Part shown: piece by piece, positions 1 through 64,000 of the stretch
Position numbering within the stretch: the first letter of the stretch is position 1
Layout of the letters: each line of letters opens with the position of its first letter
NCBI GenBank assembly: GCA_950106755.1
Contig: OX467085.1
Coordinates: forward strand, 4,526,001-4,590,000
Reading direction: 5' to 3'
Origin: Climacium dendroides
Lineage: Eukaryota > Streptophyta > Bryopsida > Hypnales > Climaciaceae
Length of the DNA stretch: 64,000 nucleotides
Position numbers and translations under genes: made by a program
Notes under the pieces: model-generated
Database searches by the model: none
Seen by the model: the letters and a program-made list of their open reading frames with translations, nothing else
Told to the model about the DNA's origin: nothing

Positions 1-2700
1 CCGGATCACCAGGACCATCGTGCGAATGGAGATATATCACCTCCGAGGGAATTTGAAATTCCAGATCAAATGAGCCACGATTCAGATCAAATGACCCTAC
101 AGTTCTTGTTCCAGAAATTCACAAGAATAGTAGGGAATCTTCAAATTAAAAAAAAAATAGTCCTACGGGGACACCGTAGTGCACTAAGGTCACCGGACAT
201 TCAAAAGTACAATGCACAGAGAGCATTTCCATTTGCATTGCTGCAAGAATTTTGAAAAAACAAAAAATCCATCCCCTCTTGCATTTGTGGATAAGGCCCA
301 CATCTGGAACCGTGGATTAGTCTTGGGAATCAATGGTCCAGATTAAATTTTGATCCATCGTAGGTGGCATAGCTTGAGATGTTGCCACGTGGTCTCTGAA
401 GACGGGTTGAAGTCTTAGAAGAAGTCACGAAGAGATGTTTTTCAAATCCTAAGCGATTTGGAAATTGCAATATAATATAAGCAATTGGAATGAAAAATAG
501 CCCCTTTTGTCTATTTGAAGGAGACATTTATTTTATTCACCCCTAAATGCCTAAGGCACCCTAAAGATGTTTGTCCCAGACCAAAAGCGTGAGGGGTTAT
601 CATTGTCTTCAATAAAACAAAGTTTTTTCATTTTGATGTCTGACAATGAAGGTGTTGAAAGAGCTTCTTTCCTAAACCAATGTTGAGTCTGTAAATCTGA
701 AGGAATACTTTCATTATTACAAATGAAGCAAATGTTTCTTTTTATAAATCCTATCAGTCACTACAATTTTTTTGAAATTTGGAAATCAATGTTCTCTAGG
801 ATTGGAGGTGACATGAAGAACTACGTATAGTGCTAGCACATTGAAATGCGCTTTCATTGAAGTTATTGTTGTATGAAAAGCTGTGAAATTCACTGTATAT
901 AGCACCATCAAGTTGATGGAGTGCAACTGCTCTTATAAAAGGATAGAAAATTTGACCAAATTCACACTTCAATATTTGACACTTTCACTGATTTACTTAG
1001 GGGCTAACTAAGATTTTGAAAGCATAACTCTATTCACGAAGAAAAGAAGTTCTCAAACTTTAACATCTATTTGCTTTATTACAAGTATGCGAAGACAATG
1101 TGCAACCAGTATTTCCTGTGAAAATGGTAGTATCCTCCTACTAACTGTTCTACCAAACCATCTCAAAATACAGGACTTCACTTACAAACAAATTGAGAGG
1201 GTTTTAATGAATAGAAGGTTCTTAGATAGACGTGTCTTCCAATCCACATATTCCTACTATGTATACACTAATACAGTTACAATGACGCACTAGAGCTTGC
1301 CACAGAAATCTTCTATCTTTTGGCGTTCCTGCTAAACCATGAAGAGGAAAGAAAAAAGGGATACTAAATGAGTACTCTGAAAGCTTCGTACCATGGCGTC
1401 CGCTGTCCGTCTGCCACGTTGGGAACTTGGATTTTCTAAGAACACCTCTAGCGCTGCCTCAACATCGACAGCATGCACATCTTCCTCACGAGTAGTACTC
1501 CCACCTTCATATCGAAGAACTCTCTGCAAATCCGTGGGTGCCGATTCGGCAGTCTTTGGCACCGCTCTCCTTCCTCTCGTCATTCTGGATCGCCTCAGTG
1601 CCTTGGATGATGAAAAATATATGGAACCTCGTCTCCTTCCTCTCTTTCTAGGTCTCAAACTAATGAACTCCTTCATTGAGTTGTCTACAAGCATGAAGGG
1701 AGCTCAAATAGCCTATTCATCAACGCTCTCAACTACAACACCAACACTGAAAGCCAAACCATTTGAATGAAGACAAAGAATACAACTGGTGGTCCTTATA
1801 TTCTACAGTATGCTTGCACGCGCCGTCACATCCTCATTTAATAAGACTAATACAAATGGCAAGAGGATGCATAAGTCGGCGCATGGCAGGTTCCTTAATG
1901 TGCCCACTATTTGAAATCTACAAGTACACTAACAATGGTGGCGGAGTCTACATTGAAGATGATGCCGCCAATCCAAAATGACGAGTAAGCTATTCAAGAG
2001 GGGTATAATTCCTTATGCATAGGCTTCAATACTCGCACATGCCAAAGCTTGAGCACAATCTTGTGCATTAAAAAATAAAATATAGTAGATCGTCAGAGTT
2101 CTGATTCTAAGTTTTTCTTAATGAGAATAGGACTTCCAGACTTCGCATGTTTCTCTTAGAAATATGGACTGCTAGTAATGAATAGTCTAATTGACTGTTC
2201 AACTAATTACTTAATGCAATTTTCTAAGTTCACTTATTGGATTCTGAGATGAGGAGTTCTCTTTGCTTTTCATTTTCTATTTTGATGTATATTGGAGATG
2301 CTGAAAGAAATTAGAGTAGAGTAGTGGTAAAGTGTGATCACATGGAATAGACTTTTGAGAATTTGTTTATACCTACGGATGACAAGGACATTCTGTGTGT
2401 GCCTTTGTAATGAGCATTCATTTTAATTGAGAAGAGAAATCCTTAAAATATTTAGTTATTAATCACACTCAAACCCTACGGATTTGTTAGGATATAATTA
2501 ATTGATTTTTAGGGAAGCTTCACTAGGTTTAACAGTCACGTAGTTTTCCAAATTTGATGTACATGGAAGACATTATTGCTTTATGGCAATTGCCATAAAA
2601 TGGTAGTAAATGTCTTCGGAAGAAGAATACGGCTCAATTATTTGGTTCAACCCTGAGTCTGTAAGACTATCCTAGGCGAACCAAAAAAGAATCTTAATCA
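1..2700. other. Intergenic, no supported gene
   Basis: I see no gene that I can support. Open frames exist on both strands around 1330-1770, but they overlap antisense to each other, match no family I recognise and have no clear splice or promoter context. The stretch near 540-580 (CCTAAATGCCTAAGGCACCC) resembles the dispersed repeat also found near 7750, 11820 and 37820, so part of this region is probably old transposon sequence. Confidence 0.5.
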
Positions 2701-2792
2701 TTCAAAAGCCAGAGCTCAATTGTTGTGTACCTCTTCTCCTTGCTTGCATTTGGATTTTCGGCATTCTTTGAGTGCCTCCTCCAGTTGCAACA

Positions 2793-3893
2793 ATGGCATC
2801 GATGAGAATTGATGGTTATGACATTCCTCTGGTATTCCCGGTTGGTGATGATGGGCACGCTAGAGTCCCTTATCACCTTCTACACGTTCGATTCAAATTT
2901 GTAGAGTCCTCCATCTATGTCGAGGAAGAAAAAAGGTCGGAATCAGGTGAAGTGCTTCAATCTATTCCGGTAGTGAAGTTGGCGGAGGATGGAACGTATT
3001 GTTGGTTTCTTACTCCTGGGAATTACAGAGCGTATGGACTTCCACTCTCCATGCTAGGTGCATCAACAGAAATCCAAAGTCGACAGTCAAATAATTCTAT
3101 AGTTGATATGCCATGTAGTCCTCCTGCCCTGTCACCTACCCCAAGTAGAGAAGCTCTACGAGTCCCACACATGCCTCCAATACTTCCTGATGTGAAAGTG
3201 GAGAGATTAGATCCAATTATAGAGTTGTCTACCGAATCTGAAGGAGAGTCTCCCAATGTCATTGCTCGAAAGCGAAGTGGTTCTGTCTAGATTGCATCTG
3301 GAGAGACAGGCATTGGGAAATCACTATCTAGTACCCCGTCAAGAAGTCTCTCTAATTCATCACCATCACTACCTCCAATACAAACACATGTACTAGCAAA
3401 AGCAAGCATCATGGAGTGTCTGAAAAGACTTGCCAGTATGCATCGCTCTCGAAATGAATTGTCAACAATGGATCTGAGCACTGTGAAGCACCAAAGGGTT
3501 CCGTTTCTCCCACCTATATACGACGGGGATGTCATCTTCGAATTGCCTCCTTGTAGACTATCTTCATCTTCAACAGGGGCCAAGCACTTGGAAGGAATGG
3601 ACAAGCGCTACGATGGACATCCGTGGTGCAAGCTCATGACCACAAACATCCACAACTCCGACAACCTCAAATTCCATAAGTCCTACTGTGCTGGCCATCT
3701 CGTTTGTGAGAATGCCAATTGTCAGTATTTGAAAAGAGCTTCACGGCAAAATGAAACTGAGTGGAGTGGCTACACTGTGTTTCCTTTCACTGTTGGCGAG
3801 TGTCCCCCAAAAGAGTCTAGCCTAGTTTGCAAGGTTTGCAAGATGCCACCAACATGTTTTGGTTTATACATGTCATATTCAGTTTGTCAGTGA
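2793..3893 (+). pseudogene. Truncated cysteine-rich, zinc-finger-like transposon-type protein
   Basis: One reading frame runs from ATG 2793 to TGA 3891, broken by one in-frame TAG at 3288-3290. The N-terminal third has no motif I recognise. The middle is Ser/Pro-rich. The C-terminal part carries a cysteine/histidine pattern (YCAGHLVCENANCQYL, then LVCKVCKMPPTC) next to a WCKLMTTNIH block and an NETEW block. This spacing recalls the GCM/WRKY-like zinc-binding modules that precede transposase domains in plant elements, but I cannot name the family. The frame ends six bases before the first 19-bp palindrome at 3900, and no downstream catalytic part follows. The gene is therefore probably cut by the neighbouring element or deleted at its 3' end. 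The family assignment is inference. Confidence 0.45.
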
Positions 3894-3899
3894 GTGATC

Positions 3900-3976
3900 T
3901 TAACTCAAGACGAGTTAAATGTGCAGAAACAGAGACAAGGACCAAGAAATAAAAGTTTTAACTCGGCTCGAGTTGA
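3900..3976. repeat. 19-bp palindrome sites, cluster A left pair
   Basis: Two imperfect copies of the palindrome TTAACTCGAGTCGAGTTAA lie at 3900-3918 and 3958-3976. They sit immediately downstream of the stop of the minus-strand ParB-like gene and immediately after the end of the truncated plus-strand gene. The same motif recurs on the other side of the ParB-like gene and in a second cluster at 14759-15492. Confidence 0.75.
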
Positions 3977-3979
3977 AGT

Positions 3980-5425
3980 TCATGAATTTACCGCAAATAA
4001 TCTCTGATTATAGCCGTCTGCCTTTGTCTTCTTCACACCAGTTATCATCTTCCCAAGCTCTGTGGGCTCTCTTGGTGGAGTTGGACTTCCCATACTTGTC
4101 CACACAGACCTTGATGCAAGAATATTGGTGGACCATGTTGGCATGAAGTTCTGGAAATGGTTCACCCGATTATAGTATGCCGAGATTTTCCTGATGACAT
4201 TGTCGTCCTTGTTCCAAAACACAAAACAGTCCTACTTCTTGAACTTTGCCTTCTTGTCATTAGGAATTTGTTCCATCCCTTGCATTCGCTAAGACGCTGC
4301 CACGCAATGTTGGCCATTCACCATCCAAAACTTGGCGTCCTTGACATCGTCAAACCTTACAGGCCTTGTCTTTACTCCTTGGGGATAGGTGCAGAGGGTC
4401 ATCTTCTTGTCAGGGTCGGGCATGTTCACCAAGAAGTTCAACGCCCTCAATACATCCTTTTCTTCCAACTCTCGAATGTTGAGATTTTGAGGCGGCTTCT
4501 CCAGCTGGTCTATGGAAATCTCAAACTTCTGACCGATCCCTTCGACGTACGATTCCGTGCATGCAGACCAATAATCGGAATACGATTTACATGCCACCTC
4601 GTAGTCGATGTCCTTTACGTTTCCGCTGAGGTCCTGTGGGATGTCTACAATCTCGGATGACAGACTGCTTTCAAGTACTAGCGATGTCCTTCCTTTCACA
4701 GTTCGGGGTTTTAGCGTAGTCGAGGAGACCCTGACGGATCTCCTCGACTGAATTGTTCGGTTTGTTTCAAACGTGTGTGGCTTCGACCAGTCTCTGGTGT
4801 TACAAGCACGAGGGATCCATGGCTGGGCTGGTTGTTGTAATCCCTCGTAAGTGAAACTGGCTGCAGTCTGTTACTCTTGCTTGCCAGTGATGTCTTGAAA
4901 TTACCAAACCCGTTGATGAGTGAATTCACCCTCGATGCCAATGTAACTGACTGTAGAGGGCCTCCATCTTTGTTTTGCCACCTCTTCTCTTCTAGCTGCT
5001 TCTCGATAATCTGTGTTCTCTAATGTCTTGTAGTACGCAGCCACGAAGAAGGAACACTTTCGGCTATTCACGACGTAGGAGAATATGTACTCCTCCGTTT
5101 GGTTGGGGTCCACGATTTTACAGCAAATGAATAGCAAGCCATTTGGACCTGTCAGTACCTCCCGCACCGCCTCCGTTAGTGTGACGGGGAGGTTGTCTTC
5201 CATTTTCTTGTATTTGGTTCTGAATGACAGGTGTTTCGTCATGGGAACAAGGACAATAGTCCAATACTCAACTTCATGGGGTTCTTGCCACTCCCAACAT
5301 TCACCGAGCATGTCGGCGTCGCTGTACTTGTCTCGATCTTCTTCAGGAATGGAAAACCGCTTCAGGTACACCTGCAAACCGGAAACCTGTGCGTCCATTC
5401 CTGCAATGGTATCACGCAGTTCCAA
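3980..5425 (-). pseudogene. ParB-like domain protein, decayed
   Basis: Read on the minus strand, a single frame of 482 codons is maintained without any frameshift or visible intron. Four nonsense codons break it (TAA 4901-4903, TAA 4871-4873, TAG 4289-4291, TAG 4232-4234). Codons about 366-377 read FWMVNGQHCVAA. This matches the 'GxHRxxAA' core of the ParB/Srx-like fold (ParB box II), where prokaryotic ParB proteins contact nucleotide. It parallels FFVCNGNHRRIA in the gene at 30453. Further downstream, DCFVFWN followed by YNRVNHFQNF resembles the continuation in related sequences. The first frame codon shown (5425) is an ATG four bases from a perfect copy of the 19-bp palindrome (5429-5447), so the array may be its promoter region. 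The ParB assignment rests on the motif only. No methyltransferase half is visible here. Confidence 0.5.
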
Positions 5426-5428
5426 CTA

Positions 5429-6005
5429 TTAACTCGACTCGAGTTAAATATTATTTAGTCATAAATGTATTTTCAGGAGCATGGTGGTTTGCTTGAAATT
5501 CTGTGGGTGAAGTGTATTTTTGATGGTACTGATTTAGTTCGACGCTTACCGTTTGCATTGTTTTTAACTTGGGCCGAGTTAAGGTTTCTATTGTGTGTTT
5601 CAGTTGTTTTTGTCTTCCTAGGAAAATGGTTTCTTTTACAATTATGTTATCTGTCGGATTGGATTATTTCCGGAGTTCAATATTTCTTCTTAGTATGTAT
5701 GTGAATTCAATATTTACTCACTATTTCACTCAAACTGAATTAAATAGATTCGTTTATTAAAATACTCAATGGAGGTTTGCCGCTGGCATTTAACTCGGCT
5801 CGAGTTAAACTAGTCGTCAGGATTGATTTTCGATATGTTTCTGGGCTTTCTTCATCCACAAATTACATCGTACATGGTCATGACAGTTAAGTCGCGTACA
5901 ATTTTAACTCAAATTAAGTTAAAATCTAGCGATGCTTTAAAAAAAGAGCTTCTGAATACCTAGTTATTGAGTTAAACTAGCATCGAGTTAAATTGCTTCG
6001 TGTTA
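5429..6005. repeat. 19-bp palindrome array, cluster A right
   Basis: Copies of TTAACTCGAGTCGAGTTAA-like palindromes lie at 5429-5447 (perfect arms around a central C), 5564-5582, 5790-5808 and 5904-5922. Half-sites GAGTTAAA follow near 5970-5990. The array begins four bases upstream of the ParB-like gene start and extends about 580 bp away from it. A short TTTAGGG-type double motif follows near 6025-6045. No gene is supported inside the array. Confidence 0.75.
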
Positions 6006-6045
6006 AACGTACATCGTGATTGGTTTTAGGGTTTAGGGTTTCTAC

Positions 6046-6538
6046 TAGATTTACTTTGCTGTGTGAATTGAATGGGTTCAAACAATTGCACACAATGAGA
6101 ATTGCAATGCCACAGAAACTATGTATTCCATGCCACAAATCTAAAAGCTCAGAAACTGAGTATGCAGATGCACAACAGGATTAGAATGAAAGAAGGATTG
6201 CAACAGAAGGAGGATTGCAATGAAAGTAAAATTCAGTACAAGGTAGAAATTTTGCATACTAGGAATAGAAACCTGAAGAAGCTCAGATGCACGAACTCCA
6301 AAACATCCGAAAACAGAGTAGCAACGGAATCCCACAAACCCTAAATGTTGTGCCCCCAAAGAACTAGACACGAGTTGCACACAAAAACTCCAAAACGGAA
6401 TCCAGCAAACCCTACACGCCGCTTCTCCCCACGCTCTCACTACTAGAAAATTTTGTTTTTCTGTTGTTTTGGTCGCGTTGATCCGGTCAAAATTTGACAA
6501 AAATATGTTGGTTTCACACACCCTAAATCCAAATCGGA
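6046..6538. other. Non-coding stretch with possible CACTA-type end
   Basis: No supported gene. At about 6436 the sequence CACTACTAGAAAATTTTG resembles the conserved terminus of plant CACTA (En/Spm) elements. I could not find a matching inverted end or a CACTA transposase in the window, so this is at best a fragment. Confidence 0.25.
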
Positions 6539-6656
6539 AACTCGCCAACTACTCACCACTCGTCGAAACTCGCCAACTACTCACTACTCGCCAAAACTAG
6601 CCAACTTCTCACCACTCGCCGAAACTCGCCAACTTCTCACCACTCGCTGAAGCTCG
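6539..6656 (+). repeat. 28-bp minisatellite, four copies plus a partial
   Basis: Units start at 6539, 6567, 6595 and 6623, with a partial copy at 6651. Each begins AACTCGCCAACT and ends with CACTCGCCGA or a variant. The copies differ at a few positions each. The repeat length is not a multiple of three and no open frame crosses it, so it is non-coding. Confidence 0.85.
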
Positions 6657-7185
6657 CAAACTCAAAACAAGACTATGCAGACACAAATCACAAAAACAAA
6701 AAGTCACACAGAAATCACACAAACTCTCTCACTACATGCAAGCATGAGCTGGAACAACAGTGCATTTCGAAGAGGTTGGGGTTCCAACGCACGGACGAAG
6801 GAACTCGGATTTCGGGGAGGCGTGCAATCTGGGCCCTCCATTGCAATTGATCGTCCAGATTGATGATTGTTGTCTCCAGCGCATTCAACCTCCAAATTTG
6901 GCATTAATGACATGCCAGTTATGGTAATGAAGTTGTTGATTTGGATTTGGGGCATGCTGATTTTTAATTTTTTTTAATTAATTTCTTTGACACAAACGGT
7001 AGGAGGTCCATACATGGATTTTCTAAGGACCTAGAATTGAAATTAGGGTAGGTGAAACATCTTCAAATTTTTTTCAATAAATTTTTCCTAAAAGACAAGT
7101 AGAATTCACATCTAACCCAAAATGTTTCATATTTTTGGGAGCTTTGTGTAATTAGTTATTCAATTTTGCAATTGAAATGGCATAG

Positions 7186-7322
7186 GGCTCTAAAATGGCT
7201 CACCTCCTAGAATGTACACTTTTGGTACATTACTAAGGACTATGAAAAAAAAAATGTACAAATAGTGTACATTTAAGAAGGTGGGCCATTTTAGAAAGAG
7301 TGCTATTTTAGGACCTCGTACC
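7186..7322. repeat. Fold-back (MITE-like) sequence
   Basis: An arm at 7192-7220 (AAAATGGCTCACCTCC then AATGTACA) is complementary to a downstream arm at about 7255-7296 (TGTACATTT then GGTGGGCCATTTT). A-rich spacer lies between them. The arms are imperfect. The structure and AT-richness fit a short non-autonomous DNA transposon, but no target duplication was confirmed. Confidence 0.5.
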
Positions 7323-7739
7323 TTAGTATATTTCATCCTGAAATTGTCAATATCATAACTCTAAACCCCTCATGTATTTTGATAAATACATTTTGCATAC
7401 TTCATATATCACATTTCTTTATGGGATTCTTAATATTTCATTGATAGTCATCAATATTGAAAAGGTATGACAAAAATCACAATACGATTTCAAGATAATG
7501 AAACAAATTATAAACTTTATCATCCCCACATTACTAATTATTTGATACACTCTCTATTCCTACTACAATGCACTTGAAGATTCTTGAATGTTCTTTTCTT
7601 CACATCTTAAGAGTACCTTTTTTTAATTGATTCTTACGAAATTTAATCATATAATACCAAATGTCCTCACTCTTTACAATTCCATCTTATAATTAATTTT
7701 TACTATTTGTGTGTATATATTAGGGTTCAAGTGAAATCT

Positions 7740-8110
7740 AAAATGAACTCATAAATGCTAAAGGCACCCAAATATGGTGTTTGCAAAACTTTGAAGTTAA
7801 ATAAATTTTAACCAACTTAGTACTTTTAGTAGTTCATATTTTTGAATGTTCTTCTTAAAGTCTAGATTTACCTCCAAAAGTCCGATCTTGAAATTAAATG
7901 ACAATGATTTTTCTATAAGAGATTCTGTGCAAGAATATCCTATGTAATCTTGACTTTCTTAAGTGTTAAGAGCTCTTAGAAATGAGCCTCAAATTATACA
8001 GTACATCTTGGAGAAAAAATCAAATTCTAAATTCATTTTAAAATGTTGTAGAGAGAATTTTGAGAAGTCGTAAATTCATTCGGGTTCTTCAAGTAAGGCA
8101 AATTAACCTC
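7740..8110 (+). repeat. Dispersed repeat, copy inverted relative to 11400-11790
   Basis: This stretch matches the reverse complement of about 11400-11790 over several blocks. Examples are the segment around AACCAACTT, the block ATGATTTTTCTAT, and the block GAAATGAGCCTCAAAT. A related segment in the orientation of the 11740 copy lies at 37745-37860. The arrangement suggests remnants of one transposable-element family. I see no coding capacity that belongs to it. Confidence 0.6.
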
Positions 8111-8224
8111 AAATTTTTTTTGTCATGGACTTTTTAGATTTCACTTGCAAAAAAGACTTCAATTGTTTTTTGCTATTTTAGCACCTTCATAATCAAACGT
8201 TATAATCTTTCACTCCATAAATGA

Positions 8225-8575
8225 TATTGTTGTACTTTTTTTTCACGTGAATTTCATGACTTTATATTGATTTGGACATTAAAGGACAGGGCAAGGTTCT
8301 TGACCCCATTTTCTTTATTTCACATAGAAGGTCATTCAAAGTGACCACCAATATTATATTTTTTTGAATGCTTGAGTTAAGGATTGATTGCAACTTGGAC
8401 AACATGTTTCCCATTTTTTTTCACATGAATGTCTACTATTATATAGTTTTGGACATTAAAATACAAGGCAAGGTTCTGGCCTTCATTTTTTATTTCACAT
8501 ACAAGGTCATTCAAAGAGACCAAAAATTGCGTTTATGAGTGATTGCAAGTCGCACAACATGATTTCCTTTTTTTT
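8225..8575 (+). repeat. Tandem duplication, about 178-bp period
   Basis: Two successive units share TTTGGACATTAAA, CAAGGCAAGGTTCT-type and AAGGTCATTCAAAG blocks (8270-8345 and 8450-8520). Each is followed by GATTGCAA and a CACAACATG-type or GACAACATG-type block. The copies are diverged and AT-rich, with no gene inside. Confidence 0.65.
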
Positions 8576-8863
8576 AAAATGATTTATTCTATTGACGATA
8601 TATTAGGGCTTGGATGCTATTGCAATATTTTCAAAATCAAATTATTCATGCTCAAAGTAGAATTCAAAAAGATCCTTCCAAAAATTTAAACTACCAAAAA
8701 TAGCAATCAAGTAAGGGTTCATATAACTTCAAAGTTCTTTACACACAACATTTTGAAAGAACATGCTCAAAGTAGAATTCAAATTTTTTGAATACCATTA
8801 TTTTTTTGTTTTGTTTTCATTCTTATTAATATTGTATTCATTCTTATTAATATTGTTTTCAAG

Positions 8864-9337
8864 ATGCTCCATCCAAACATAGAGGATGGGCTTATTGTTA
8901 GAGAAGCTGGCACTCACCATGGCATTGACAAAAACACCTCTTTGTCACAAGGATTATCTTCATCATGTGGTGCATACAATGTTCCAGAACTCCCAGTCTT
9001 TATTGATGACGACGTAGGAGAAATTGGTATTTCTAATACTGAAGAAGAGCCGATGGTCTTCAAAGACAAAGATCCCAAAGTGTGTGGGGTAGTTCGGCCT
9101 AATCCTCATGTTCTTTTTGAAGACCTATTGACACTAGTAGATGAATATGATTTGCATGATCACCGGATAGCCGATCTTCAAGCCATTCGAGGGAAGTATA
9201 AGAGTATGGTAGCATGAGGGGTTGCCAATGTTGGAGCATTCAATAGTACTTGGTCTTTCCTTGAATTGCTTGGTGATAACAGTTTGATACGTCGCAAAGG
9301 ATTCTTAGAATCGAAGTCCAGGAAAGTTCAAAAGTAG
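8864..9337 (+). pseudogene. Unrecognised acidic ORF with one internal stop
   Basis: A 117-codon frame starts at ATG 8864 and stops at TGA 9215-9217. The same frame stays open for another 39 codons (to TAG 9335-9337), reading through plausible helical sequence (STWSFLELLG). The protein is rich in Asp/Glu (for example FIDDDVGEIG and NTEEEPMVF) and then carries RPNPHVLFEDLLTLVDEYDL. I do not recognise a family. The composition and the isolated position between repeats suggest an exon or fragment of a transposon-type gene. The ATG is preceded by a T-rich tract ending in AAG, so it could also be an internal exon. Confidence 0.3.
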
Positions 9338-9339
9338 CA

Positions 9340-10500
9340 TGTCATTGATACATGGTAGGTAAAGGTTTAGCCATTTAATTGTAGGTCTACAAGTATTATA
9401 TGTCAACACTATTTAGAAAAAATGAAAGAATATGTTCTTTTGAAATTTTTGAGTAATTTAATGCCTTAGATTTCTTTATGATTTACATTCTTATAATATA
9501 AAGACACAAATAATCCTACATGTTTTAACTTGCAATGCCATGGCACAAATTAGAATGTTTGAATCTTATATTACAAGCATTATGAATTTGATTTTCTCTT
9601 CTGTTTTGTCTATAACTGAAGTTAATTATTTAAAAAATAATAATAATAGAGTTTCTATTCTATTGATTTTTCCAAAATTTAAATTAATTTATTGAATACA
9701 AATTTATCACAATTCAAAATTCATAATACAACAAATTTCAATTAACTCACAAATGACCAAATAGGTTACTTTGGATTTTCTAAGAACTTGTGAGTCCTCT
9801 ATTGGTTTTATGATTTAGAATCTTTACATGAATTTCATATAGTGGATGTCATTCATTAAAATTTATACGTGAAGCTTTGTTTCATGTCATTCCAAAAAAA
9901 ATTCCAAAAGTCTGAAGTTTAATTTTTTATGTTAAAATTGGGTAGTAAAAAATTTATTTAAAAAGAAATATTGTATGTTTTTTTAATTGCATAAAATGAT
10001 ACTTTCTCCTCAACTTCTAAACCATTCAATTTTTAATTATGGAATAGAAGTTATGATTGTATACATTGATACCTACACCTAACTTTTGAACCATTCAAAT
10101 TTTTAATTATGAAGTAAAAGTTACGAAGAGTTTCATTTTGCAAAAAAGGAAAGGTCTCTAAACCTTAAAAATACTCAATTTCAAGAGTTGCCAATACGAA
10201 TTCTCAATTCCACGAAGCTTCAAAAAATATGCAACAACTTGGACCAAATGTCAATTCTCCTTGTCTTTCAAGGAAAATTTACTGAAAAATATTTCAAGAT
10301 GTTTCACCTCCCTAAAATTCAGTTCCAAACCTTAGATGGTCGACTTATGGACTTCGTATCTTAATTGATGAGTTCAGTTATGTACTAAAGAATGGACCAG
10401 TAGCAAGAGTTGGGCTGAGCGAGATGGAGTTGCTGGGTGGGAGGGAGTGGAGGGAGTGCAGCCGGGTAGGAGTGCAGGCCGGGCAGTTGGGCCTGGCAGC
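9340..10500. other. AT-rich intergenic sequence
   Basis: No supported gene. Two similar stretches (10005-10050 and 10075-10120, each with AACCATTCAA and TTTTTAATTATG) indicate a small local duplication. The last 100 bases turn GC-rich (GGGAGTGGAGGGAGTGCAG near 10440) before the inverted repeat that follows. Confidence 0.5.
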
Positions 10501-10507
10501 CTGGCCA

Positions 10508-10686
10508 GGGCCCATTGCCTGCCACAGAGGCCCCCCTTTTTGCTTGAGGGGGGGTGTTTAACATTGCGCAAACCCTAAACCCTAAACAATAACTGGTCAA
10601 TCATAATTGGAACTGAACCTACAAATGCCGGACGTTAAACACCCCCCCTCGAGCAAAAAGGGGGGTCTGTTAGGCATAGTGGGCCC
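10508..10686. repeat. Inverted repeat with telomere-box motif in the loop
   Basis: The arm at 10508-10562 (GGGCCCATTGCCTG through CTTTTTGCTTGAGG to GTGTTTAAC) pairs with 10634-10686 (GTTAAACACC through CGAGCAAAAAGG to GTGGGCCC). The arms are roughly 85 percent complementary over about 53 bp. The 71-bp spacer contains AAACCCTAAACCCTAAAC at about 10570, two units of the plant telomere-type repeat, which is also a common promoter 'telo box'. The structure is consistent with a fold-back element. Confidence 0.75.
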
Positions 10687-10749
10687 CTGCTTCTCCTCTG
10701 TTCCCTCTGTCCGTTCCCTTCGTTCCCTGCCTTCGCTCTTCCTTTTCTC

Positions 10750-11911
10750 CTCCCTCTCTTGCTCCCTTGCTTCCTTCCTTGATTCCTATCATTTGGCCAC
10801 AGGTTTCTTTAGCTTCAACCTCATGTTTTTGCCTTTATCCCCTAATTGTCCAAGGCATCGAATTTTCGTGTTTCAAATATTGTGATGTTGAATAAAGCCT
10901 TAAGAATCAATTTTCTTTTCCTATGTGATCTCTAACGTGTCTAGTTTGAATTTGTACAGTTACAATTCAAAAAAAATTGATTGAACTTATCAAAATGTTG
11001 GCTTTTGTTCAATTTCAAGCAAATCTTGAGAAGCTAAAAACAAGCCTTAAGCATTTAGGATTAAATGTTTTCTTTTGCATCAAATGTTTTATTTAAAATT
11101 TCATTTCAAATACTTCTTAAGCACCATTCATTCCAAAAGCATGGTTATAGTCTTCATCAATATTTTTTTAAAACAAATTCAACCATAGGATTCTTTGGTT
11201 AACTTGTTCAAGTACATTGTTCTAAGATTATAAAATGACTTTTACTACCAATTGCAAGTTCAATGTACTAAAAGTTAACTTTAAATGTAGGCTTCACTAA
11301 CACTTCTAAAAGGTAAAGGCTTTTGTATTTCAACATTTTTAGAAAAGAAATATGTATGTGTTATAACTTGTCCATGTAGTCAATATGTTGGAAAAGTCAA
11401 TATGTTCAAAAACCTTCCAAATTTCTTTTCACATATGAAATCTAAAAAGTTGGTCACCCCCAAAATATATGAGGTTATAAGGCCCAACATGCACAACCCC
11501 AATCAATTTATGGCTTTCCAAAATCTATTCTACAATTTTTTAAAATGAATTTCTTATGTGATTTTTTTCCCACAATCTAGTGTATTTGAGGCTCATTTCC
11601 AAGAACCCTCAATACTACGTGAAGTCAAGATTGAAATGGGTAGCCTTGCACAAAATCTTGAATAGAAAAATCATAATCATCTATTTTAAAAATCGGATTT
11701 TTAATGGTAAAATGAAACTTCAATTATAGTTTTGCAAAAAAATAAACTACTAGAAATAGAAAGTTGGTTAGGTTTTATTTACCTTCACAATATTTGAAAC
11801 TTGAAAATTTGGTGCCTTGAACGATTAAGGGTTAAAGACAAAGACACAAGGTTGAGGTTGAAAAAATCCGTGGCCAAAGGATAAGAGTCAAGGAAGGGAG
11901 CAAGGGAGCAA
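10750..11911. repeat. Inverted pair of a dispersed repeat
   Basis: The plus-strand segment 10750-10890 (TTGCTCCCTTGCTTCC, TTTGGCCACAGG, TTTCAAATATTGTGA) reappears inverted at about 11790-11911. From there the inverted copy continues to 11400 and matches the reverse complement of 7740-8030. Between them (10900-11400) I see only AT-rich non-coding sequence. The inverted right copy abuts the start of the CCGGA-rich retroelement copy 1, so one of the two elements probably inserted next to or into the other. Confidence 0.6.
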
Positions 11912-13320
11912 TCGGTGCCCCGGCCAAAGACTATTCCGGTGATGAAGGTAGTTCCGGAGATTCCGACAGAGGAGGATCGGTTGAGGCGTCTGCGGGAGAA
12001 CCTCACCAACATGGGGTGTGACGGACTCCTGGAGGTGCTGTGGGGAATCCGTCAGAGGAGCCTCCCGCACTGGAGCCACAGAAAGAAGTTCCAGAGTAGA
12101 AGATGGAGACCAGACCAACTCCGGAAGACGTCCGACCTTCCATGCAACTGGTGGGGCCAGTACGACCGCACACTGTGGCTACTCAGGCCGAGGCCGGACC
12201 CTCCAGAACTAGGAGGATAGAGATAGAGGAGGAAGATCGGACCACCATGCGGTTGGGAGGGACGCCTTTGGAAGACATCCAAGAGATGGCTCAGCACCTG
12301 GTGTGGCGAGCGGATGACCTCACCCAGATCTACAAGAACTACGATGGAACTCTCAACCGGGTGTACCGGAAGATGGTACTAACCGACCGAAATGCCATCT
12401 TCCGAAGGACGGATGCTTTGATAACGGCGGAACAACAAAATGGCCTCCTCATCGAAGAACGGAAGAGGTTGGTGACGGAGTTGGGAACGTTGCGCGTCGA
12501 GAACCGGACGTTGCGGGACTAAGTTCGGGACTCAGAATCCAGATGTGTGGATTTGGAGAGCACTCTTCGCACAGTCCAAGAAACGGCCCGGTTCACAGAA
12601 GAGGACCATCGCCGGCAGATAGCGGCCCTATGTTAAGGAGTAGTTCGGCTCCGGAGCTCTTTGGACGTACCGGCGGATTATATCAACAAGGCCCGGCTAT
12701 TTGAAGCCAACCTCGATGCAACCGCCAGCTCAAGCCGGGTCCCTATCGTCAAATGCTTGTTAGAGCAGGTGAAACGGATGGATGCATCTCGGACTGAGAT
12801 GAGGGAGATGATGGAGTTTTTGACTCCTACCGAATCAGATCCGGTACCTCAGTCTCCCCCGTCCGCGCAAACCTTGGTGGTTCCGGAAAGCAGCAATCCT
12901 ATAGTTACGGAACCTATAGTTACGGAAGTTTCACCGGTGGTATTAGTGAATCCGGAACTTTTACCACTAGCCGGAAGACCCAAAGGAGTGGACTAGGGAG
13001 CCGTGGTACCTCAGGGAAGCAAAAACCTACTTCCGGTGACTCCGACCATCGACTTGACGGGTGCTTCTCTGGAAGTTCACGCCAGTCAGACGGTACAGTC
13101 TTCTCCGCGTCATAAGAAGACCCAGAAGGATTCCCGGGGGAGTCCGGACGTTCAGGTAGTCGGGACCCGGAGTGTAGACAGAGACACCAATATCGTGGAA
13201 GTCCAAAGATGGGGCCAAAGGGGTCCGAATCTGTTTTCTCCGGAGAGTAGCCGGAAGGAGGTAAAGTTGGATCTTCTAAAGGACTATGTTCCTCCCAAGG
13301 ATCCGGATTTCAAAGAATAA
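11912..13320 (+). pseudogene. Coiled-coil protein of CCGGA-rich retroelement family, copy 1
   Basis: From about 12058 to 13320 one frame is kept, interrupted by four nonsense codons (TAG near 12100, TAA 12520, TAA 12634, TAG 12994). The protein has an acidic, proline-rich N-terminus and a central heptad-like helical region (EERKRLVTELGTLRVENRTL). It then has the block INKARLFEANLD followed by a second helical stretch, and a Pro/Ser-rich tail. The 'KAxLF' block recurs in copies 2 (TKAKLFDDEVH) and 3 (VNKAKLYDEGIH), which defines the family. I found no protease, reverse transcriptase or integrase. The gag-like N-terminal half seen in copy 3 is missing here, so copy 1 is 5'-truncated. Function is unknown. 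A structural (gag-like) role is inference. Confidence 0.55.
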
Positions 13321-14500
13321 TGTGCAGTAGTGTAGTATAGCGGCAGTATCGGAGTTCGGCCGTCAAAGCCGGATTTATAGGATTTAGGATTTTCCGGAAA
13401 TCTAGCAGACCAGTAAGAATGTTTTGTAGGATTTTTAGGATGATGTTAGTCTTAGTATAAGTAGGAGTTTTGATGGCCTTTCTGGTCATTCACAACCATC
13501 TCATAGTTTCAGCATTGTACCTTTTTCTAAGCTTAATTCTAAGGGTTTGGAGTATACATTCTCTTATCTTTCTCGTACACGGTCTATGTTTGTGGGAGGT
13601 GTGGGTCTGTTCTTGCGTTTCCAGAACTGAGAACTTACCTTATGTAGCAAGAGTCGATTTCGTGAGAGTATCCGGATGTACTAACTTGAGGGGGAGATCA
13701 ACCGGATGGTTCCAGCAGTAGTGTTAGTGTAGTACTGCTCGGATGCCGGTATAGCCTGCGTGTAGGATACAGCCTTAGGTGAAAGGGGTGTCCGAGAGGC
13801 TGCTAGCCACTTTCATGTACGAAAGTGTTGCAAGACGTGCCCAAATTACGGATTGCCGGAATTCCCCGTAAGAACAGAGTCAAGCCCCAGCGCAAGCCGA
13901 AGAGAGTACAGAAAAAACCACCCAGTCGATAGGAGGCTCAATACTCGGTTAAAGGTTAGAATGTCGTTGTAGTTCTTGACTGTCCCTGTGTGACCTAATC
14001 CGGAAGGCCTTCCGGATTTGTGAGGCGACGAAACAAGAGGACACTTCCGGTCCCTTAAGAGTTAGGTTAGTATTAGAGAGAGAGAGAAAGAGAGCATGTT
14101 TCCGGACACGGTAAGCATCCGGACGGTGGATCTGGCCACTCGTCATCCAAACCCAGGGATCCCGGAAGGGGCACTGAAACGATTTCCGGATTCTTCCGGA
14201 ACCCATCCGGCACTAATGTCCAAAGTAGTCTGACGGAGAAGAAAGTGACTACTTAGATTAGGATAGCCTATAAATCTGTAATCCACAAGTCCTCGTGGAA
14301 ACGATTCCGGAGCGGTTTACTCTAAGTAGGCCCTTGGTGTGAATTAAGGGCTAACTAGAGGAATACTGGTCCGACTAATCGCTACAAGCATTGTTATTCT
14401 ATCTCTCATGCGGCCTCTCTGACAATATGCTCCGCGTATCTGCAGTGCACATCATTTGAATTTGTATCTTCTGAATTTTACGTAATCCAGTTGTCGAACA
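13321..14500 (+). mobile_element. 3' region of CCGGA-rich retroelement, copy 1
   Basis: This is non-coding sequence dense in CCGGA/TCCGG motifs. It shares landmarks, in the same order relative to the coding region, with the 3' regions of copies 2 and 3. One is GTCGTTGTAGT near 13963 followed by GTGTGACCTAATCCGG (copies 2 and 3 have ACTACAACGAC on the plus strand near 46890 and 58254). The other is a CCTCGTGG-type block at about 14292. These conserved non-coding landmarks argue for a mobile family rather than chance base composition. Terminal repeats were not delimited. Confidence 0.55.
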
Positions 14501-14518
14501 GTGGAGAGTACGCGGATT

Positions 14519-14722
14519 TCATAGGGTGATTGGAAACGTCTTGTTCGCTACTTGTAATTTTCTGTAGATTTTGAGGTCTTTCAGTGTTTTCATTTCGGAT
14601 ATGGGACTTATTGCGATCAACTCGGCAAGGCTTTGCGTCACATTCCATGGTTCATGGTGTGGTTTGTGGAAATGAAATCCCCGAATACCTGCCGCATTTT
14701 CAGGATGATCACTAAATAACAT
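14519..14722 (-). CDS. Short unrecognised ORF at palindrome array B
   Basis: A 67-codon minus-strand frame (starting MLFSDHPENAAGIRG, containing HKPHHEPWNVTQS) starts 36 bases from the first palindrome of array B. It points away from the array, as the ParB-like gene does at array A. It could be the remains of a gene diverging from the DUF7869-type gene. The His/Pro-rich block is vaguely like the C-terminal parts of amino-methyltransferases, but I cannot support a family. It may be spurious. Confidence 0.25.
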   Translation of the reverse strand: MLFSDHPENAAGIRGFHFHKPHHEPWNVTQSLAELIAISPISEMKTLKDLKIYRKLQVANKTFPITL

Positions 14723-14758
14723 AATATGAGAAACCTCCGTGAATTACGCGAACGAACT

Positions 14759-15492
14759 TCCACTCGACCCGAGTTAAAGTATGAGTACATCATTCGACAA
14801 GAATCGTGTTACAGGAGGAATTTCAACTCGACCCGAGTTAAAGTATTAGTACATCATTTGACGAGAACTGTATTACAAGAGGAATTTCAACTCGACCCGA
14901 GTTAAATCATATAAAAGGAAATTATTTAATCTCACGTCTACTTGATAGAGGACAAAAGTAACTGTAATTTTGAGATATACTAATAGAACCGTTATTTTCT
15001 ATTTAACTCGAGTCGAGTTGACTTTGTTTTACCTTTAGGGCATGGTGTCTTGTTTCAGAAATGACTAAATATCTATGGTCATATGGAACCATATGAACTT
15101 TGATATTTAGTCATCCATGAAATTCTGCAATGTTACATTGTATCTAATCGTTTAAGTACTTTATCTCGTATCGAGTTAAATGCGAAGGGTCGGGCTGAAG
15201 TATATTTTAGATAAAATTCTTCTCGCGGAAGATATCATGTGCTCTCAATCCTAGTTCATTTAACTCGAATCGAGTTAAAGATTTCAGATTGCATGTTCAC
15301 TTTCATCAAACTGATTTCTTGATTAACTGACCTGAAATAATCGATTACTGATTTCGTCCGTAGGATATTTTAATGTTCTGTATATCTTGCCCTCGTAAGA
15401 TCAATCATCGATGCCCTCTAAGTTAACTCGATTCTAGTTAAAGCTCAGTATCTTACAAGGTCGTTACTTATAGTTAACTCGAGTCGAGTTAA
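14759..15492. repeat. 19-bp palindrome array, cluster B (eight sites)
   Basis: Sites lie at 14759-14777, 14823-14841, 14887-14905, 15003-15021, 15161-15179, 15260-15278, 15423-15441 and 15474-15492. Sites at 15260 and 15474 have perfect arms (TTAACTCGA, one base, TCGAGTTAA). The first three sit exactly 64 bp apart as a tandem repeat. The later spacings are irregular (116, 158, 99, 163, 51 bp), so the conserved part is the site and not the spacer. The array ends about 80 bp before the start of the DUF7869-type gene, where one expects promoter or transposase-binding sites. Confidence 0.85.
15061..15118. repeat. Hairpin within array B
   Basis: TGACTAAATATC near 15062 pairs with GATATTTAGTCA ending near 15115. 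Further pairing of CATATGG/CCATATG lies inside. It lies between the fourth and fifth palindromes. It may be a regulatory stem or a small fold-back remnant. Confidence 0.6.
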
Positions 15493-15575
15493 GTATATTC
15501 ATCCACACGGTGATATCAAATGATTCAATATTAGTATCCATGTCTAATAAATTGTTAATTTCACGCATAGTTGAT

Positions 15576-18407
15576 ATGGCTGCTCGCGATCATCCTTTGC
15601 AGGAGTACTCTTCTGATGAAGGAGAGATTGAGATTGATCCAATACAAGACATCGTCATTCCAGATTGTGACGGTATCCCTCGAAGACTATGGATCACGAA
15701 AATTGTTGTCCTCCATAACTCTGATGGGGAAGTGGTTGCTAAGGGAATCTGTCATAGCGTGAATTCCGAACATGTTGTAGGTAGCAATGGTCCCCTTGGA
15801 GACTCGCTTGTCGCTATTCAAATATCAAAATTGCTACGGCCTACTAAAGTTCCTGAAGACTGGAAGTACTCACTTCATGCTTGGCCCATTGATCGAGTGT
15901 TTTTAAATGGGGCCTGCCTTAATGACCACGAGATTTGAGACCAATATAATCGTCTACAAGCAAGACTGTCACAGGGGTCCTCCTCAAGTGCAAGACCATA
16001 CACAAGCTCCGTCAGGATTCCTCCACCTCAGGCTCCTGTTAGAGCATACACTCTACTTAGCCAAGAGTCTATCAATTTAATATCGAGCAAGACGTGCTGC
16101 CCCGGAAACTGTGTCCAACCTTTTTCAAGAGAAAAGATTCGGGCTTTCTGTGAACGTATGTACCACAAGACAACCTTTGAATTCCGATACCACATGAAGT
16201 TGGATGTTCATCGACAAGTTCACCGTAATGCTCAGGGGAAGAGGGTGGTCACTCTCGAAGGGATTGATGTTTGTATGGCAGCATGGCGGCATATTGCAGG
16301 TGTCTCCGAATCCACCTTCCACCGTTTCCAAGGATATGCTGCAAGAGGTGAACAAGCTCAACTACATGGAAATTTGGGAACGTAGAAGGCTTGAAAGCAT
16401 TCTTTGCAAGCCCTTGCGACATTGAAGTGTGTGCTTGAGAAGTCAGCTGACCACATGCCGCACCGCACGCACACCCTTTCGTCTGAGGAGAAGGTGGTGT
16501 CTAAGATTCTATCCGCCACCTTCACTTGGAAAAATACGCTACCCGAGGTCAACGCAGCAAATGCTGTGTTTGGGTTGAAAGAAGTTTCTCCATCAAATAT
16601 CTGCAAAATTAGGAAATTGAATTTTCCTGAATACTCAGTGAAGAAACCCGGAGATAATTTTGCTCGTTGCTCTGATTGTGATAGATATCATGAACAAAGA
16701 AGAATTGCCCCCATTGGATTACGACGGAAGTGGGACCACCTATTGGAAAAACACAATGCTTGTGCTCGAGCTCATCAAGATCTATACTATACCAATCGGT
16801 ACAGGTCGAGCGCCTACCCTAATGAATGCCTTACGATCATGCATGATAAAATGGATCATGCAAAAACAGCATCTCTTGTGTTTTCACACAAAAGCAAACA
16901 ACTTGACGGCCTCACAAAGTTGCCGGTATCAGTGACTGGAATGATTGCTCATGGGCACGGTGACGTCCGTTATGCTCATTACGGTCTTGATATCTTCTTA
17001 CACGATTCTAACTACACGGTGGGGTCGTTTGCAAAGCTATTGCGAGACCTTGAACTTCCTCCAAAGTATTCCTCCCGGGAGTTGTTTGTTGGATCGGGCT
17101 CAGCTCCATTATTTGAAGCAGTGTTGAAAGGGTTTGAAATGTGTACGTCGTTACTTCGGCCACCGCCCGAAGTCCCTATTGCAGCCGTTCCCCTTCCTCC
17201 GGTTTTAAACGTTCAAATGGACAATGCCACTGGTGACAACAAGAATCGTTATGTCTTTGCGTTTTGGTCCCTTTTAATAGTGAAGAAGATTTTCCGGGAG
17301 ATTTACGTGAATTTCATGTTAGTTGGTCATACACATGACGACATTGATGCTTTGTTTGGAAGATGGAGCATGCAATTGAAGAAGGAAACTTTCCCTACCA
17401 TCCCAGCTCTCATGAAATCCTTCATGGATGTAGATTCTGTGCCTACAATTCCACACTTGATTGAGGAGGTACCTGATTTCAAAGCCTTTATAGAAGGCTC
17501 CATTTTGGAAGGGGACGAAGCACTTGTTGGCCATACAAAGGCACAACAATTCAAGTTCTACCTCAACTCGGCAGGTGTTCCAATCATGAAGTATAAGAGG
17601 TATTGTACGGATAGTGATTGGCTTCCAGAAGAAGGGAGAATCAAATTATGGCGAGAAGACTCTGAAGGACGAATTCTATGGCCTCGTGGTGAGCCCATCC
17701 CAGTTGACTACGTTCCCATGCAGGGCGTGGAGGACATCTCAAAAGGGATGTCAGGGTTCATCAAATATTGGGAGGCATTATGCAACGAAGACGAGAGTGG
17801 AGAGTATAGGAGATGCTTCGAGCATTTGTTGTTCTATTGGCGTGCAGTGAAAGCATGCTTGGTGCAACCCATAGTACCATTCGAGACATTGAAGGATGGT
17901 TTCTGGCCTTCTACACGAGTGGAAGCCATTGTAGAGGACGAACTTGATGACAATGGTGACGTTCATGAAGAATTTGCTGAGGACAATGTCTTTGTGGGGC
18001 AACACCGTGATCGGCCATTGCCATCTTTCCGAGTGGGACGTGATGTTCAAAAAGACTTTTTTGTCGCCCTTCGACCGGCTGAAGGTGATACAAAGCCCGT
18101 TTGGATTGCTAGAGCTTTGTCTGACCCATTCACAAATCCGAAGCATCCAAATTGTATCTTGATTCAATATTTTTGGCCCACGGCAAGAGGCCAAAATGTT
18201 CAAGACTTTTACACTGGTTGGGACTCTACGAAGGGATTGCGTTGGAAAGTGGACGAGACCCAAGAACCTATTTGGGAAGATACGAATTCCCTCATCACAG
18301 CATGGAGGTCGAAGGTCAAGAAGGATACAATAGAGTGTGTCCTTAGAATCCCTGTAGCACAAGTTCATGTCATCAACGGGAATTTGTCTTCGTACAATTC
18401 CGATTGA
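15576..18407 (+). pseudogene. DUF7869-type transposase-like protein, three nonsense codons
   Basis: From ATG 15576 one frame runs 944 codons to TGA 18405-18407 with no frameshift. It is broken by TGA 15936, TAG 16383 and TGA 16392. The part from 16404 is open for 667 codons. It includes a CCPGNC cysteine block, then RVVTLEGIDVCMAAW, SADHMPHRT and KKPGDNFARCSDCD. Candidate acidic catalytic blocks follow: MHDKMDHAKTA (about 16845), NVQMDNATGDNKN (about 17210) and GHTHDDIDALFGRW (about 17325). These blocks are diagnostic, from my knowledge, of the plant DUF7869 family, an RNase H-like DDE-type group found with mobile elements. The role as transposase is inference from the acidic triad and context. 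The palindrome array B lies directly upstream. The 3' end has no copy of the palindrome within 850 bp. Confidence 0.75.
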
Positions 18408-19264
18408 ACATGTACTAATGGTAGTGGAGTCAGTTTATTGTATTTGAAGTTCAGTTTAGTAGTTATTACCCTATAGTAATGGTATTGTATAACCATATAC
18501 AATTTTCTATGATTTATTAGTGTGTGTTGTAGAGTACATTGTGTGGATTGGATTTCATAGTTCTTTATTAGGATTACTTCTATATTTTGTGTGTTATTAC
18601 TTGCATAGCAAAGTGTAACTAATACTAATAGTATTAAAAAAAAATTCATATTATACATGTGGCAATCTATATGATGGCATCATTTCAATATTAATTCACT
18701 TTGTATGTCATTGATTTTTAAAAGAACATTCACTTTGTATGTCATTGACTTGAAAAAAATTGTAGTGGGTGGGACCACTTTTTATTTTGTTAACATATCA
18801 AGCACTTGTCACAATACGGATAGGGGGCCGGCTGGTTGTTACAACTTTCCTGCCACTGAAGTTCACTTAGCAACATCAAGTCATGTATATCTCATAACTG
18901 CTCATACGAGTACAATGAAAATCGAATTCGGACCACCTGAATGAGATAAATAGCTTTTTACAACCAACCATCCAGCTCATGACTTGGTGTTGAGAAAGGA
19001 CCATTCATTGCATTTATACAAGAAGACATATTATCAATGTCACTAATAATTTGTCAAATACGCCCCAAACAGATGAAACTATCATTATAATGGAAATTAG
19101 GACTACAAAATGACAAATTCAATTATCCATCACTTAAATTTTCCTAAACGCAAATTCAATTTTCTGGTCAGAAAATGAACAATATTATTTTGGGAGGTCC
19201 CCAATCTCCCAAAATAATGAATATGATGTTCATTCATTTAGTAGACTTTGTATACAAAGATTAA
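18408..19264. other. Non-coding, with small direct repeat and hairpin
   Basis: No gene seen. TTCACTTTGTATGTCATTGA occurs twice (about 18697 and 18730). A short hairpin at about 19185-19217 has arms ATTATTTTGGGAG and CTCCCAAAATAAT. The mariner-like element begins at 19267. Confidence 0.6.
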
Positions 19265-21096
19265 TACTCCCTTTGTTTCTTAATAAGAAGTTAACGCGCT
19301 AATGTGATAGGGAACGCGCTTTCCTTAAAGCCAACACACGTTTTGAAGAGGGAAGGCCGTTATGCAAGGAGTGCAAAGAGTATTTATAATTCTTTGTCAC
19401 AGAGCGCCTCCTCTGTCACGAAGATTCATATGCATAGCTATTGCAATCCATTTCTTTGATTTTTCATGGCTCTAGAATCACTTCATGATGGCAATTCAAA
19501 TTGTGAGCATGTTGTCGAAGCACTACAACTTGTCTTGACCAACAATGCTTACATTTGTGAAGAGTCGATTTCTTGTGCTCCTTTGCAACCCATTCCAGTG
19601 ATTGTGGTGATCAACACGCAAAAGAAGGCAAACTTGACAAACGAGCAATGCCAAGCAGTCATCGAGTTCCTTTTAGCTAGGCAGAAGAAGTCAGACAAGA
19701 GCAGTCTACTCAAATACGGTGCCTTAAAGTCAACTGTTGAAAAGTTTGGGATCAGAGCGGAGGCAATTAGTATGATTTGAAAACGAGTAGTGCAATCTTG
19801 GGAGGAGGGCAATATTGTCGCAAATGTGTCATCCCACAAGCGTGGTCATGTCGGTCGCAAGAAGCTTGATCTAGATAGCAACAATGTGAAGGCAATTCCC
19901 CTACATTTATGACAAAACATGCGATCCTTGGCATTCCAGCTTGGTGTTTCTGCTGCCACTATTCATTGCCGCACTGGAAAAGGTGAGTTGATGCCGCACA
20001 CAAATGCTATCAAGCCTTACTTGATTGATGCGAATAAAATGGAGCACTTAAAGTTTTGCCTAGGCATGCTAGATCTAGGAGCACCCGAGAAATTCTATGA
20101 CATGATGGACCATCTTCACATAGACGAGAAGTGGTTCTACATCACGAAGACGAACACCAGGTATTACTTGGCGCTTGGCAAAGAGCCACCTCATTGCACT
20201 TGCAAAAGTAAGCAATTCATTACAAAAGTGATGTTCATGGCTGTAGTAGAGAGGCTACGATTTGACTCGTATAGATCTTGTTTGTTCCATGGCAAGATTG
20301 GAATCTTTCCTTTCATTTACAAAGAGCGTGCCAAGCGTGGAAGCAAGAATCGTTCGGCGGGTACGTTGGAGACGAAGCCCATCCAATCAGTTTGTAAAGA
20401 TGAAATGTGTAAGATGTTCATAGAGAACATCTTATCTGCGATTAGAGCGAAATGGCCACATAACTACACTAAAATTGGTAAATAGTGTTGGGTGATAATT
20501 AGTGTCATTCCCTGGTTTTTACCCCCAACACTATTTTCCAACTTATGTGTAAATAGTGTTGGGCACTTAATTTATGCCGCCTAAATCTGGCCCTACCTTG
20601 GAAACCTCAATTTCGGGAACCACAATTTCTGCCGCCCACCCCCGAAATCTTGGCCTTCCCTGGAAACTTTACTTTTGGTCTTCTCTCTCGCCGTGGAAGT
20701 TTTCTCTTTCCCTGGAATTTTTGTTTTTTGTTTGTTTGCTTCGCAGCAATTCATCCCTTCCCTGGCGCACTACAATTTTAGCCCATTGTGGTATTTCGTT
20801 TTGGTTAGCCTTTGCCCCTCCATTCGCAATTTCAGTTTTGAGTTTGAGTTTTCCTTGGGAGCGCAAGGCAGTTTTGGAGGGCTCCTTGAAAATTTCAACC
20901 CGCATTGTGAGCTTTACGGGGGGTGGGTGGGTTATAGTCCGCCGATTCCCGCCGACTCCATTGCCGCTTGAATTTGAATTTGAATCTTTCGGTGCCCCTA
21001 ACTTTCAATTGAGGTATGCAATTCAACTTTTCATTACACCATTGGATTTCTCTTCCTCTCTTCTATTTACTGTGAAAGATTGTTTTTTTTTCTAGC

Positions 21097-22607
21097 ATGG
21101 ACCGCCCTCCGCTTGCTGATCTCAATGCCTCTCCTCGACGCCTCCAACAAGTTTCCAGCATTGCAACTCGACGAGCTGTCACTGCTTGGATGGGGGAGGA
21201 CGTCGTCATTCATGGTGAGCATGGCCTAAATGTTCGCGTAATTCAAGCATTTTCAGAACATTTCCGTGGATAGCGCCCTGCCAACCTTGTAAAAGTCGGA
21301 CGATGGTGGCAACAACGCCACCAATTCGATGAGGACAATGCAGAAAATGCAGCCCAAGTCACTGCATTTTCGTGCAGTCGCAACCGATTGGGCATAAGGC
21401 GGCGCCATTGTCCAAAAGCCAAACCAGGCCGAGGCAAGAAAAAAAGTGAATGGGTACAATATTTGTACCCACTTTTACTTGAAGAATTCAATCGCCTTCG
21501 AAAATCAGGTGTAAAGTTTTCTTCTCTTCTTCTTCGTGAGTTGGCCCTTTCCATTCTCGTAGCTCCCGAGTCCAATTTCACAGCCCAATCTATTGACTCA
21601 AAGGATAACATTTTGTTGGTTAACAAAATTACTCCGAATTGGGTCAATCAATTCATGGAGAACCACAACATAGTCCTCCTCTCCCAACGTGGCCGTTTGA
21701 CTTGTAGTCCTCAAAAAGAACTCTAAATCGAACAACAAACCGCCTATCATTTGGGGGTTTTGCAAAGGGGATTTGCATCCGGGGAATTTGATGAAAATCT
21801 AATGGAAAATCTGGATGAAACCCATTTTGTTGTCAATCTTGACAATGGACGCACTTTAGGGTTTCGGGGGGACACAACAGTCAAATATGCTGAAGTGGTT
21901 TCGGGTGGGGAGTCTATGACTATGGTGGTTTGTATTTCAGGAGGTCGGCGTGCTATGATAGAAGCTCCTATGCTCATTTTCACAAATGAAAATAGGAGCT
22001 ACCCTATACGAGGTCTAATTGATAATATTCCCGGGGTGTCTTATAGGTCGGGCCCTAAAGGGTGAATGGACCAAACCATCTTACCCGAATATTTTTTGGA
22101 AAATCGGGCATATCAAGCCGATCTTCATCACCGCATGAAGATCATATGGCTTGATAATTGTACCGGCCATACGGTGACCCCTAGGTTGGCTAATGTCCTA
22201 GCAGCCAAAAATACAGTCTTCAAATTTTTACCTCCTTGTTCTACTCACCTTTGCCAACCAACAGATACATTTTTGATTTCAAAGATCAAAGATGCATGGA
22301 CAAGACGGTGGGAAGCCAAAAAAATTCAGTTGATACAAGAAAATGCTTGGCAAAATGCACCCTGGGCAGATGGACAATGGTCAGGGAAGTTGACCAATCC
22401 AGGGAAACGTTTTTCCTACAATTGGCTGTTGATAGTATAGAAGATGTTAATAGAGAGGTGGATTGTGACAACATCTCCTATGCTAGAAAAGCAATGATTC
22501 GTTGTGGTTTGGCATTAGGACTTGATGGATCTTGGAGTGTTGGACAATTATTTCCACATCTCCAAGACATTATTGCAAAACATTTGCAATACTTCCAAGG
22601 GCAATAA
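21097..22607 (+). pseudogene. Pogo-type DDE_1 transposase, decayed
   Basis: From ATG 21097 the protein runs about 503 codons to TAA 22605. It has nonsense codons TAG 21271, TAA 21724 and TGA 22063, and one frameshift in a T run near 22415. Motifs in order: RPPLADLN at the N-terminus, a basic KPGRGKKKSEW segment, NKITPNWVNQFMENHNI (DNA-binding-like), LDETHFVVNLDNG (first Asp), IIWLDNCTGH (second Asp) and STHLCQPTDTFLISKIK (third Asp). It then ends with a conserved ISYARKAMIRCGLALGL block. These blocks match the DDE_1 superfamily (pogo, jerky, Tigger). The enzyme would move the 3.1-kb element that contains it. Assignment is by motif recognition. Confidence 0.85.
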
Positions 22608-22769
22608 CTGCCTAATTTAAATAGGGCAGTTTAGAAATCTTTTTTGCAGTTTTTACTATTTTTTCCCTTCAATTTCTAGCCTACAGCTACGACTATTATA
22701 TTGTACTTTTGACTCTTCCTATATTTTGCAATATACACACATTATGAAAAATTTCAGCATTTCACCATT

Positions 22770-23300
22770 GCATTGTTTATTTCACCATTTCATTGTTTTT
22801 TTGGGCTTTCCAGCATTTATTTCAGGATTTCATTTAACTTTCCAACTTTTCAGAATTTCATTGTTTTTTGGGAGCTTTTCAGCATTCATTTCAGGATTTC
22901 ATTGTTTTTTGGGAGCTTTTCAACATTGATTTCTGGATTTCAGTGTTTTGTTGGGCTTTTCAACATTGATTTCTGGATTTCATTGTTTTTCTAGGCTTTT
23001 CACCATTTATTTCAGGATTTCATTGTTTTCTTGGGCTTTTCACCATTTATTTCAGGATTTCATTGTTTTTCTAGGCTTTTCACCATTTATTTCAGGATTT
23101 CATTGTTTTTCTAGGCTTTTCACCATTTATTTCAGGATTTCATTGTTTTCTTGGGCTTTTCACCATTTATTTCAAGATTTCATTGTTTTTTGGGGGCTTT
23201 TCACCATTTCATTGTTTTGGGGGGCTTTCAACATTTATTTCAGGATTTCATTGTTTTTTTTGTTATTTCACCATTTCATTGTTGTTTTTTGGGCTTTTCA
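22770..23300 (+). repeat. Tandem repeat, about 38-40 bp units
   Basis: Roughly thirteen units contain TTTATTTCAGGATTTCATTG followed by a T-rich run and GGGCTTTTCACC or GGGCTTTTCAAC. It lies within the 3' part of the pogo-like element, downstream of its transposase. Frames through it encode only repetitive phenylalanine-rich peptide and are unlikely to be real proteins. Replication slippage is the simplest origin. Confidence 0.9.
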
Positions 23301-24445
23301 ACATTCCAACATTTTAGCAATTCAACAATTCAGCATTTCAGCAATTCAACATTTCAGCATTTCATACACCAGATTTTCCCAATCATTCCAACTTCTATAT
23401 TTTGTTACCATCTAACACTAAATGCACTCTTCTACAAATTCTGAAATGACGAAAATTTACTTCAAAGCTAAAATAGTGTTAGAATCGGTACAAAAAGATC
23501 TAACACTAAGCGTGCACATCACTATTAGTGTTAGTTGGGATAATTAGTGTTGCCAACACTATTTACCAATTTTAGTGTAGCTTGGAAAGAATGGCAATAC
23601 AATCTTCATTCAACAAGATAATGCCAAGCCACACATCAACGGTGATGATCCTGATTTGAAGAACCATTTAGTGAAGGATGGTTTTGAAATGCAATTGGTG
23701 TGTCAACCGCTAAATAGTCCCGACATGAATGTTCTAGATTTGGAATTTTTCAGGGCAATTCAAGTTCTCCAACATCAATTAGAGCAAAAGACAATTGACG
23801 ACCTCATTGCTGCAACAAAGCAAGCCTTTTGGTCCATGGAAAGTCACAAGTTGAATTCGGTTTTTTTGTCGTGGCAACAATGCATGGTTGAAACAATGCG
23901 TGTTAGTAGTTGCAACCGCTACAAGTTGCCACACATGAGTAAGGCACCACTTCAAAGGAAAGGACAACTTCCTGTGGTAATCGAATGTCCTCAAGATGTT
24001 ATAGACAACGCTCAACAAGCAATTCAAAATCAATAAACTTTTTGAAACTACTCCGTTTGGATGTATACTTCACTCACTCATTTTCAAGAATATAGAGAAT
24101 TTTGGCTTGACGGTTATCCCGTCAATTACAAACTTCCACAATTCTGAGTTCCTTGTTTTCGAAGATGTGCAATCTTTCTTTATCAATGGATCTTGCAACT
24201 TTTTTGGGAGGTGTATTGGAACATTTAGTTGCTCATTCACTCTTTGCATTGCATAGTGAATCGTCTCTGTGACTCCTGTTCACTCTTATCTGTGGAATAG
24301 TCCATACTAGTTGTTCACAATCATGCCTTGATCATCAACATCTTTTGATCCTTGCTTAAATTGCAAAGAAGGAACAAATCCAGGGTTCTTTTTTAAACAA
24401 AAACAATAACATGAATCCATGTTTTTTTAAGAAATAGAGGGAGTA

Positions 24446-27400
24446 TCAGAGTTCTATGAATATCATATTCAAAGTTCAATACACTTCTATAGAGTCCAGA
24501 AATGTATATAGAATTGAAAAGTTTCCCTCCACTAGTGACATCAACTAAGGAGGAATGTTTTCTAGCTAAATTCCTTTCTTGTCAAAGCATTACCGAGACA
24601 CCATTTTGGACAATGAATCCACCAATACCTTCATGTACCTAATCATTGCACAAAACAATCTTAAGTCTGCTGAAGATAAGCGAAATGCATGTGCAAGACT
24701 TGCACTAGGTTAGGTTCTCTGTGTCTTAGTGGAGGCTTCATTATTGACAACTTAAATTTCAACCGAGGGAGTTTTGAGGTGGAATAGAGTTTGGCACGTT
24801 TCCTGTACCAAACTTCCTTTTCTATGTGTCACTTGTCCGATATAGTGCTCTAGGTCTATATGAACCTTGGCATGAACCCTACAAATTTTAGTGCCCTCAT
24901 GAGATTGGAATCAACATTCCATAAGTTAGAAATTGTGCAACGCATGAAGGTACTACTATCCTACGTCCTGCCAAAACTTGAGCATCAATAACTGTTTACT
25001 CTACATTCAAACGCGTACTAAAGTAAGTGAAGCCAAATAAAATCTCTAATTGGGTGATGCTCAACAAAACTTGGAAACAGGGTACAGAGTGATTGTGTAC
25101 AAGTTCAAAAGTTTGTCTTTCAGAATTTGAGATTATGGCAAGTTGCATGATCTACCTTCGGACTTCGTAGCAGTTGGACTTAGGTACATGTTCTCCAAGG
25201 CCTTGCATGGGAAACCAAGCATATTTTTGGAAGTGGTGGAAGACCACTTTGCATTTTGCAACTCCGGATACCTCGAATCGTCAAGTGCAGAGCTTGTACT
25301 GCAAATTCTAGAGGAGGTGCATCAATAATGCAAAAATTGTCTCATCCAGATGAGGTACTGTGATTCATTTAGCATATGGTTTTGTATAGTACATGCCAAT
25401 AATAGGCCCCATGTGTATCAACCAAGTACTCTACATTGTTTTATTTAGTAAATGCCATCTTTCCCCAGTTTAGGTATTCTCATAATTTGTCCAATGAACT
25501 AGCTTCAGTTGTAATAAATTTACATTTTCTTTAGCAGTTATTGAATTTAACATCCAAATTTGGATTGTAGGAGAGGGTTCGAAAACTACTCAAGCTTTAG
25601 GATCGTCCTTGCAGTGGTCCCTGGATTGCAAAAACATCAAATTTGCAGTGGATACTGAATTGATTAATCATTGTACATGATATGAAAGTACAAGTGTGAA
25701 ATTTGAAATCCTACAACTGCGAAGGCGCGATGCCAACGTCGATGGCCATGTTGGGAGCACTTGTTGTTGGTAGATGTGCAGTCTTGAGAAATCAAGTTAG
25801 ATCAATTGCATATAAATTTCCACAAACGACTATCGGATTCACATTGTTCAATTTCTTTTTCTTCAATGTTGTGCACTTGCAGCGAGTACAATGCCGTGAT
25901 GATCAACATTGATGAGAGGATGATTTCTTCTATGCATGGATTTTGGATCTATTTAATTCTTCTTAGCCAAGCTAAGAGCAGGCATGGCCTTTTGTTACCT
26001 TGGGCGACTGATTCATGTTACTTAACACTTATTGTGCGGTGCTGCTAACTTCTATTTTAGGTTGTGATAGAACTAGGGGTAGTTTTGGCATTCATGCGCG
26101 TTCTTGGATAGCGGACAAGCTTCTATGGGCCTCTATAGGCGGGAACAAGGCATAGGAGAATTTGAATGGTAGCCTTCTCTATACTTCATTCATTTTTGTT
26201 TGCATTTGTCATCTAGCCTATTCTGTGGAGACCACCAACAAAACCGCAAAAGATGAAAAGAATGGTGTGAGATGCAACTAAAGGATGGGGCGAAGGAGTC
26301 TGGAGGGACCATTGGCATTGGCGTTTATTTTAGCAAGGCAATGTACAAGCGAATGACTATATACCAGAACAAGTTTCTTGGAAAGGAGGGGCATGATGTG
26401 ATCAAGCAGTTGCAGTCTGAGATACAAAAGACTATTGACAAGTTGTATGGTCTCTAAGTTAGTCACAAATGAGAGGGCCTTGCTTACCTTTGCTGTGGAC
26501 GAAGCAAGTAGTTTGTTTGGCATTTATGGCGGTACCCTACTCTGTACAATATTTTGGTGGACGGCATCTTTTCATTGGGAGGGTCGTGGCATCTTCATAC
26601 AACTTCCAAAATAAGCATCTTCATACAACTTCCGAAAATCAGCAACCATTGACGATTTCTACTTCATGCCAAAGACAATTCCGAAATCCAACATTACGAC
26701 AAATGACTAGTGTGAGAAGCAACTTGAGGAGGGGGTGGAGTAGTTTGTAGGGACCAGTGGCAATGGAGTTCCTATTTTGAAGTCATTATGCTCACTCAAC
26801 CAACATTCCAAAAAAAGGATCCAAAATTCCGTCAACTTTCTCAAGGTATCCGGAGTTGGGTTGAGAGCAAGCTACATGCATGAAGGTGCTATTCATAAGG
26901 AATGACCGATTGATAAATAAAATGGAAGTGGACTTGAAGAGAATCTTCAAGTGACCAAAAACTCAATGACAAATGCCGAGTACCGCTCACCGCCCATGTT
27001 GACCCCTATGCCAAATTAGACAGGCCATATGGTTGACTAACGGATTGCCGAATACTACTCACCGTCCATGTTTACCCGTATGTCGAACTAGGCAGACTAT
27101 GTGCTCAACTGATGGAATGCATGGCAGGGATCATGGGATCTGAAGTCCCCGCCAAGGTAGATTTTTAGTAAGAAAATTTGTAAAATGGTCAGGTACTCAA
27201 CTCCTCCGCTGTGTTTCTATCTAGGTCTGCAAATAAAGTTTGCAGCCCTTCTAAACCTTTCTGTGGCCTCTGTTTCAGTCTCTTGGGTCCACATCTTGGT
27301 GCTATATCGTATAAGTGAGTCCATTATTTTTAAAGTCTTTATAGAAAGAAGATCAGGTTCCGATGTTGACGAGGAACTTACGGAAACGTGGGCGGGAGCA

Positions 27401-27553
27401 ATGCACGGCTTCAGTGGAAGTGGAATCCGCTGCAAACCCGACATATGTAAGTTTATTTGCACTGTTCATTGTGTTCTTGCAATCCTCCTTTGCCAGTTTC
27501 TTCATCGACCCTTGAATAGTATGCGGCATTTATATCCCAATTTTTTTTTAATT
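24446..27553. other. Intergenic, no recognised gene; one tandem duplication
   Basis: Short frames exist (for example 25143-25328, 26272-26457, 27185-27574) but none shows a family motif or a convincing splice partner, so I do not call them genes. At about 26975-27120 a 72-bp unit occurs twice in tandem (TACCGCTCACCGCCCATG and TACTACTCACCGTCCATG). Transcribed exons of an unknown gene cannot be excluded. Confidence 0.4.
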
Positions 27554-27647
27554 GACCGATTCTGGTGGTACTAGGGGGTTCCCACAAAACCACCGTCGAA
27601 TTTGATGGTGGTTTTGCGGGAACCCCCTAGTACCACCAAAATCGGCC
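27554..27647. repeat. Long hairpin 1 (44-bp arms, 6-base loop)
   Basis: The left arm 27554-27597 pairs with 27604-27647, with four mismatches in 44. The arms contain TGGTGGTACTAGGGGG and the complementary CCCCCTAGTACCACCA. The flanks (TATGCGGCAT before, GCAAAGGAGGCAATCTGAG after) are shared with hairpin 2, so a larger unit of about 170 bp is duplicated. Confidence 0.9.
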
Positions 27648-28084
27648 ATGCAAAGGAGGCAATCTGAGTCTTGACAATGAGGTTCTAGTAAAGGTTGATG
27701 ATTAGGACCTCCATCCGCTTGTCCTCAACAACGATAAGGATACGTTGAATGTATTAGTGCGCCTCAATTAAGTTCAACGAAAATTTTATTTACGTCAAGC
27801 TCATCCATGAGCACTAACCGCACTTGCTCCTATCTGTGCCGGTTACCTCATTGCGGGCTTTGTGTGGCCCTCGCTACCAATCTCACGATTAGTTGACTAC
27901 GGGCTTCCAAGGGCCCTCATCGGTAATCAACTTGCGGGAAATGTTAAAATGATTGATCCGGTTACCTTGTTAGGGGAGTCAACTTTGTTCATTGTGGTAG
28001 CAACCTACCTTTGTTGGTTTCATTTTTGATTCATGAAGAGTATGCGGCATCGGAAGACTTTTTTATTCCAATTTCTTTTTAATT

Positions 28085-28178
28085 GACCGATTCTGGTGGT
28101 ACCGGGGGGTTCCCACAAAACCATTGTTGGATCTAACAATGGTTTTGCGGGAACCCCCCGGTACCACCAGAATCAGCC
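28085..28178. repeat. Long hairpin 2, related to hairpin 1 with matched arm changes
   Basis: The left arm 28085-28128 pairs with 28135-28178, with three mismatches in 44 and a 6-base loop. Relative to hairpin 1, five stem positions differ (TA to CG in ACTAGG, and three C-to-T changes near the loop). All five are matched by the complementary change in the other arm, so pairing is preserved. Possible explanations are arm-to-arm gene conversion, palindrome formation by template switching, or selection on the fold. Confidence 0.9.
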
Positions 28179-28597
28179 ATGCAAGGGAGGCAATCTGAGT
28201 CCATTGCAAACTCTCTCTATCAGGCAGGAAAGCTGAACAGGTGTCTTTGACGTTTCAATTTTTTTGCTTGAATTCTACCATTGCTAAAGTAGTTGTAAAT
28301 CACAGTCTTATATATAAGTAGACGATGCCTTTATCCAAGTGCATAGTCATCAACAAGTCCAGCAAGTTTGAAATTGCCGATTGTGGCCATCAATCCGGTT
28401 CTTCCACTGTGCACACATACATTCACATTTCACATTTTTGAATGTTCCCCTGTACACATTCACATCTATGATATTCGGTACGGGTTGTTCCTGTTATTCA
28501 GTAGGGATTGTTCCTCTATGGGCACGCACATTTTTTATTTTCAATTTTTAGATGTTCACTACAAAATTTTCATGTTGAACAACAATTTAAATTAAGT

Positions 28598-28830
28598 ATC
28601 TTGAGATAGCCCGACTAAGTGGAAATTTCAAAACTGAAAGATTACAACTGAATGGAGATTTCAAATTTGAAAAGACCCAAACTAAGTGGACTTACAAAAT
28701 TCAAAGAGCTCAACTGAGTAGAAATTAAAAACTGAAAGAGAGCTCAAACTGAGTGGAAATTCAAAACTAAGAGAGAGCTTAGATTGAATGGAAATTCAAA
28801 ATTGAGAGAGCCCACTAAATGAGGGTTCAA
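28598..28830 (+). repeat. Degenerate tandem repeat, about 38-bp units
   Basis: Six or so units contain AACTGAGTGGAAATTCAAAA, each followed by CTGAAAGAG or a variant and then GCTCAA. The units are diverged and lack an open frame. The sequence on either side (28200-28600, 28830-29360) is AT-rich with no supported gene. Confidence 0.75.
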
Positions 28831-29363
28831 AAACGTGAGTGAAGCTAGTTGATTTCACACAAATTAGTTTTAGTCTGTGTTTCATTATCGAGAATTAGAA
28901 AAGCTGTAGTTGTCCTTAATTTCTCAATGCTACTTTCATTGCAATTTTCTAGATGTTTTCATGAATAGGTGTACGAAAAATAATAGAATTGTCTTATAAC
29001 TTTGGTTTTGAAGTAGAAATGAAAGGCTTCTCCTATATTTTAATGAGTTTTAAGATTATTAATATTAGAAGGATGAACTTTAGGATTATTAGATTGGACT
29101 AGAATACAAATGATTTAGTGTATTCATTTATTTTTATCTTCAGGCTCCCTTCAATATATTACGAGGTAAAAATAATACTATAAAGTATGCTGTAGGTTTA
29201 GGGTTGTATCAATAGAAGGATTGGGACTTTATTTGAAGAAATTTCATATTATTTGTCTTATAGTGGAACTTGCTGCAAGGACATGATCTTGTCTCTCCTC
29301 TCTCATCCTTTTCATTCAAAGATGAAGTTTATGAAGGTGATATTAATTATATAATTTGTATAG

Positions 29364-29618
29364 ATGGAGCTGATAGTTGATATCATTGGACAAGCTTCTA
29401 CTTCAATAGTACCTGGTACAATTGATGAGGTTGGAGTAATGTCGATACAATCTTTGTCAATGACTCCTACACCAACAAACAATGACAAAATCATTGAGTC
29501 GATGCTACACGAAGATAGTAATGTGGTAAGCCTAGGGGACATCCTAGATGCTTGCGATCGAGTTGCTGATCAACTAGAAGAACCTCATATTAGTTGTTTT
29601 AGTGGATGGAAGAATTAA
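29364..29618 (+). CDS. Small acidic ORF, possible 5' exon of the ParB-methyltransferase gene
   Basis: An 84-codon frame (start MELIVDIIGQ, containing SLGDILDACDRVADQLEEP) precedes the ParB-like exon by about 830 bp on the same strand. I recognise no domain. Its composition (acidic, helical C-terminal half) would fit an N-terminal exon of the gene that starts at 30453, but no convincing splice pair joins them. It may be unrelated. Confidence 0.25.
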   Translation: MELIVDIIGQASTSIVPGTIDEVGVMSIQSLSMTPTPTNNDKIIESMLHEDSNVVSLGDILDACDRVADQLEEPHISCFSGWKN

Positions 29619-29699
29619 AAACAAAAACAATTAGTTTTTTCATCTGAGAGTTTTAGTACAGAGTATAGCTCTGATTTAGAATAAGACCTCTCAATTTGT

Positions 29700-30440
29700 A
29701 GTCCTGAAAGTGAGGAATTTCATAATCATATTTGTCACGCCTCTATCTTCTCTGGATGCCCAATGAACCTTAGTGCGCAAGGGGGGACCTTGGGGGTGAC
29801 TTCCCAAGCCTTGCAATTGACTAGGTAGGGAGATTTGAGAGACTCCCAATCAAATAGGGCATAATGACGCCTTGTTTTTGAAGTGAACGGTAGATTATCA
29901 TACATTCTTGGAAATCTCTTGACAATACGCTTCTAATGGCGCAAAAAACGCATGATTTGGAGTTGTGAGTTATAAGTTATGGCCATTCAAAGTTGACTAG
30001 GTCATAATGGCGTCGAGACACTTGAGGGCAAGGTGTGAGGGGTTCTCAATGAATCCCATAAGAAAGTATGGCATGTAACATATCGTTGGAAAGCTATGAA
30101 CATAAGGAAGCTATAATGACAAGCATTACAAGGTTCTAAGACATGAGTCAAAAGTTATGGCCAATAGAAGAGTTGTAGTGAAGGCGTGACGTCTCCCTCG
30201 GTGAACCCAAATCTTTGAAGGGCCATAACTTTCCGAGAACTTGTCTTAATGAGACTAGTGAACAATCCATCAGCATTCACTCGTTGCATAGATGTCTAAA
30301 ATGGTCTTGTATGTTGATTTGGAGCTCTGAGCACAAAGTTACACCCCATTGAAAGTTTGGGAGTCCAAACGGTGACAGAACTTGATGATTTGAGTTGGAA
30401 TTGGATGGTCTTCCACAATTCAAGGTTATTTAAGGATTTT
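29700..30440 (+). other. Non-coding sequence with recurrent 'ttatggcc' blocks
   Basis: Phrases such as AGTTATGGCCATTCAAAG, AAAGTTATGGCCAATAG and GGGCCATAACTTTCC recur at intervals, with TCGTTGGAAAGCTATGAAC between. Such phrases are common in plant transposon internal regions. No gene is supported. Confidence 0.4.
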
Positions 30441-30452
30441 CTTTGACCTAGA

Positions 30453-33400
30453 ATGGGGGAGTCTACTGAATACCATAGAGAGTACTATAGGAAGGGTTGG
30501 TCTCCCTCCTCTCTCCCTCTTGAAGCCTTGGTGAGTCCCAATGACTCATGGTTGGTGGTGGTGACTTCACCACCACTGCAAGGCACCATGGGACACTTGT
30601 GTGTTTTCCGTGGCATCAATTGGGTGAACTTTGAGCTCTCACTTGGTTTACATAAAATGAAAAATGAGGCAAGTGAAAGCTCAAAGTTCACAGAAGAAGA
30701 GATGAACGTGTGGGATTCACTATGGAAGCAACGCAATGCTGAGTTCGAGGAATACTTGGAATCTGTACCGAAGCTGCGGTTCATGAAGAATTCAAAGTTC
30801 TTTGTGTGCAATGGAAATCACCGTCGCATTGCATGGATGAATTTGATTGATAGGAAGTATTCAAAGGACCCTCTATTTCGCAAAGCGGTGGATTGCATTG
30901 TTTTGGAAACAAAGGGAAAAATTGAGCTTGTCATGCAAATGATGCATGACGTCAACAAGTGAGTGTTTGTTTGAAAATTTTTATTGCCTTTGCTTCTAGT
31001 TTTTGTGACTTTTAATTATGTGTTATGCATTGTTTGTAAACGTTGTAAATGACAAAATATATCATGATAATTGCAGAGCCATGAAGGGTTCACACGTGAA
31101 AACCAACCTTGTTCACACTCTCTATCGTGTACAAAAGTATGGGTTTCAACCTTTACAAAAATTTGTAGAAATGTTGAGGCCTTCGGAGAGAAGACGATGT
31201 ATTGGCCAGCCAACAAGGAGGCATTGATACTCTATGCCAATTGATGTCTTTACAGCTTTTGTATTTTGAGTGAGAATTGTAGTCGTGGAAGTCTGCAAAA
31301 TTTTAATTTTTCAAATTTCAATTATTAGACATTATTCATTATTTACTTTAATACATTATGATGTATTGTAATAGAAATCATATTGGAGTTTTGCAGCAAG
31401 AGATATCTAATGCAGCAGATGTAGTAGTACAAAAGTACATAGAGGTCACAGCATTGGAGGAGAAAAGTGAGTAAGGTGTTGCTAATGCAATGAGGGTTGC
31501 AGCAAAAGAAAAAACTACAATTTAATTGCAAAGATGGGAAAATTGTTGGTTGTTGTAAATCCTATATGTGGTGCAAAATTCATTGAAGAGGTGAAATTTC
31601 ATTACTCTACAAACCATACACATTGATAATTTATAATTGTCTTCTGGTTTTGGTAGTAACAACTTACTAGATTGTTCTGTAGATTGAAAAGTATTGGAGC
31701 ATGAACGAGGTCCTTGAGATGACTTTTGAGAAGCTGCAATGGGTTGCAACATGCAACATATCACCATTTCAGAAGATCAAATTCTTAAAGTGGTGGAATT
31801 CTTCAATGCCCTCTAGAGATGCTCGGCAGTTTCCAGCTAAGCCTATTTCCGAGGAGAAGCTCTTGCCTTTTTTGAACTAGTGCATTTGGTGGGTAGGGGT
31901 AAGTTTATCTTTGCTTTCATATTTAGCAATATTTGTTTTTTTAACTAAATATCAAAAGTTTCTATACTTTTGAATTCAATGAAATTTAGTTGCTCTTATC
32001 CCTTATTTAATCTGATGAATGTATGAAATTGATGTTGATAGAGGAAGCTGCCGTGGAATACTTTGATAATGTAGTGCAGAAGGATAACCTCTACATCAAC
32101 ATGGCATCCCCACTTGAGTTGGAAACTCTACCAGAGTATATTGAAGGATGGAGGAGGAAGATTTAGGACCAAGTTTTTGGCCCCTTACTAAAAGGACAAA
32201 ATGCTTTCAAGAAATCGGACTCCTTCTCAAATTATGATGGAGCCGAACTGGTGGTTCGAAGAGTTATTTTTCAATATGAATGTGAAACTTTATTTTGTAA
32301 TTATTATTTCATTCATAGAGATGTTTGGCACGTGGAATTTGTACCATGATTACTTTTGGTGAACTATATTTGTAGGAAACTTTTTCAAATGGACAATTTG
32401 AACCCAAGTAGTGGTACAATGGGGTAGACAAAAAACAATTGTCGGATTCGACGATTGTTTCTTGAGTACCCCTTAGTACCCCCACTTTTGTTTCTTCAGT
32501 AAATTTCCATAAATGTTTGAAATGTTGTACTATTCTTGTATTATTTGCAACTAATGATTAATATTTTGGTGTAGTTACTTCAAGCATGAGCTTGTACCAA
32601 AAAATGCTATTGTTCAAGAGGATCTACTTCCATTTTTATCAAGTTGGCTGGACCGGAGTTCTACAGAGTGCATGTACACACCGAGCCAACTTTGGACATT
32701 CACGACAACAAATCTTTCCGGTGGAGGATGGTATATTGATTGTCCCATCATATATACACATCCATTAGAGATTGCTCTGCGAAATTCATTCGATGGCCTT
32801 GGAGTTATTGACATAGAGGTCCTTGAGTTTGTTGATCTCAATGACAAGCAAAAGAAGAGGGCCATTATGCAAAGGATGCTTGCAGACAAGAAAAAATAAG
32901 ACAAGGAACTCGAAATTCGAGCAAACAAGGACAAGAAGGAAGCAGAGCGGTTGGTAAAGTTGGCAAAAAAGGAGAAAGAGGCGGAGAAGGAGGGAAAGGG
33001 GAAAGACAAAGGCAAGAAAAAAGCTGAAGATAGTAGCCAAGTTCCAACGTCTTTGATGGTGGACCAAGGTTCTCAAATACAAGCTGGGTCTCATAGTGGA
33101 ATGAAGAAGAAAGCCGTTTTGCCAGAGCTCACAAAGGATATGATTACACAAGGAACCCAAGTAATAGTCATAGATGAGGAGGAGGAGGTCAACTCCGAGG
33201 AATCGATCCTAAATTTGTCCATCATCAATGTCGTTAAGAACATGGAGAATGACGGACCAAATTGCTACATGGAAGTCATGGACTTCTTAAAGAAGGTGAA
33301 GTTCTATTTCATTTTGAATTGCAATTAGATTATATTGTTCAATGACATGAAGGTGTTATGAAGTTTGATTTTTCTAATTCAATGAAAATTGTTCTTTTGT

Positions 33401-34798
33401 CTTTTGTAGATGTCAAGAAGAAAGGGTCGCACATACAATGGTATTCTGAATCATCAACTAGGAGTGGACCTCATTCTATTTGATTGCCAAGAAAATTTGT
33501 TTGTTCTTGAGGTTTTTATTCCGCAAGATTTGGTGCCACTACGGAACTGTGACCCAGAATACAAAGCCATTCAAATGGCATTTGTCTTCGCGGAGACGTA
33601 TTTACAAGACCATGGGTGTATGACTGTGTTCCACTTGTGGTGTGCCACTTCAAAGGGCATCATTGTAGGATTATGTGAACCGTATTCCACATTGGTGCAA
33701 AAAGCCAATTGATTGGATATCAATTGTATGCATTTAACCTCCGCTGTGGACAAGACAACCACGATATGATTTCTAAAAATGTATATGATTTGATTGGCTT
33801 GTTGTAGTATAAATTGTTTAATTTATTTATCTTTGATGATCATTATTTAAAATGCTTGTAGACTATGAAGTTTGGAATCACCGTGTTGGTGAAGGATCAG
33901 GCTAACAAAGGGAAATCCATGTTCACTTTCAAGTGCATGGAGGTAATGCGGAAGGCAAAAGTGGATCTTCGTCAAGACAACATGTTTCTAAATTATACCA
34001 CAGAGGACACCATGTTAAAGAACGACACAACATCAATTCCGTGGTAAGGGGCGATAAGAAGGATGTAAGGTTTTTACAGTTCCTCATAGAAAGGACAACC
34101 GAAAAAGGGGATTTGGTATTGGACTACACAACATCTACGAGTAAGTGTTGAATTCAATGATTGTAAATTCAACTTTAATTTCACATATTAAATCATGAAA
34201 TTCATGAATTTGAGTTTGATTATTGCAGGTGCATTGATTACAACATGTCGTAGTATAAGGCGCTACATTGTGGCTTTGGAAGAGGACAAGGATATTTTCA
34301 ATGTTGTCCTCCAACCCATGAGGAGAGTCAATCCAGCCCCAACGACACTTGAAGTGATACAGCCTCCGGCTTTGGTGATGGCCTCACAAGATCCGGATGC
34401 AATGATTGTGGTACCTCACAAGTTTGCTTGGAAGGATAGATCTAGTAAGTAAGTTTCAAGATTTTTTAATTCTTTGTGTGCATAATACTTCTTATGTTTC
34501 AAGAATCTAACAATGCACAATGATATTTGTTAACAGGCATGAAGGGTTGAAGTTGGCTCATACATTGGTAAAGAAACAAAGACTTATCTTAAGTTCGGAG
34601 AAGTCTTTTAATCTTCCAGAATATGTTGAGAAAATAGCATCAACAATAGTAGACTTTGGTTTCCCTAAACCAAAAAAACATAGGGAACCTTATGCTTTAA
34701 ACGTTTTACAGTTCTTAGATGTTAGTGCATCAGAGGGTAGAGAGGCTTTGGATTCATCTACAAATGATGATTCCGCGACCGAGTCCACTACAAGTTAG
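30453..34798 (+). pseudogene. ParB-like / amino-type DNA methyltransferase fusion gene, intron-containing
   Basis: A multi-exon gene. The first exon ends at 30958. Phase-consistent GT-AG introns are 30959-31076, 33296-33409, 34141-34228 and 34449-34536, and others are likely near 31210-31397, 31470-31682, 31890-32041 and 32296-32583. The N-terminal exon has FFVCNGNHRRIAWMNL (residues 116-131), the ParB/Srx-like core. Then follow an IEKYWSMNE exon, a Lys/Glu-rich linker (32880-33060) and a methyltransferase-like C-terminus. That C-terminus has GVDLILFD (position of the DPPY motif, here DCQE), then across a splice GDLVLDYTTSTS, then RRYIVALEEDKDIF, which is motif I plus the following acidic strand. 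This order (motif IV before motif I) is that of the N4/N6-type family PF01555. In-frame stops (about 31877, 32164, 32897, 33712) and a frameshift near 34045 show decay. ParB-methylase fusions are known in bacteria and phages. An intron-bearing plant-type copy is unusual. Confidence 0.6.
32406..32487. repeat. Hairpin 3, in an intron of the ParB-methyltransferase gene
   Basis: The arms 32406-32444 and 32449-32487 pair imperfectly (about nine mismatches in 39). The apex, ACAATTGTCG then GATT then CGACGATTGT, has the same layout as hairpins 1 and 2 (CAAAACCA near the loop, a palindromic GGATC/GGATT loop). It is therefore a diverged member of the same fold-back family, sitting in a predicted intron. 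Confidence 0.7.
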
Positions 34799-37744
34799 AC
34801 TCATGAGATTGATATTTTTCGTGAGTCAAACTATTATGTGTTGATTTTCATTATGATCTCATTTGTGTGTTTTATGGCTACATCTTGTGCGTCACTTATT
34901 TCTTTGTACACTTCTACATGTCAAGATTTTTATGAAATTTTAGTACTACACTTGTGGTAATTCTAAATTTTTTTTAAAAGGATGGATGTCACTTGTTTTA
35001 TAAAAACAAACTTATACTTCACCCACGGTCATAGGTCCGCCATCCAATTTTCCAAAAAAAAGTTCTCCACTCACAAGCTCATAGGCTCACGGGCTCATGC
35101 TCACATGCTAGCAACCCCGTGTCCCAAGGTCTCCAAAATATGATAGATTAATGTTGAAGGAAATTCCAAATTAGCAAAAGAACCTAAGGGCCTAAACAAA
35201 GACCAACTAAGAGAGCTACAACAAGAAACTAGTTGAAAAAGAGAAGAATAAGGACCAATTGAGAGGGCTAAACAAAGACCAATCGGGAAGTCAAAAGGGA
35301 GAGCATTCAAAACAAGGATTGGGCCAATCAAGTTTTGCCTTGTAGCCATTGCTCCATCACCCAAGTTACAGGGGTCAAACCAATCAAATTCTGCCACGTG
35401 GTATGGCTAAGCTAATTAACTACTGAATTATGTTAGTTGACTACTTTGAACCAAGGTTGATTAATTTCCTGAATTGGGGTGCAAGCTAGCTTGCCAAGTC
35501 TAAAATTTTCCTTTGCTAGACTATATTTTTTGACATCCAAACTTGGGCCAAAAGACTAGAACTTAAAAAAAATTGTAATTGATTCAAAGAGTTGTATATT
35601 AAAGTAGAATTGAAAATAAACTAGCATAGAAGTAGAATTGAATGAAGAGCTAGAAGGAGAATAGATAAGTGTAAGAGTCTAAAGAGAATATGTAGAACTA
35701 ATTTTCACTCAAATTAAGTTTCCAACACCAAGAGTTATAAATTAGAGGAGGAAAGAAAAATTGAAAGACACTCACAAGCTAATAGATAGAACTTCTCACA
35801 TTCAATTTGCAATTGATGGAATGAAGGGGTGGTTTAAAAGTTGAAGAGACCTTTAAGGGTTGATGAGATTAGGTAGAAATCCTAGAGAATCAAATTAGAC
35901 CATTAGAATATAGATAGAATAATAATTAACTTGGATAAGAAATAAGAGGATTTCAAAAGTCAATTATTGTTTGGGAATTTGAAGTAATTATTTAATTGAA
36001 GTCACCCCTTGAAAACTAAATAATTGAGGTAGAATAGTGTGGAAATAAAAGAGGAGTAGAAAAAAAAATGGGAACTTAGAGAGTTGAGAGTTTGAAACTT
36101 GTATTAACTATATAACTTTAAGCGGTGAATAAAATTATAAGAAAGATCCAATTATGGCAAATGATGGGGATTTTGAAGGTGTTTTCAAACACCTTCTAGA
36201 TAAGGTGCATTTCAAGGTGAGTTACTACTTCTTTTTTCCCTTTTTGAATTCTCTAAATTAGCCAAATTACAAGTGCAAGTCAAAGTATTAAGTTTAGGTT
36301 TTTCCAAAATCTCGATAGAAAATCTTATAAAACTTATTTAGAAGTTTTCAAAAATGTATGACACTTAGAAATCAAAGTTAAATTGATTAGTGGATGAATT
36401 TTAAATAACTTTTTAAAGGCTTAAATTTCATCTGGTTATAACTTTTTGTAGTAATCTTCAAATCTTGCAAGTTATGTTTTTGAAAATGACGTGATCTGAA
36501 TTACACCTCAAGAAGGTTAAATTTATATTGTAGTTATTTTTATTAAAAAATCAAAATAGCTTAAAAACTTCATGTTATTTAGAATTGATTTTAGTAATTA
36601 AGATAGTTTTGTAATTTTTTTGTGAATTTATAGAACTTTAAGAACTTATAAAAGATCAATTGCTTGGAAGGCACAATGAATCGACATTAGGCACCTATTT
36701 AAGATAAAATTAACTATAAATTTTAAAACTTGGTTGTACTTGTATACTTATCAAAGGTAAATAAATAAATGCTCACAAATATGCATCAATAATTTAGTAC
36801 TCATTTTGTTCATGAGAATGATGAATATATCCATCATTATTCAGTAAAAATTTTAAATTTTCTACATCCAAGCAGTTTACTACCTCACCAATTAAATCTT
36901 AAATGTAATCAATATATGATGTTGGTAAAGAACTTGAACTTGGCAAAAAGGTTTGTGTAATGGTAGTTGTTTTTATTGGATACAAGTGTCTCCATTTGCA
37001 TTATTGTGTGAAATTGTAAAAGGATGCCATCATGACTAAAAGATGTTGATTTCTAGAATTATACATCATTGTAATGATAGCTACTTGGCGCTCATACTTT
37101 GTCAAAGACAATTTTTTGTTACTAATGTTTATGCCATGATAATCAACAAATTGCAAAGTTAATTATATAACCGAGTTGGCATTTATCTTCAAAATGAATT
37201 ATTTAGTCATGGCCAGTTATGTGTAGTTTTGTCTTGTGGTAAACATTCTGCAAACATTAAGATTGCTAGTGAGAATTCAAATGCCATGCAAGTAGTAAAA
37301 AATGTGGTTTATCATGAAAAGTTTGTATGACATTTGTCATGTAGATATCTATAAATATCAACATCGTAATTAGGTGGATGAAAAAGTTAGGAGTTTGTTT
37401 CAAATTCCATTTGTTTAGGGTTCATACAAGCTTTGATGACATCGCCTTTTATCCAATTGTATTCTTTTGGTGTCCATCATCATGTCATAGTCTTAATTAA
37501 GACAACATATTGTATTAGTATTTATAATTACATTATATTTCAAACATTTTTGCTATTTATGTTTGGATTCTTCTACATTTCAATAAATATATATATTTTA
37601 ATATATTCATCATTGTATACACTTCATTCATTAAAATTTATATTATACATTTCAATGTGCATTTCTACAAACAATTTAATTTGAAGACATTGAAATTTAT
37701 TACTTTATATTTTATTATATGAATATTATGGTGAATGTATAGCA
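34799..37744. other. AT-rich intergenic sequence
   Basis: I see no supported gene over almost 3 kb. The sequence is A/T-rich with simple-sequence character. Near 35200-35280 an AAAGACCAA phrase occurs twice, which hints at old duplication. No transposase motif, tRNA or hairpin was noticed. Confidence 0.5.
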
Positions 37745-37860
37745 TAGTAAACGCCAAACACTAGTAAACTACTAAAAATAACAACTTGGTTAGGTTTTAT
37801 TGACATCAAAATTTGGTGCCTTGAACATTTAGGGGTTAATTCATTCCAACCTAAACTTAT
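37745..37860 (+). repeat. Dispersed repeat copy upstream of PP2C gene
   Basis: GTAAACTACTAAAAATA, TTGGTTAGGTTTTATT and TTTGGTGCCTTGAAC match the segment at 11740-11830 in the same orientation, with one internal deletion. It lies about 0.7 kb upstream of the PP2C start codon and may mark the end of an old insertion near the promoter. Confidence 0.65.
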
Positions 37861-38524
37861 TTGTTCCATTCTCCAAAGGAGTTGAGTAAGAAATTGGCTC
37901 CTATACGAGGTTGTGTTGTTTTCTTGCTCTTTGAAGCTTTCCTTCTCCATCTTTGCGGGATTCAATGAATCCATTCACCGAGCCTTGTTGACCCCACCCA
38001 TGGAACTTATTGAACTACGGCATGCTTCTTTTCGTGACGAATTTCGAGTTGATGTAAAGGGATTGCGTGGATACAGTTGTGGTCGGATGATGGTTTTAGG
38101 TATTGCTCTGTCTGTGGTTATGGTCGGAACACGCCGTTCGTGGACTGATTGTTTGACGGCACTGGTAGCGTTGTTCGCGGTAGGACTACGCGCATGTCAA
38201 GAAGACGTGGATTTTTAGGAAAATCTATTTTCAGATTTAATTTCTGTATTGATTTTGACTTTGAAACCCAGTCTTTTTCCTTCTTGGTATAGTTTTGTGC
38301 TTGATTGTAATTCGTTTACTGTGGGTTAGAAAGGTCTTGCGGTGGCGGGATTGAGATTTGTTGATGCTCGGGCTGAGTTCAGTGTGTGCAGACTCTGTTC
38401 CAATCTTTGTCATCTGTAATTTGGACGAGTTTGCAATTTGTGTGTCTTATGGCTGCTATTTCTGAAGGGTATTGTCTTTTGTAGATCTGTGGTAATCACT
38501 TGCACCCATTTTTTTAGGTTTAAG

Positions 38525-41500
38525 ATGGCCGTACTGCACAAACTGTGGATGCTTAAAGCGAGTCTTCGATCATCGTCCGTTTACAAGGGAGAATCTTTAT
38601 CAGGGGGACTGATTCAGTATCTTTTTTATAAGGAAGCCTCCGGTCCTTCAATTGCGAGCCCGGAAGTATCTCGCTTTGTCACTGCTACTGTTGGTCACTC
38701 ACAGTCATGGCGCTCTTTGGGTTCCTCCTTCACTGGGGTCTTTTCGAGCAGCCGAATTCCTGCAGCAAATCACAATCCATCGACCATCTCTTCAATCCAA
38801 CTTCAGGCTCTTTTGTCTACAGAAGCCCTCTCTCACGTGTTTTCTACCTCCACAATCAATTGTCCTTCCCTTCAGAATTTTAGATACACCTCTGTCAAAG
38901 TGGCAACTAAATTGAGAGGCAGAAATCTCGGAAAGCATTCGGAGGCAGGATTGTACGTGCTACCGTGTCAAATTCAGGGAGTTCTCAGTCAGAAAGAAAG
39001 CACGACTGTGCCGAATCAAGGCATAGGTAAAAAAAACTCTGAGCTGCGTATATGGAATGAGCATGGATGGTGCAATAAACAGACTCAGATGGACAGAGAT
39101 GGAGTTGCATATGTCGAAGCCTGCAAATACAAGTCAAAAGCGATGACGTCAGTGGACAGCCGTTCATTTGTGATTCAGGGTATAGATGACTTACGTGAAG
39201 GGAATGAAGATTCTGATGTGGAAGAATGTGCTCTTGATGGCCATATTCACGATCAGAACATGATCCTCGAAATTGTTTCGATGCAGGGCTGCTTGAATGT
39301 ACAACGTGTGTCCATTCTCTCTATTGAACGTTATCCGTTTGATCCTGTGTCTTTAGTATCGGGTGTAGAAGATTCTCATGGAAGTTTTGCAGGAGAAGAG
39401 TCATCAGGCTTGGAATTTAGTGGATGCGACGAGCTTCGCTACGCTGAAGACCTATCAAGGAATTCAGACAAGTAAGGACTTTCTCGTTTGATACATCGAC
39501 CTGTTTTGGCATTGGGTAAATAATGTGGACGGTCCTCCATATATTTAGTTCTGTTTTAGTATCCAGTTTCGCTGCTTCGATTCTACAAGCTTGGAGGTGA
39601 ATCTCCCCTTTCGTCTCGTGAGGATGTGAAGAATACTCTTTAAACCAATAACAGGAAATGTGAGCGTTGCCTCCGTTGACACCTAATATTAATACGACTG
39701 GTAAATGCAAGGTAGAGGTACCACGATTATTTCAAGTCCCTGCATGTCCGGTGAACTGATGGATGGATTTATGCATTGATCAACTTGCGTTACAATGCAT
39801 TGATCACTGGAGCTGCATTGCCTCTCCAACCTTTGTCAACATTATGTCACATTCCAGTTTAATGTCCCTGGTTTGTAACCAGCATCACTCTAAACATAGT
39901 AATATGCTGGTGTAGCTAGCTTAATCTTCAATTCCAATGTCGTTTGATTTATGCAGTATTTCTGAAACTTGGTGTGGAAGTGATTACAATTGTGCTTGAA
40001 ACACAATCTTCGGTGAAGTCACACTTACTAAGACTTGGTTGCATTGACTTTGCTCCTTTTACACGAAAGTAATTGAGGAAATGGGACATGAAATTCATGC
40101 CGATTTAGTGCATTCCTCAATCCTAGTGTGTTTTAAGGTCTTCTTGCAGCGAGGGAGCACGACACAGGAATCTTAGACTTCTGTCTGGTGCGTGCTGCTT
40201 ACCACATCCGAATAAAGTGAAAACTGGAGGCGAAGACGCTTACTTCATCTGTTTTGAGGAGCAAGTAGTGGGAGTAGCTGATGGTGTCGGGGGCTGGGCT
40301 GATGTGGGTGTTGATGCTGGTGATTACGCAAGGGAGCTCATGTTTCAGTCTAAGCAGGCTGTTGGCCAGGAACCGCATGGGTGCATTAATCCAGCTCGTG
40401 TTATGATTCGTGCTCATGCAAGAACAAAGTGCCGTGGTTCATCCACGGCATGTATTCTTGCCCTCTCTGATTATGTAAGGGGACTCATCTGACAGTATTT
40501 TGTTGGCCAGGCTCGTTCTGAAGCATATAGATGTCACGATTCAGCGTGCTTACTCTGGAGTAGGTAAATTGCTTAGATAATTTATTTTGTTCTTGTTGAC
40601 CATTTCAGGTTCTTTCGAGTTTTGCGAGGATATTCTGTCTGCTTGCTGATAGAGTGGATACGTTGTTGCTTCTTTTGAAGTTGTGTTGGAACTGTGAACG
40701 AGGGATGCTCGTCAATGCTTGGTGAATGGGATATCAACTTAATCCAAAAGTGGGCATAGTATTTGAAGTTCACAGTAGTGACCAAGGCATATATTATCTC
40801 CAGTCGATCCAATTTAGATTCCTTCAACTGTTGATTACTGTCCATCGTGATTGCAGGGGCTTCAAGCTGCAAATCTTGGAGACAGTGGCTTTATGTTGAT
40901 GAGGAACGGTCGAACTGTCTTCAAGTCTCCAGTTCAACAGCACCAATTCAATATTCCTTTTCAATTGGAAAGTGGTGGCAGCGATCCTCCTAGTTCTGCT
41001 GAGGTACCATGTTCAATTATTCTTTCACTGATAATAGCTAATGCTTATGTTCAGAAAGGTTCAATAAGTATGAACAATCTGCATTTCGCTGCTTAAACTG
41101 TATAGAAACAGACATTACAAGCTCAAAAAGTTATCAATGAATAACCATAAATTATGTTGGAAATACCTTTCAAGCTATTTTCAAAATATAATGTATTAGC
41201 ACATTAAATTTTTTTAAGGAATACAAGGATTTGTCTTTTTATTGCTAGCTATCTACCATTCAGTAATACTAATATTGGTAGCTATTTCAGCATGCACTCC
41301 GTGAGGCTTGGTGGTAATGAATATCTCAATTGTATCTCTACAGAGAAAATTGGTATTTCTAGACGATTCCGTTGTTTGATGTTGTGCAATGGCTCGTGTG
41401 CGTGGCTAACAGCACCAACACTACGTTGCTTTTGGCACAATGTTGAAAACTTGAAGAAATCAACTTGTATAATTGAATATTGGCATCTAGAATTAGAACA

Positions 41501-42167
41501 ATCTACAAATTGGAGAGTACTCTAGTTCTCATTGCCATTGCTGATTATGGCATCGGAAGTGGAAATCCTAAGAGATATTTTGAGTTGAATCAGTGGAAGC
41601 TTTTTGCAGCAACATGGTAATCAATTGTCTATAAACTTATTGACCATTACTGTATGTGGACACGCTTGTGGTGCATTTCACTTGTTGGTGCTCTTGTGGA
41701 TCTGTATTTGTGCTTGATGTACCAGTATGTTAAGCGTCTCGTAATAGGGTGATGTTTTATCAGCAGATTTTGCGTCGGCTATGTGATTGTAATCATGAAT
41801 TGAACCGTTGTTCTGAGCTTCAACATGGGTTTGCATTCTTGTGCAGGTATTTTCTCTCCAAGTGGTTGCTGGAGATGTACTCGTGGCTGGTACAGATGGC
41901 TTGTTTGACAATTTGTATGATAATGAGTTGATGGGGATTGTTATACATTCCACGCGGGCTGGGTTAGATCCTCAAGTCACAGCCCAAAAAATTGCTGCTC
42001 TCGCAAGAGAGAGAGCTAAGGACTGCAACAGGCAGACTCCTTTCTCTACAGCTGCTCAAGAAGCTGGCTTCAGATTCTACGGAGGCAAGATGGATGATAT
42101 CACTGTAATCGTATCTTATGTTACAACTATCAAGTCAGGTTTCTCAGATTCTCTGCCAAAGCTATAA
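38525..42167 (+). CDS. Protein phosphatase 2C (plant PP2C, four coding exons)
   Basis: Exons 38525-39471, 40150-40474, 40857-41003 and 41847-42167 join in frame to give 579 residues. All introns are GT-AG, with GTAAGG, GTAAGG and GTACCA donors. Exon 1 encodes a long non-catalytic N-terminus (about 315 residues), possibly including a transit peptide (Ser-rich, basic start). The catalytic domain begins at LRLLSGACCLPHP. It shows GGEDAYF, VADGVGGWADVGVDAG (metal-binding Asp), NLGDSGFML, AGTDGLFDNLYDNE (second metal Asp) and GKMDDITVIV. This is the metal-dependent Ser/Thr phosphatase family, closest in my memory to the plant PP2C55/PP2C80-like group. ATG 38525 is preferred because a T-rich tract plus AG lies just upstream, suggesting a 5'-UTR intron. 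No lesions were seen. This is the only clearly functional host gene in the window. Confidence 0.9.
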
Positions 42168-42244
42168 TACAGGGATATGTACTTCAGTCTTTGGTCTTGG
42201 TAGTAAACAGACCTCGTGGTGTGATCTTGGAACGAGTCGGCCTC

Positions 42245-42380
42245 GGAAGCGTAGGCTGTTGATACATAAATCATTTTTGTAGGAAAGTATGTTTCTGAGA
42301 GCTGCTTGTAATTGGCGTAGGCTGTTGATACATAAATCATTTTGTAGGAAAGTATGTTTCTGAGAGCTGCTTGTAATTGA
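42245..42380 (+). repeat. Tandem duplication in the PP2C 3' region
   Basis: A 66-bp unit containing GTAGGCTGTTGATACATAAA and GGAAAGTATGTTTCTGAGAG occurs twice in succession (about 42250 and 42316) with one indel in a T run. It starts about 80 bp after the PP2C stop codon, so it probably lies in the 3' UTR. Confidence 0.9.
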
Positions 42381-45250
42381 TTTTAGTTTAGGACGGTATG
42401 TGGTGCCAAAAATCACGGATGGCGATGGTGTTTAGTAGTAGATGCAGGCTAAATCGTTAGTTTTGAAGTGTAGTCGATTCTTTCTGGGATGGATGAAACC
42501 TTTCGTAGGATTTCTAATCAGCATGCCTTTAATATCTGGGTAAATATGACATTATATTGCTAGAATACATTTTGCAACTTCATTGACATGTAGGAGTTGC
42601 AATAATGATCTAAATTGCAAGTACCATGTGTCATTGCATTTAACATATGAATACAATTTTTTTAATTGATGTATGTATATTCATGCACCTTGTTTGGCAA
42701 ATATAAAAAAAAGTGCACCATGTTGCAATCTAAATTCAGCATCTTACATCTTTTATTGTATTTGTTAAGGCATAAGAAGGCTAATTTGCCTTGCTATTGA
42801 ATTTTGTTTCAAAGACTAAAAAATTTGGTTATGTTGATATTCAAATAAGTTAATGATGAAGTGCTCTGACTTTAGTTTAAAGTTTGACTTAAGTTCAAAA
42901 CTCATGATTTTTATCTAAAGTTACAATTCCTTGTTCCATATGCTATATGCTTATGAATTTTCATTAGTGGAAGAAAATTTAAGGACAAAATTCAAAAGAA
43001 TCCCATTTGGATTGAAAAGAAATTTGATTTGAAGTTTTTTGTTTTTTCTATTCAATGAGAAAGAAACCCCAATTTCTACCCACTTTATGAATAACTCTAG
43101 TGTTTATCCAAAATCCTCTCCATCTAGTCTAATGAAACTTAAATTATAATATGACAAAAAAGTCCCAATGTATGCCCAATTTAGAAAGCATCCTCTTTGT
43201 GCTACTATGTATCAATGATGTAATTTCAAATTGTCAAATGTACTCAATTGATAAATAGTTGCTACAAAGTTACACAAATAGTCATTTAAGGTCTCTTATC
43301 TGTCTTGAAGGACACTATAATGTCTAAAAAGACAAAAGAGTAAGGATATGAAAGAATAAGAGAACAAAATATCTATTAAGAGGTTGAGAGTTTTGTATAG
43401 AAATTCATAAGAGTTTCATAATAGAAAGCTAACTCTATCTTATTTAGAACTTGGGAATTGTTTTACTTAGCTTACACTTTGGATGCTCTATGCAAATCAA
43501 TGGCTCTAGCTTTTCATGGGCAAAATTGGAACTTGTTCATTCTTCTCTTACAAAAAGTTGGCTATGATATGGCCTTTCCTTATTCGTACTTAGTTGTATA
43601 TATTTTGGCCTATTCATTTACCTTTTAATCTATTTAGCAAATAACTCTATTATGTGTTAGTAATTTACTACTTTTGAAGAAGATTGTATTAATGAAATAA
43701 ATCTTGTTCTACAAACACTAAGTGTCCATTTGAATGACTTCATCTAATACTGTAGGGTGGAAAAAAAACATTGATCATAAATTTTTTTTTGAAGTTTGTT
43801 TTCAGTAAAGCAATTCATGACAATTATAATAATATAAACTTGGGTCTTGTTATTATGAATTGTTGATTTTATAATTTTAGAATGACATGGTTAAATTAAG
43901 ATGAATAAATATAAAAAATTTCCAATCATGGTTAAATTAAGATGATTTTTTTTGTGTTGCAAATAGGAAGAATCTACTTCTTAAAACCAATGCAATACTA
44001 GAATATCCCTATGTTGTTGGCCCATAACTCAAAAATCCATAACTTTCATACTATATGTCCAAACTTTACAAACTAAAATCTGTACACCTTTGTAAAGAGC
44101 TTTCTAATGGTACTAAAAATGCAACTACATGATGCATGGTCCAAAAGATCCATAATTTAGGATTGTTTAAGATTAAAAAATAACTAAAAAATCCATAACT
44201 TCACATTTTACATCCAAACACTATGAAACAAAATCCATACCCTCCTCTTCATTGAGGGCTTTTTGATGATATCAAGAACGTCACTAGAGAACACTTGGTC
44301 CATGAAATCTCACTTTAACAAATGAACAAAATAAAAACAAAACAAAAATTTGATTTAAAGTATGCATTTTGGCACCTAATTTTTATATGTTTTGGAGAAA
44401 ACTTCATTTTTCTATCTACTACATTGGTTTTGGAACTTATGAAATAACGGCCTAATGCAGTTGATGGGAAGAAAAAAATATAATGGATCACTTACTAGAT
44501 GTCGACTACAAGGTCTTATTGCAAAAGTCTTATGAATTTGATATTGTGTTCCACTAGGTTTGCAGACATAGACTAAGGTGGGGTCTAGATTCAACATCCA
44601 ACAAAAAAGGTGGTCCACCACCTCTAAAGCTCTTCTTGTCTTACAGGTTTAGGATTTAGCCTCTTATACAATTATTACAAACCCTATAGGATGAATTGTC
44701 AATGGATTTTGGGGCATATGTCAACGATGTTTAGGCCATTTTACAAAATGAATACATTCTTTTTATTTCTAGTAAGCAAATTTATTTCTTTGTGAGCAAA
44801 TGTTGTTGGAGCTTGGAAAAACTTAGGAGTGTAGAGAACAAATTTTTTTGGTATATTAATTGTTTTTGTGAGAAACATATGGTGTAGGGAATGTTTCTTT
44901 AATTTTTGGAACTTCTAGTTTGTATTTAGTGTATGATTTTTGAGGTTTTCTCTTTTTTAGGTTTTGAATACCAAATTTTTTTAAAAATTATTTGGAAGGA
45001 TTTTGTAAGACAATATGGAGCCTTCTTTTGTTGTTTAAGTTGTGCTCACATAGATGATACTCTTTATGGCAATGAGCATCTCCTTGAGTTATAAATCAAG
45101 GGCTTTGGAGGTATTGAATTTTGATAGTGGAACTTCATTGGGGTTCTAGTTTTTTTCATTGTTGTTGCTTGCCTCATAAAAGAAATCCAATGCTTTCCAC
45201 CTCTTCTTGGTAGAGCTTAGGTAATCAAACCATTGGAACTTCATAGAAAA
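42381..45250. other. AT-rich intergenic, degenerate duplication
   Basis: No supported gene. Between 43980 and 44310 two diverged units of about 170 bp share AAAAATCCATAACTT and TGCATGGTCC-type or CTTGGTCCATG phrases. The remainder is low-complexity AT-rich sequence. Confidence 0.5.
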
Positions 45251-45254
45251 GGTA

Positions 45255-46000
45255 ATTTAGAAATCAACTAATGATATGTACTACAACAAATTTAAAAAGT
45301 TTTATAGAATGAGTTTTGGTGCATTTGACAATTTGTTGAGCTTATTGACTACTTTCATGAATAGCAAGTGTATGAATCAAATCAAAATAGAACAAATTGA
45401 AGCAAATTTATAGATTTGCACATAATTATAGTTCAAAGTAGAAGACATATTGTTTTAAGATTAGAGTTTCAACCATTAGAAAGTATGTTGATATTGATTG
45501 CAATATGCTTATTGATAGACATAATTTTAGTCACAACATTTCTATTCCAAATGAAGACTGCTTTGAGAGCATCATTTTATATTTTGAGGAGTTAATGGGT
45601 TTGCCCAACATATGTAAAGCAATTGATAGAACACATGTACGATTAGTAAAAAATCCAAACAAAAGGATTACATTAATAGCTAGTGATTTTTTCAATAGGA
45701 AGAGCTTCCACTCCATTGTATTGCAAGCAATGTATGATTCATGAAAGATTTTTTAGAATGTGTGTGCCAAAAAACCTAGAGTGTATAATGGTAGCTAATT
45801 TAAAGTGTCTAATTTGTACAAGGGTTTGAGAGAACGAGAGATTCTACAGGAATTAGTGGTATTGCTTGGAGAACCTACTAGGGTGTCATGTGGTTAATAT
45901 TTATTTGCAAAGAGATTCACTTGTTGGATTTGGGAATGCAAGACTATCTATGTGCGAGAGATGTATTTGAATAAATTTTTCGAGGCAATGGTTTTTTGAA
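45255..46000 (+). pseudogene. PIF/Harbinger transposase fragment
   Basis: The frame 45505-45744 contains LPNICKAIDRTHVRL and NRKSFHSIVLQAMYDS. These match the conserved DDE_4 (Harbinger) blocks around the first catalytic Asp ('CGAIDGTHI', 'NRKGFHSI'). Just upstream (45265-45360) another frame reads FYRMSFGAFDNLLSLLTTF, the usual preceding helix. Downstream, after stops, GLREREILQELV fits the next block. Multiple stops and frame changes make this an old relic. No inverted ends or target duplication were found. Confidence 0.75.
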
Positions 46001-46329
46001 AATCCTATTGATGAATGACTACAATGACATTTTAGATTGCATTTTGCTTACAATATTCTTAGTAAAATTTGTACTAGTAAAGGCAATAGATTCATTCCTT
46101 GTACCTAATTTCTTCTTAGTCTTCTTCTTCGGCAATTATTAGGCATTTGTTTAAAGCTCATTCCATTTTCTAGACATGATAATTTGCCTTGTGAAAATTT
46201 GCTAGGACCTTTTTCCCTTTTTGAAAATAATGTTTCCATCAATTAACTCATGTCTATTATTTTTATCCCAAAAATTGATTCTAAGCACATGTATTATAAA
46301 TTTTTTTATCCATTTAGGGTTTGTTAGTG

Positions 46330-47589
46330 TCGCAGTACAAAGTAAGTAAATTCCCTGTTATACTCCCGAAAACTCCTTTAAAGTATAATTAAGTGACTTT
46401 AAAGATCGAACCCACGAGATCCTGTGAAGTACTTGGCTTCATTACATGATTTAGGATGAGTTAGCTTATAAATCCAACTTCCGGCTTCAGGTCAATTATC
46501 GGAAAAAATATAATATCCGGAAAACGGAGAATTAGCTTCCCACCACTATTCCGGTTCTACCAACTATCCGGTCTGAGCAACAATCACAACCCCAGGAGGC
46601 TATAATTTCCGATCCTGGTTACTTCTGTAGACCGATCCGTTCCAGTCTAACGGTACTCTTCTGGATACTACCCGGTTTAATTTATCCTCTGTTTCACCAT
46701 CAGAGGGTTCGCCCCTTGGTTTTTAGAGTGGTAGGCCCACCACTCCTTCCGTAACTTATAGTGGCTGAAGACCCACTCTTCTATCTTCTAATCTTCTACT
46801 TACTACGGATCCGATTTGGTCTTCCACAACAACCTGGGTATTAATCCGGATTGCAGGTCACACAAAGACCCCCCGTACAATGCTCTGATACTACAACGAC
46901 TTTGGGTACCCTCTTCTATCCGTGTGAAGTTAGGTGGTTATAAGTGAACCCGTCCATTCCAACATTTACTAGAGCTATTCCATTTACCAAATATGGTAGC
47001 AAGACCTCACAGGAGATCGGACACTCAACCGGATTTCCCACCCAGGAGTTCTAGCACAAGTAGGGAATCCCTCCCTATCCGCCTAGCTTAACAACGGTTT
47101 TCTCACCTGGAATCTCAAACTCTAGACACGTTGCGGAACTGAAGCGCACTCCCAACTCTTTTAATACCTACTCACATACACTGAAACTTGAAGAATAAAA
47201 TACACCAAGGGGAGAAAATGTCAACTCTCAGCTACTCTCTTTGCTCTCCTCACTTCTGGTCATACAATAGGCACACAAATTTCCATGGCACACACATACA
47301 ACAACAAAAACAGAGGACACCAAGGAATTTTGCAAAAGAAGGTTTTTTTTCTCCCCCTCTTCTTTTCATGGCAGGTTTATATACAAAACCAAAAAAGTGC
47401 AAAAAGGCAAAAAGCGTCACGGAATTCAGCCACATTTTCCGGCTAAACTTCCGATCCTACCTACCTACCAATTATCGGATAGAATCCGGTTCCGATCTAA
47501 CTCCTCTAGTATGTACAAAAACTTTTACTATCTACAATCTTTACCCTAAGGTAGGACTCTTCGGCTCGGCTTCCATCTCCTCGAAGATT
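46330..47589 (-). mobile_element. 3' region of CCGGA-rich retroelement, copy 2
   Basis: This is CCGGA-rich non-coding sequence lying 3' of the copy 2 coding frame on the minus strand. Landmarks shared with copies 1 and 3 are GATCGAACCCACGAGATCCT near 46410, AATCCGGATTGCAGGTCACA near 46846, and ACTACAACGAC near 46890. The block resembling ATCGAACCCACGAGG is common in plant LTR-retrotransposon-derived sequence, though LTRs were not identified. Confidence 0.5.
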
Positions 47590-48519
47590 TCAGTCAGGTT
47601 TCGGTTCCGTTCCCCATCCACAGGTTTTGGAACTAGATCGGCTTGACTGGAATTGGGTGTGGATTCCAAATCGATGGCGGATTCTGAAGGTGTTTGCCGG
47701 TTTAGATGCCTGTGCAGTCATCTTGGGCTTAGGAGTCTTATTCTTCTCCTCTTCAGCAGCTGTTACATCCGGAAACTCTTCTGGTAGGGAGAGTTCCGAT
47801 AGAGGGACCTCCTTAGCTCCTATCAGCTTCCGACTGCTCTCTTCAATCCGATCTGCTGAAATCCGCGCCTCCTTCAGCGCCGTCTCAACCCACTCCGCGT
47901 AGTCCGTGAGAATCCTTACTATCCTAGCATCGGATAGTTTCTTCTCCTTATGGACTTCGTCGTCGAATAGCTTGGCCTTGGTGGCGGCCGCCCCGGATAC
48001 TCCAAGAATGTCCTTCACCTGGTCCGCTACCCGTCATATTTCCTCTGTTATCTCCAACGTGGTGGTTGCATCTTCTCTCAGGACGAGATTTTCCGTCTTC
48101 AAAGTATCCGCCTCTGTTTGAAGTCGGATTACTTCTTCCGCCCGCCTCTGGTACTCGGCCGGATCGGTGATACAGTCGGCTACCTTCGCTGGTAGTTGGC
48201 TGTCTGGCAGCGCATCCACCAGTCTTCCGATCGCTTGCAGGGTTAGATGCTTCACCTCCCAATCCGCCCGGACACTAGAAAGAATGCCAATCAAATTATT
48301 GAATGGATCCCGTGGATCCATTTCTTCCTCCATAACACCCTTTCGTTTCTCCTCTGGAGTTGACGGGCCATGATTTGGAGGTGTTCCTTGCCCATGGAGA
48401 GGAGTTGTCTTCTGTCGCTTGATCGGCGGCATTACCTCTTCCTCCTCTTCTTCCGTTTCCGGATCCGAATTCGGAACCGATTCCGCTTCATCGTCTTCTT
48501 CTGATTCTCCATACTTCAA
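47590..48519 (-). pseudogene. Coiled-coil protein of CCGGA-rich retroelement family, copy 2
   Basis: On the minus strand one frame runs 310 codons with a single internal TGA (48034-48036, in EEI-stop-RVADQV). A further in-frame TAG lies just upstream of the first residues. The N-terminus is very acidic (DPETEEEEEEVMPP). It is followed by a basic PIKRQK segment that could be a nuclear signal, a helical region with YQRRAEEVIRLQTEADTLKT (coiled coil), TKAKLFDDEVHKEKKL (the family block) and a Lys/Pro-rich tail. Relationship to copies 1 and 3 is from the shared 'KAKLF/Y' block and order of segments. No enzymatic motif is present. Function is unknown. Confidence 0.55.
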
Positions 48520-48616
48520 GAGAGCTCCCTGAGCCTTCTACTCCTTCTCCTCATCAATCGTCAGGAGCTGATGGTTGTGGTATAGGTGGTACAAATACGG
48601 GCATATGGGTGTAGCC

Positions 48617-48765
48617 CAGGGTTGTCATAACGGGCGAGTTAGGGTCGTCGAACGTCCCGGATGGACGGGCAAACCGGACCGAACGGACAGACGGTCCGGA
48701 CCAATTGGACGGCTTTAATTTTTCAAAGTTGTAGAATTTTTTTGAATGACACATCACCTCAAACA
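48617..48765 (+). repeat. Possible left terminus of the hAT element
   Basis: CAGGGTTGTCATAACGGG at 48617 looks like a hAT terminal inverted repeat (CAGGG start). It is followed by a CCGGAC-rich stretch and then the GGGCGCGGAC array. I could not find the complementary end beyond 53.2 kb or an 8-bp target duplication, so the boundary is tentative. Confidence 0.3.
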
Positions 48766-48769
48766 GCGA

Positions 48770-49060
48770 ATCCAGGGCGCGGACGTCACTGTGCCACCGT
48801 CAGGGCGTGGACTCGTAAAGTCAGGGTGCGGACTTCAGCGTGAGCGGCAGGGCGCGGACTTGTGCAGTTAGGGCGCGGACTTCAGCGTCAAGGCGCGGAC
48901 GTGTGCTGTTAGGGCGCGGACTTCAACGTCAGGGCGCGGACTTGTGCTGTCAGGTTGCGGACTTCAGCGTCAAGGCGCGGACTCGTACACTTAGGGCGCG
49001 GACTTCACTGTGAGTGTGAGGGCGCGGACCTCAACGTCACAGACAGGGCGCGGACGGGTA
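48770..49060 (+). repeat. GGGCGCGGAC motif array, 3' side of hAT gene
   Basis: About thirteen copies of GGGCGCGGAC or one-base variants are spaced roughly 20-25 bp. They are usually preceded by CA or TA and followed by TTCAGCG or TTGTGC. All face the same way. The array lies about 640 bp beyond the 3' end of the hAT gene. It matches arrays upstream of the hAT gene and between the RING and kinase genes. Subterminal arrays of this kind are typical transposase-binding regions in hAT elements. Confidence 0.85.
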
Positions 49061-49700
49061 ATCAGGTAATGGTGGATTTTATTTATGTGTTCTACAATAT
49101 ATGTAATATATATACATATTTTTTTTGAACAAGGTAATGACCCCACTGCATTTAAAAGAACCAGTAACTACAATATATTTTACATGATTGCACTCACCAA
49201 TGTTTCCAACATGCACGTCAAATACAAAAATGCAAAAAAATAATAGTAGGCTGTAATGTTTGTGATAACCAAAACTGTTTATAAAATTCATGCATTGCAA
49301 AGTACAATAACAATACACTGAATCTATACTTCCAAAATACGCCCACTTTCTCATAGGTTATCTAAGACAATCCTTTGGCTTCTCGTCCATCTTTCTTCCA
49401 ATTGCTACAATTCTCTTCAACTCTTAAAGACCCGAGATCTACCATCGATGCAACTCTATAACCTCAATTATTCAAACGACTTGACCTACGAACTTCTTGG
49501 GCACCTGGATCCGCTGCATTAGCATCTCAAATGACAACATCATCATCCTCAGGTGCCTCGTCATGGGCATCTTCGTTGCTATCATATTCATCTTCTGCTT
49601 TACCACTGTCTGTGGTTCAATGTCCTTCAACTTCCGAGTTTTTATTTCGAAGTTCTACAGTAGTTTGACCTTGACTACGTTTGCGCTTCAACCTCTTATG
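49061..49700. other. Non-coding 3' flank of hAT gene
   Basis: AT-rich sequence between the motif array and the hAT stop codon. No separate gene is supported. It probably includes the 3' UTR of the transposase transcript. Confidence 0.5.
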
Positions 49701-52700
49701 TCATTGTGCGTGGGGATCTTTTGCATCTGAATTTATAGTGGGCCCACCTGGAATTGTAATTGTTGGAACAACAAATGCCGGGGTTGACCCACTAGGTTCT
49801 GGTACGTATGTACTTAGGAACGGTTCTACCACCCTATTTGGATCTCTTGCCCCAATTCCGAGAAGTGGACGATTAGTAGGCCTTGATGATGATGCTTCTC
49901 CAATTTGTTGACCTTCTGTTTGTCCACGGCCTCTAGTGCCTCCACGGCCTCGAGTCCCTCGAGTCCCTCCACGGCCTCTAGTCCCTCCACGGCCTCGAGT
50001 CCCTCGAGTCCCTCCACGGCCTCCAATCCCTCCACGGCCTCCAGTCCCTCCAGTCCCCCCACGGCCTCCAACCCTTCCATGACCTTGTTGATATTGCCCT
50101 ACTTCATGACGAATGGGGGGCCGAGGAGCTATAGGTGGTCTACCCCCAGTAGTACCACGTGAAACGCTTTGAGGAGTCAAATGAACATTCCCCACTGAGC
50201 CTAACCCTTCCTGAGAAGGTCTTCGGATGGCATTGGAAGTTGTTATTGAAGATGGGTCTATGGAATGTGGCGTTTGTGTACCTTGCTCTGAAATAGCAGG
50301 ATGGCCCGCAATTGGAGCAGGTACACGGGCAAGGTCTTCTGCAGGGTCCACAAATGCAAAAACATCATCAAGGTCCACATGCTCTAGATCAAAAGGCCTT
50401 CTCACATTACCATCCGGTTGATTTCTTGCAATAGGGCGTGCCACTCTTGCATTTCTAACGTTTCTGTCATGGTGTCCTTGAATAGTTCTAATGTTACGAG
50501 TTGATGGCCTCACTCCCGTAAGCCCTGTATTGCCATCTCGAGTGTGAGAAGATCCTTTACGATTTGGATTTGCATTCCTCCCCCTGTTTCCGTCGCCATC
50601 TTCATTTCCACCACCATTTCCATTTCCACTGCCATTTCTTGGAGGGAGGTTGTCATCATCGTCGTTGTTGTTATGGGAAATACCATCATCGACGTTATCG
50701 TCATTTGGATTGTCGGTCTTTAAAGAAGACAACAAAGCTTGGACTTCAGCATTCCCTTCATTTTGAGGAAGTGGAGGTGAAGGATGGCGACGTGGATTGG
50801 GTGGAATGGGTGGCCCCCAAGGACCCCAACGACCATGGAGTTCCTCCTCTCCATTGTCATCATCTCCATAGTAGTTCCTTGCTTCCTCGAGGTGATCGGC
50901 TCCTCGCCTCCAAAGATTTGGGTTTGCTGGATACTCTTGAGGGTTTAGATTGGCTTCTCCATCAACCTCTTCTTCTTCCTCTGCTTGCATTGCGTCAAAT
51001 TCCCGATTGCGTTCATTCACCGGGATTGGACCAAGGGCATCTGGATCGGAATCCTCCGAGTATATATTTGCATCATACCAACGAACTGGATCAGCTCCTG
51101 GTCGCTGCTGAAGTACACGGCTATTGGTATAAATATATACCAATGACTCTGCCTTTTCGGGGGCTAATCGATTTTGGACCTTATTGTGAACAAATGAATA
51201 GTTACTCCAATTCCTTTCACAAGAGCTTGCGGAACATGTGAGGGATAAAAGACGCATGACAATTTTAGAAAGAGACCGATCTCCAACCTTGTGCCACCAT
51301 TGGTGGGGAAGCATTTGTGTCACACGGATGTTGGGTGTCTCAGCTGCACTGTAAGGTCTAGTACCCTCCTCAAATTGTGTTAATTCCGCCAACACATCAT
51401 CGAAATCCACACCCACTGAATCTGCCATCTTATGGATGACTTTGTACAATGCACGTAGGGCAATTCCATCCATCCTGAGCGCCACATTATCCAAGAGGTA
51501 TGGATTCAAAAGGGCCGCAGCGTAGTGTGTATCTTCAAAAGCCATCTCCCACCTTTCATTGAAAGATTCTTCCAAAGTGACTACTATGTCATCACGTAAG
51601 CTGAAAGGTGGTTCTTTTAAAGAATACACATGCCCTCGTAAATTGTGCATTACGAGCCACGCCCGATCCATGGCTGGTTCTCGTCCATCAAACACACGCA
51701 AAGCCTTCAATACGTCTTCAGTCATGTACACGTAATTCACACATCGTTGCCAGAAGGCCACATCTTGAATGGTGTTTCTGACATTACGTGCAACGGTAGC
51801 TGACTGCGGGCCATTTTGTTCGTTCCGTAAGGTATCAAAGTAATTTAGAACACGCGGGTGGTTATTCAACTACTCCAAGACTGCTCTGAGTCTCACCAAG
51901 CGTTGCAACATGAGGAAATTACAAGCAAAGCGGGTTTCAATAGGCACTACGAGTTGCAGATTTGGACTCAACTCACGGAAAACCAACATGGTTGCATGAT
52001 GGTTTTGAATGTATTGGCACAATCTTTTTGCCCTGACAATCAAATCGGAAAATTCCTGGATTTTGGCCCAATCTTCCAACATGAAATCCAATGCATGTGC
52101 CATGCAGCCTTGCGCAAAAATGTGTGGGTATGTTCGAGTGATGTCTTGCAATGCCCCAAGCATGTTTGTTGCATTATCTGTGCACACTTGTATCACATAT
52201 TTGGAACCCACCTTCTCAATGTACACTTTCATTTGGTTCGCTATATAGCGCATGGTTTTCTTTTGTGAGGTAGTATCAATCGACCCCCAAAATACATCAC
52301 CTGCGGGGCGTGACATCATCACATTCATGAGAGGCCTCTGATTGACATCATCCCAAGCATCGCTGCATATCGTCACCCCGTAGTGCTTCACAGCAAAACC
52401 AACCTTCTCCTCAATCCGCTTCTCAATTTGCAACCTCCTCGGTTCAATTAAATTAGTCCTGAACTGATGGTAAGAAGGTGGACTATATTCAAACCTCGCC
52501 AATGAAGTTGTCTTCACAGCCTTGAAGAAGGCTGGATGCCTTGCCACATTAAATGGCACATTCGCTTCATAGAAAAAACTTGCCCACTTCTCATCCAACT
52601 CCTTCCTCTTTGCAATGTTGAATGCGTCCACCATGCACTGTTGACGTAATGATCCAGATCTCGTAGAATTTGATGCAGTAAGGCTATTGGACGTTTGTAG

Positions 52701-53090
52701 GGTTTCATTTCCTTTTGAAACGTTTGCCCCTTCTTCCGCTCTGCCACCATTGACCCCACCCGTCACCTCATTTTCTGTGGCTTCACTTGAACTTGCAAGT
52801 GGAGTTGTTCTAGATGGCGTACTTTGAATTGGTTCTCCTTCATACATGTCCCTAGAATCCATTCGTAGCAGGACAAAACCTGCACAATTGGCAAATCTAT
52901 GGCGCACTGCACGAGGCATACTTCGACAAATTGACCTCTCCGATTTTGAGCCATATCCGAAATGTGCAAAAGCACGCTCACGTTTGTAACTGAAGGTCCC
53001 AGCACAAAAAACACAAGTCACCTTCGTCCCATTCTCCGCAAAGTTTAGCCACGGTTCCCATTCCTTGGTCTGCTTCCTTTGACTTGCCAT
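49701..53090 (-). pseudogene. hAT transposase with BED finger and RGG-rich tail, one nonsense codon
   Basis: From ATG 53090 (MASQRKQTKEW) one frame runs 1130 codons to the stop at 49701, broken only by TAG at 51870-51872. Domain order: a BED-type zinc finger (residues about 10-60, CVFCAGTFSYKRERAFAHF); a DUF659-type RNase H region with TICSDAWDD (first Asp), VCTDNATNMLGA (second Asp) and GCMAHALDFMLEDW; then the hAT C-terminal dimerisation block with SLTCSASSCERNWSNYSF (catalytic Glu) and NRLAPEKAESLVYIY. After this comes an unusual tail of about 400 residues. It is acidic, then Asn/Asp/Gly-rich (NNNDDDD), then a run of GRGGTRGTRGRGG repeats (nucleotides 49920-50080). A TATA-like element on the same strand and a GGGCGCGGAC array lie upstream. 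It would act on hAT element ends. The single stop makes it nearly intact. Confidence 0.88.
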
Positions 53091-53344
53091 TGCGTTCAGC
53101 CGTTCACAAATAATTCCAAATGTCTTCCTCCTCCTTTGTATTGAAGTTAAAAAAACCAAAGATATACCAAACAAAGTATCAGTAACAACAGTTAGCACTA
53201 ATCCACTGCTTGAACTGATTTTGACATCACTTCAATAGCAAACTAGGGCCATCTGCCACCCAAGTAGACTCACAAGGAGCTCAAAATGAATTGAAGTCCA
53301 AGAGATAGAGGCCAGGTGACAAATGTAGGGAATGCTCGGTCTTC

Positions 53345-54150
53345 CTTTTCTATATATACTTAGGGAATGCAAGGGCGTGGACTTCATCGTTGTGCATGCC
53401 AACAGGGCGCGGACGCACAATCTGAGAATTTGTGAAGGACGTTTACAATGCACACCTGAATTCTTGGCATCAGGGCGGGTACAGGAAGGTAGGGCGCGGA
53501 CTTCAGGGCGTGGACGTCATCATAGGGCGTGGACTTCAGGGCGCGGACTTTAGAACAGGGCGCGGACTTCAGAACAGGGCGCGGACTCCAGGGCGCGAAC
53601 TTCAGGGCGTGGACTCCAGGGAGTGACACCATAACAGAAATGGGGGTGCGCACATGGGGATGCACTGAAAAGTAGGTTGACCTCCGGCATGGGATCCCTC
53701 CTTCTTCCTATTTAATGGTCTTGGAAGATGGTGTCCCTCCTTTTCATGGAGAAAGGGAAACATTAAATGCTGACACATCTTGTTTTGGATTCCTCATATT
53801 TGTAGGGAGAGAAGTTGGCAAAGTTAAACATACATTTTCGCTGAATGGGCTGTGTCAGGGCGCGGACGCAGGGCACGGATTCTTAAGCAAACAATTCACA
53901 GAGGCAGAACTTGAGAGAGCGCAGTTGAATCACAGACTCCATGGCTTGGAGTTAAAGTCAGGGCGCGGACTTGAAGTCAGGGCGTGGACTTGAAGTCAAG
54001 GCATGGACTTCAGGGTGTGGACTTCAAGTCAGGGCGCGGACTGCAAGTCAAGGCGCAGACTCTAGGGCGCGGACTTGAAGTCATGGTGCAGATTCCAGGG
54101 CGTGGACTTGAAGTCAGGGCGCGAACTCTAGGGCGTGGACGTGGTCGTCC
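53345..54150 (-). promoter_or_regulatory. TATA-like element plus GGGCGCGGAC array upstream of hAT gene
   Basis: On the minus strand AGTATATATAG lies at about 53350-53360, 260 bp upstream of the hAT start. Beyond it, at 53373-53610 and 53858-54142, are about two dozen copies of GGGCGCGGAC or GGGCGTGGAC (plus-strand orientation), mostly separated by CTTCA-type or CTTGAAGTCA-type linkers. The order gene, TATA, array is the same as in the divergent region at 61939-62529. Confidence 0.65.
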
Positions 54151-54579
54151 AGCACAGGAGGCATGACTTTGAAATGCGCTTGGGCTTAACATCCTTCAAT
54201 CCGTCCTATTCTTGGAGCGGGTGAACCATTAATTTCAGCCTCAACAACTTGTTTTGGATTCCGACAAGTCAATGAAAGCAAGAGACCAAATTAAGAGCTC
54301 CACAGACTAAGATTTGGAAGAAACTTCATGGAAGAGCATGTCCCATCGTTGTGGTGGAATATGTTTCTCCTTACTTCTTCTAACACTTCAAACTACTTTG
54401 AACCAACATATACTTTAGGGTGTAAAACAAAGACTCTAAATTCTTTGATTTAGGAAATGGTTAGAACACTTTGAGGAAATATTTTGGAAATGTTTAGGCA
54501 ATATTTTGAAAATGTATTGTACTCGATAAAATCATTATTTTCCTATTTTTTTTCTTCATTAATTAGAGAAATTTTTCTA

Positions 54580-55420
54580 TTTTTTTACTCCAATCCTAAA
54601 ATTCTTTTATTCCAACTCATTGTCATTTTTTTTTTGGTGAATCATTCCCTGTCCTATTTTTGTTGGCTATATTCCTAAAACTCTTCCATCCTAAGTCAAT
54701 GCCATTTTTTATTTATTCCATCATTCCCTTTCCTATTTTTTCCATGAATTAGGAAAGCTCTCCCATCCCAACTCTATGCCATTCTTTTTTGGGTGGATCA
54801 TTCCCTCTCCTTTTTCTATAGATGCTTCATTCCTAAAACTCTCCCATGGCAACTTATACTAATTTTTTTTCTTTTGATTGAATAATTCTTTTTTTCTATT
54901 TTGTTCCTAAAACTCTCCCATCCCATTTCATAGTTCATCTTTTTTTTTGTTGAATTATTCCCTTCTCTATTTTGTTTTTGCTTATTTCTTAAAATTCTCC
55001 CATCCCTTTGATCCCAATTCCAAAATTCCCAACTCAAAGCCATTATTTTTTTGTTCCATCATTCTCTTTCCTTTTTTTGTTTTTGCTTCATTCCTAAAAC
55101 TCTTTCATCTCACTTCAATGCCATTAATTTTTTTTGTAAATCATTCATTTTTTTTTGTAAATCATTGATTAGCGAAATAGATCCATCTCAACCCAAGGCC
55201 ATTTAATTTTTGTATTCCCTAAACCCATTCTTTATTTTTGGGCCTTGATTTGCAAGATTATTCTATCCCAACCGAATGCCATTCATTTTCTTGTATACCA
55301 TTCCTTCCCAATTTTTGGCTTTTATCCATCATTCCTTTGCCTATTTTGCAATTAAATACGTACCTATTTGACTATTTTCATCCCATTTTTTTTTGGGTTC
55401 CATCATTCTTTATTTCCTTT
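54580..55420 (+). repeat. T-rich degenerate tandem repeat, about 80-bp period
   Basis: Repeated phrases AATCATTCCCTTTCCTATTT and TCCTAAAACTCTCCCATCCC, plus AATGCCATTTTT, alternate through the stretch in some eight to nine diverged units. No protein is supported. The flanking parts (54180-54580 and 55420-55776) contain nothing I recognise. Confidence 0.7.
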
Positions 55421-55776
55421 GCATATATATATATTTCCATTAACAACATTTCAAAAGCGTTTTTTCCTAGTAAATGACATTTGTGGTCGTTTTCTAATTT
55501 TATTCATTGATTTGTGTTTGGGAATGAATTGTACTCCAATTCAATGACGTTTAATTTCATGGTATAAATAATTTTAATATGTATGAAGTGGACAAGTCGT
55601 TCCAAATGAGTACGTGCAAAAAATAAACGAAATCACTTTGGGCAAAACCATTCAAAACAAAATCATATATATTTCATATGCATAGTGTAATACAAAGTAG
55701 GAAAATATATAAGCCTATATAATGCAAGTCTTCTAAGAAAACCTAAGCTCACTAGCTAAAACACACTAAACTGTAC

Positions 55777-57740
55777 TCAGTCCATGTTCATTGGACTGCT
55801 TGCATTGCCACTTGGTTCAGCCTCATTGTCATGTGTCCCGGCGCGGACTGGAAGGTCTTCATCTGAGCCCAAACGAAGTCTACGAACTGCGGATCGGGTT
55901 CTCCTTGCTGGTCCGTCTTCCTCTAATATAGCCCTCAATATTTGTGATTGTTTGAGGCTCTGAAGACATTGCAGAGTTCCTGGGCTATGCTGTTCCATCA
56001 AATAGTCCATCCCTTCATCTCGAAAGGTTTTTCTCCACTCTGACTCTGATAGTAGTGCAAGTTCAGCTAGGTCTGGCATGTCAATGTCTCCCCCGATACG
56101 CATGCCTTGGTCATCAGTAATGCAACGTCCATCAACGCCCCACAACCATCCACGAGGATGAGGGCCAAATTGGAAGTATTGTCCAGTCTCATTCCAATGC
56201 CCATTGAAGCATTGGAAAAAGAAATTCCGTCGTCCTTGGGTGAAGTTGTCCTTTAGTGGAACCAAGTGGTGGCACACCTCGACAATTTTAGATGGATCTG
56301 TTTCCCAACCCCATTCGGTACAAAGGTGTTGTTTACCCAACGAATGGATGTTCAGTTTCCAGCTCCATACCAAGTCTGTTCCCTACTTCGACGAATGATC
56401 AGGCGCATTTTCTTCATTGTATTCCCAATGCGGTGGCATGTAGGGAACTAATCCAAACAACTCATACAAACGCTCATGGAAAGGAGCCTTGTACAATGAA
56501 CAACGTCGGTGAACAATCATCAAGCTAATTAGGCAAAATAGATGGTATAAATGTTCGCACGTGCCTAGGTACATTCCACCTTCTGGGCCAAATGGATTAA
56601 GGCAAATGGGACATGTAGTTCCATCATGCACGAAGGTTGAAGGGTTTGGCCATAGTAGTAATGAATTGCCCTGATGGTCGACAGTAGTGCCAACTTGATT
56701 CTTGAAATCCCAACCATGTTTGGACTAATCGATGGTTATTGGTTGACCAGTATTGTCAATGGTCGCCATTTCATCCATGTTGAAATGATCATCCACCAGG
56801 GCCCACAATGTCAATCCAAAAACCCTCTCCTGATTGTGTGCGCCGTAATTGTGGTCAATTTTTTTGAATTCTTCCACCATTTGCCTAGTCCTGTCAACAC
56901 TGAAGACGCATGCCATCTTCCATTGATAATACTGCTCCATCAACACATGCAATTGATTTTTCAATCTCAAATTCTTTGCAAGTGCGTCCGTCAGTTGGGT
57001 GCTTTGGTCAACAGGCATTGCTGCAACTTCATTCGTGGGTAATTCTCCGAAGGACAATGAATCATCTTGAGTATTCATTGTTGCACCAACTTCTGCATGT
57101 TCCAATGGAATTTGAGAAGTATTCAAAGGCCTTTGTACTTCCCCTCGTGGATCTTGACCAACATTGGCCATTGTTGCTGCCTGGAGAGTGTATCGAAGTG
57201 CCTCTATGTCACGTTGTTGTTGATTGATGATGTTGTCCTTCTCTTGGATTTCTTCCCTCAATTTGTTAACATCATTATACAAAGAACGCAATTCCGCATT
57301 CTTGTCATTCACTTCGGTCAGCAAACTCTGAATTTGGTTTGCAGCAGCTGTAACATCGACAACTCCTACTACTGGTTCGTCCGTAGGTGGCACCTGTTCC
57401 TCCACAACATTTTCAGGTAAAACCTCAATAGTTGCACGCGCAGCCCTTCTCCTTTTAGCACGTTGTTGTTGTGTTCTATGGCTGACTGGAACTACCACAC
57501 GAGATCCATCAGAGTCACTGTTCGTAGATGAATCCGGAGTCTCATATGTTGGTGGTGGTTGAACTTATGTAGTTGTTTTCCCTAGACCACCTTCCGGGTA
57601 TCTTTTTACCCCCTTTGGAATGAATCCATTTGCTGGGGTAGGAATATTGACATCTTTTCCCATTGTCTTCAAAGTTAACCAATCTGTCATAGCACAAGGA
57701 AGCACAAATCCTACCCTTAGGTGTTAAATTGATGTAAAAC
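55777..57740 (-). pseudogene. RING-finger protein, 3' portion
   Basis: One minus-strand frame extends from about 57740 to 55777, with nonsense codons at about 57567 (TAA), 56725 (TAG) and 56383 (TAG). In order: MTDWLTLKTMG; a Pro/Ser-rich stretch (VQPPPTYETPDSS); a basic QQQRAKRRRAAR segment; a coiled coil (LRSLYNDVNKLREEIQEKD); a linker; then a RING finger, TTCPICLNPFGPEGGMYLGTC with EHLYHLFC and RRCSLYKAPFHERLYELFG. One expected RING cysteine is Tyr in SLYKAPF, so zinc binding is probably lost. A Trp-rich segment (NETGQYFQFGPHPRGWLWG) and an Arg-rich tail end the protein. RING proteins are E3 ubiquitin ligases. The N-terminal portion probably lies beyond retroelement copy 3 at 61506-61938. 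Confidence 0.6.
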
Positions 57741-59074
57741 ACCTTAGATGACTCGTGTATCGTTCCCACAGGATTTCAACGTTAGTTTCCTCAAGATATC
57801 CGAAACAGAATTCGGAAAACACCAAACCCAAGCAAAACCGGATCTAAATATTTGCAACGTGAAACTCTCTCAATACCCTTTCCTCTCTATACTCCAATTC
57901 CCTTACGTCCACTCCAAGTCTTCTACCAATAATCGAACAAGGAGGATTGTTATAATCCTATGCTTCTCTCTATCCGAATTGACTTAGACGGATGCGGAAC
58001 GGAAAAGAGGATTTCTATCCGGTTACAGTAACTCACAAAATCTTAGTTTAACCTCTACCAAGAGGGTTCCGCTCTTTGGTTTTAGGAAGGGAACGTAAAC
58101 CCTACCCTTCAAACGTGTTTAGAGTGAAATGAAGATCCACTTAAAATAACAACAACAAATACCAGAATAGGGAATAGTTACTTCCTCACAACTAATCCGG
58201 ATGTTGATCCAGACTAGTAGGTCACTCAAGAAACCCCTATTATCCTCCTAGTACTACAACGACAGACCTATCCGGACAGGACCCTAAGAGCGTGATCCGG
58301 CACCCAATAACTGAGAGATCCTAACTACCTTCCTGTTCCTCTCTTCCGGATCCAACAGGACCTCATCAGACGTCGGCTAGCATTCGTTCTCCCTCCTGAA
58401 GAATTCACCCAACCTAAGAATGGCTATCCTACTCAGAAGACTCCCAAGGAACTTCAGCAACTAAAATACCCTCTCAGTATACAAAGTTTTCCTTAACCAA
58501 ATCCTCAAAGCTCTCAAAATCAGATCCTGGACAGAATCCGGGGGCTACTTGTCTTCTTCCACACCTACAAACCAGCTATCCGCACTAAACAATGGTTCTA
58601 GCATTGCACGACATACCAACACAAAACTTAGCCTTTTCAGGCCAGCACTTATGAAGTGGAAATCTGAAATCAATTCGCAAAGTGTTGAAAAACACAAATA
58701 AGAAAACACCCGGGGCTTCAAACTAACTTCAGCCCCCTAAATACACACTCCAGGGAACCCCAAAGGTTCCAAGGAATAAAACTAAAGGACAGGAGAATGA
58801 CAGGTGTCATTCCTTATCCTTCTAAGTTGACTTTCCTACCAACCCCATCCGATCCGCAAAATGTGGATCTCAGATCCTAAAAATCCGGAAAGTGCAGCCC
58901 AAGTGCATGCACCTGAAAAGCACCTCCCAAGCTACTTCCTACCTACCAAAAACTTGGGTTTTTGGCTGACCATACTAGGGTCGCTTCCCAAAAACTTCCT
59001 AACTACTTTCCTATCTATTTCCTAGGCTTCTTTGGAGAAGGTTCCTCTAACTTTGTTGCCCCCTTCCTAGTTGG
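57741..59074 (-). mobile_element. 3' region of CCGGA-rich retroelement, copy 3
   Basis: This is CCGGA-rich non-coding sequence 3' of the copy 3 coding frames. It carries the family landmarks GTATCGTTCCCACAGGATTT (about 57758), GACTAGTAGGTCACTC (about 58212) and AGTACTACAACGACAGACC (about 58250). It abuts the RING gene sequence near 57740, so the insertion junction is probably close to that point. Confidence 0.5.
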
Positions 59075-60914
59075 CTATTTCCTACTAGTTGACGGTTTCC
59101 CACTCAAGGGCGACTTCCCCTTAGACGGTGTTGAAGTTTTCCCTTTGAACTCTACTAGTGAGATTTGCTCGGGATCTGATTCCTCTTCTGATCCGGTGTC
59201 CTCTTCCGAATCCTCTCCTCCGGATCTCAACAGACTTTCTTCCTGCTCGGATTGGCTTGGAGATTCGTCCTCTGCGGATTGTTGACTTCTTAGAGGCACT
59301 TCTCTTCCTCTGATGGAAGTAACCTTCTTCACAGTCTTCTTAGCGGTTGAGGGTTGAGAGCCTTTACTCTGTGGTGTGCCTAAGTCGGATTCCGACTTCC
59401 GAATTTGAGTCTTCGATCCAGATCCGTGCACTGATCCTTCTTTCCTCCCCTCTATAATCTTAGACGTTGGTGTCAACTCCTCCTCCTGCCTTTCCCGCTT
59501 GGCTGGCGTCTTTGTTGAAGTCTTTGTGGGCGCATCCTTCTTGGTTGGCTCCATCTCTTCATCCTTCCTCTTTATTCCGGATTCCGGAAACTGTTCTGCT
59601 TGGTAAAGAACATCTCGGACTTCAAACATGAACTTCTCCATCTCTTCGGAATACTTTGCCAAAACTAACATAGCCTTACCTGCGGCTTCCGGTCCTACCT
59701 CATGGATTCCTTCATCATAGAGTTTAGCTTTGTTTACAACATCCGCAGTGTTGGAAACAAAGGCCCCAACTCTCCTAATGGCCCCCTTAAACTCTGAAGT
59801 AAGCCGTTCCACCTCTCTCTTCTTTTCCTCACCCTTCTCAATTTGCCTTTGGAGATCCGCATTCCTCTCAGTCAACTCCTTGATGTGGGTCTCCCACTTC
59901 CGGTTTTCACTATCCCGAATCAACCCTTCTACTTTCTCCGCGAGTTCTGACACACTGATTCCTCCAAGCAGTCCACATACATTCCTCACTGCTCCTTTTT
60001 CCGTGTCAAGCTCCTCCCGGACTCTCTCTAAGTCCGAAATGATCCTCCCCAAAGTATCCTCTCCCAGAACTTCCGATTCCGGCGAGACTTTCCCCTTCTC
60101 TCTGGATCCCTTCTTAGAAGAGACTGAAACCCTTTCAGCCTCTGTCTTCCTTTCGGAAGGCTCCTTCCTTCTCTCTGAGGATTCCTTCTCAGATCCCTCA
60201 TCTGGTCCCTCCTTTCTCTCTTCTTCCTCTTCCTCGGGGTGGAGTAAGATTAAGTTTCACTAGGGTGGCTGCGGCCTTGTACATGGTCTTCTCTGAAGTT
60301 TTCAGAGTACCTAGGGAGTCATACAAGTGAAAGAGGAATGGCCCAATGGGGGTGGCCTTTGCGTTTCCTAGGGCGTTCACCATCTTCCCTACCAGATCTT
60401 TCACTATTCCTCCTCAAAACACTTTCCTTTTCCCACTCAACGCTCCAAAGATCGTATTGGCCCAAGTTACTGTAACCCGGTTTGGCCGTTCCGGATACAG
60501 GATCGGTACTACAAATTCTAACATCCTCCTCTCTCTTGCCACCTTGCAATCTGCTACTGCGCAGCCATCCTTAAGGTGAGGAGGATTAGAGAATTTACCT
60601 TCCACGAACTTGTGTACCCGCGAAGCCATCCCTTCTCCAAGTCGAGGAAAGTCGTAGACCCTCTTCCAAATGTCCACAGTCCACTTTCCGGACAGAGCTC
60701 GGACGGTCTTGATCCATTCGTTCGACTGCTCATTCATCAGCTCCCGGATCATTTCCTCGCTCTTCAAGCTCCATGGTCGGCAGAGGAATCCTGCACACCC
60801 GAGTTGGCCCAGATCCTCCTTCAGCTGCTTCTTCTCTCCGACATCCTTCGGAATCACTGGACAAATGCTCTTGATCTTGAAAGGAGATGACCCACTTGCT
60901 TCCGCCTTCACCAT
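59075..60914 (-). pseudogene. Gag-like plus coiled-coil protein, retroelement copy 3
   Basis: This is the most complete copy. From ATG 60914 (MVKAEASGSSPFK) a frame runs through RPWSLKSEEMIREL, HKFVEGKFSNPPH, PERPNRVTVTWANTIFGAL, TGA (60414), then GNAKATPIGPFLFHLYDSLG and TMYKAAATLVKLNL. This globular part has the look of plant retroelement gag-like proteins. A one-base frameshift in a purine-rich run near 60235 leads into a second frame (to 59075). That frame is highly charged, with a coiled coil (ISDLERVREELDTEKG, EERNADLQ-type heptads), VVNKAKLYDEGIHEVG (the family block), Lys-rich stretches and an acidic Ser/Glu tail. No polymerase or integrase was found, so the element is probably non-autonomous. 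The family name is unknown to me. Confidence 0.55.
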
Positions 60915-61505
60915 GGTTGCAAAACTCTCCAAAACACTCACCACTCAAACCTCCTGTCTTTTCTTGCCACAGCTCCCGGTCAATCCTCTTCCTCTCCACG
61001 ACAGGATCCGGAAAATAAGATCACCCAATCCTCTCACACCTCTAAAGACAAACCTTGCTCTGAGAGCGCTCCCAAACCACAAAGACACAATGAGGTTTGA
61101 GGAACCAAACCCCTGCATATCCTTTCCTAGCAGTCACAGCCGTTGGGAAAGTAGCCGTTTCCGCAATCATCGCGGAGGAATCTAGCCGTTAAACGGTCCT
61201 CCGTGATGTATGGGATTATCGTTAGATCCGGGATTTCCTCTTCCCGTCCCAATAATCTTCCGGTAGCGTGCGGATGCGTTTGCTTCCGGCCCCGGTATAT
61301 TTTTCCGATCCCTGTTTGGTTCCTTGGATGCGGATCCGGTTCCGGATCTTTAGGAAAACAGGAAACTTACAATATCTTTCTTAACCAAATTATCTATCTA
61401 CTACTAATCCAATAGTGAGGTAGAGTTAATATTGGTAATATAATTAGTTTACCATTTTGTAAATCAGAATTTTTTACCAATGTCAACTCTTTACTTCTAA
61501 ATTCT
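60915..61505 (-). mobile_element. 5' leader of retroelement copy 3
   Basis: CCGGA-containing non-coding sequence upstream of the copy 3 coding region runs to about 61380. AT-rich sequence that may be host DNA (an intron of the split RING gene) follows. No matching terminal repeat with the 3' region was recognised. Confidence 0.4.
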
Positions 61506-61938
61506 ATATAACCAACCTCATCCTCTCATTTTGGTCTACGACACAATCCACTCTCTTGTTCAACTTCACCTCTGCATGGACCCCTCATGCAATGAAAAGA
61601 TGCACTTCATTGCGCGGGACGGTCGCGACATCATACAACACTTGGACCACCTCAATGCATCGGGTTGTGAACTCCTCGTCAAGGCAATGTTTCAAATTTG
61701 CCTTGTAGAAGTGTCTGTGGAAGTTGTGGCGCTCTTCTGGGAAGACCTTATTAATGTGGCACCACTCGATGTAATTGGCGCAATCATCAAAGGTCCATGG
61801 ATCAAGCACGTCCTCTCACCCCTTGAATGCAAGCTTGGCTAGGTTACGTAGAACATGCAGTCGCTTACGATGTTTATTTCCTAGTCGAAGTCGGGTCTTG
61901 TCTCGTTCCTCCTTGGTCATTCTTGGTGGCATAGCCAT
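61506..61938 (-). pseudogene. Probable N-terminal portion of the RING gene
   Basis: From ATG 61938 on the minus strand (MAMPPRMTKEERDKTRLRLG) a frame continues about 140 codons with TGA at 61816-61818 and 61585-61587. It contains a basic, helical start (HRKRLHVLRNLAKLAF), then EDVLDPWTFDDCANYIEWC and NFHRHFYKANLKHCLDE. I recognise no named domain. Strand, position and the presence of retroelement copy 3 between this piece and the coiled-coil/RING piece suggest that the two were one gene. The joint itself is not visible, so this is inference. Confidence 0.45.
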
Positions 61939-62529
61939 TTTTGCAGAAAAAATCGAAAACCTCCCACGTGGCAATCAAGAGGATCCCACACAACGCTCAC
62001 AACCAACTCAATGAAGAGGTGGAAGGCTGAGAGTATGCAGGGCGGGGACGAATGGGGCGGGGACGACTTTATATAGTGGGAGGTGGGGTACGCCAGGGCG
62101 CGGACGCCATCGTGCCGGGGCGCGGACGTCAAACCAGGGCGTAGACGCCATCGATGTGGGGGCACGGACGTCAAACCAGGGCGTGGACGCCATCGATGTA
62201 GGGGCGCGGACGTGAAGTGAGGGCGTGGACGCCACGTGCCAGGGCGCGGATGTGTGGGAACGGGGCGGGGACATGAAGAGATGGGGTGGGAACGCGAGAG
62301 GATGGGGTGTGGACGTGAGGGGGGGGGACTATATAAAGCGAGTCCCCGCCCTCATTTTTTTGCCAAGTCCACACCCTATGCCTCACACACTAGTTCTAAC
62401 GGCCTATGCGAGTGAGTTTGGTGGGTGGTGGGCTTGGCCCGCATATGTGACCCGGTTTTTTAAAAAAAAATTTGAACTTCCGTACTTGGGGAGAGATACG
62501 GAGGCCCATTGTATAAAATATTCTTCATT
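61939..62529. promoter_or_regulatory. Divergent promoter region with TATA pair and GGGCGCGGAC array
   Basis: ACTATATAAAG occurs at 62328-62338 facing the kinase gene (+) and, in exact reverse orientation, at 62067-62077 facing the RING-type gene (-). Between them lie about a dozen GGGCGCGGAC, GGGCGTGGAC or GGGCGGGGAC motifs at roughly 20-25-bp spacing. The distances to the start codons are about 190 bp (+) and 130 bp (-). Identical TATA elements bounding the array are strong evidence for a two-way promoter. The same array type flanks the hAT gene. Confidence 0.75.
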
Positions 62530-64000
62530 ATGATAGAAGAAGGGAGTGGATCGGCGGAGAAACGTCCCATGTTCATAGATTTGGATGACATCGGTGAGAT
62601 GGTAATTCCATCCACGAATACATTGGTGGCCTCAAGTTCATCGAATCCTTCCTCATCGGGCCAAAAGAAGCGCAAGAAAGCACCCAATCCCCATATGCCT
62701 CCACACGAATTCATAGTTGAAGGGAGAGCAATAGTTGTGGTGTTCTATACTCGTCGAAGTACAACTATGTTGACCAGGGAGTATGTGGCGCACAACGAAG
62801 AAGGATACCACAAACTGACGAGGGACATGCGAAGGGAGCTGGAGTCCAAATTTGAATCATTAGAGAAATTCAACAATTTCTCTAATTATTGGTTGCACCA
62901 AGACTGGCTGGATAAACAGGTGGTTGCCTTCACAACCAATATAGTGTCAAATTGGTGTTACCACACGGGGAAGAAAGAAGATGGTAGCGATTGGGACACG
63001 CAGAATAAAGAGGTGGTTGCAAAGTTGAAAATCATTCAAAACTTCGCTCAACAATTTTCTTCATCACGTAAGAAAAAACAAGCACCATGGAAAGCGACAA
63101 TAGAAGACGCCATAACGGCTCATTGTGTGAGTGGATCATTCAAGTGGCTTGAAAGTACAGTGAAAGTCATCCCCATGCCGGACAATAGTGCGGTTGGTTC
63201 ATATGGGACCGTGAGGAAGGTGATGCTTACAAAACTTGAGAGCATTCCTAGTTGGATATTTTTTGCTGGGAAGAGCTTGAAAACCACAAATGAGAAGGAG
63301 AAGCACCAAGGAATCATCAATGAGGCGGGAGGGTGTCTAGTGATACATCCTGGCATCATTCGAATTGCATACATCCACCCTAAAACGATGGAAGGCTATA
63401 CCCTATGGTGGAATGGAGGATCTCTAATTTCTTTCTTATCCAAGTACAATTCGAAAGTGAACGAATCAGTGGATGTGGATGACATTGAGCGTGAACAAGG
63501 TACGCTGCTGACAAAAGAAGAGCTTGCATGGGTTGCAACTTACCAAAGGAACCGAGTGAACTTGGCACTCTCCTTGCTTGTCATTGTGGGAAAATGCCAC
63601 AATGCGCAGTACATGCACAACGACATAACTCCATCCAATGTTTTGCTCTATTTTGATGATTGGAAAGAGCACAGGGTGTACATAGGGATATGTGATTGGG
63701 GACTTTCTAGCCGAGTTGTAGAGAAGGAGCCATCAAGGTATGGCTTTCCCAACATGGAGACCCTAGCAAAGAAAAAGAAAAAGCGAAAGTTTGCAGCCCC
63801 TGAGTTGTTTTATGTATACGGAGAGCAAGGTTCAGCTAATTCAATTGAGGCCATGCAGAAAATGCATTTGTACTCCATGGCAGCTGATGCATATGCGGCA
63901 GGATGGATAGCAACTGCAATTTGGCAAGAAGAGTGGGACCCCAAATACTTTACAACGAAGAATCCAGAGCAATATGTGAACCTCAAGATCAAATTGAGAA
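62530..64000 (+). CDS. Protein-kinase-like protein (runs off window end)
   Basis: From ATG 62530 the frame is open for 490 codons to the window edge, with no stop. The N-terminal 200 residues include a basic QKKRKKAP segment and no domain I recognise. The kinase-like part has a glycine-rich loop (AVGSYGTVRKV, residues 221-231) and a Lys in FFAGKSLK (residue 248, VAIK position). It also has the catalytic loop HNDITPSNVLL (residues 363-373, with Asp365 and Asn370), DWG in place of DFG (residues 389-391), an AAPELF block (APE motif, 423-425) and DAYAAGWIATAIW. The catalytic residues are present, so activity is possible despite HND and DWG changes. It diverges from the RING-type gene across a shared promoter region. 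The lack of lesions contrasts with its neighbours. Confidence 0.75.
   Translation, partial: MIEEGSGSAEKRPMFIDLDDIGEMVIPSTNTLVASSSSNPSSSGQKKRKKAPNPHMPPHEFIVEGRAIVVVFYTRRSTTMLTREYVAHNEEGYHKLTRDMRRELESKFESLEKFNNFSNYWLHQDWLDKQVVAFTTNIVSNWCYHTGKKEDGSDWDTQNKEVVAKLKIIQNFAQQFSSSRKKKQAPWKATIEDAITAHCVSGSFKWLESTVKVIPMPDNSAVGSYGTVRKVMLTKLESIPSWIFFAGKSLKTTNEKEKHQGIINEAGGCLVIHPGIIRIAYIHPKTMEGYTLWWNGGSLISFLSKYNSKVNESVDVDDIEREQGTLLTKEELAWVATYQRNRVNLALSLLVIVGKCHNAQYMHNDITPSNVLLYFDDWKEHRVYIGICDWGLSSRVVEKEPSRYGFPNMETLAKKKKKRKFAAPELFYVYGEQGSANSIEAMQKMHLYSMAADAYAAGWIATAIWQEEWDPKYFTTKNPEQYVNLKIKLR

Follow-up and report, generated by a model that had tools for sequence, protein, structure and literature searches.

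What is the intron-bearing gene at positions 30453..34798 of the window, the stretch of 64,000 nucleotides of Climacium dendroides DNA analyzed here (contig OX467085.1), and what could its product do? An earlier note had read it as a ParB-like domain fused to an amino-type DNA methyltransferase, encoded by a captured gene that became part of a repeat-associated nuclear family. The peptides on which this reading was based, FFVCNGNHRRIA, GDLVLDYTTSTS and IVALEEDKDIF, were found in the sequence at the places given for them. A search of the moss's own genome (412.6 Mb, 123 contigs) with the ParB-like exon, named E2, found at least 150 matches (150 matches, all 150 scored, out of 1,921 candidates), which confirms a multi-copy, repeat-associated family well beyond the evidence of the note. 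Among the matches listed, about 125 of the 150 are free of internal stops, as counted by eye. Long matches show identities of about 93-97% within a subfamily and about 64-88% between subfamilies. Twenty of the 150 places were fetched: 15 plus-strand places with listed 239-aa open frames and five from other branches. Since places were picked partly for their open frames, the fetched set is biased to intact copies.

The fetched copies show ten exons, E2-E11, in a conserved order, with exons absent in L020, L029, L034 and L037. Many of the copies carry stops, and three of the 20 are stop-free across all ten exon matches (frameshifts were not counted apart). Donor GT dinucleotides were found within a few bases of the exon end in all rows of E2 (21/21), E3 (19/19), E4 (21/21), E5 (17/17), E6 (2/2) and E7 (20/20), as well as in 15/17, 16/18 and 17/18 rows of E8, E9 and E10, respectively. 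Acceptor AG dinucleotides precede E3 (19/20), E5 (21/21), E6 (20/21), E8 (14/15), E9 (17/17), E10 (15/18) and E11 (13/13). The acceptor scores of 0/21 at E4 and 0/18 at E7 are due to query exons that begin a few bases off, and both AG acceptors are visible in copy L019. Splice sites of the GT/AG type are thus recurrent at most testable boundaries. In the relatives, the peptides named above fall in one predicted spliced gene of about 1,100 codons and ten exons, which includes both halves of the proposed fusion and whose introns appear common to all subfamilies seen.

Selection on the gene was estimated by the Nei-Gojobori method across all exons of hand-chosen pairs. Between subfamilies, dN/dS was 0.15 and 0.18 (dS of about 0.26), and in comparisons with L036 it was 0.16 and 0.13, at a saturated dS higher than 2. 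Three pairs within subfamilies gave 0.40, 0.61 and 0.38. Single exons compared between subfamilies gave 0.12 and 0.22 for E8 and 0.09 and 0.12 for E9, while exon E10 alone is weakly constrained (0.56 and 0.85). These values show purifying selection on the gene between subfamilies. Protein searches found three relatives, all of them ENA proteins: P0001 and P0002 (E 1e-29 and 6.5e-29) and P0003 (E 8.7e-8), none of which has family matches. P0001 and P0002 terminate at the last residue of exon E2, as expected if the first bases of the intron are read as a stop, and P0003 spans E3 and E4. Earlier protein searches with a long window composite gave no match, we think because the database lists intron-bearing relatives exon by exon.

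The element copy in the window extends from about 28196 to 35119, is larger than the interval 30453..34798, and has L034 and L035 as its nearest relatives. All of the following features are on the forward strand unless indicated. The 5' part of the copy, upstream of exon E2 (28196..29712), shows 86-90% blastn identity with positions 849-2264 of L034. It is followed by a segment without strand assignment (29713..30662) that has no blastn counterpart in L034 and includes the start of the proposed first exon; within it, 29730-30626 is a repeat with an 86% match to the repeat that interrupts exon E8 of copy L030. The whole of 29713-30662 is foreign to the copy, and most of it is repeat. Family homology in the E2 of the window begins only at 30663, so the bases with which the proposed first exon starts, 30453-30662, do not belong to the coding sequence of the family. 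The remainder of that exon, 30663..30961, is family E2: it has 55% identity to P0001, contains the ParB-like motif FFVCNGNHRRIAW and ends in AA followed by the donor GTGAGT.

Downstream of E2, exons E3 (31077..31266), E4 (31394..31590), E5 (31683..31898), E6 (32041..32271, match limits), E7 (32579..33295, match limits), E8 (33410..33763) and E9 (33868..34139, match limits) each contain one in-frame stop, seven in total, and E4 and E9 also contain a frameshift. E7 encodes a Lys-rich stretch. E8 encodes the N-terminal part of the methyltransferase-like domain, including the motif IV position (33482..33496), which reads DCQEN where CcrM has DPPYN, and its donor is AT where GT is expected. The SAM-binding motif I, GDLVLDYTTST, is located at the end of E9 (34107..34139). 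Exon E10 (34228..34449) contains ALITTCRSIRRYIVALEEDKDIF, exon E11 runs through the stop codon (34562..34798), and the right end of the element, TAGCAACCCCG, was placed at 35109..35119 by comparison of the ends of copies. With its stops, frameshifts, lost splice donor and inserted repeat, the window copy is a pseudogene.

Other parts of the window were also inspected. The region 3980-5425, proposed as a second copy of the gene ("copy 2"), has only a short motif in common with it (pairwise BLAST 20 bits, E 0.049), and its membership of the family is unsupported. The sole transposase match in the 64-kb window (2781-3860, 58% over 360 residues) adjoins this region and not the ParB-methyltransferase gene. 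Two telomere-like TTTAGGG repeats are found near position 6030, and a PP2C-like gene was read by eye at 38420-40492, where Pfam gave no match; both were taken as signs of a plant host.

Comparison of copies located both ends of the element. The right end, TAGCAACCCTG, is present in 14 of 15 inspected copies, and the remaining one shows TAGCAACCCTA, with the last base changed. The left end, CAACGATGCTAG, was located with extra upstream DNA in six of the eight copies tried and was not found in the other two. Five of the six two-ended copies are flanked by exact target-site duplications of 10, 10, 10, 10, and 9 bp, and the duplication of the sixth is imperfect. One copy has a full span of about 14.9 kb. 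The reverse complement of the right end was not found within 12 kb, and CAACGATGCTAG and the reversed right end, CAGGGTTGCTAT, are alike only in part. Short tandem arrays are located in the noncoding parts of the element. On the grounds of copy number, element ends and duplications we dropped the idea of an isolated captured gene: the family is a large and abundant plant DNA transposon, and the gene, described before as nuclear and drawn into a repeat family, is instead a resident of that transposon.

Left of the ParB-methyltransferase gene and on the opposite strand, in a divergent arrangement, is an ORF of 792 aa, and subfamily L036 carries a homologue of this gene. The ORF had no Pfam match at E 1, transposase families included. 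Read by eye, it shows a Cys/His-rich N-terminus and DDE-like spacing, and the exon next to it contains a SWIM-like pattern (PF04434, E 0.22, 11.6 bits against a cut-off of 19.6), a zinc finger frequent in MULEs without being universal there. The gene probably encodes a transposase, MULE-like by this eye reading. Passages of PMC6446971, PMC5735166, and PMC13317346 describe duplications of 8-11 bp, SWIM and FLYWCH fingers and MULEs that lack terminal inverted repeats. The 9-10 bp repeats of five of the six two-ended copies fall in that range, and membership of the family among the MULEs is suggestive.

The C-terminal half was analyzed with composites of the window exons, in which the exons of the broken gene are read through for searching. 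Pfam found nothing above its cut-offs in individual window exons. The spliced C-terminal exons matched PHROG 18293 (E 5.5e-9), the NCBIfam CcrM model (7e-6, far under the model's own cut-off), a Cronobacter phage methylase by tblastn (5e-4) and PF01555 (E 0.12). Over all searches PF01555 gave E 0.019-0.12, below the Pfam cut-off. All five members of the family alignment matched PHROG 18293 (best E 9.4e-9), with additional matches to 3008 and 6952. In the PDB profile search, the top five of seven rows were CcrM, DpnA (two) and N4C methyltransferase (two), with E 0.07-1.7; none of the rows is significant alone, and the last two are T-cell receptors. Against seven phage ParB-methylases, hhalign aligned the whole domain (P 8.9e-6, probability 83) with a score of 44.0, which none of 60 column shuffles reached (best shuffle 25.8). 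In an HMM test, 18 rows scored from 19.7 to -0.6 bits, the lowest being the truncated window row, and 900 shuffles scored 5.8 or less. The methyltransferase signal is beyond chance, and these results show a C-terminal half derived from amino-type (N4/N6) DNA methyltransferases, in agreement with the earlier note. The rows read retain motif I in the form [CY]x[AT]ST. Motif IV was readable in 17 rows, one row with a stop inside and one without the stretch being left out, and reads DCPEN in 11, DCQEN in four (window included) and DCPKN in two. None of the 17 has a DPPY-like tetrad, the aromatic residue is missing, and the catalytic pattern (D/N/S)PP(Y/F/W) was found in none of them. Since the tetrad is changed in all readable rows, ordinary amino-methylation is doubtful; the writing of 4mC or 6mA that had been proposed is weakened, possible but not the reading we prefer.

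A GxHR-type motif is the mark of the ParB/Srx family, and GNHR is present in 19 of 21 rows of the N-terminal half. Three of seven members matched PHROG 1033, a ParB-like partition protein (best E 0.024), which among 38,880 PHROG families is the one matched by most members, and the alignment range for member 1, the only one shown, covers the motif in register. Searches of this half against Pfam, NCBIfam, and PDB gave no ParB match. With a phage ParB HMM the copies score 0.2 bits, below the best shuffle at 7.7. On the ParB core hhalign scored 18.07, and the best of 60 shuffles 17.91. Full-length hhalign against phage ParB-methylases placed the ParB region at a different spot, and the window exon taken by itself gives a ParB signal no better than chance. 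A Rhizobium phage match to this half was rejected: it aligns where there is no ParB context, and Pfam gives a weak cadherin match and nothing else. Structure prediction was uninformative (pLDDT of 37 from one sequence and 36 from three). The motif, PHROG 1033 and the hhalign core score speak for the ParB claim, and most other tests are non-significant; a ParB ancestry is suggestive, and we consider it likely.

The reading we lean towards, by a narrow preference, is that the window holds a degenerate copy of a MULE-like transposon of about 15 kb, with a probable transposase gene and a divergent methyltransferase-derived gene acting on the DNA of the element or on its silencing. Other readings differ in what the second gene is and does. 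The strongest of them, which we hold to be nearly as probable as its opposite, concerns the N-terminal half: it may not be ParB/Srx at all, GNHR then being a coincidence in some unrelated fold, as the absence of Pfam, NCBIfam, and PDB matches, the phage HMM scores not above shuffles and the bare excess of the hhalign core over its 60 shuffles would suggest; the top rank of the ParB-like PHROG by matching members (3/7), a motif in register in the shown range and the presence of GNHR in 19 of 21 rows argue against chance. Rather improbable is an active enzyme for N4-cytosine or N6-adenine methylation that would mark the element's own copies, with the ParB-like part picking the sites. The kept motif I, the low between-subfamily dN/dS of E8 and E9 and the known retroelements with DNA methyltransferases (in parts of PMC5890265) are in its favor; however, every readable row has lost the aromatic residue of motif IV, and in the rotifer N4CMT a change from SPPY to APPA abolished activity, as stated in a portion of PMC8885841.

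Two further readings are disfavoured. A passive capture of a host or foreign fragment without a role, of the Pack-MULE type, would fit the stops in many copies and the captured genes that MULEs frequently carry (according to sections of PMC6446971), but it is quite unlikely given the purifying selection between subfamilies and the conservation of splice sites at saturated divergence. Least probable is a viral origin, with the locus a leftover of a large endogenous DNA virus or of a phage-like element: fusions of ParB and methylase are frequent in phages, but four scans of viral contigs contained no close relative, and direct target repeats, introns and a transposase-like neighbor speak against it. 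A scan of prokaryote genomes was likewise without a close relative, and the gene may have been captured from a prokaryote or a virus.

In the MULE-like reading, the second gene product would begin with a ParB-like region, continue with a long middle part that includes the Lys-rich stretch and end in a methyltransferase-derived domain, and it would bind DNA by means of its ParB-like region and its SAM-binding fold. Since the element has kept this gene for a long time, a function for the element is probable. The protein would act on the element's own DNA, and a DNA-binding accessory or anti-silencing role similar to VANC is our best guess, by analogy: passages of PMC6446971, PMC5735166, and PMC13317346 provide the VANDAL/VANC precedent, in which a MULE carries an anti-silencing gene as its second gene. 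The transposon may in this way carry a means of its own to manage its DNA or its silencing. More speculative, and on balance unlikely, is that in this lineage a fusion of ParB and methyltransferase of prokaryotic type was converted into a non-canonical SAM-binding regulator of DNA that frees the element's own copies from silencing and is unrelated to VANC; a use of repeated sites in the manner of ParB/parS is possible in that case.

The moss element resembles the VANDALs of Arabidopsis, as the literature portrays them in part, in being apparently MULE-like, with seemingly few or degenerate terminal repeats, duplications of about 9-10 bp, a second conserved gene and short tandem arrays in noncoding parts. 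It differs in that its second gene is methyltransferase-derived and anti-silencing is here a proposal only; the VANC domains DUF1985 and DUF287 were not among the Pfam matches of the exons and ORF scanned, which are pieces and not whole spliced proteins. With phage fusions of ParB and amino-methyltransferase it shares an upstream ParB-like region and a full-domain profile match in the methyltransferase half; however, the moss gene is much longer, intron-bearing, located in a eukaryotic transposon and changed in motif IV, and its ParB match to the phage fusions is non-significant. SymbioLINE-Dnmt and the DIRS elements with Dam-like or Dnmt3 domains also encode a DNA methyltransferase in a transposon, but they are retroelements whose enzymes are of the C5 or Dam-like type (parts of PMC5890265), whereas the moss element is a DNA transposon, and its gene is a relative of the CcrM/DpnA-like kind in which the tetrad is altered. 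MULE-Phytophthora_1, likened by description only, is a MULE with an epigenetic-type domain (a section of PMC6446971), although its SET domain is a protein methyltransferase. The bdelloid N4CMT and the Marchantia 4mC methyltransferase are likewise bacterial-type amino-methyltransferases in eukaryotes, but they are described as recruited enzymes and not transposon genes, and the SPPY of N4CMT is intact (parts of PMC8885841). In a search of open-licence papers, no transposon with a ParB-methyltransferase gene was found. Gene models annotated as "ParB-like" or "methylase" in such genomes may be transposon genes. DNA methyltransferase genes in retroelements and anti-silencing genes in VANDALs are already known; if our reading is true, a DNA transposon with a conserved, amino-methyltransferase-derived second gene and a tetrad changed in every row read joins both kinds, and provides a testable case, in which either the fold of a methyltransferase has been turned against host silencing or an amino-methyltransferase of a non-canonical kind works in a plant nucleus.

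At the left limit of the window's copy of the ParB-MTase element, a MULE-like transposon that carries the ParB-like/methyltransferase-like gene, two direct copies of a 142-base sequence are found (27529-28201), each of them a nearly perfect palindrome. In L030, another copy of the element in the same genome, exon E8 contains a repeat (6291-7188 in L030 coordinates) that is 86% identical to the one interrupting the window gene.

Elsewhere in the window, a putative transposase fragment (2781-3860) is related, at 58% over 360 residues, to the probable transposase of the ParB-MTase element, and directly adjoins, on the opposite strand, the ParB-like stretch at 3980-5425. A large ORF at 15474-18407 contains a DUF7869 domain (Pfam E-value 8.5e-44) and is probably a further transposon gene. 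The minus strand at 49701-53231 carries a hAT-like element with a DUF659 domain (Pfam E-value 1.8e-34).

The palindromic 19-mer TTAACTCGNNNCGAGTTAA, a search pattern defined post hoc, after the array had been noticed, occurs 16 times in the window with up to three mismatches allowed. These occurrences are confined to two clusters: one (3900-5991) flanks the ParB-like stretch, with none inside it, and the other (14759-15492) lies immediately upstream of the DUF7869 ORF. Exact 8-base half-sites of the palindrome numbered 18, versus 3.1 in 20 base shuffles. The array could be parS-like or a subterminal repeat array.
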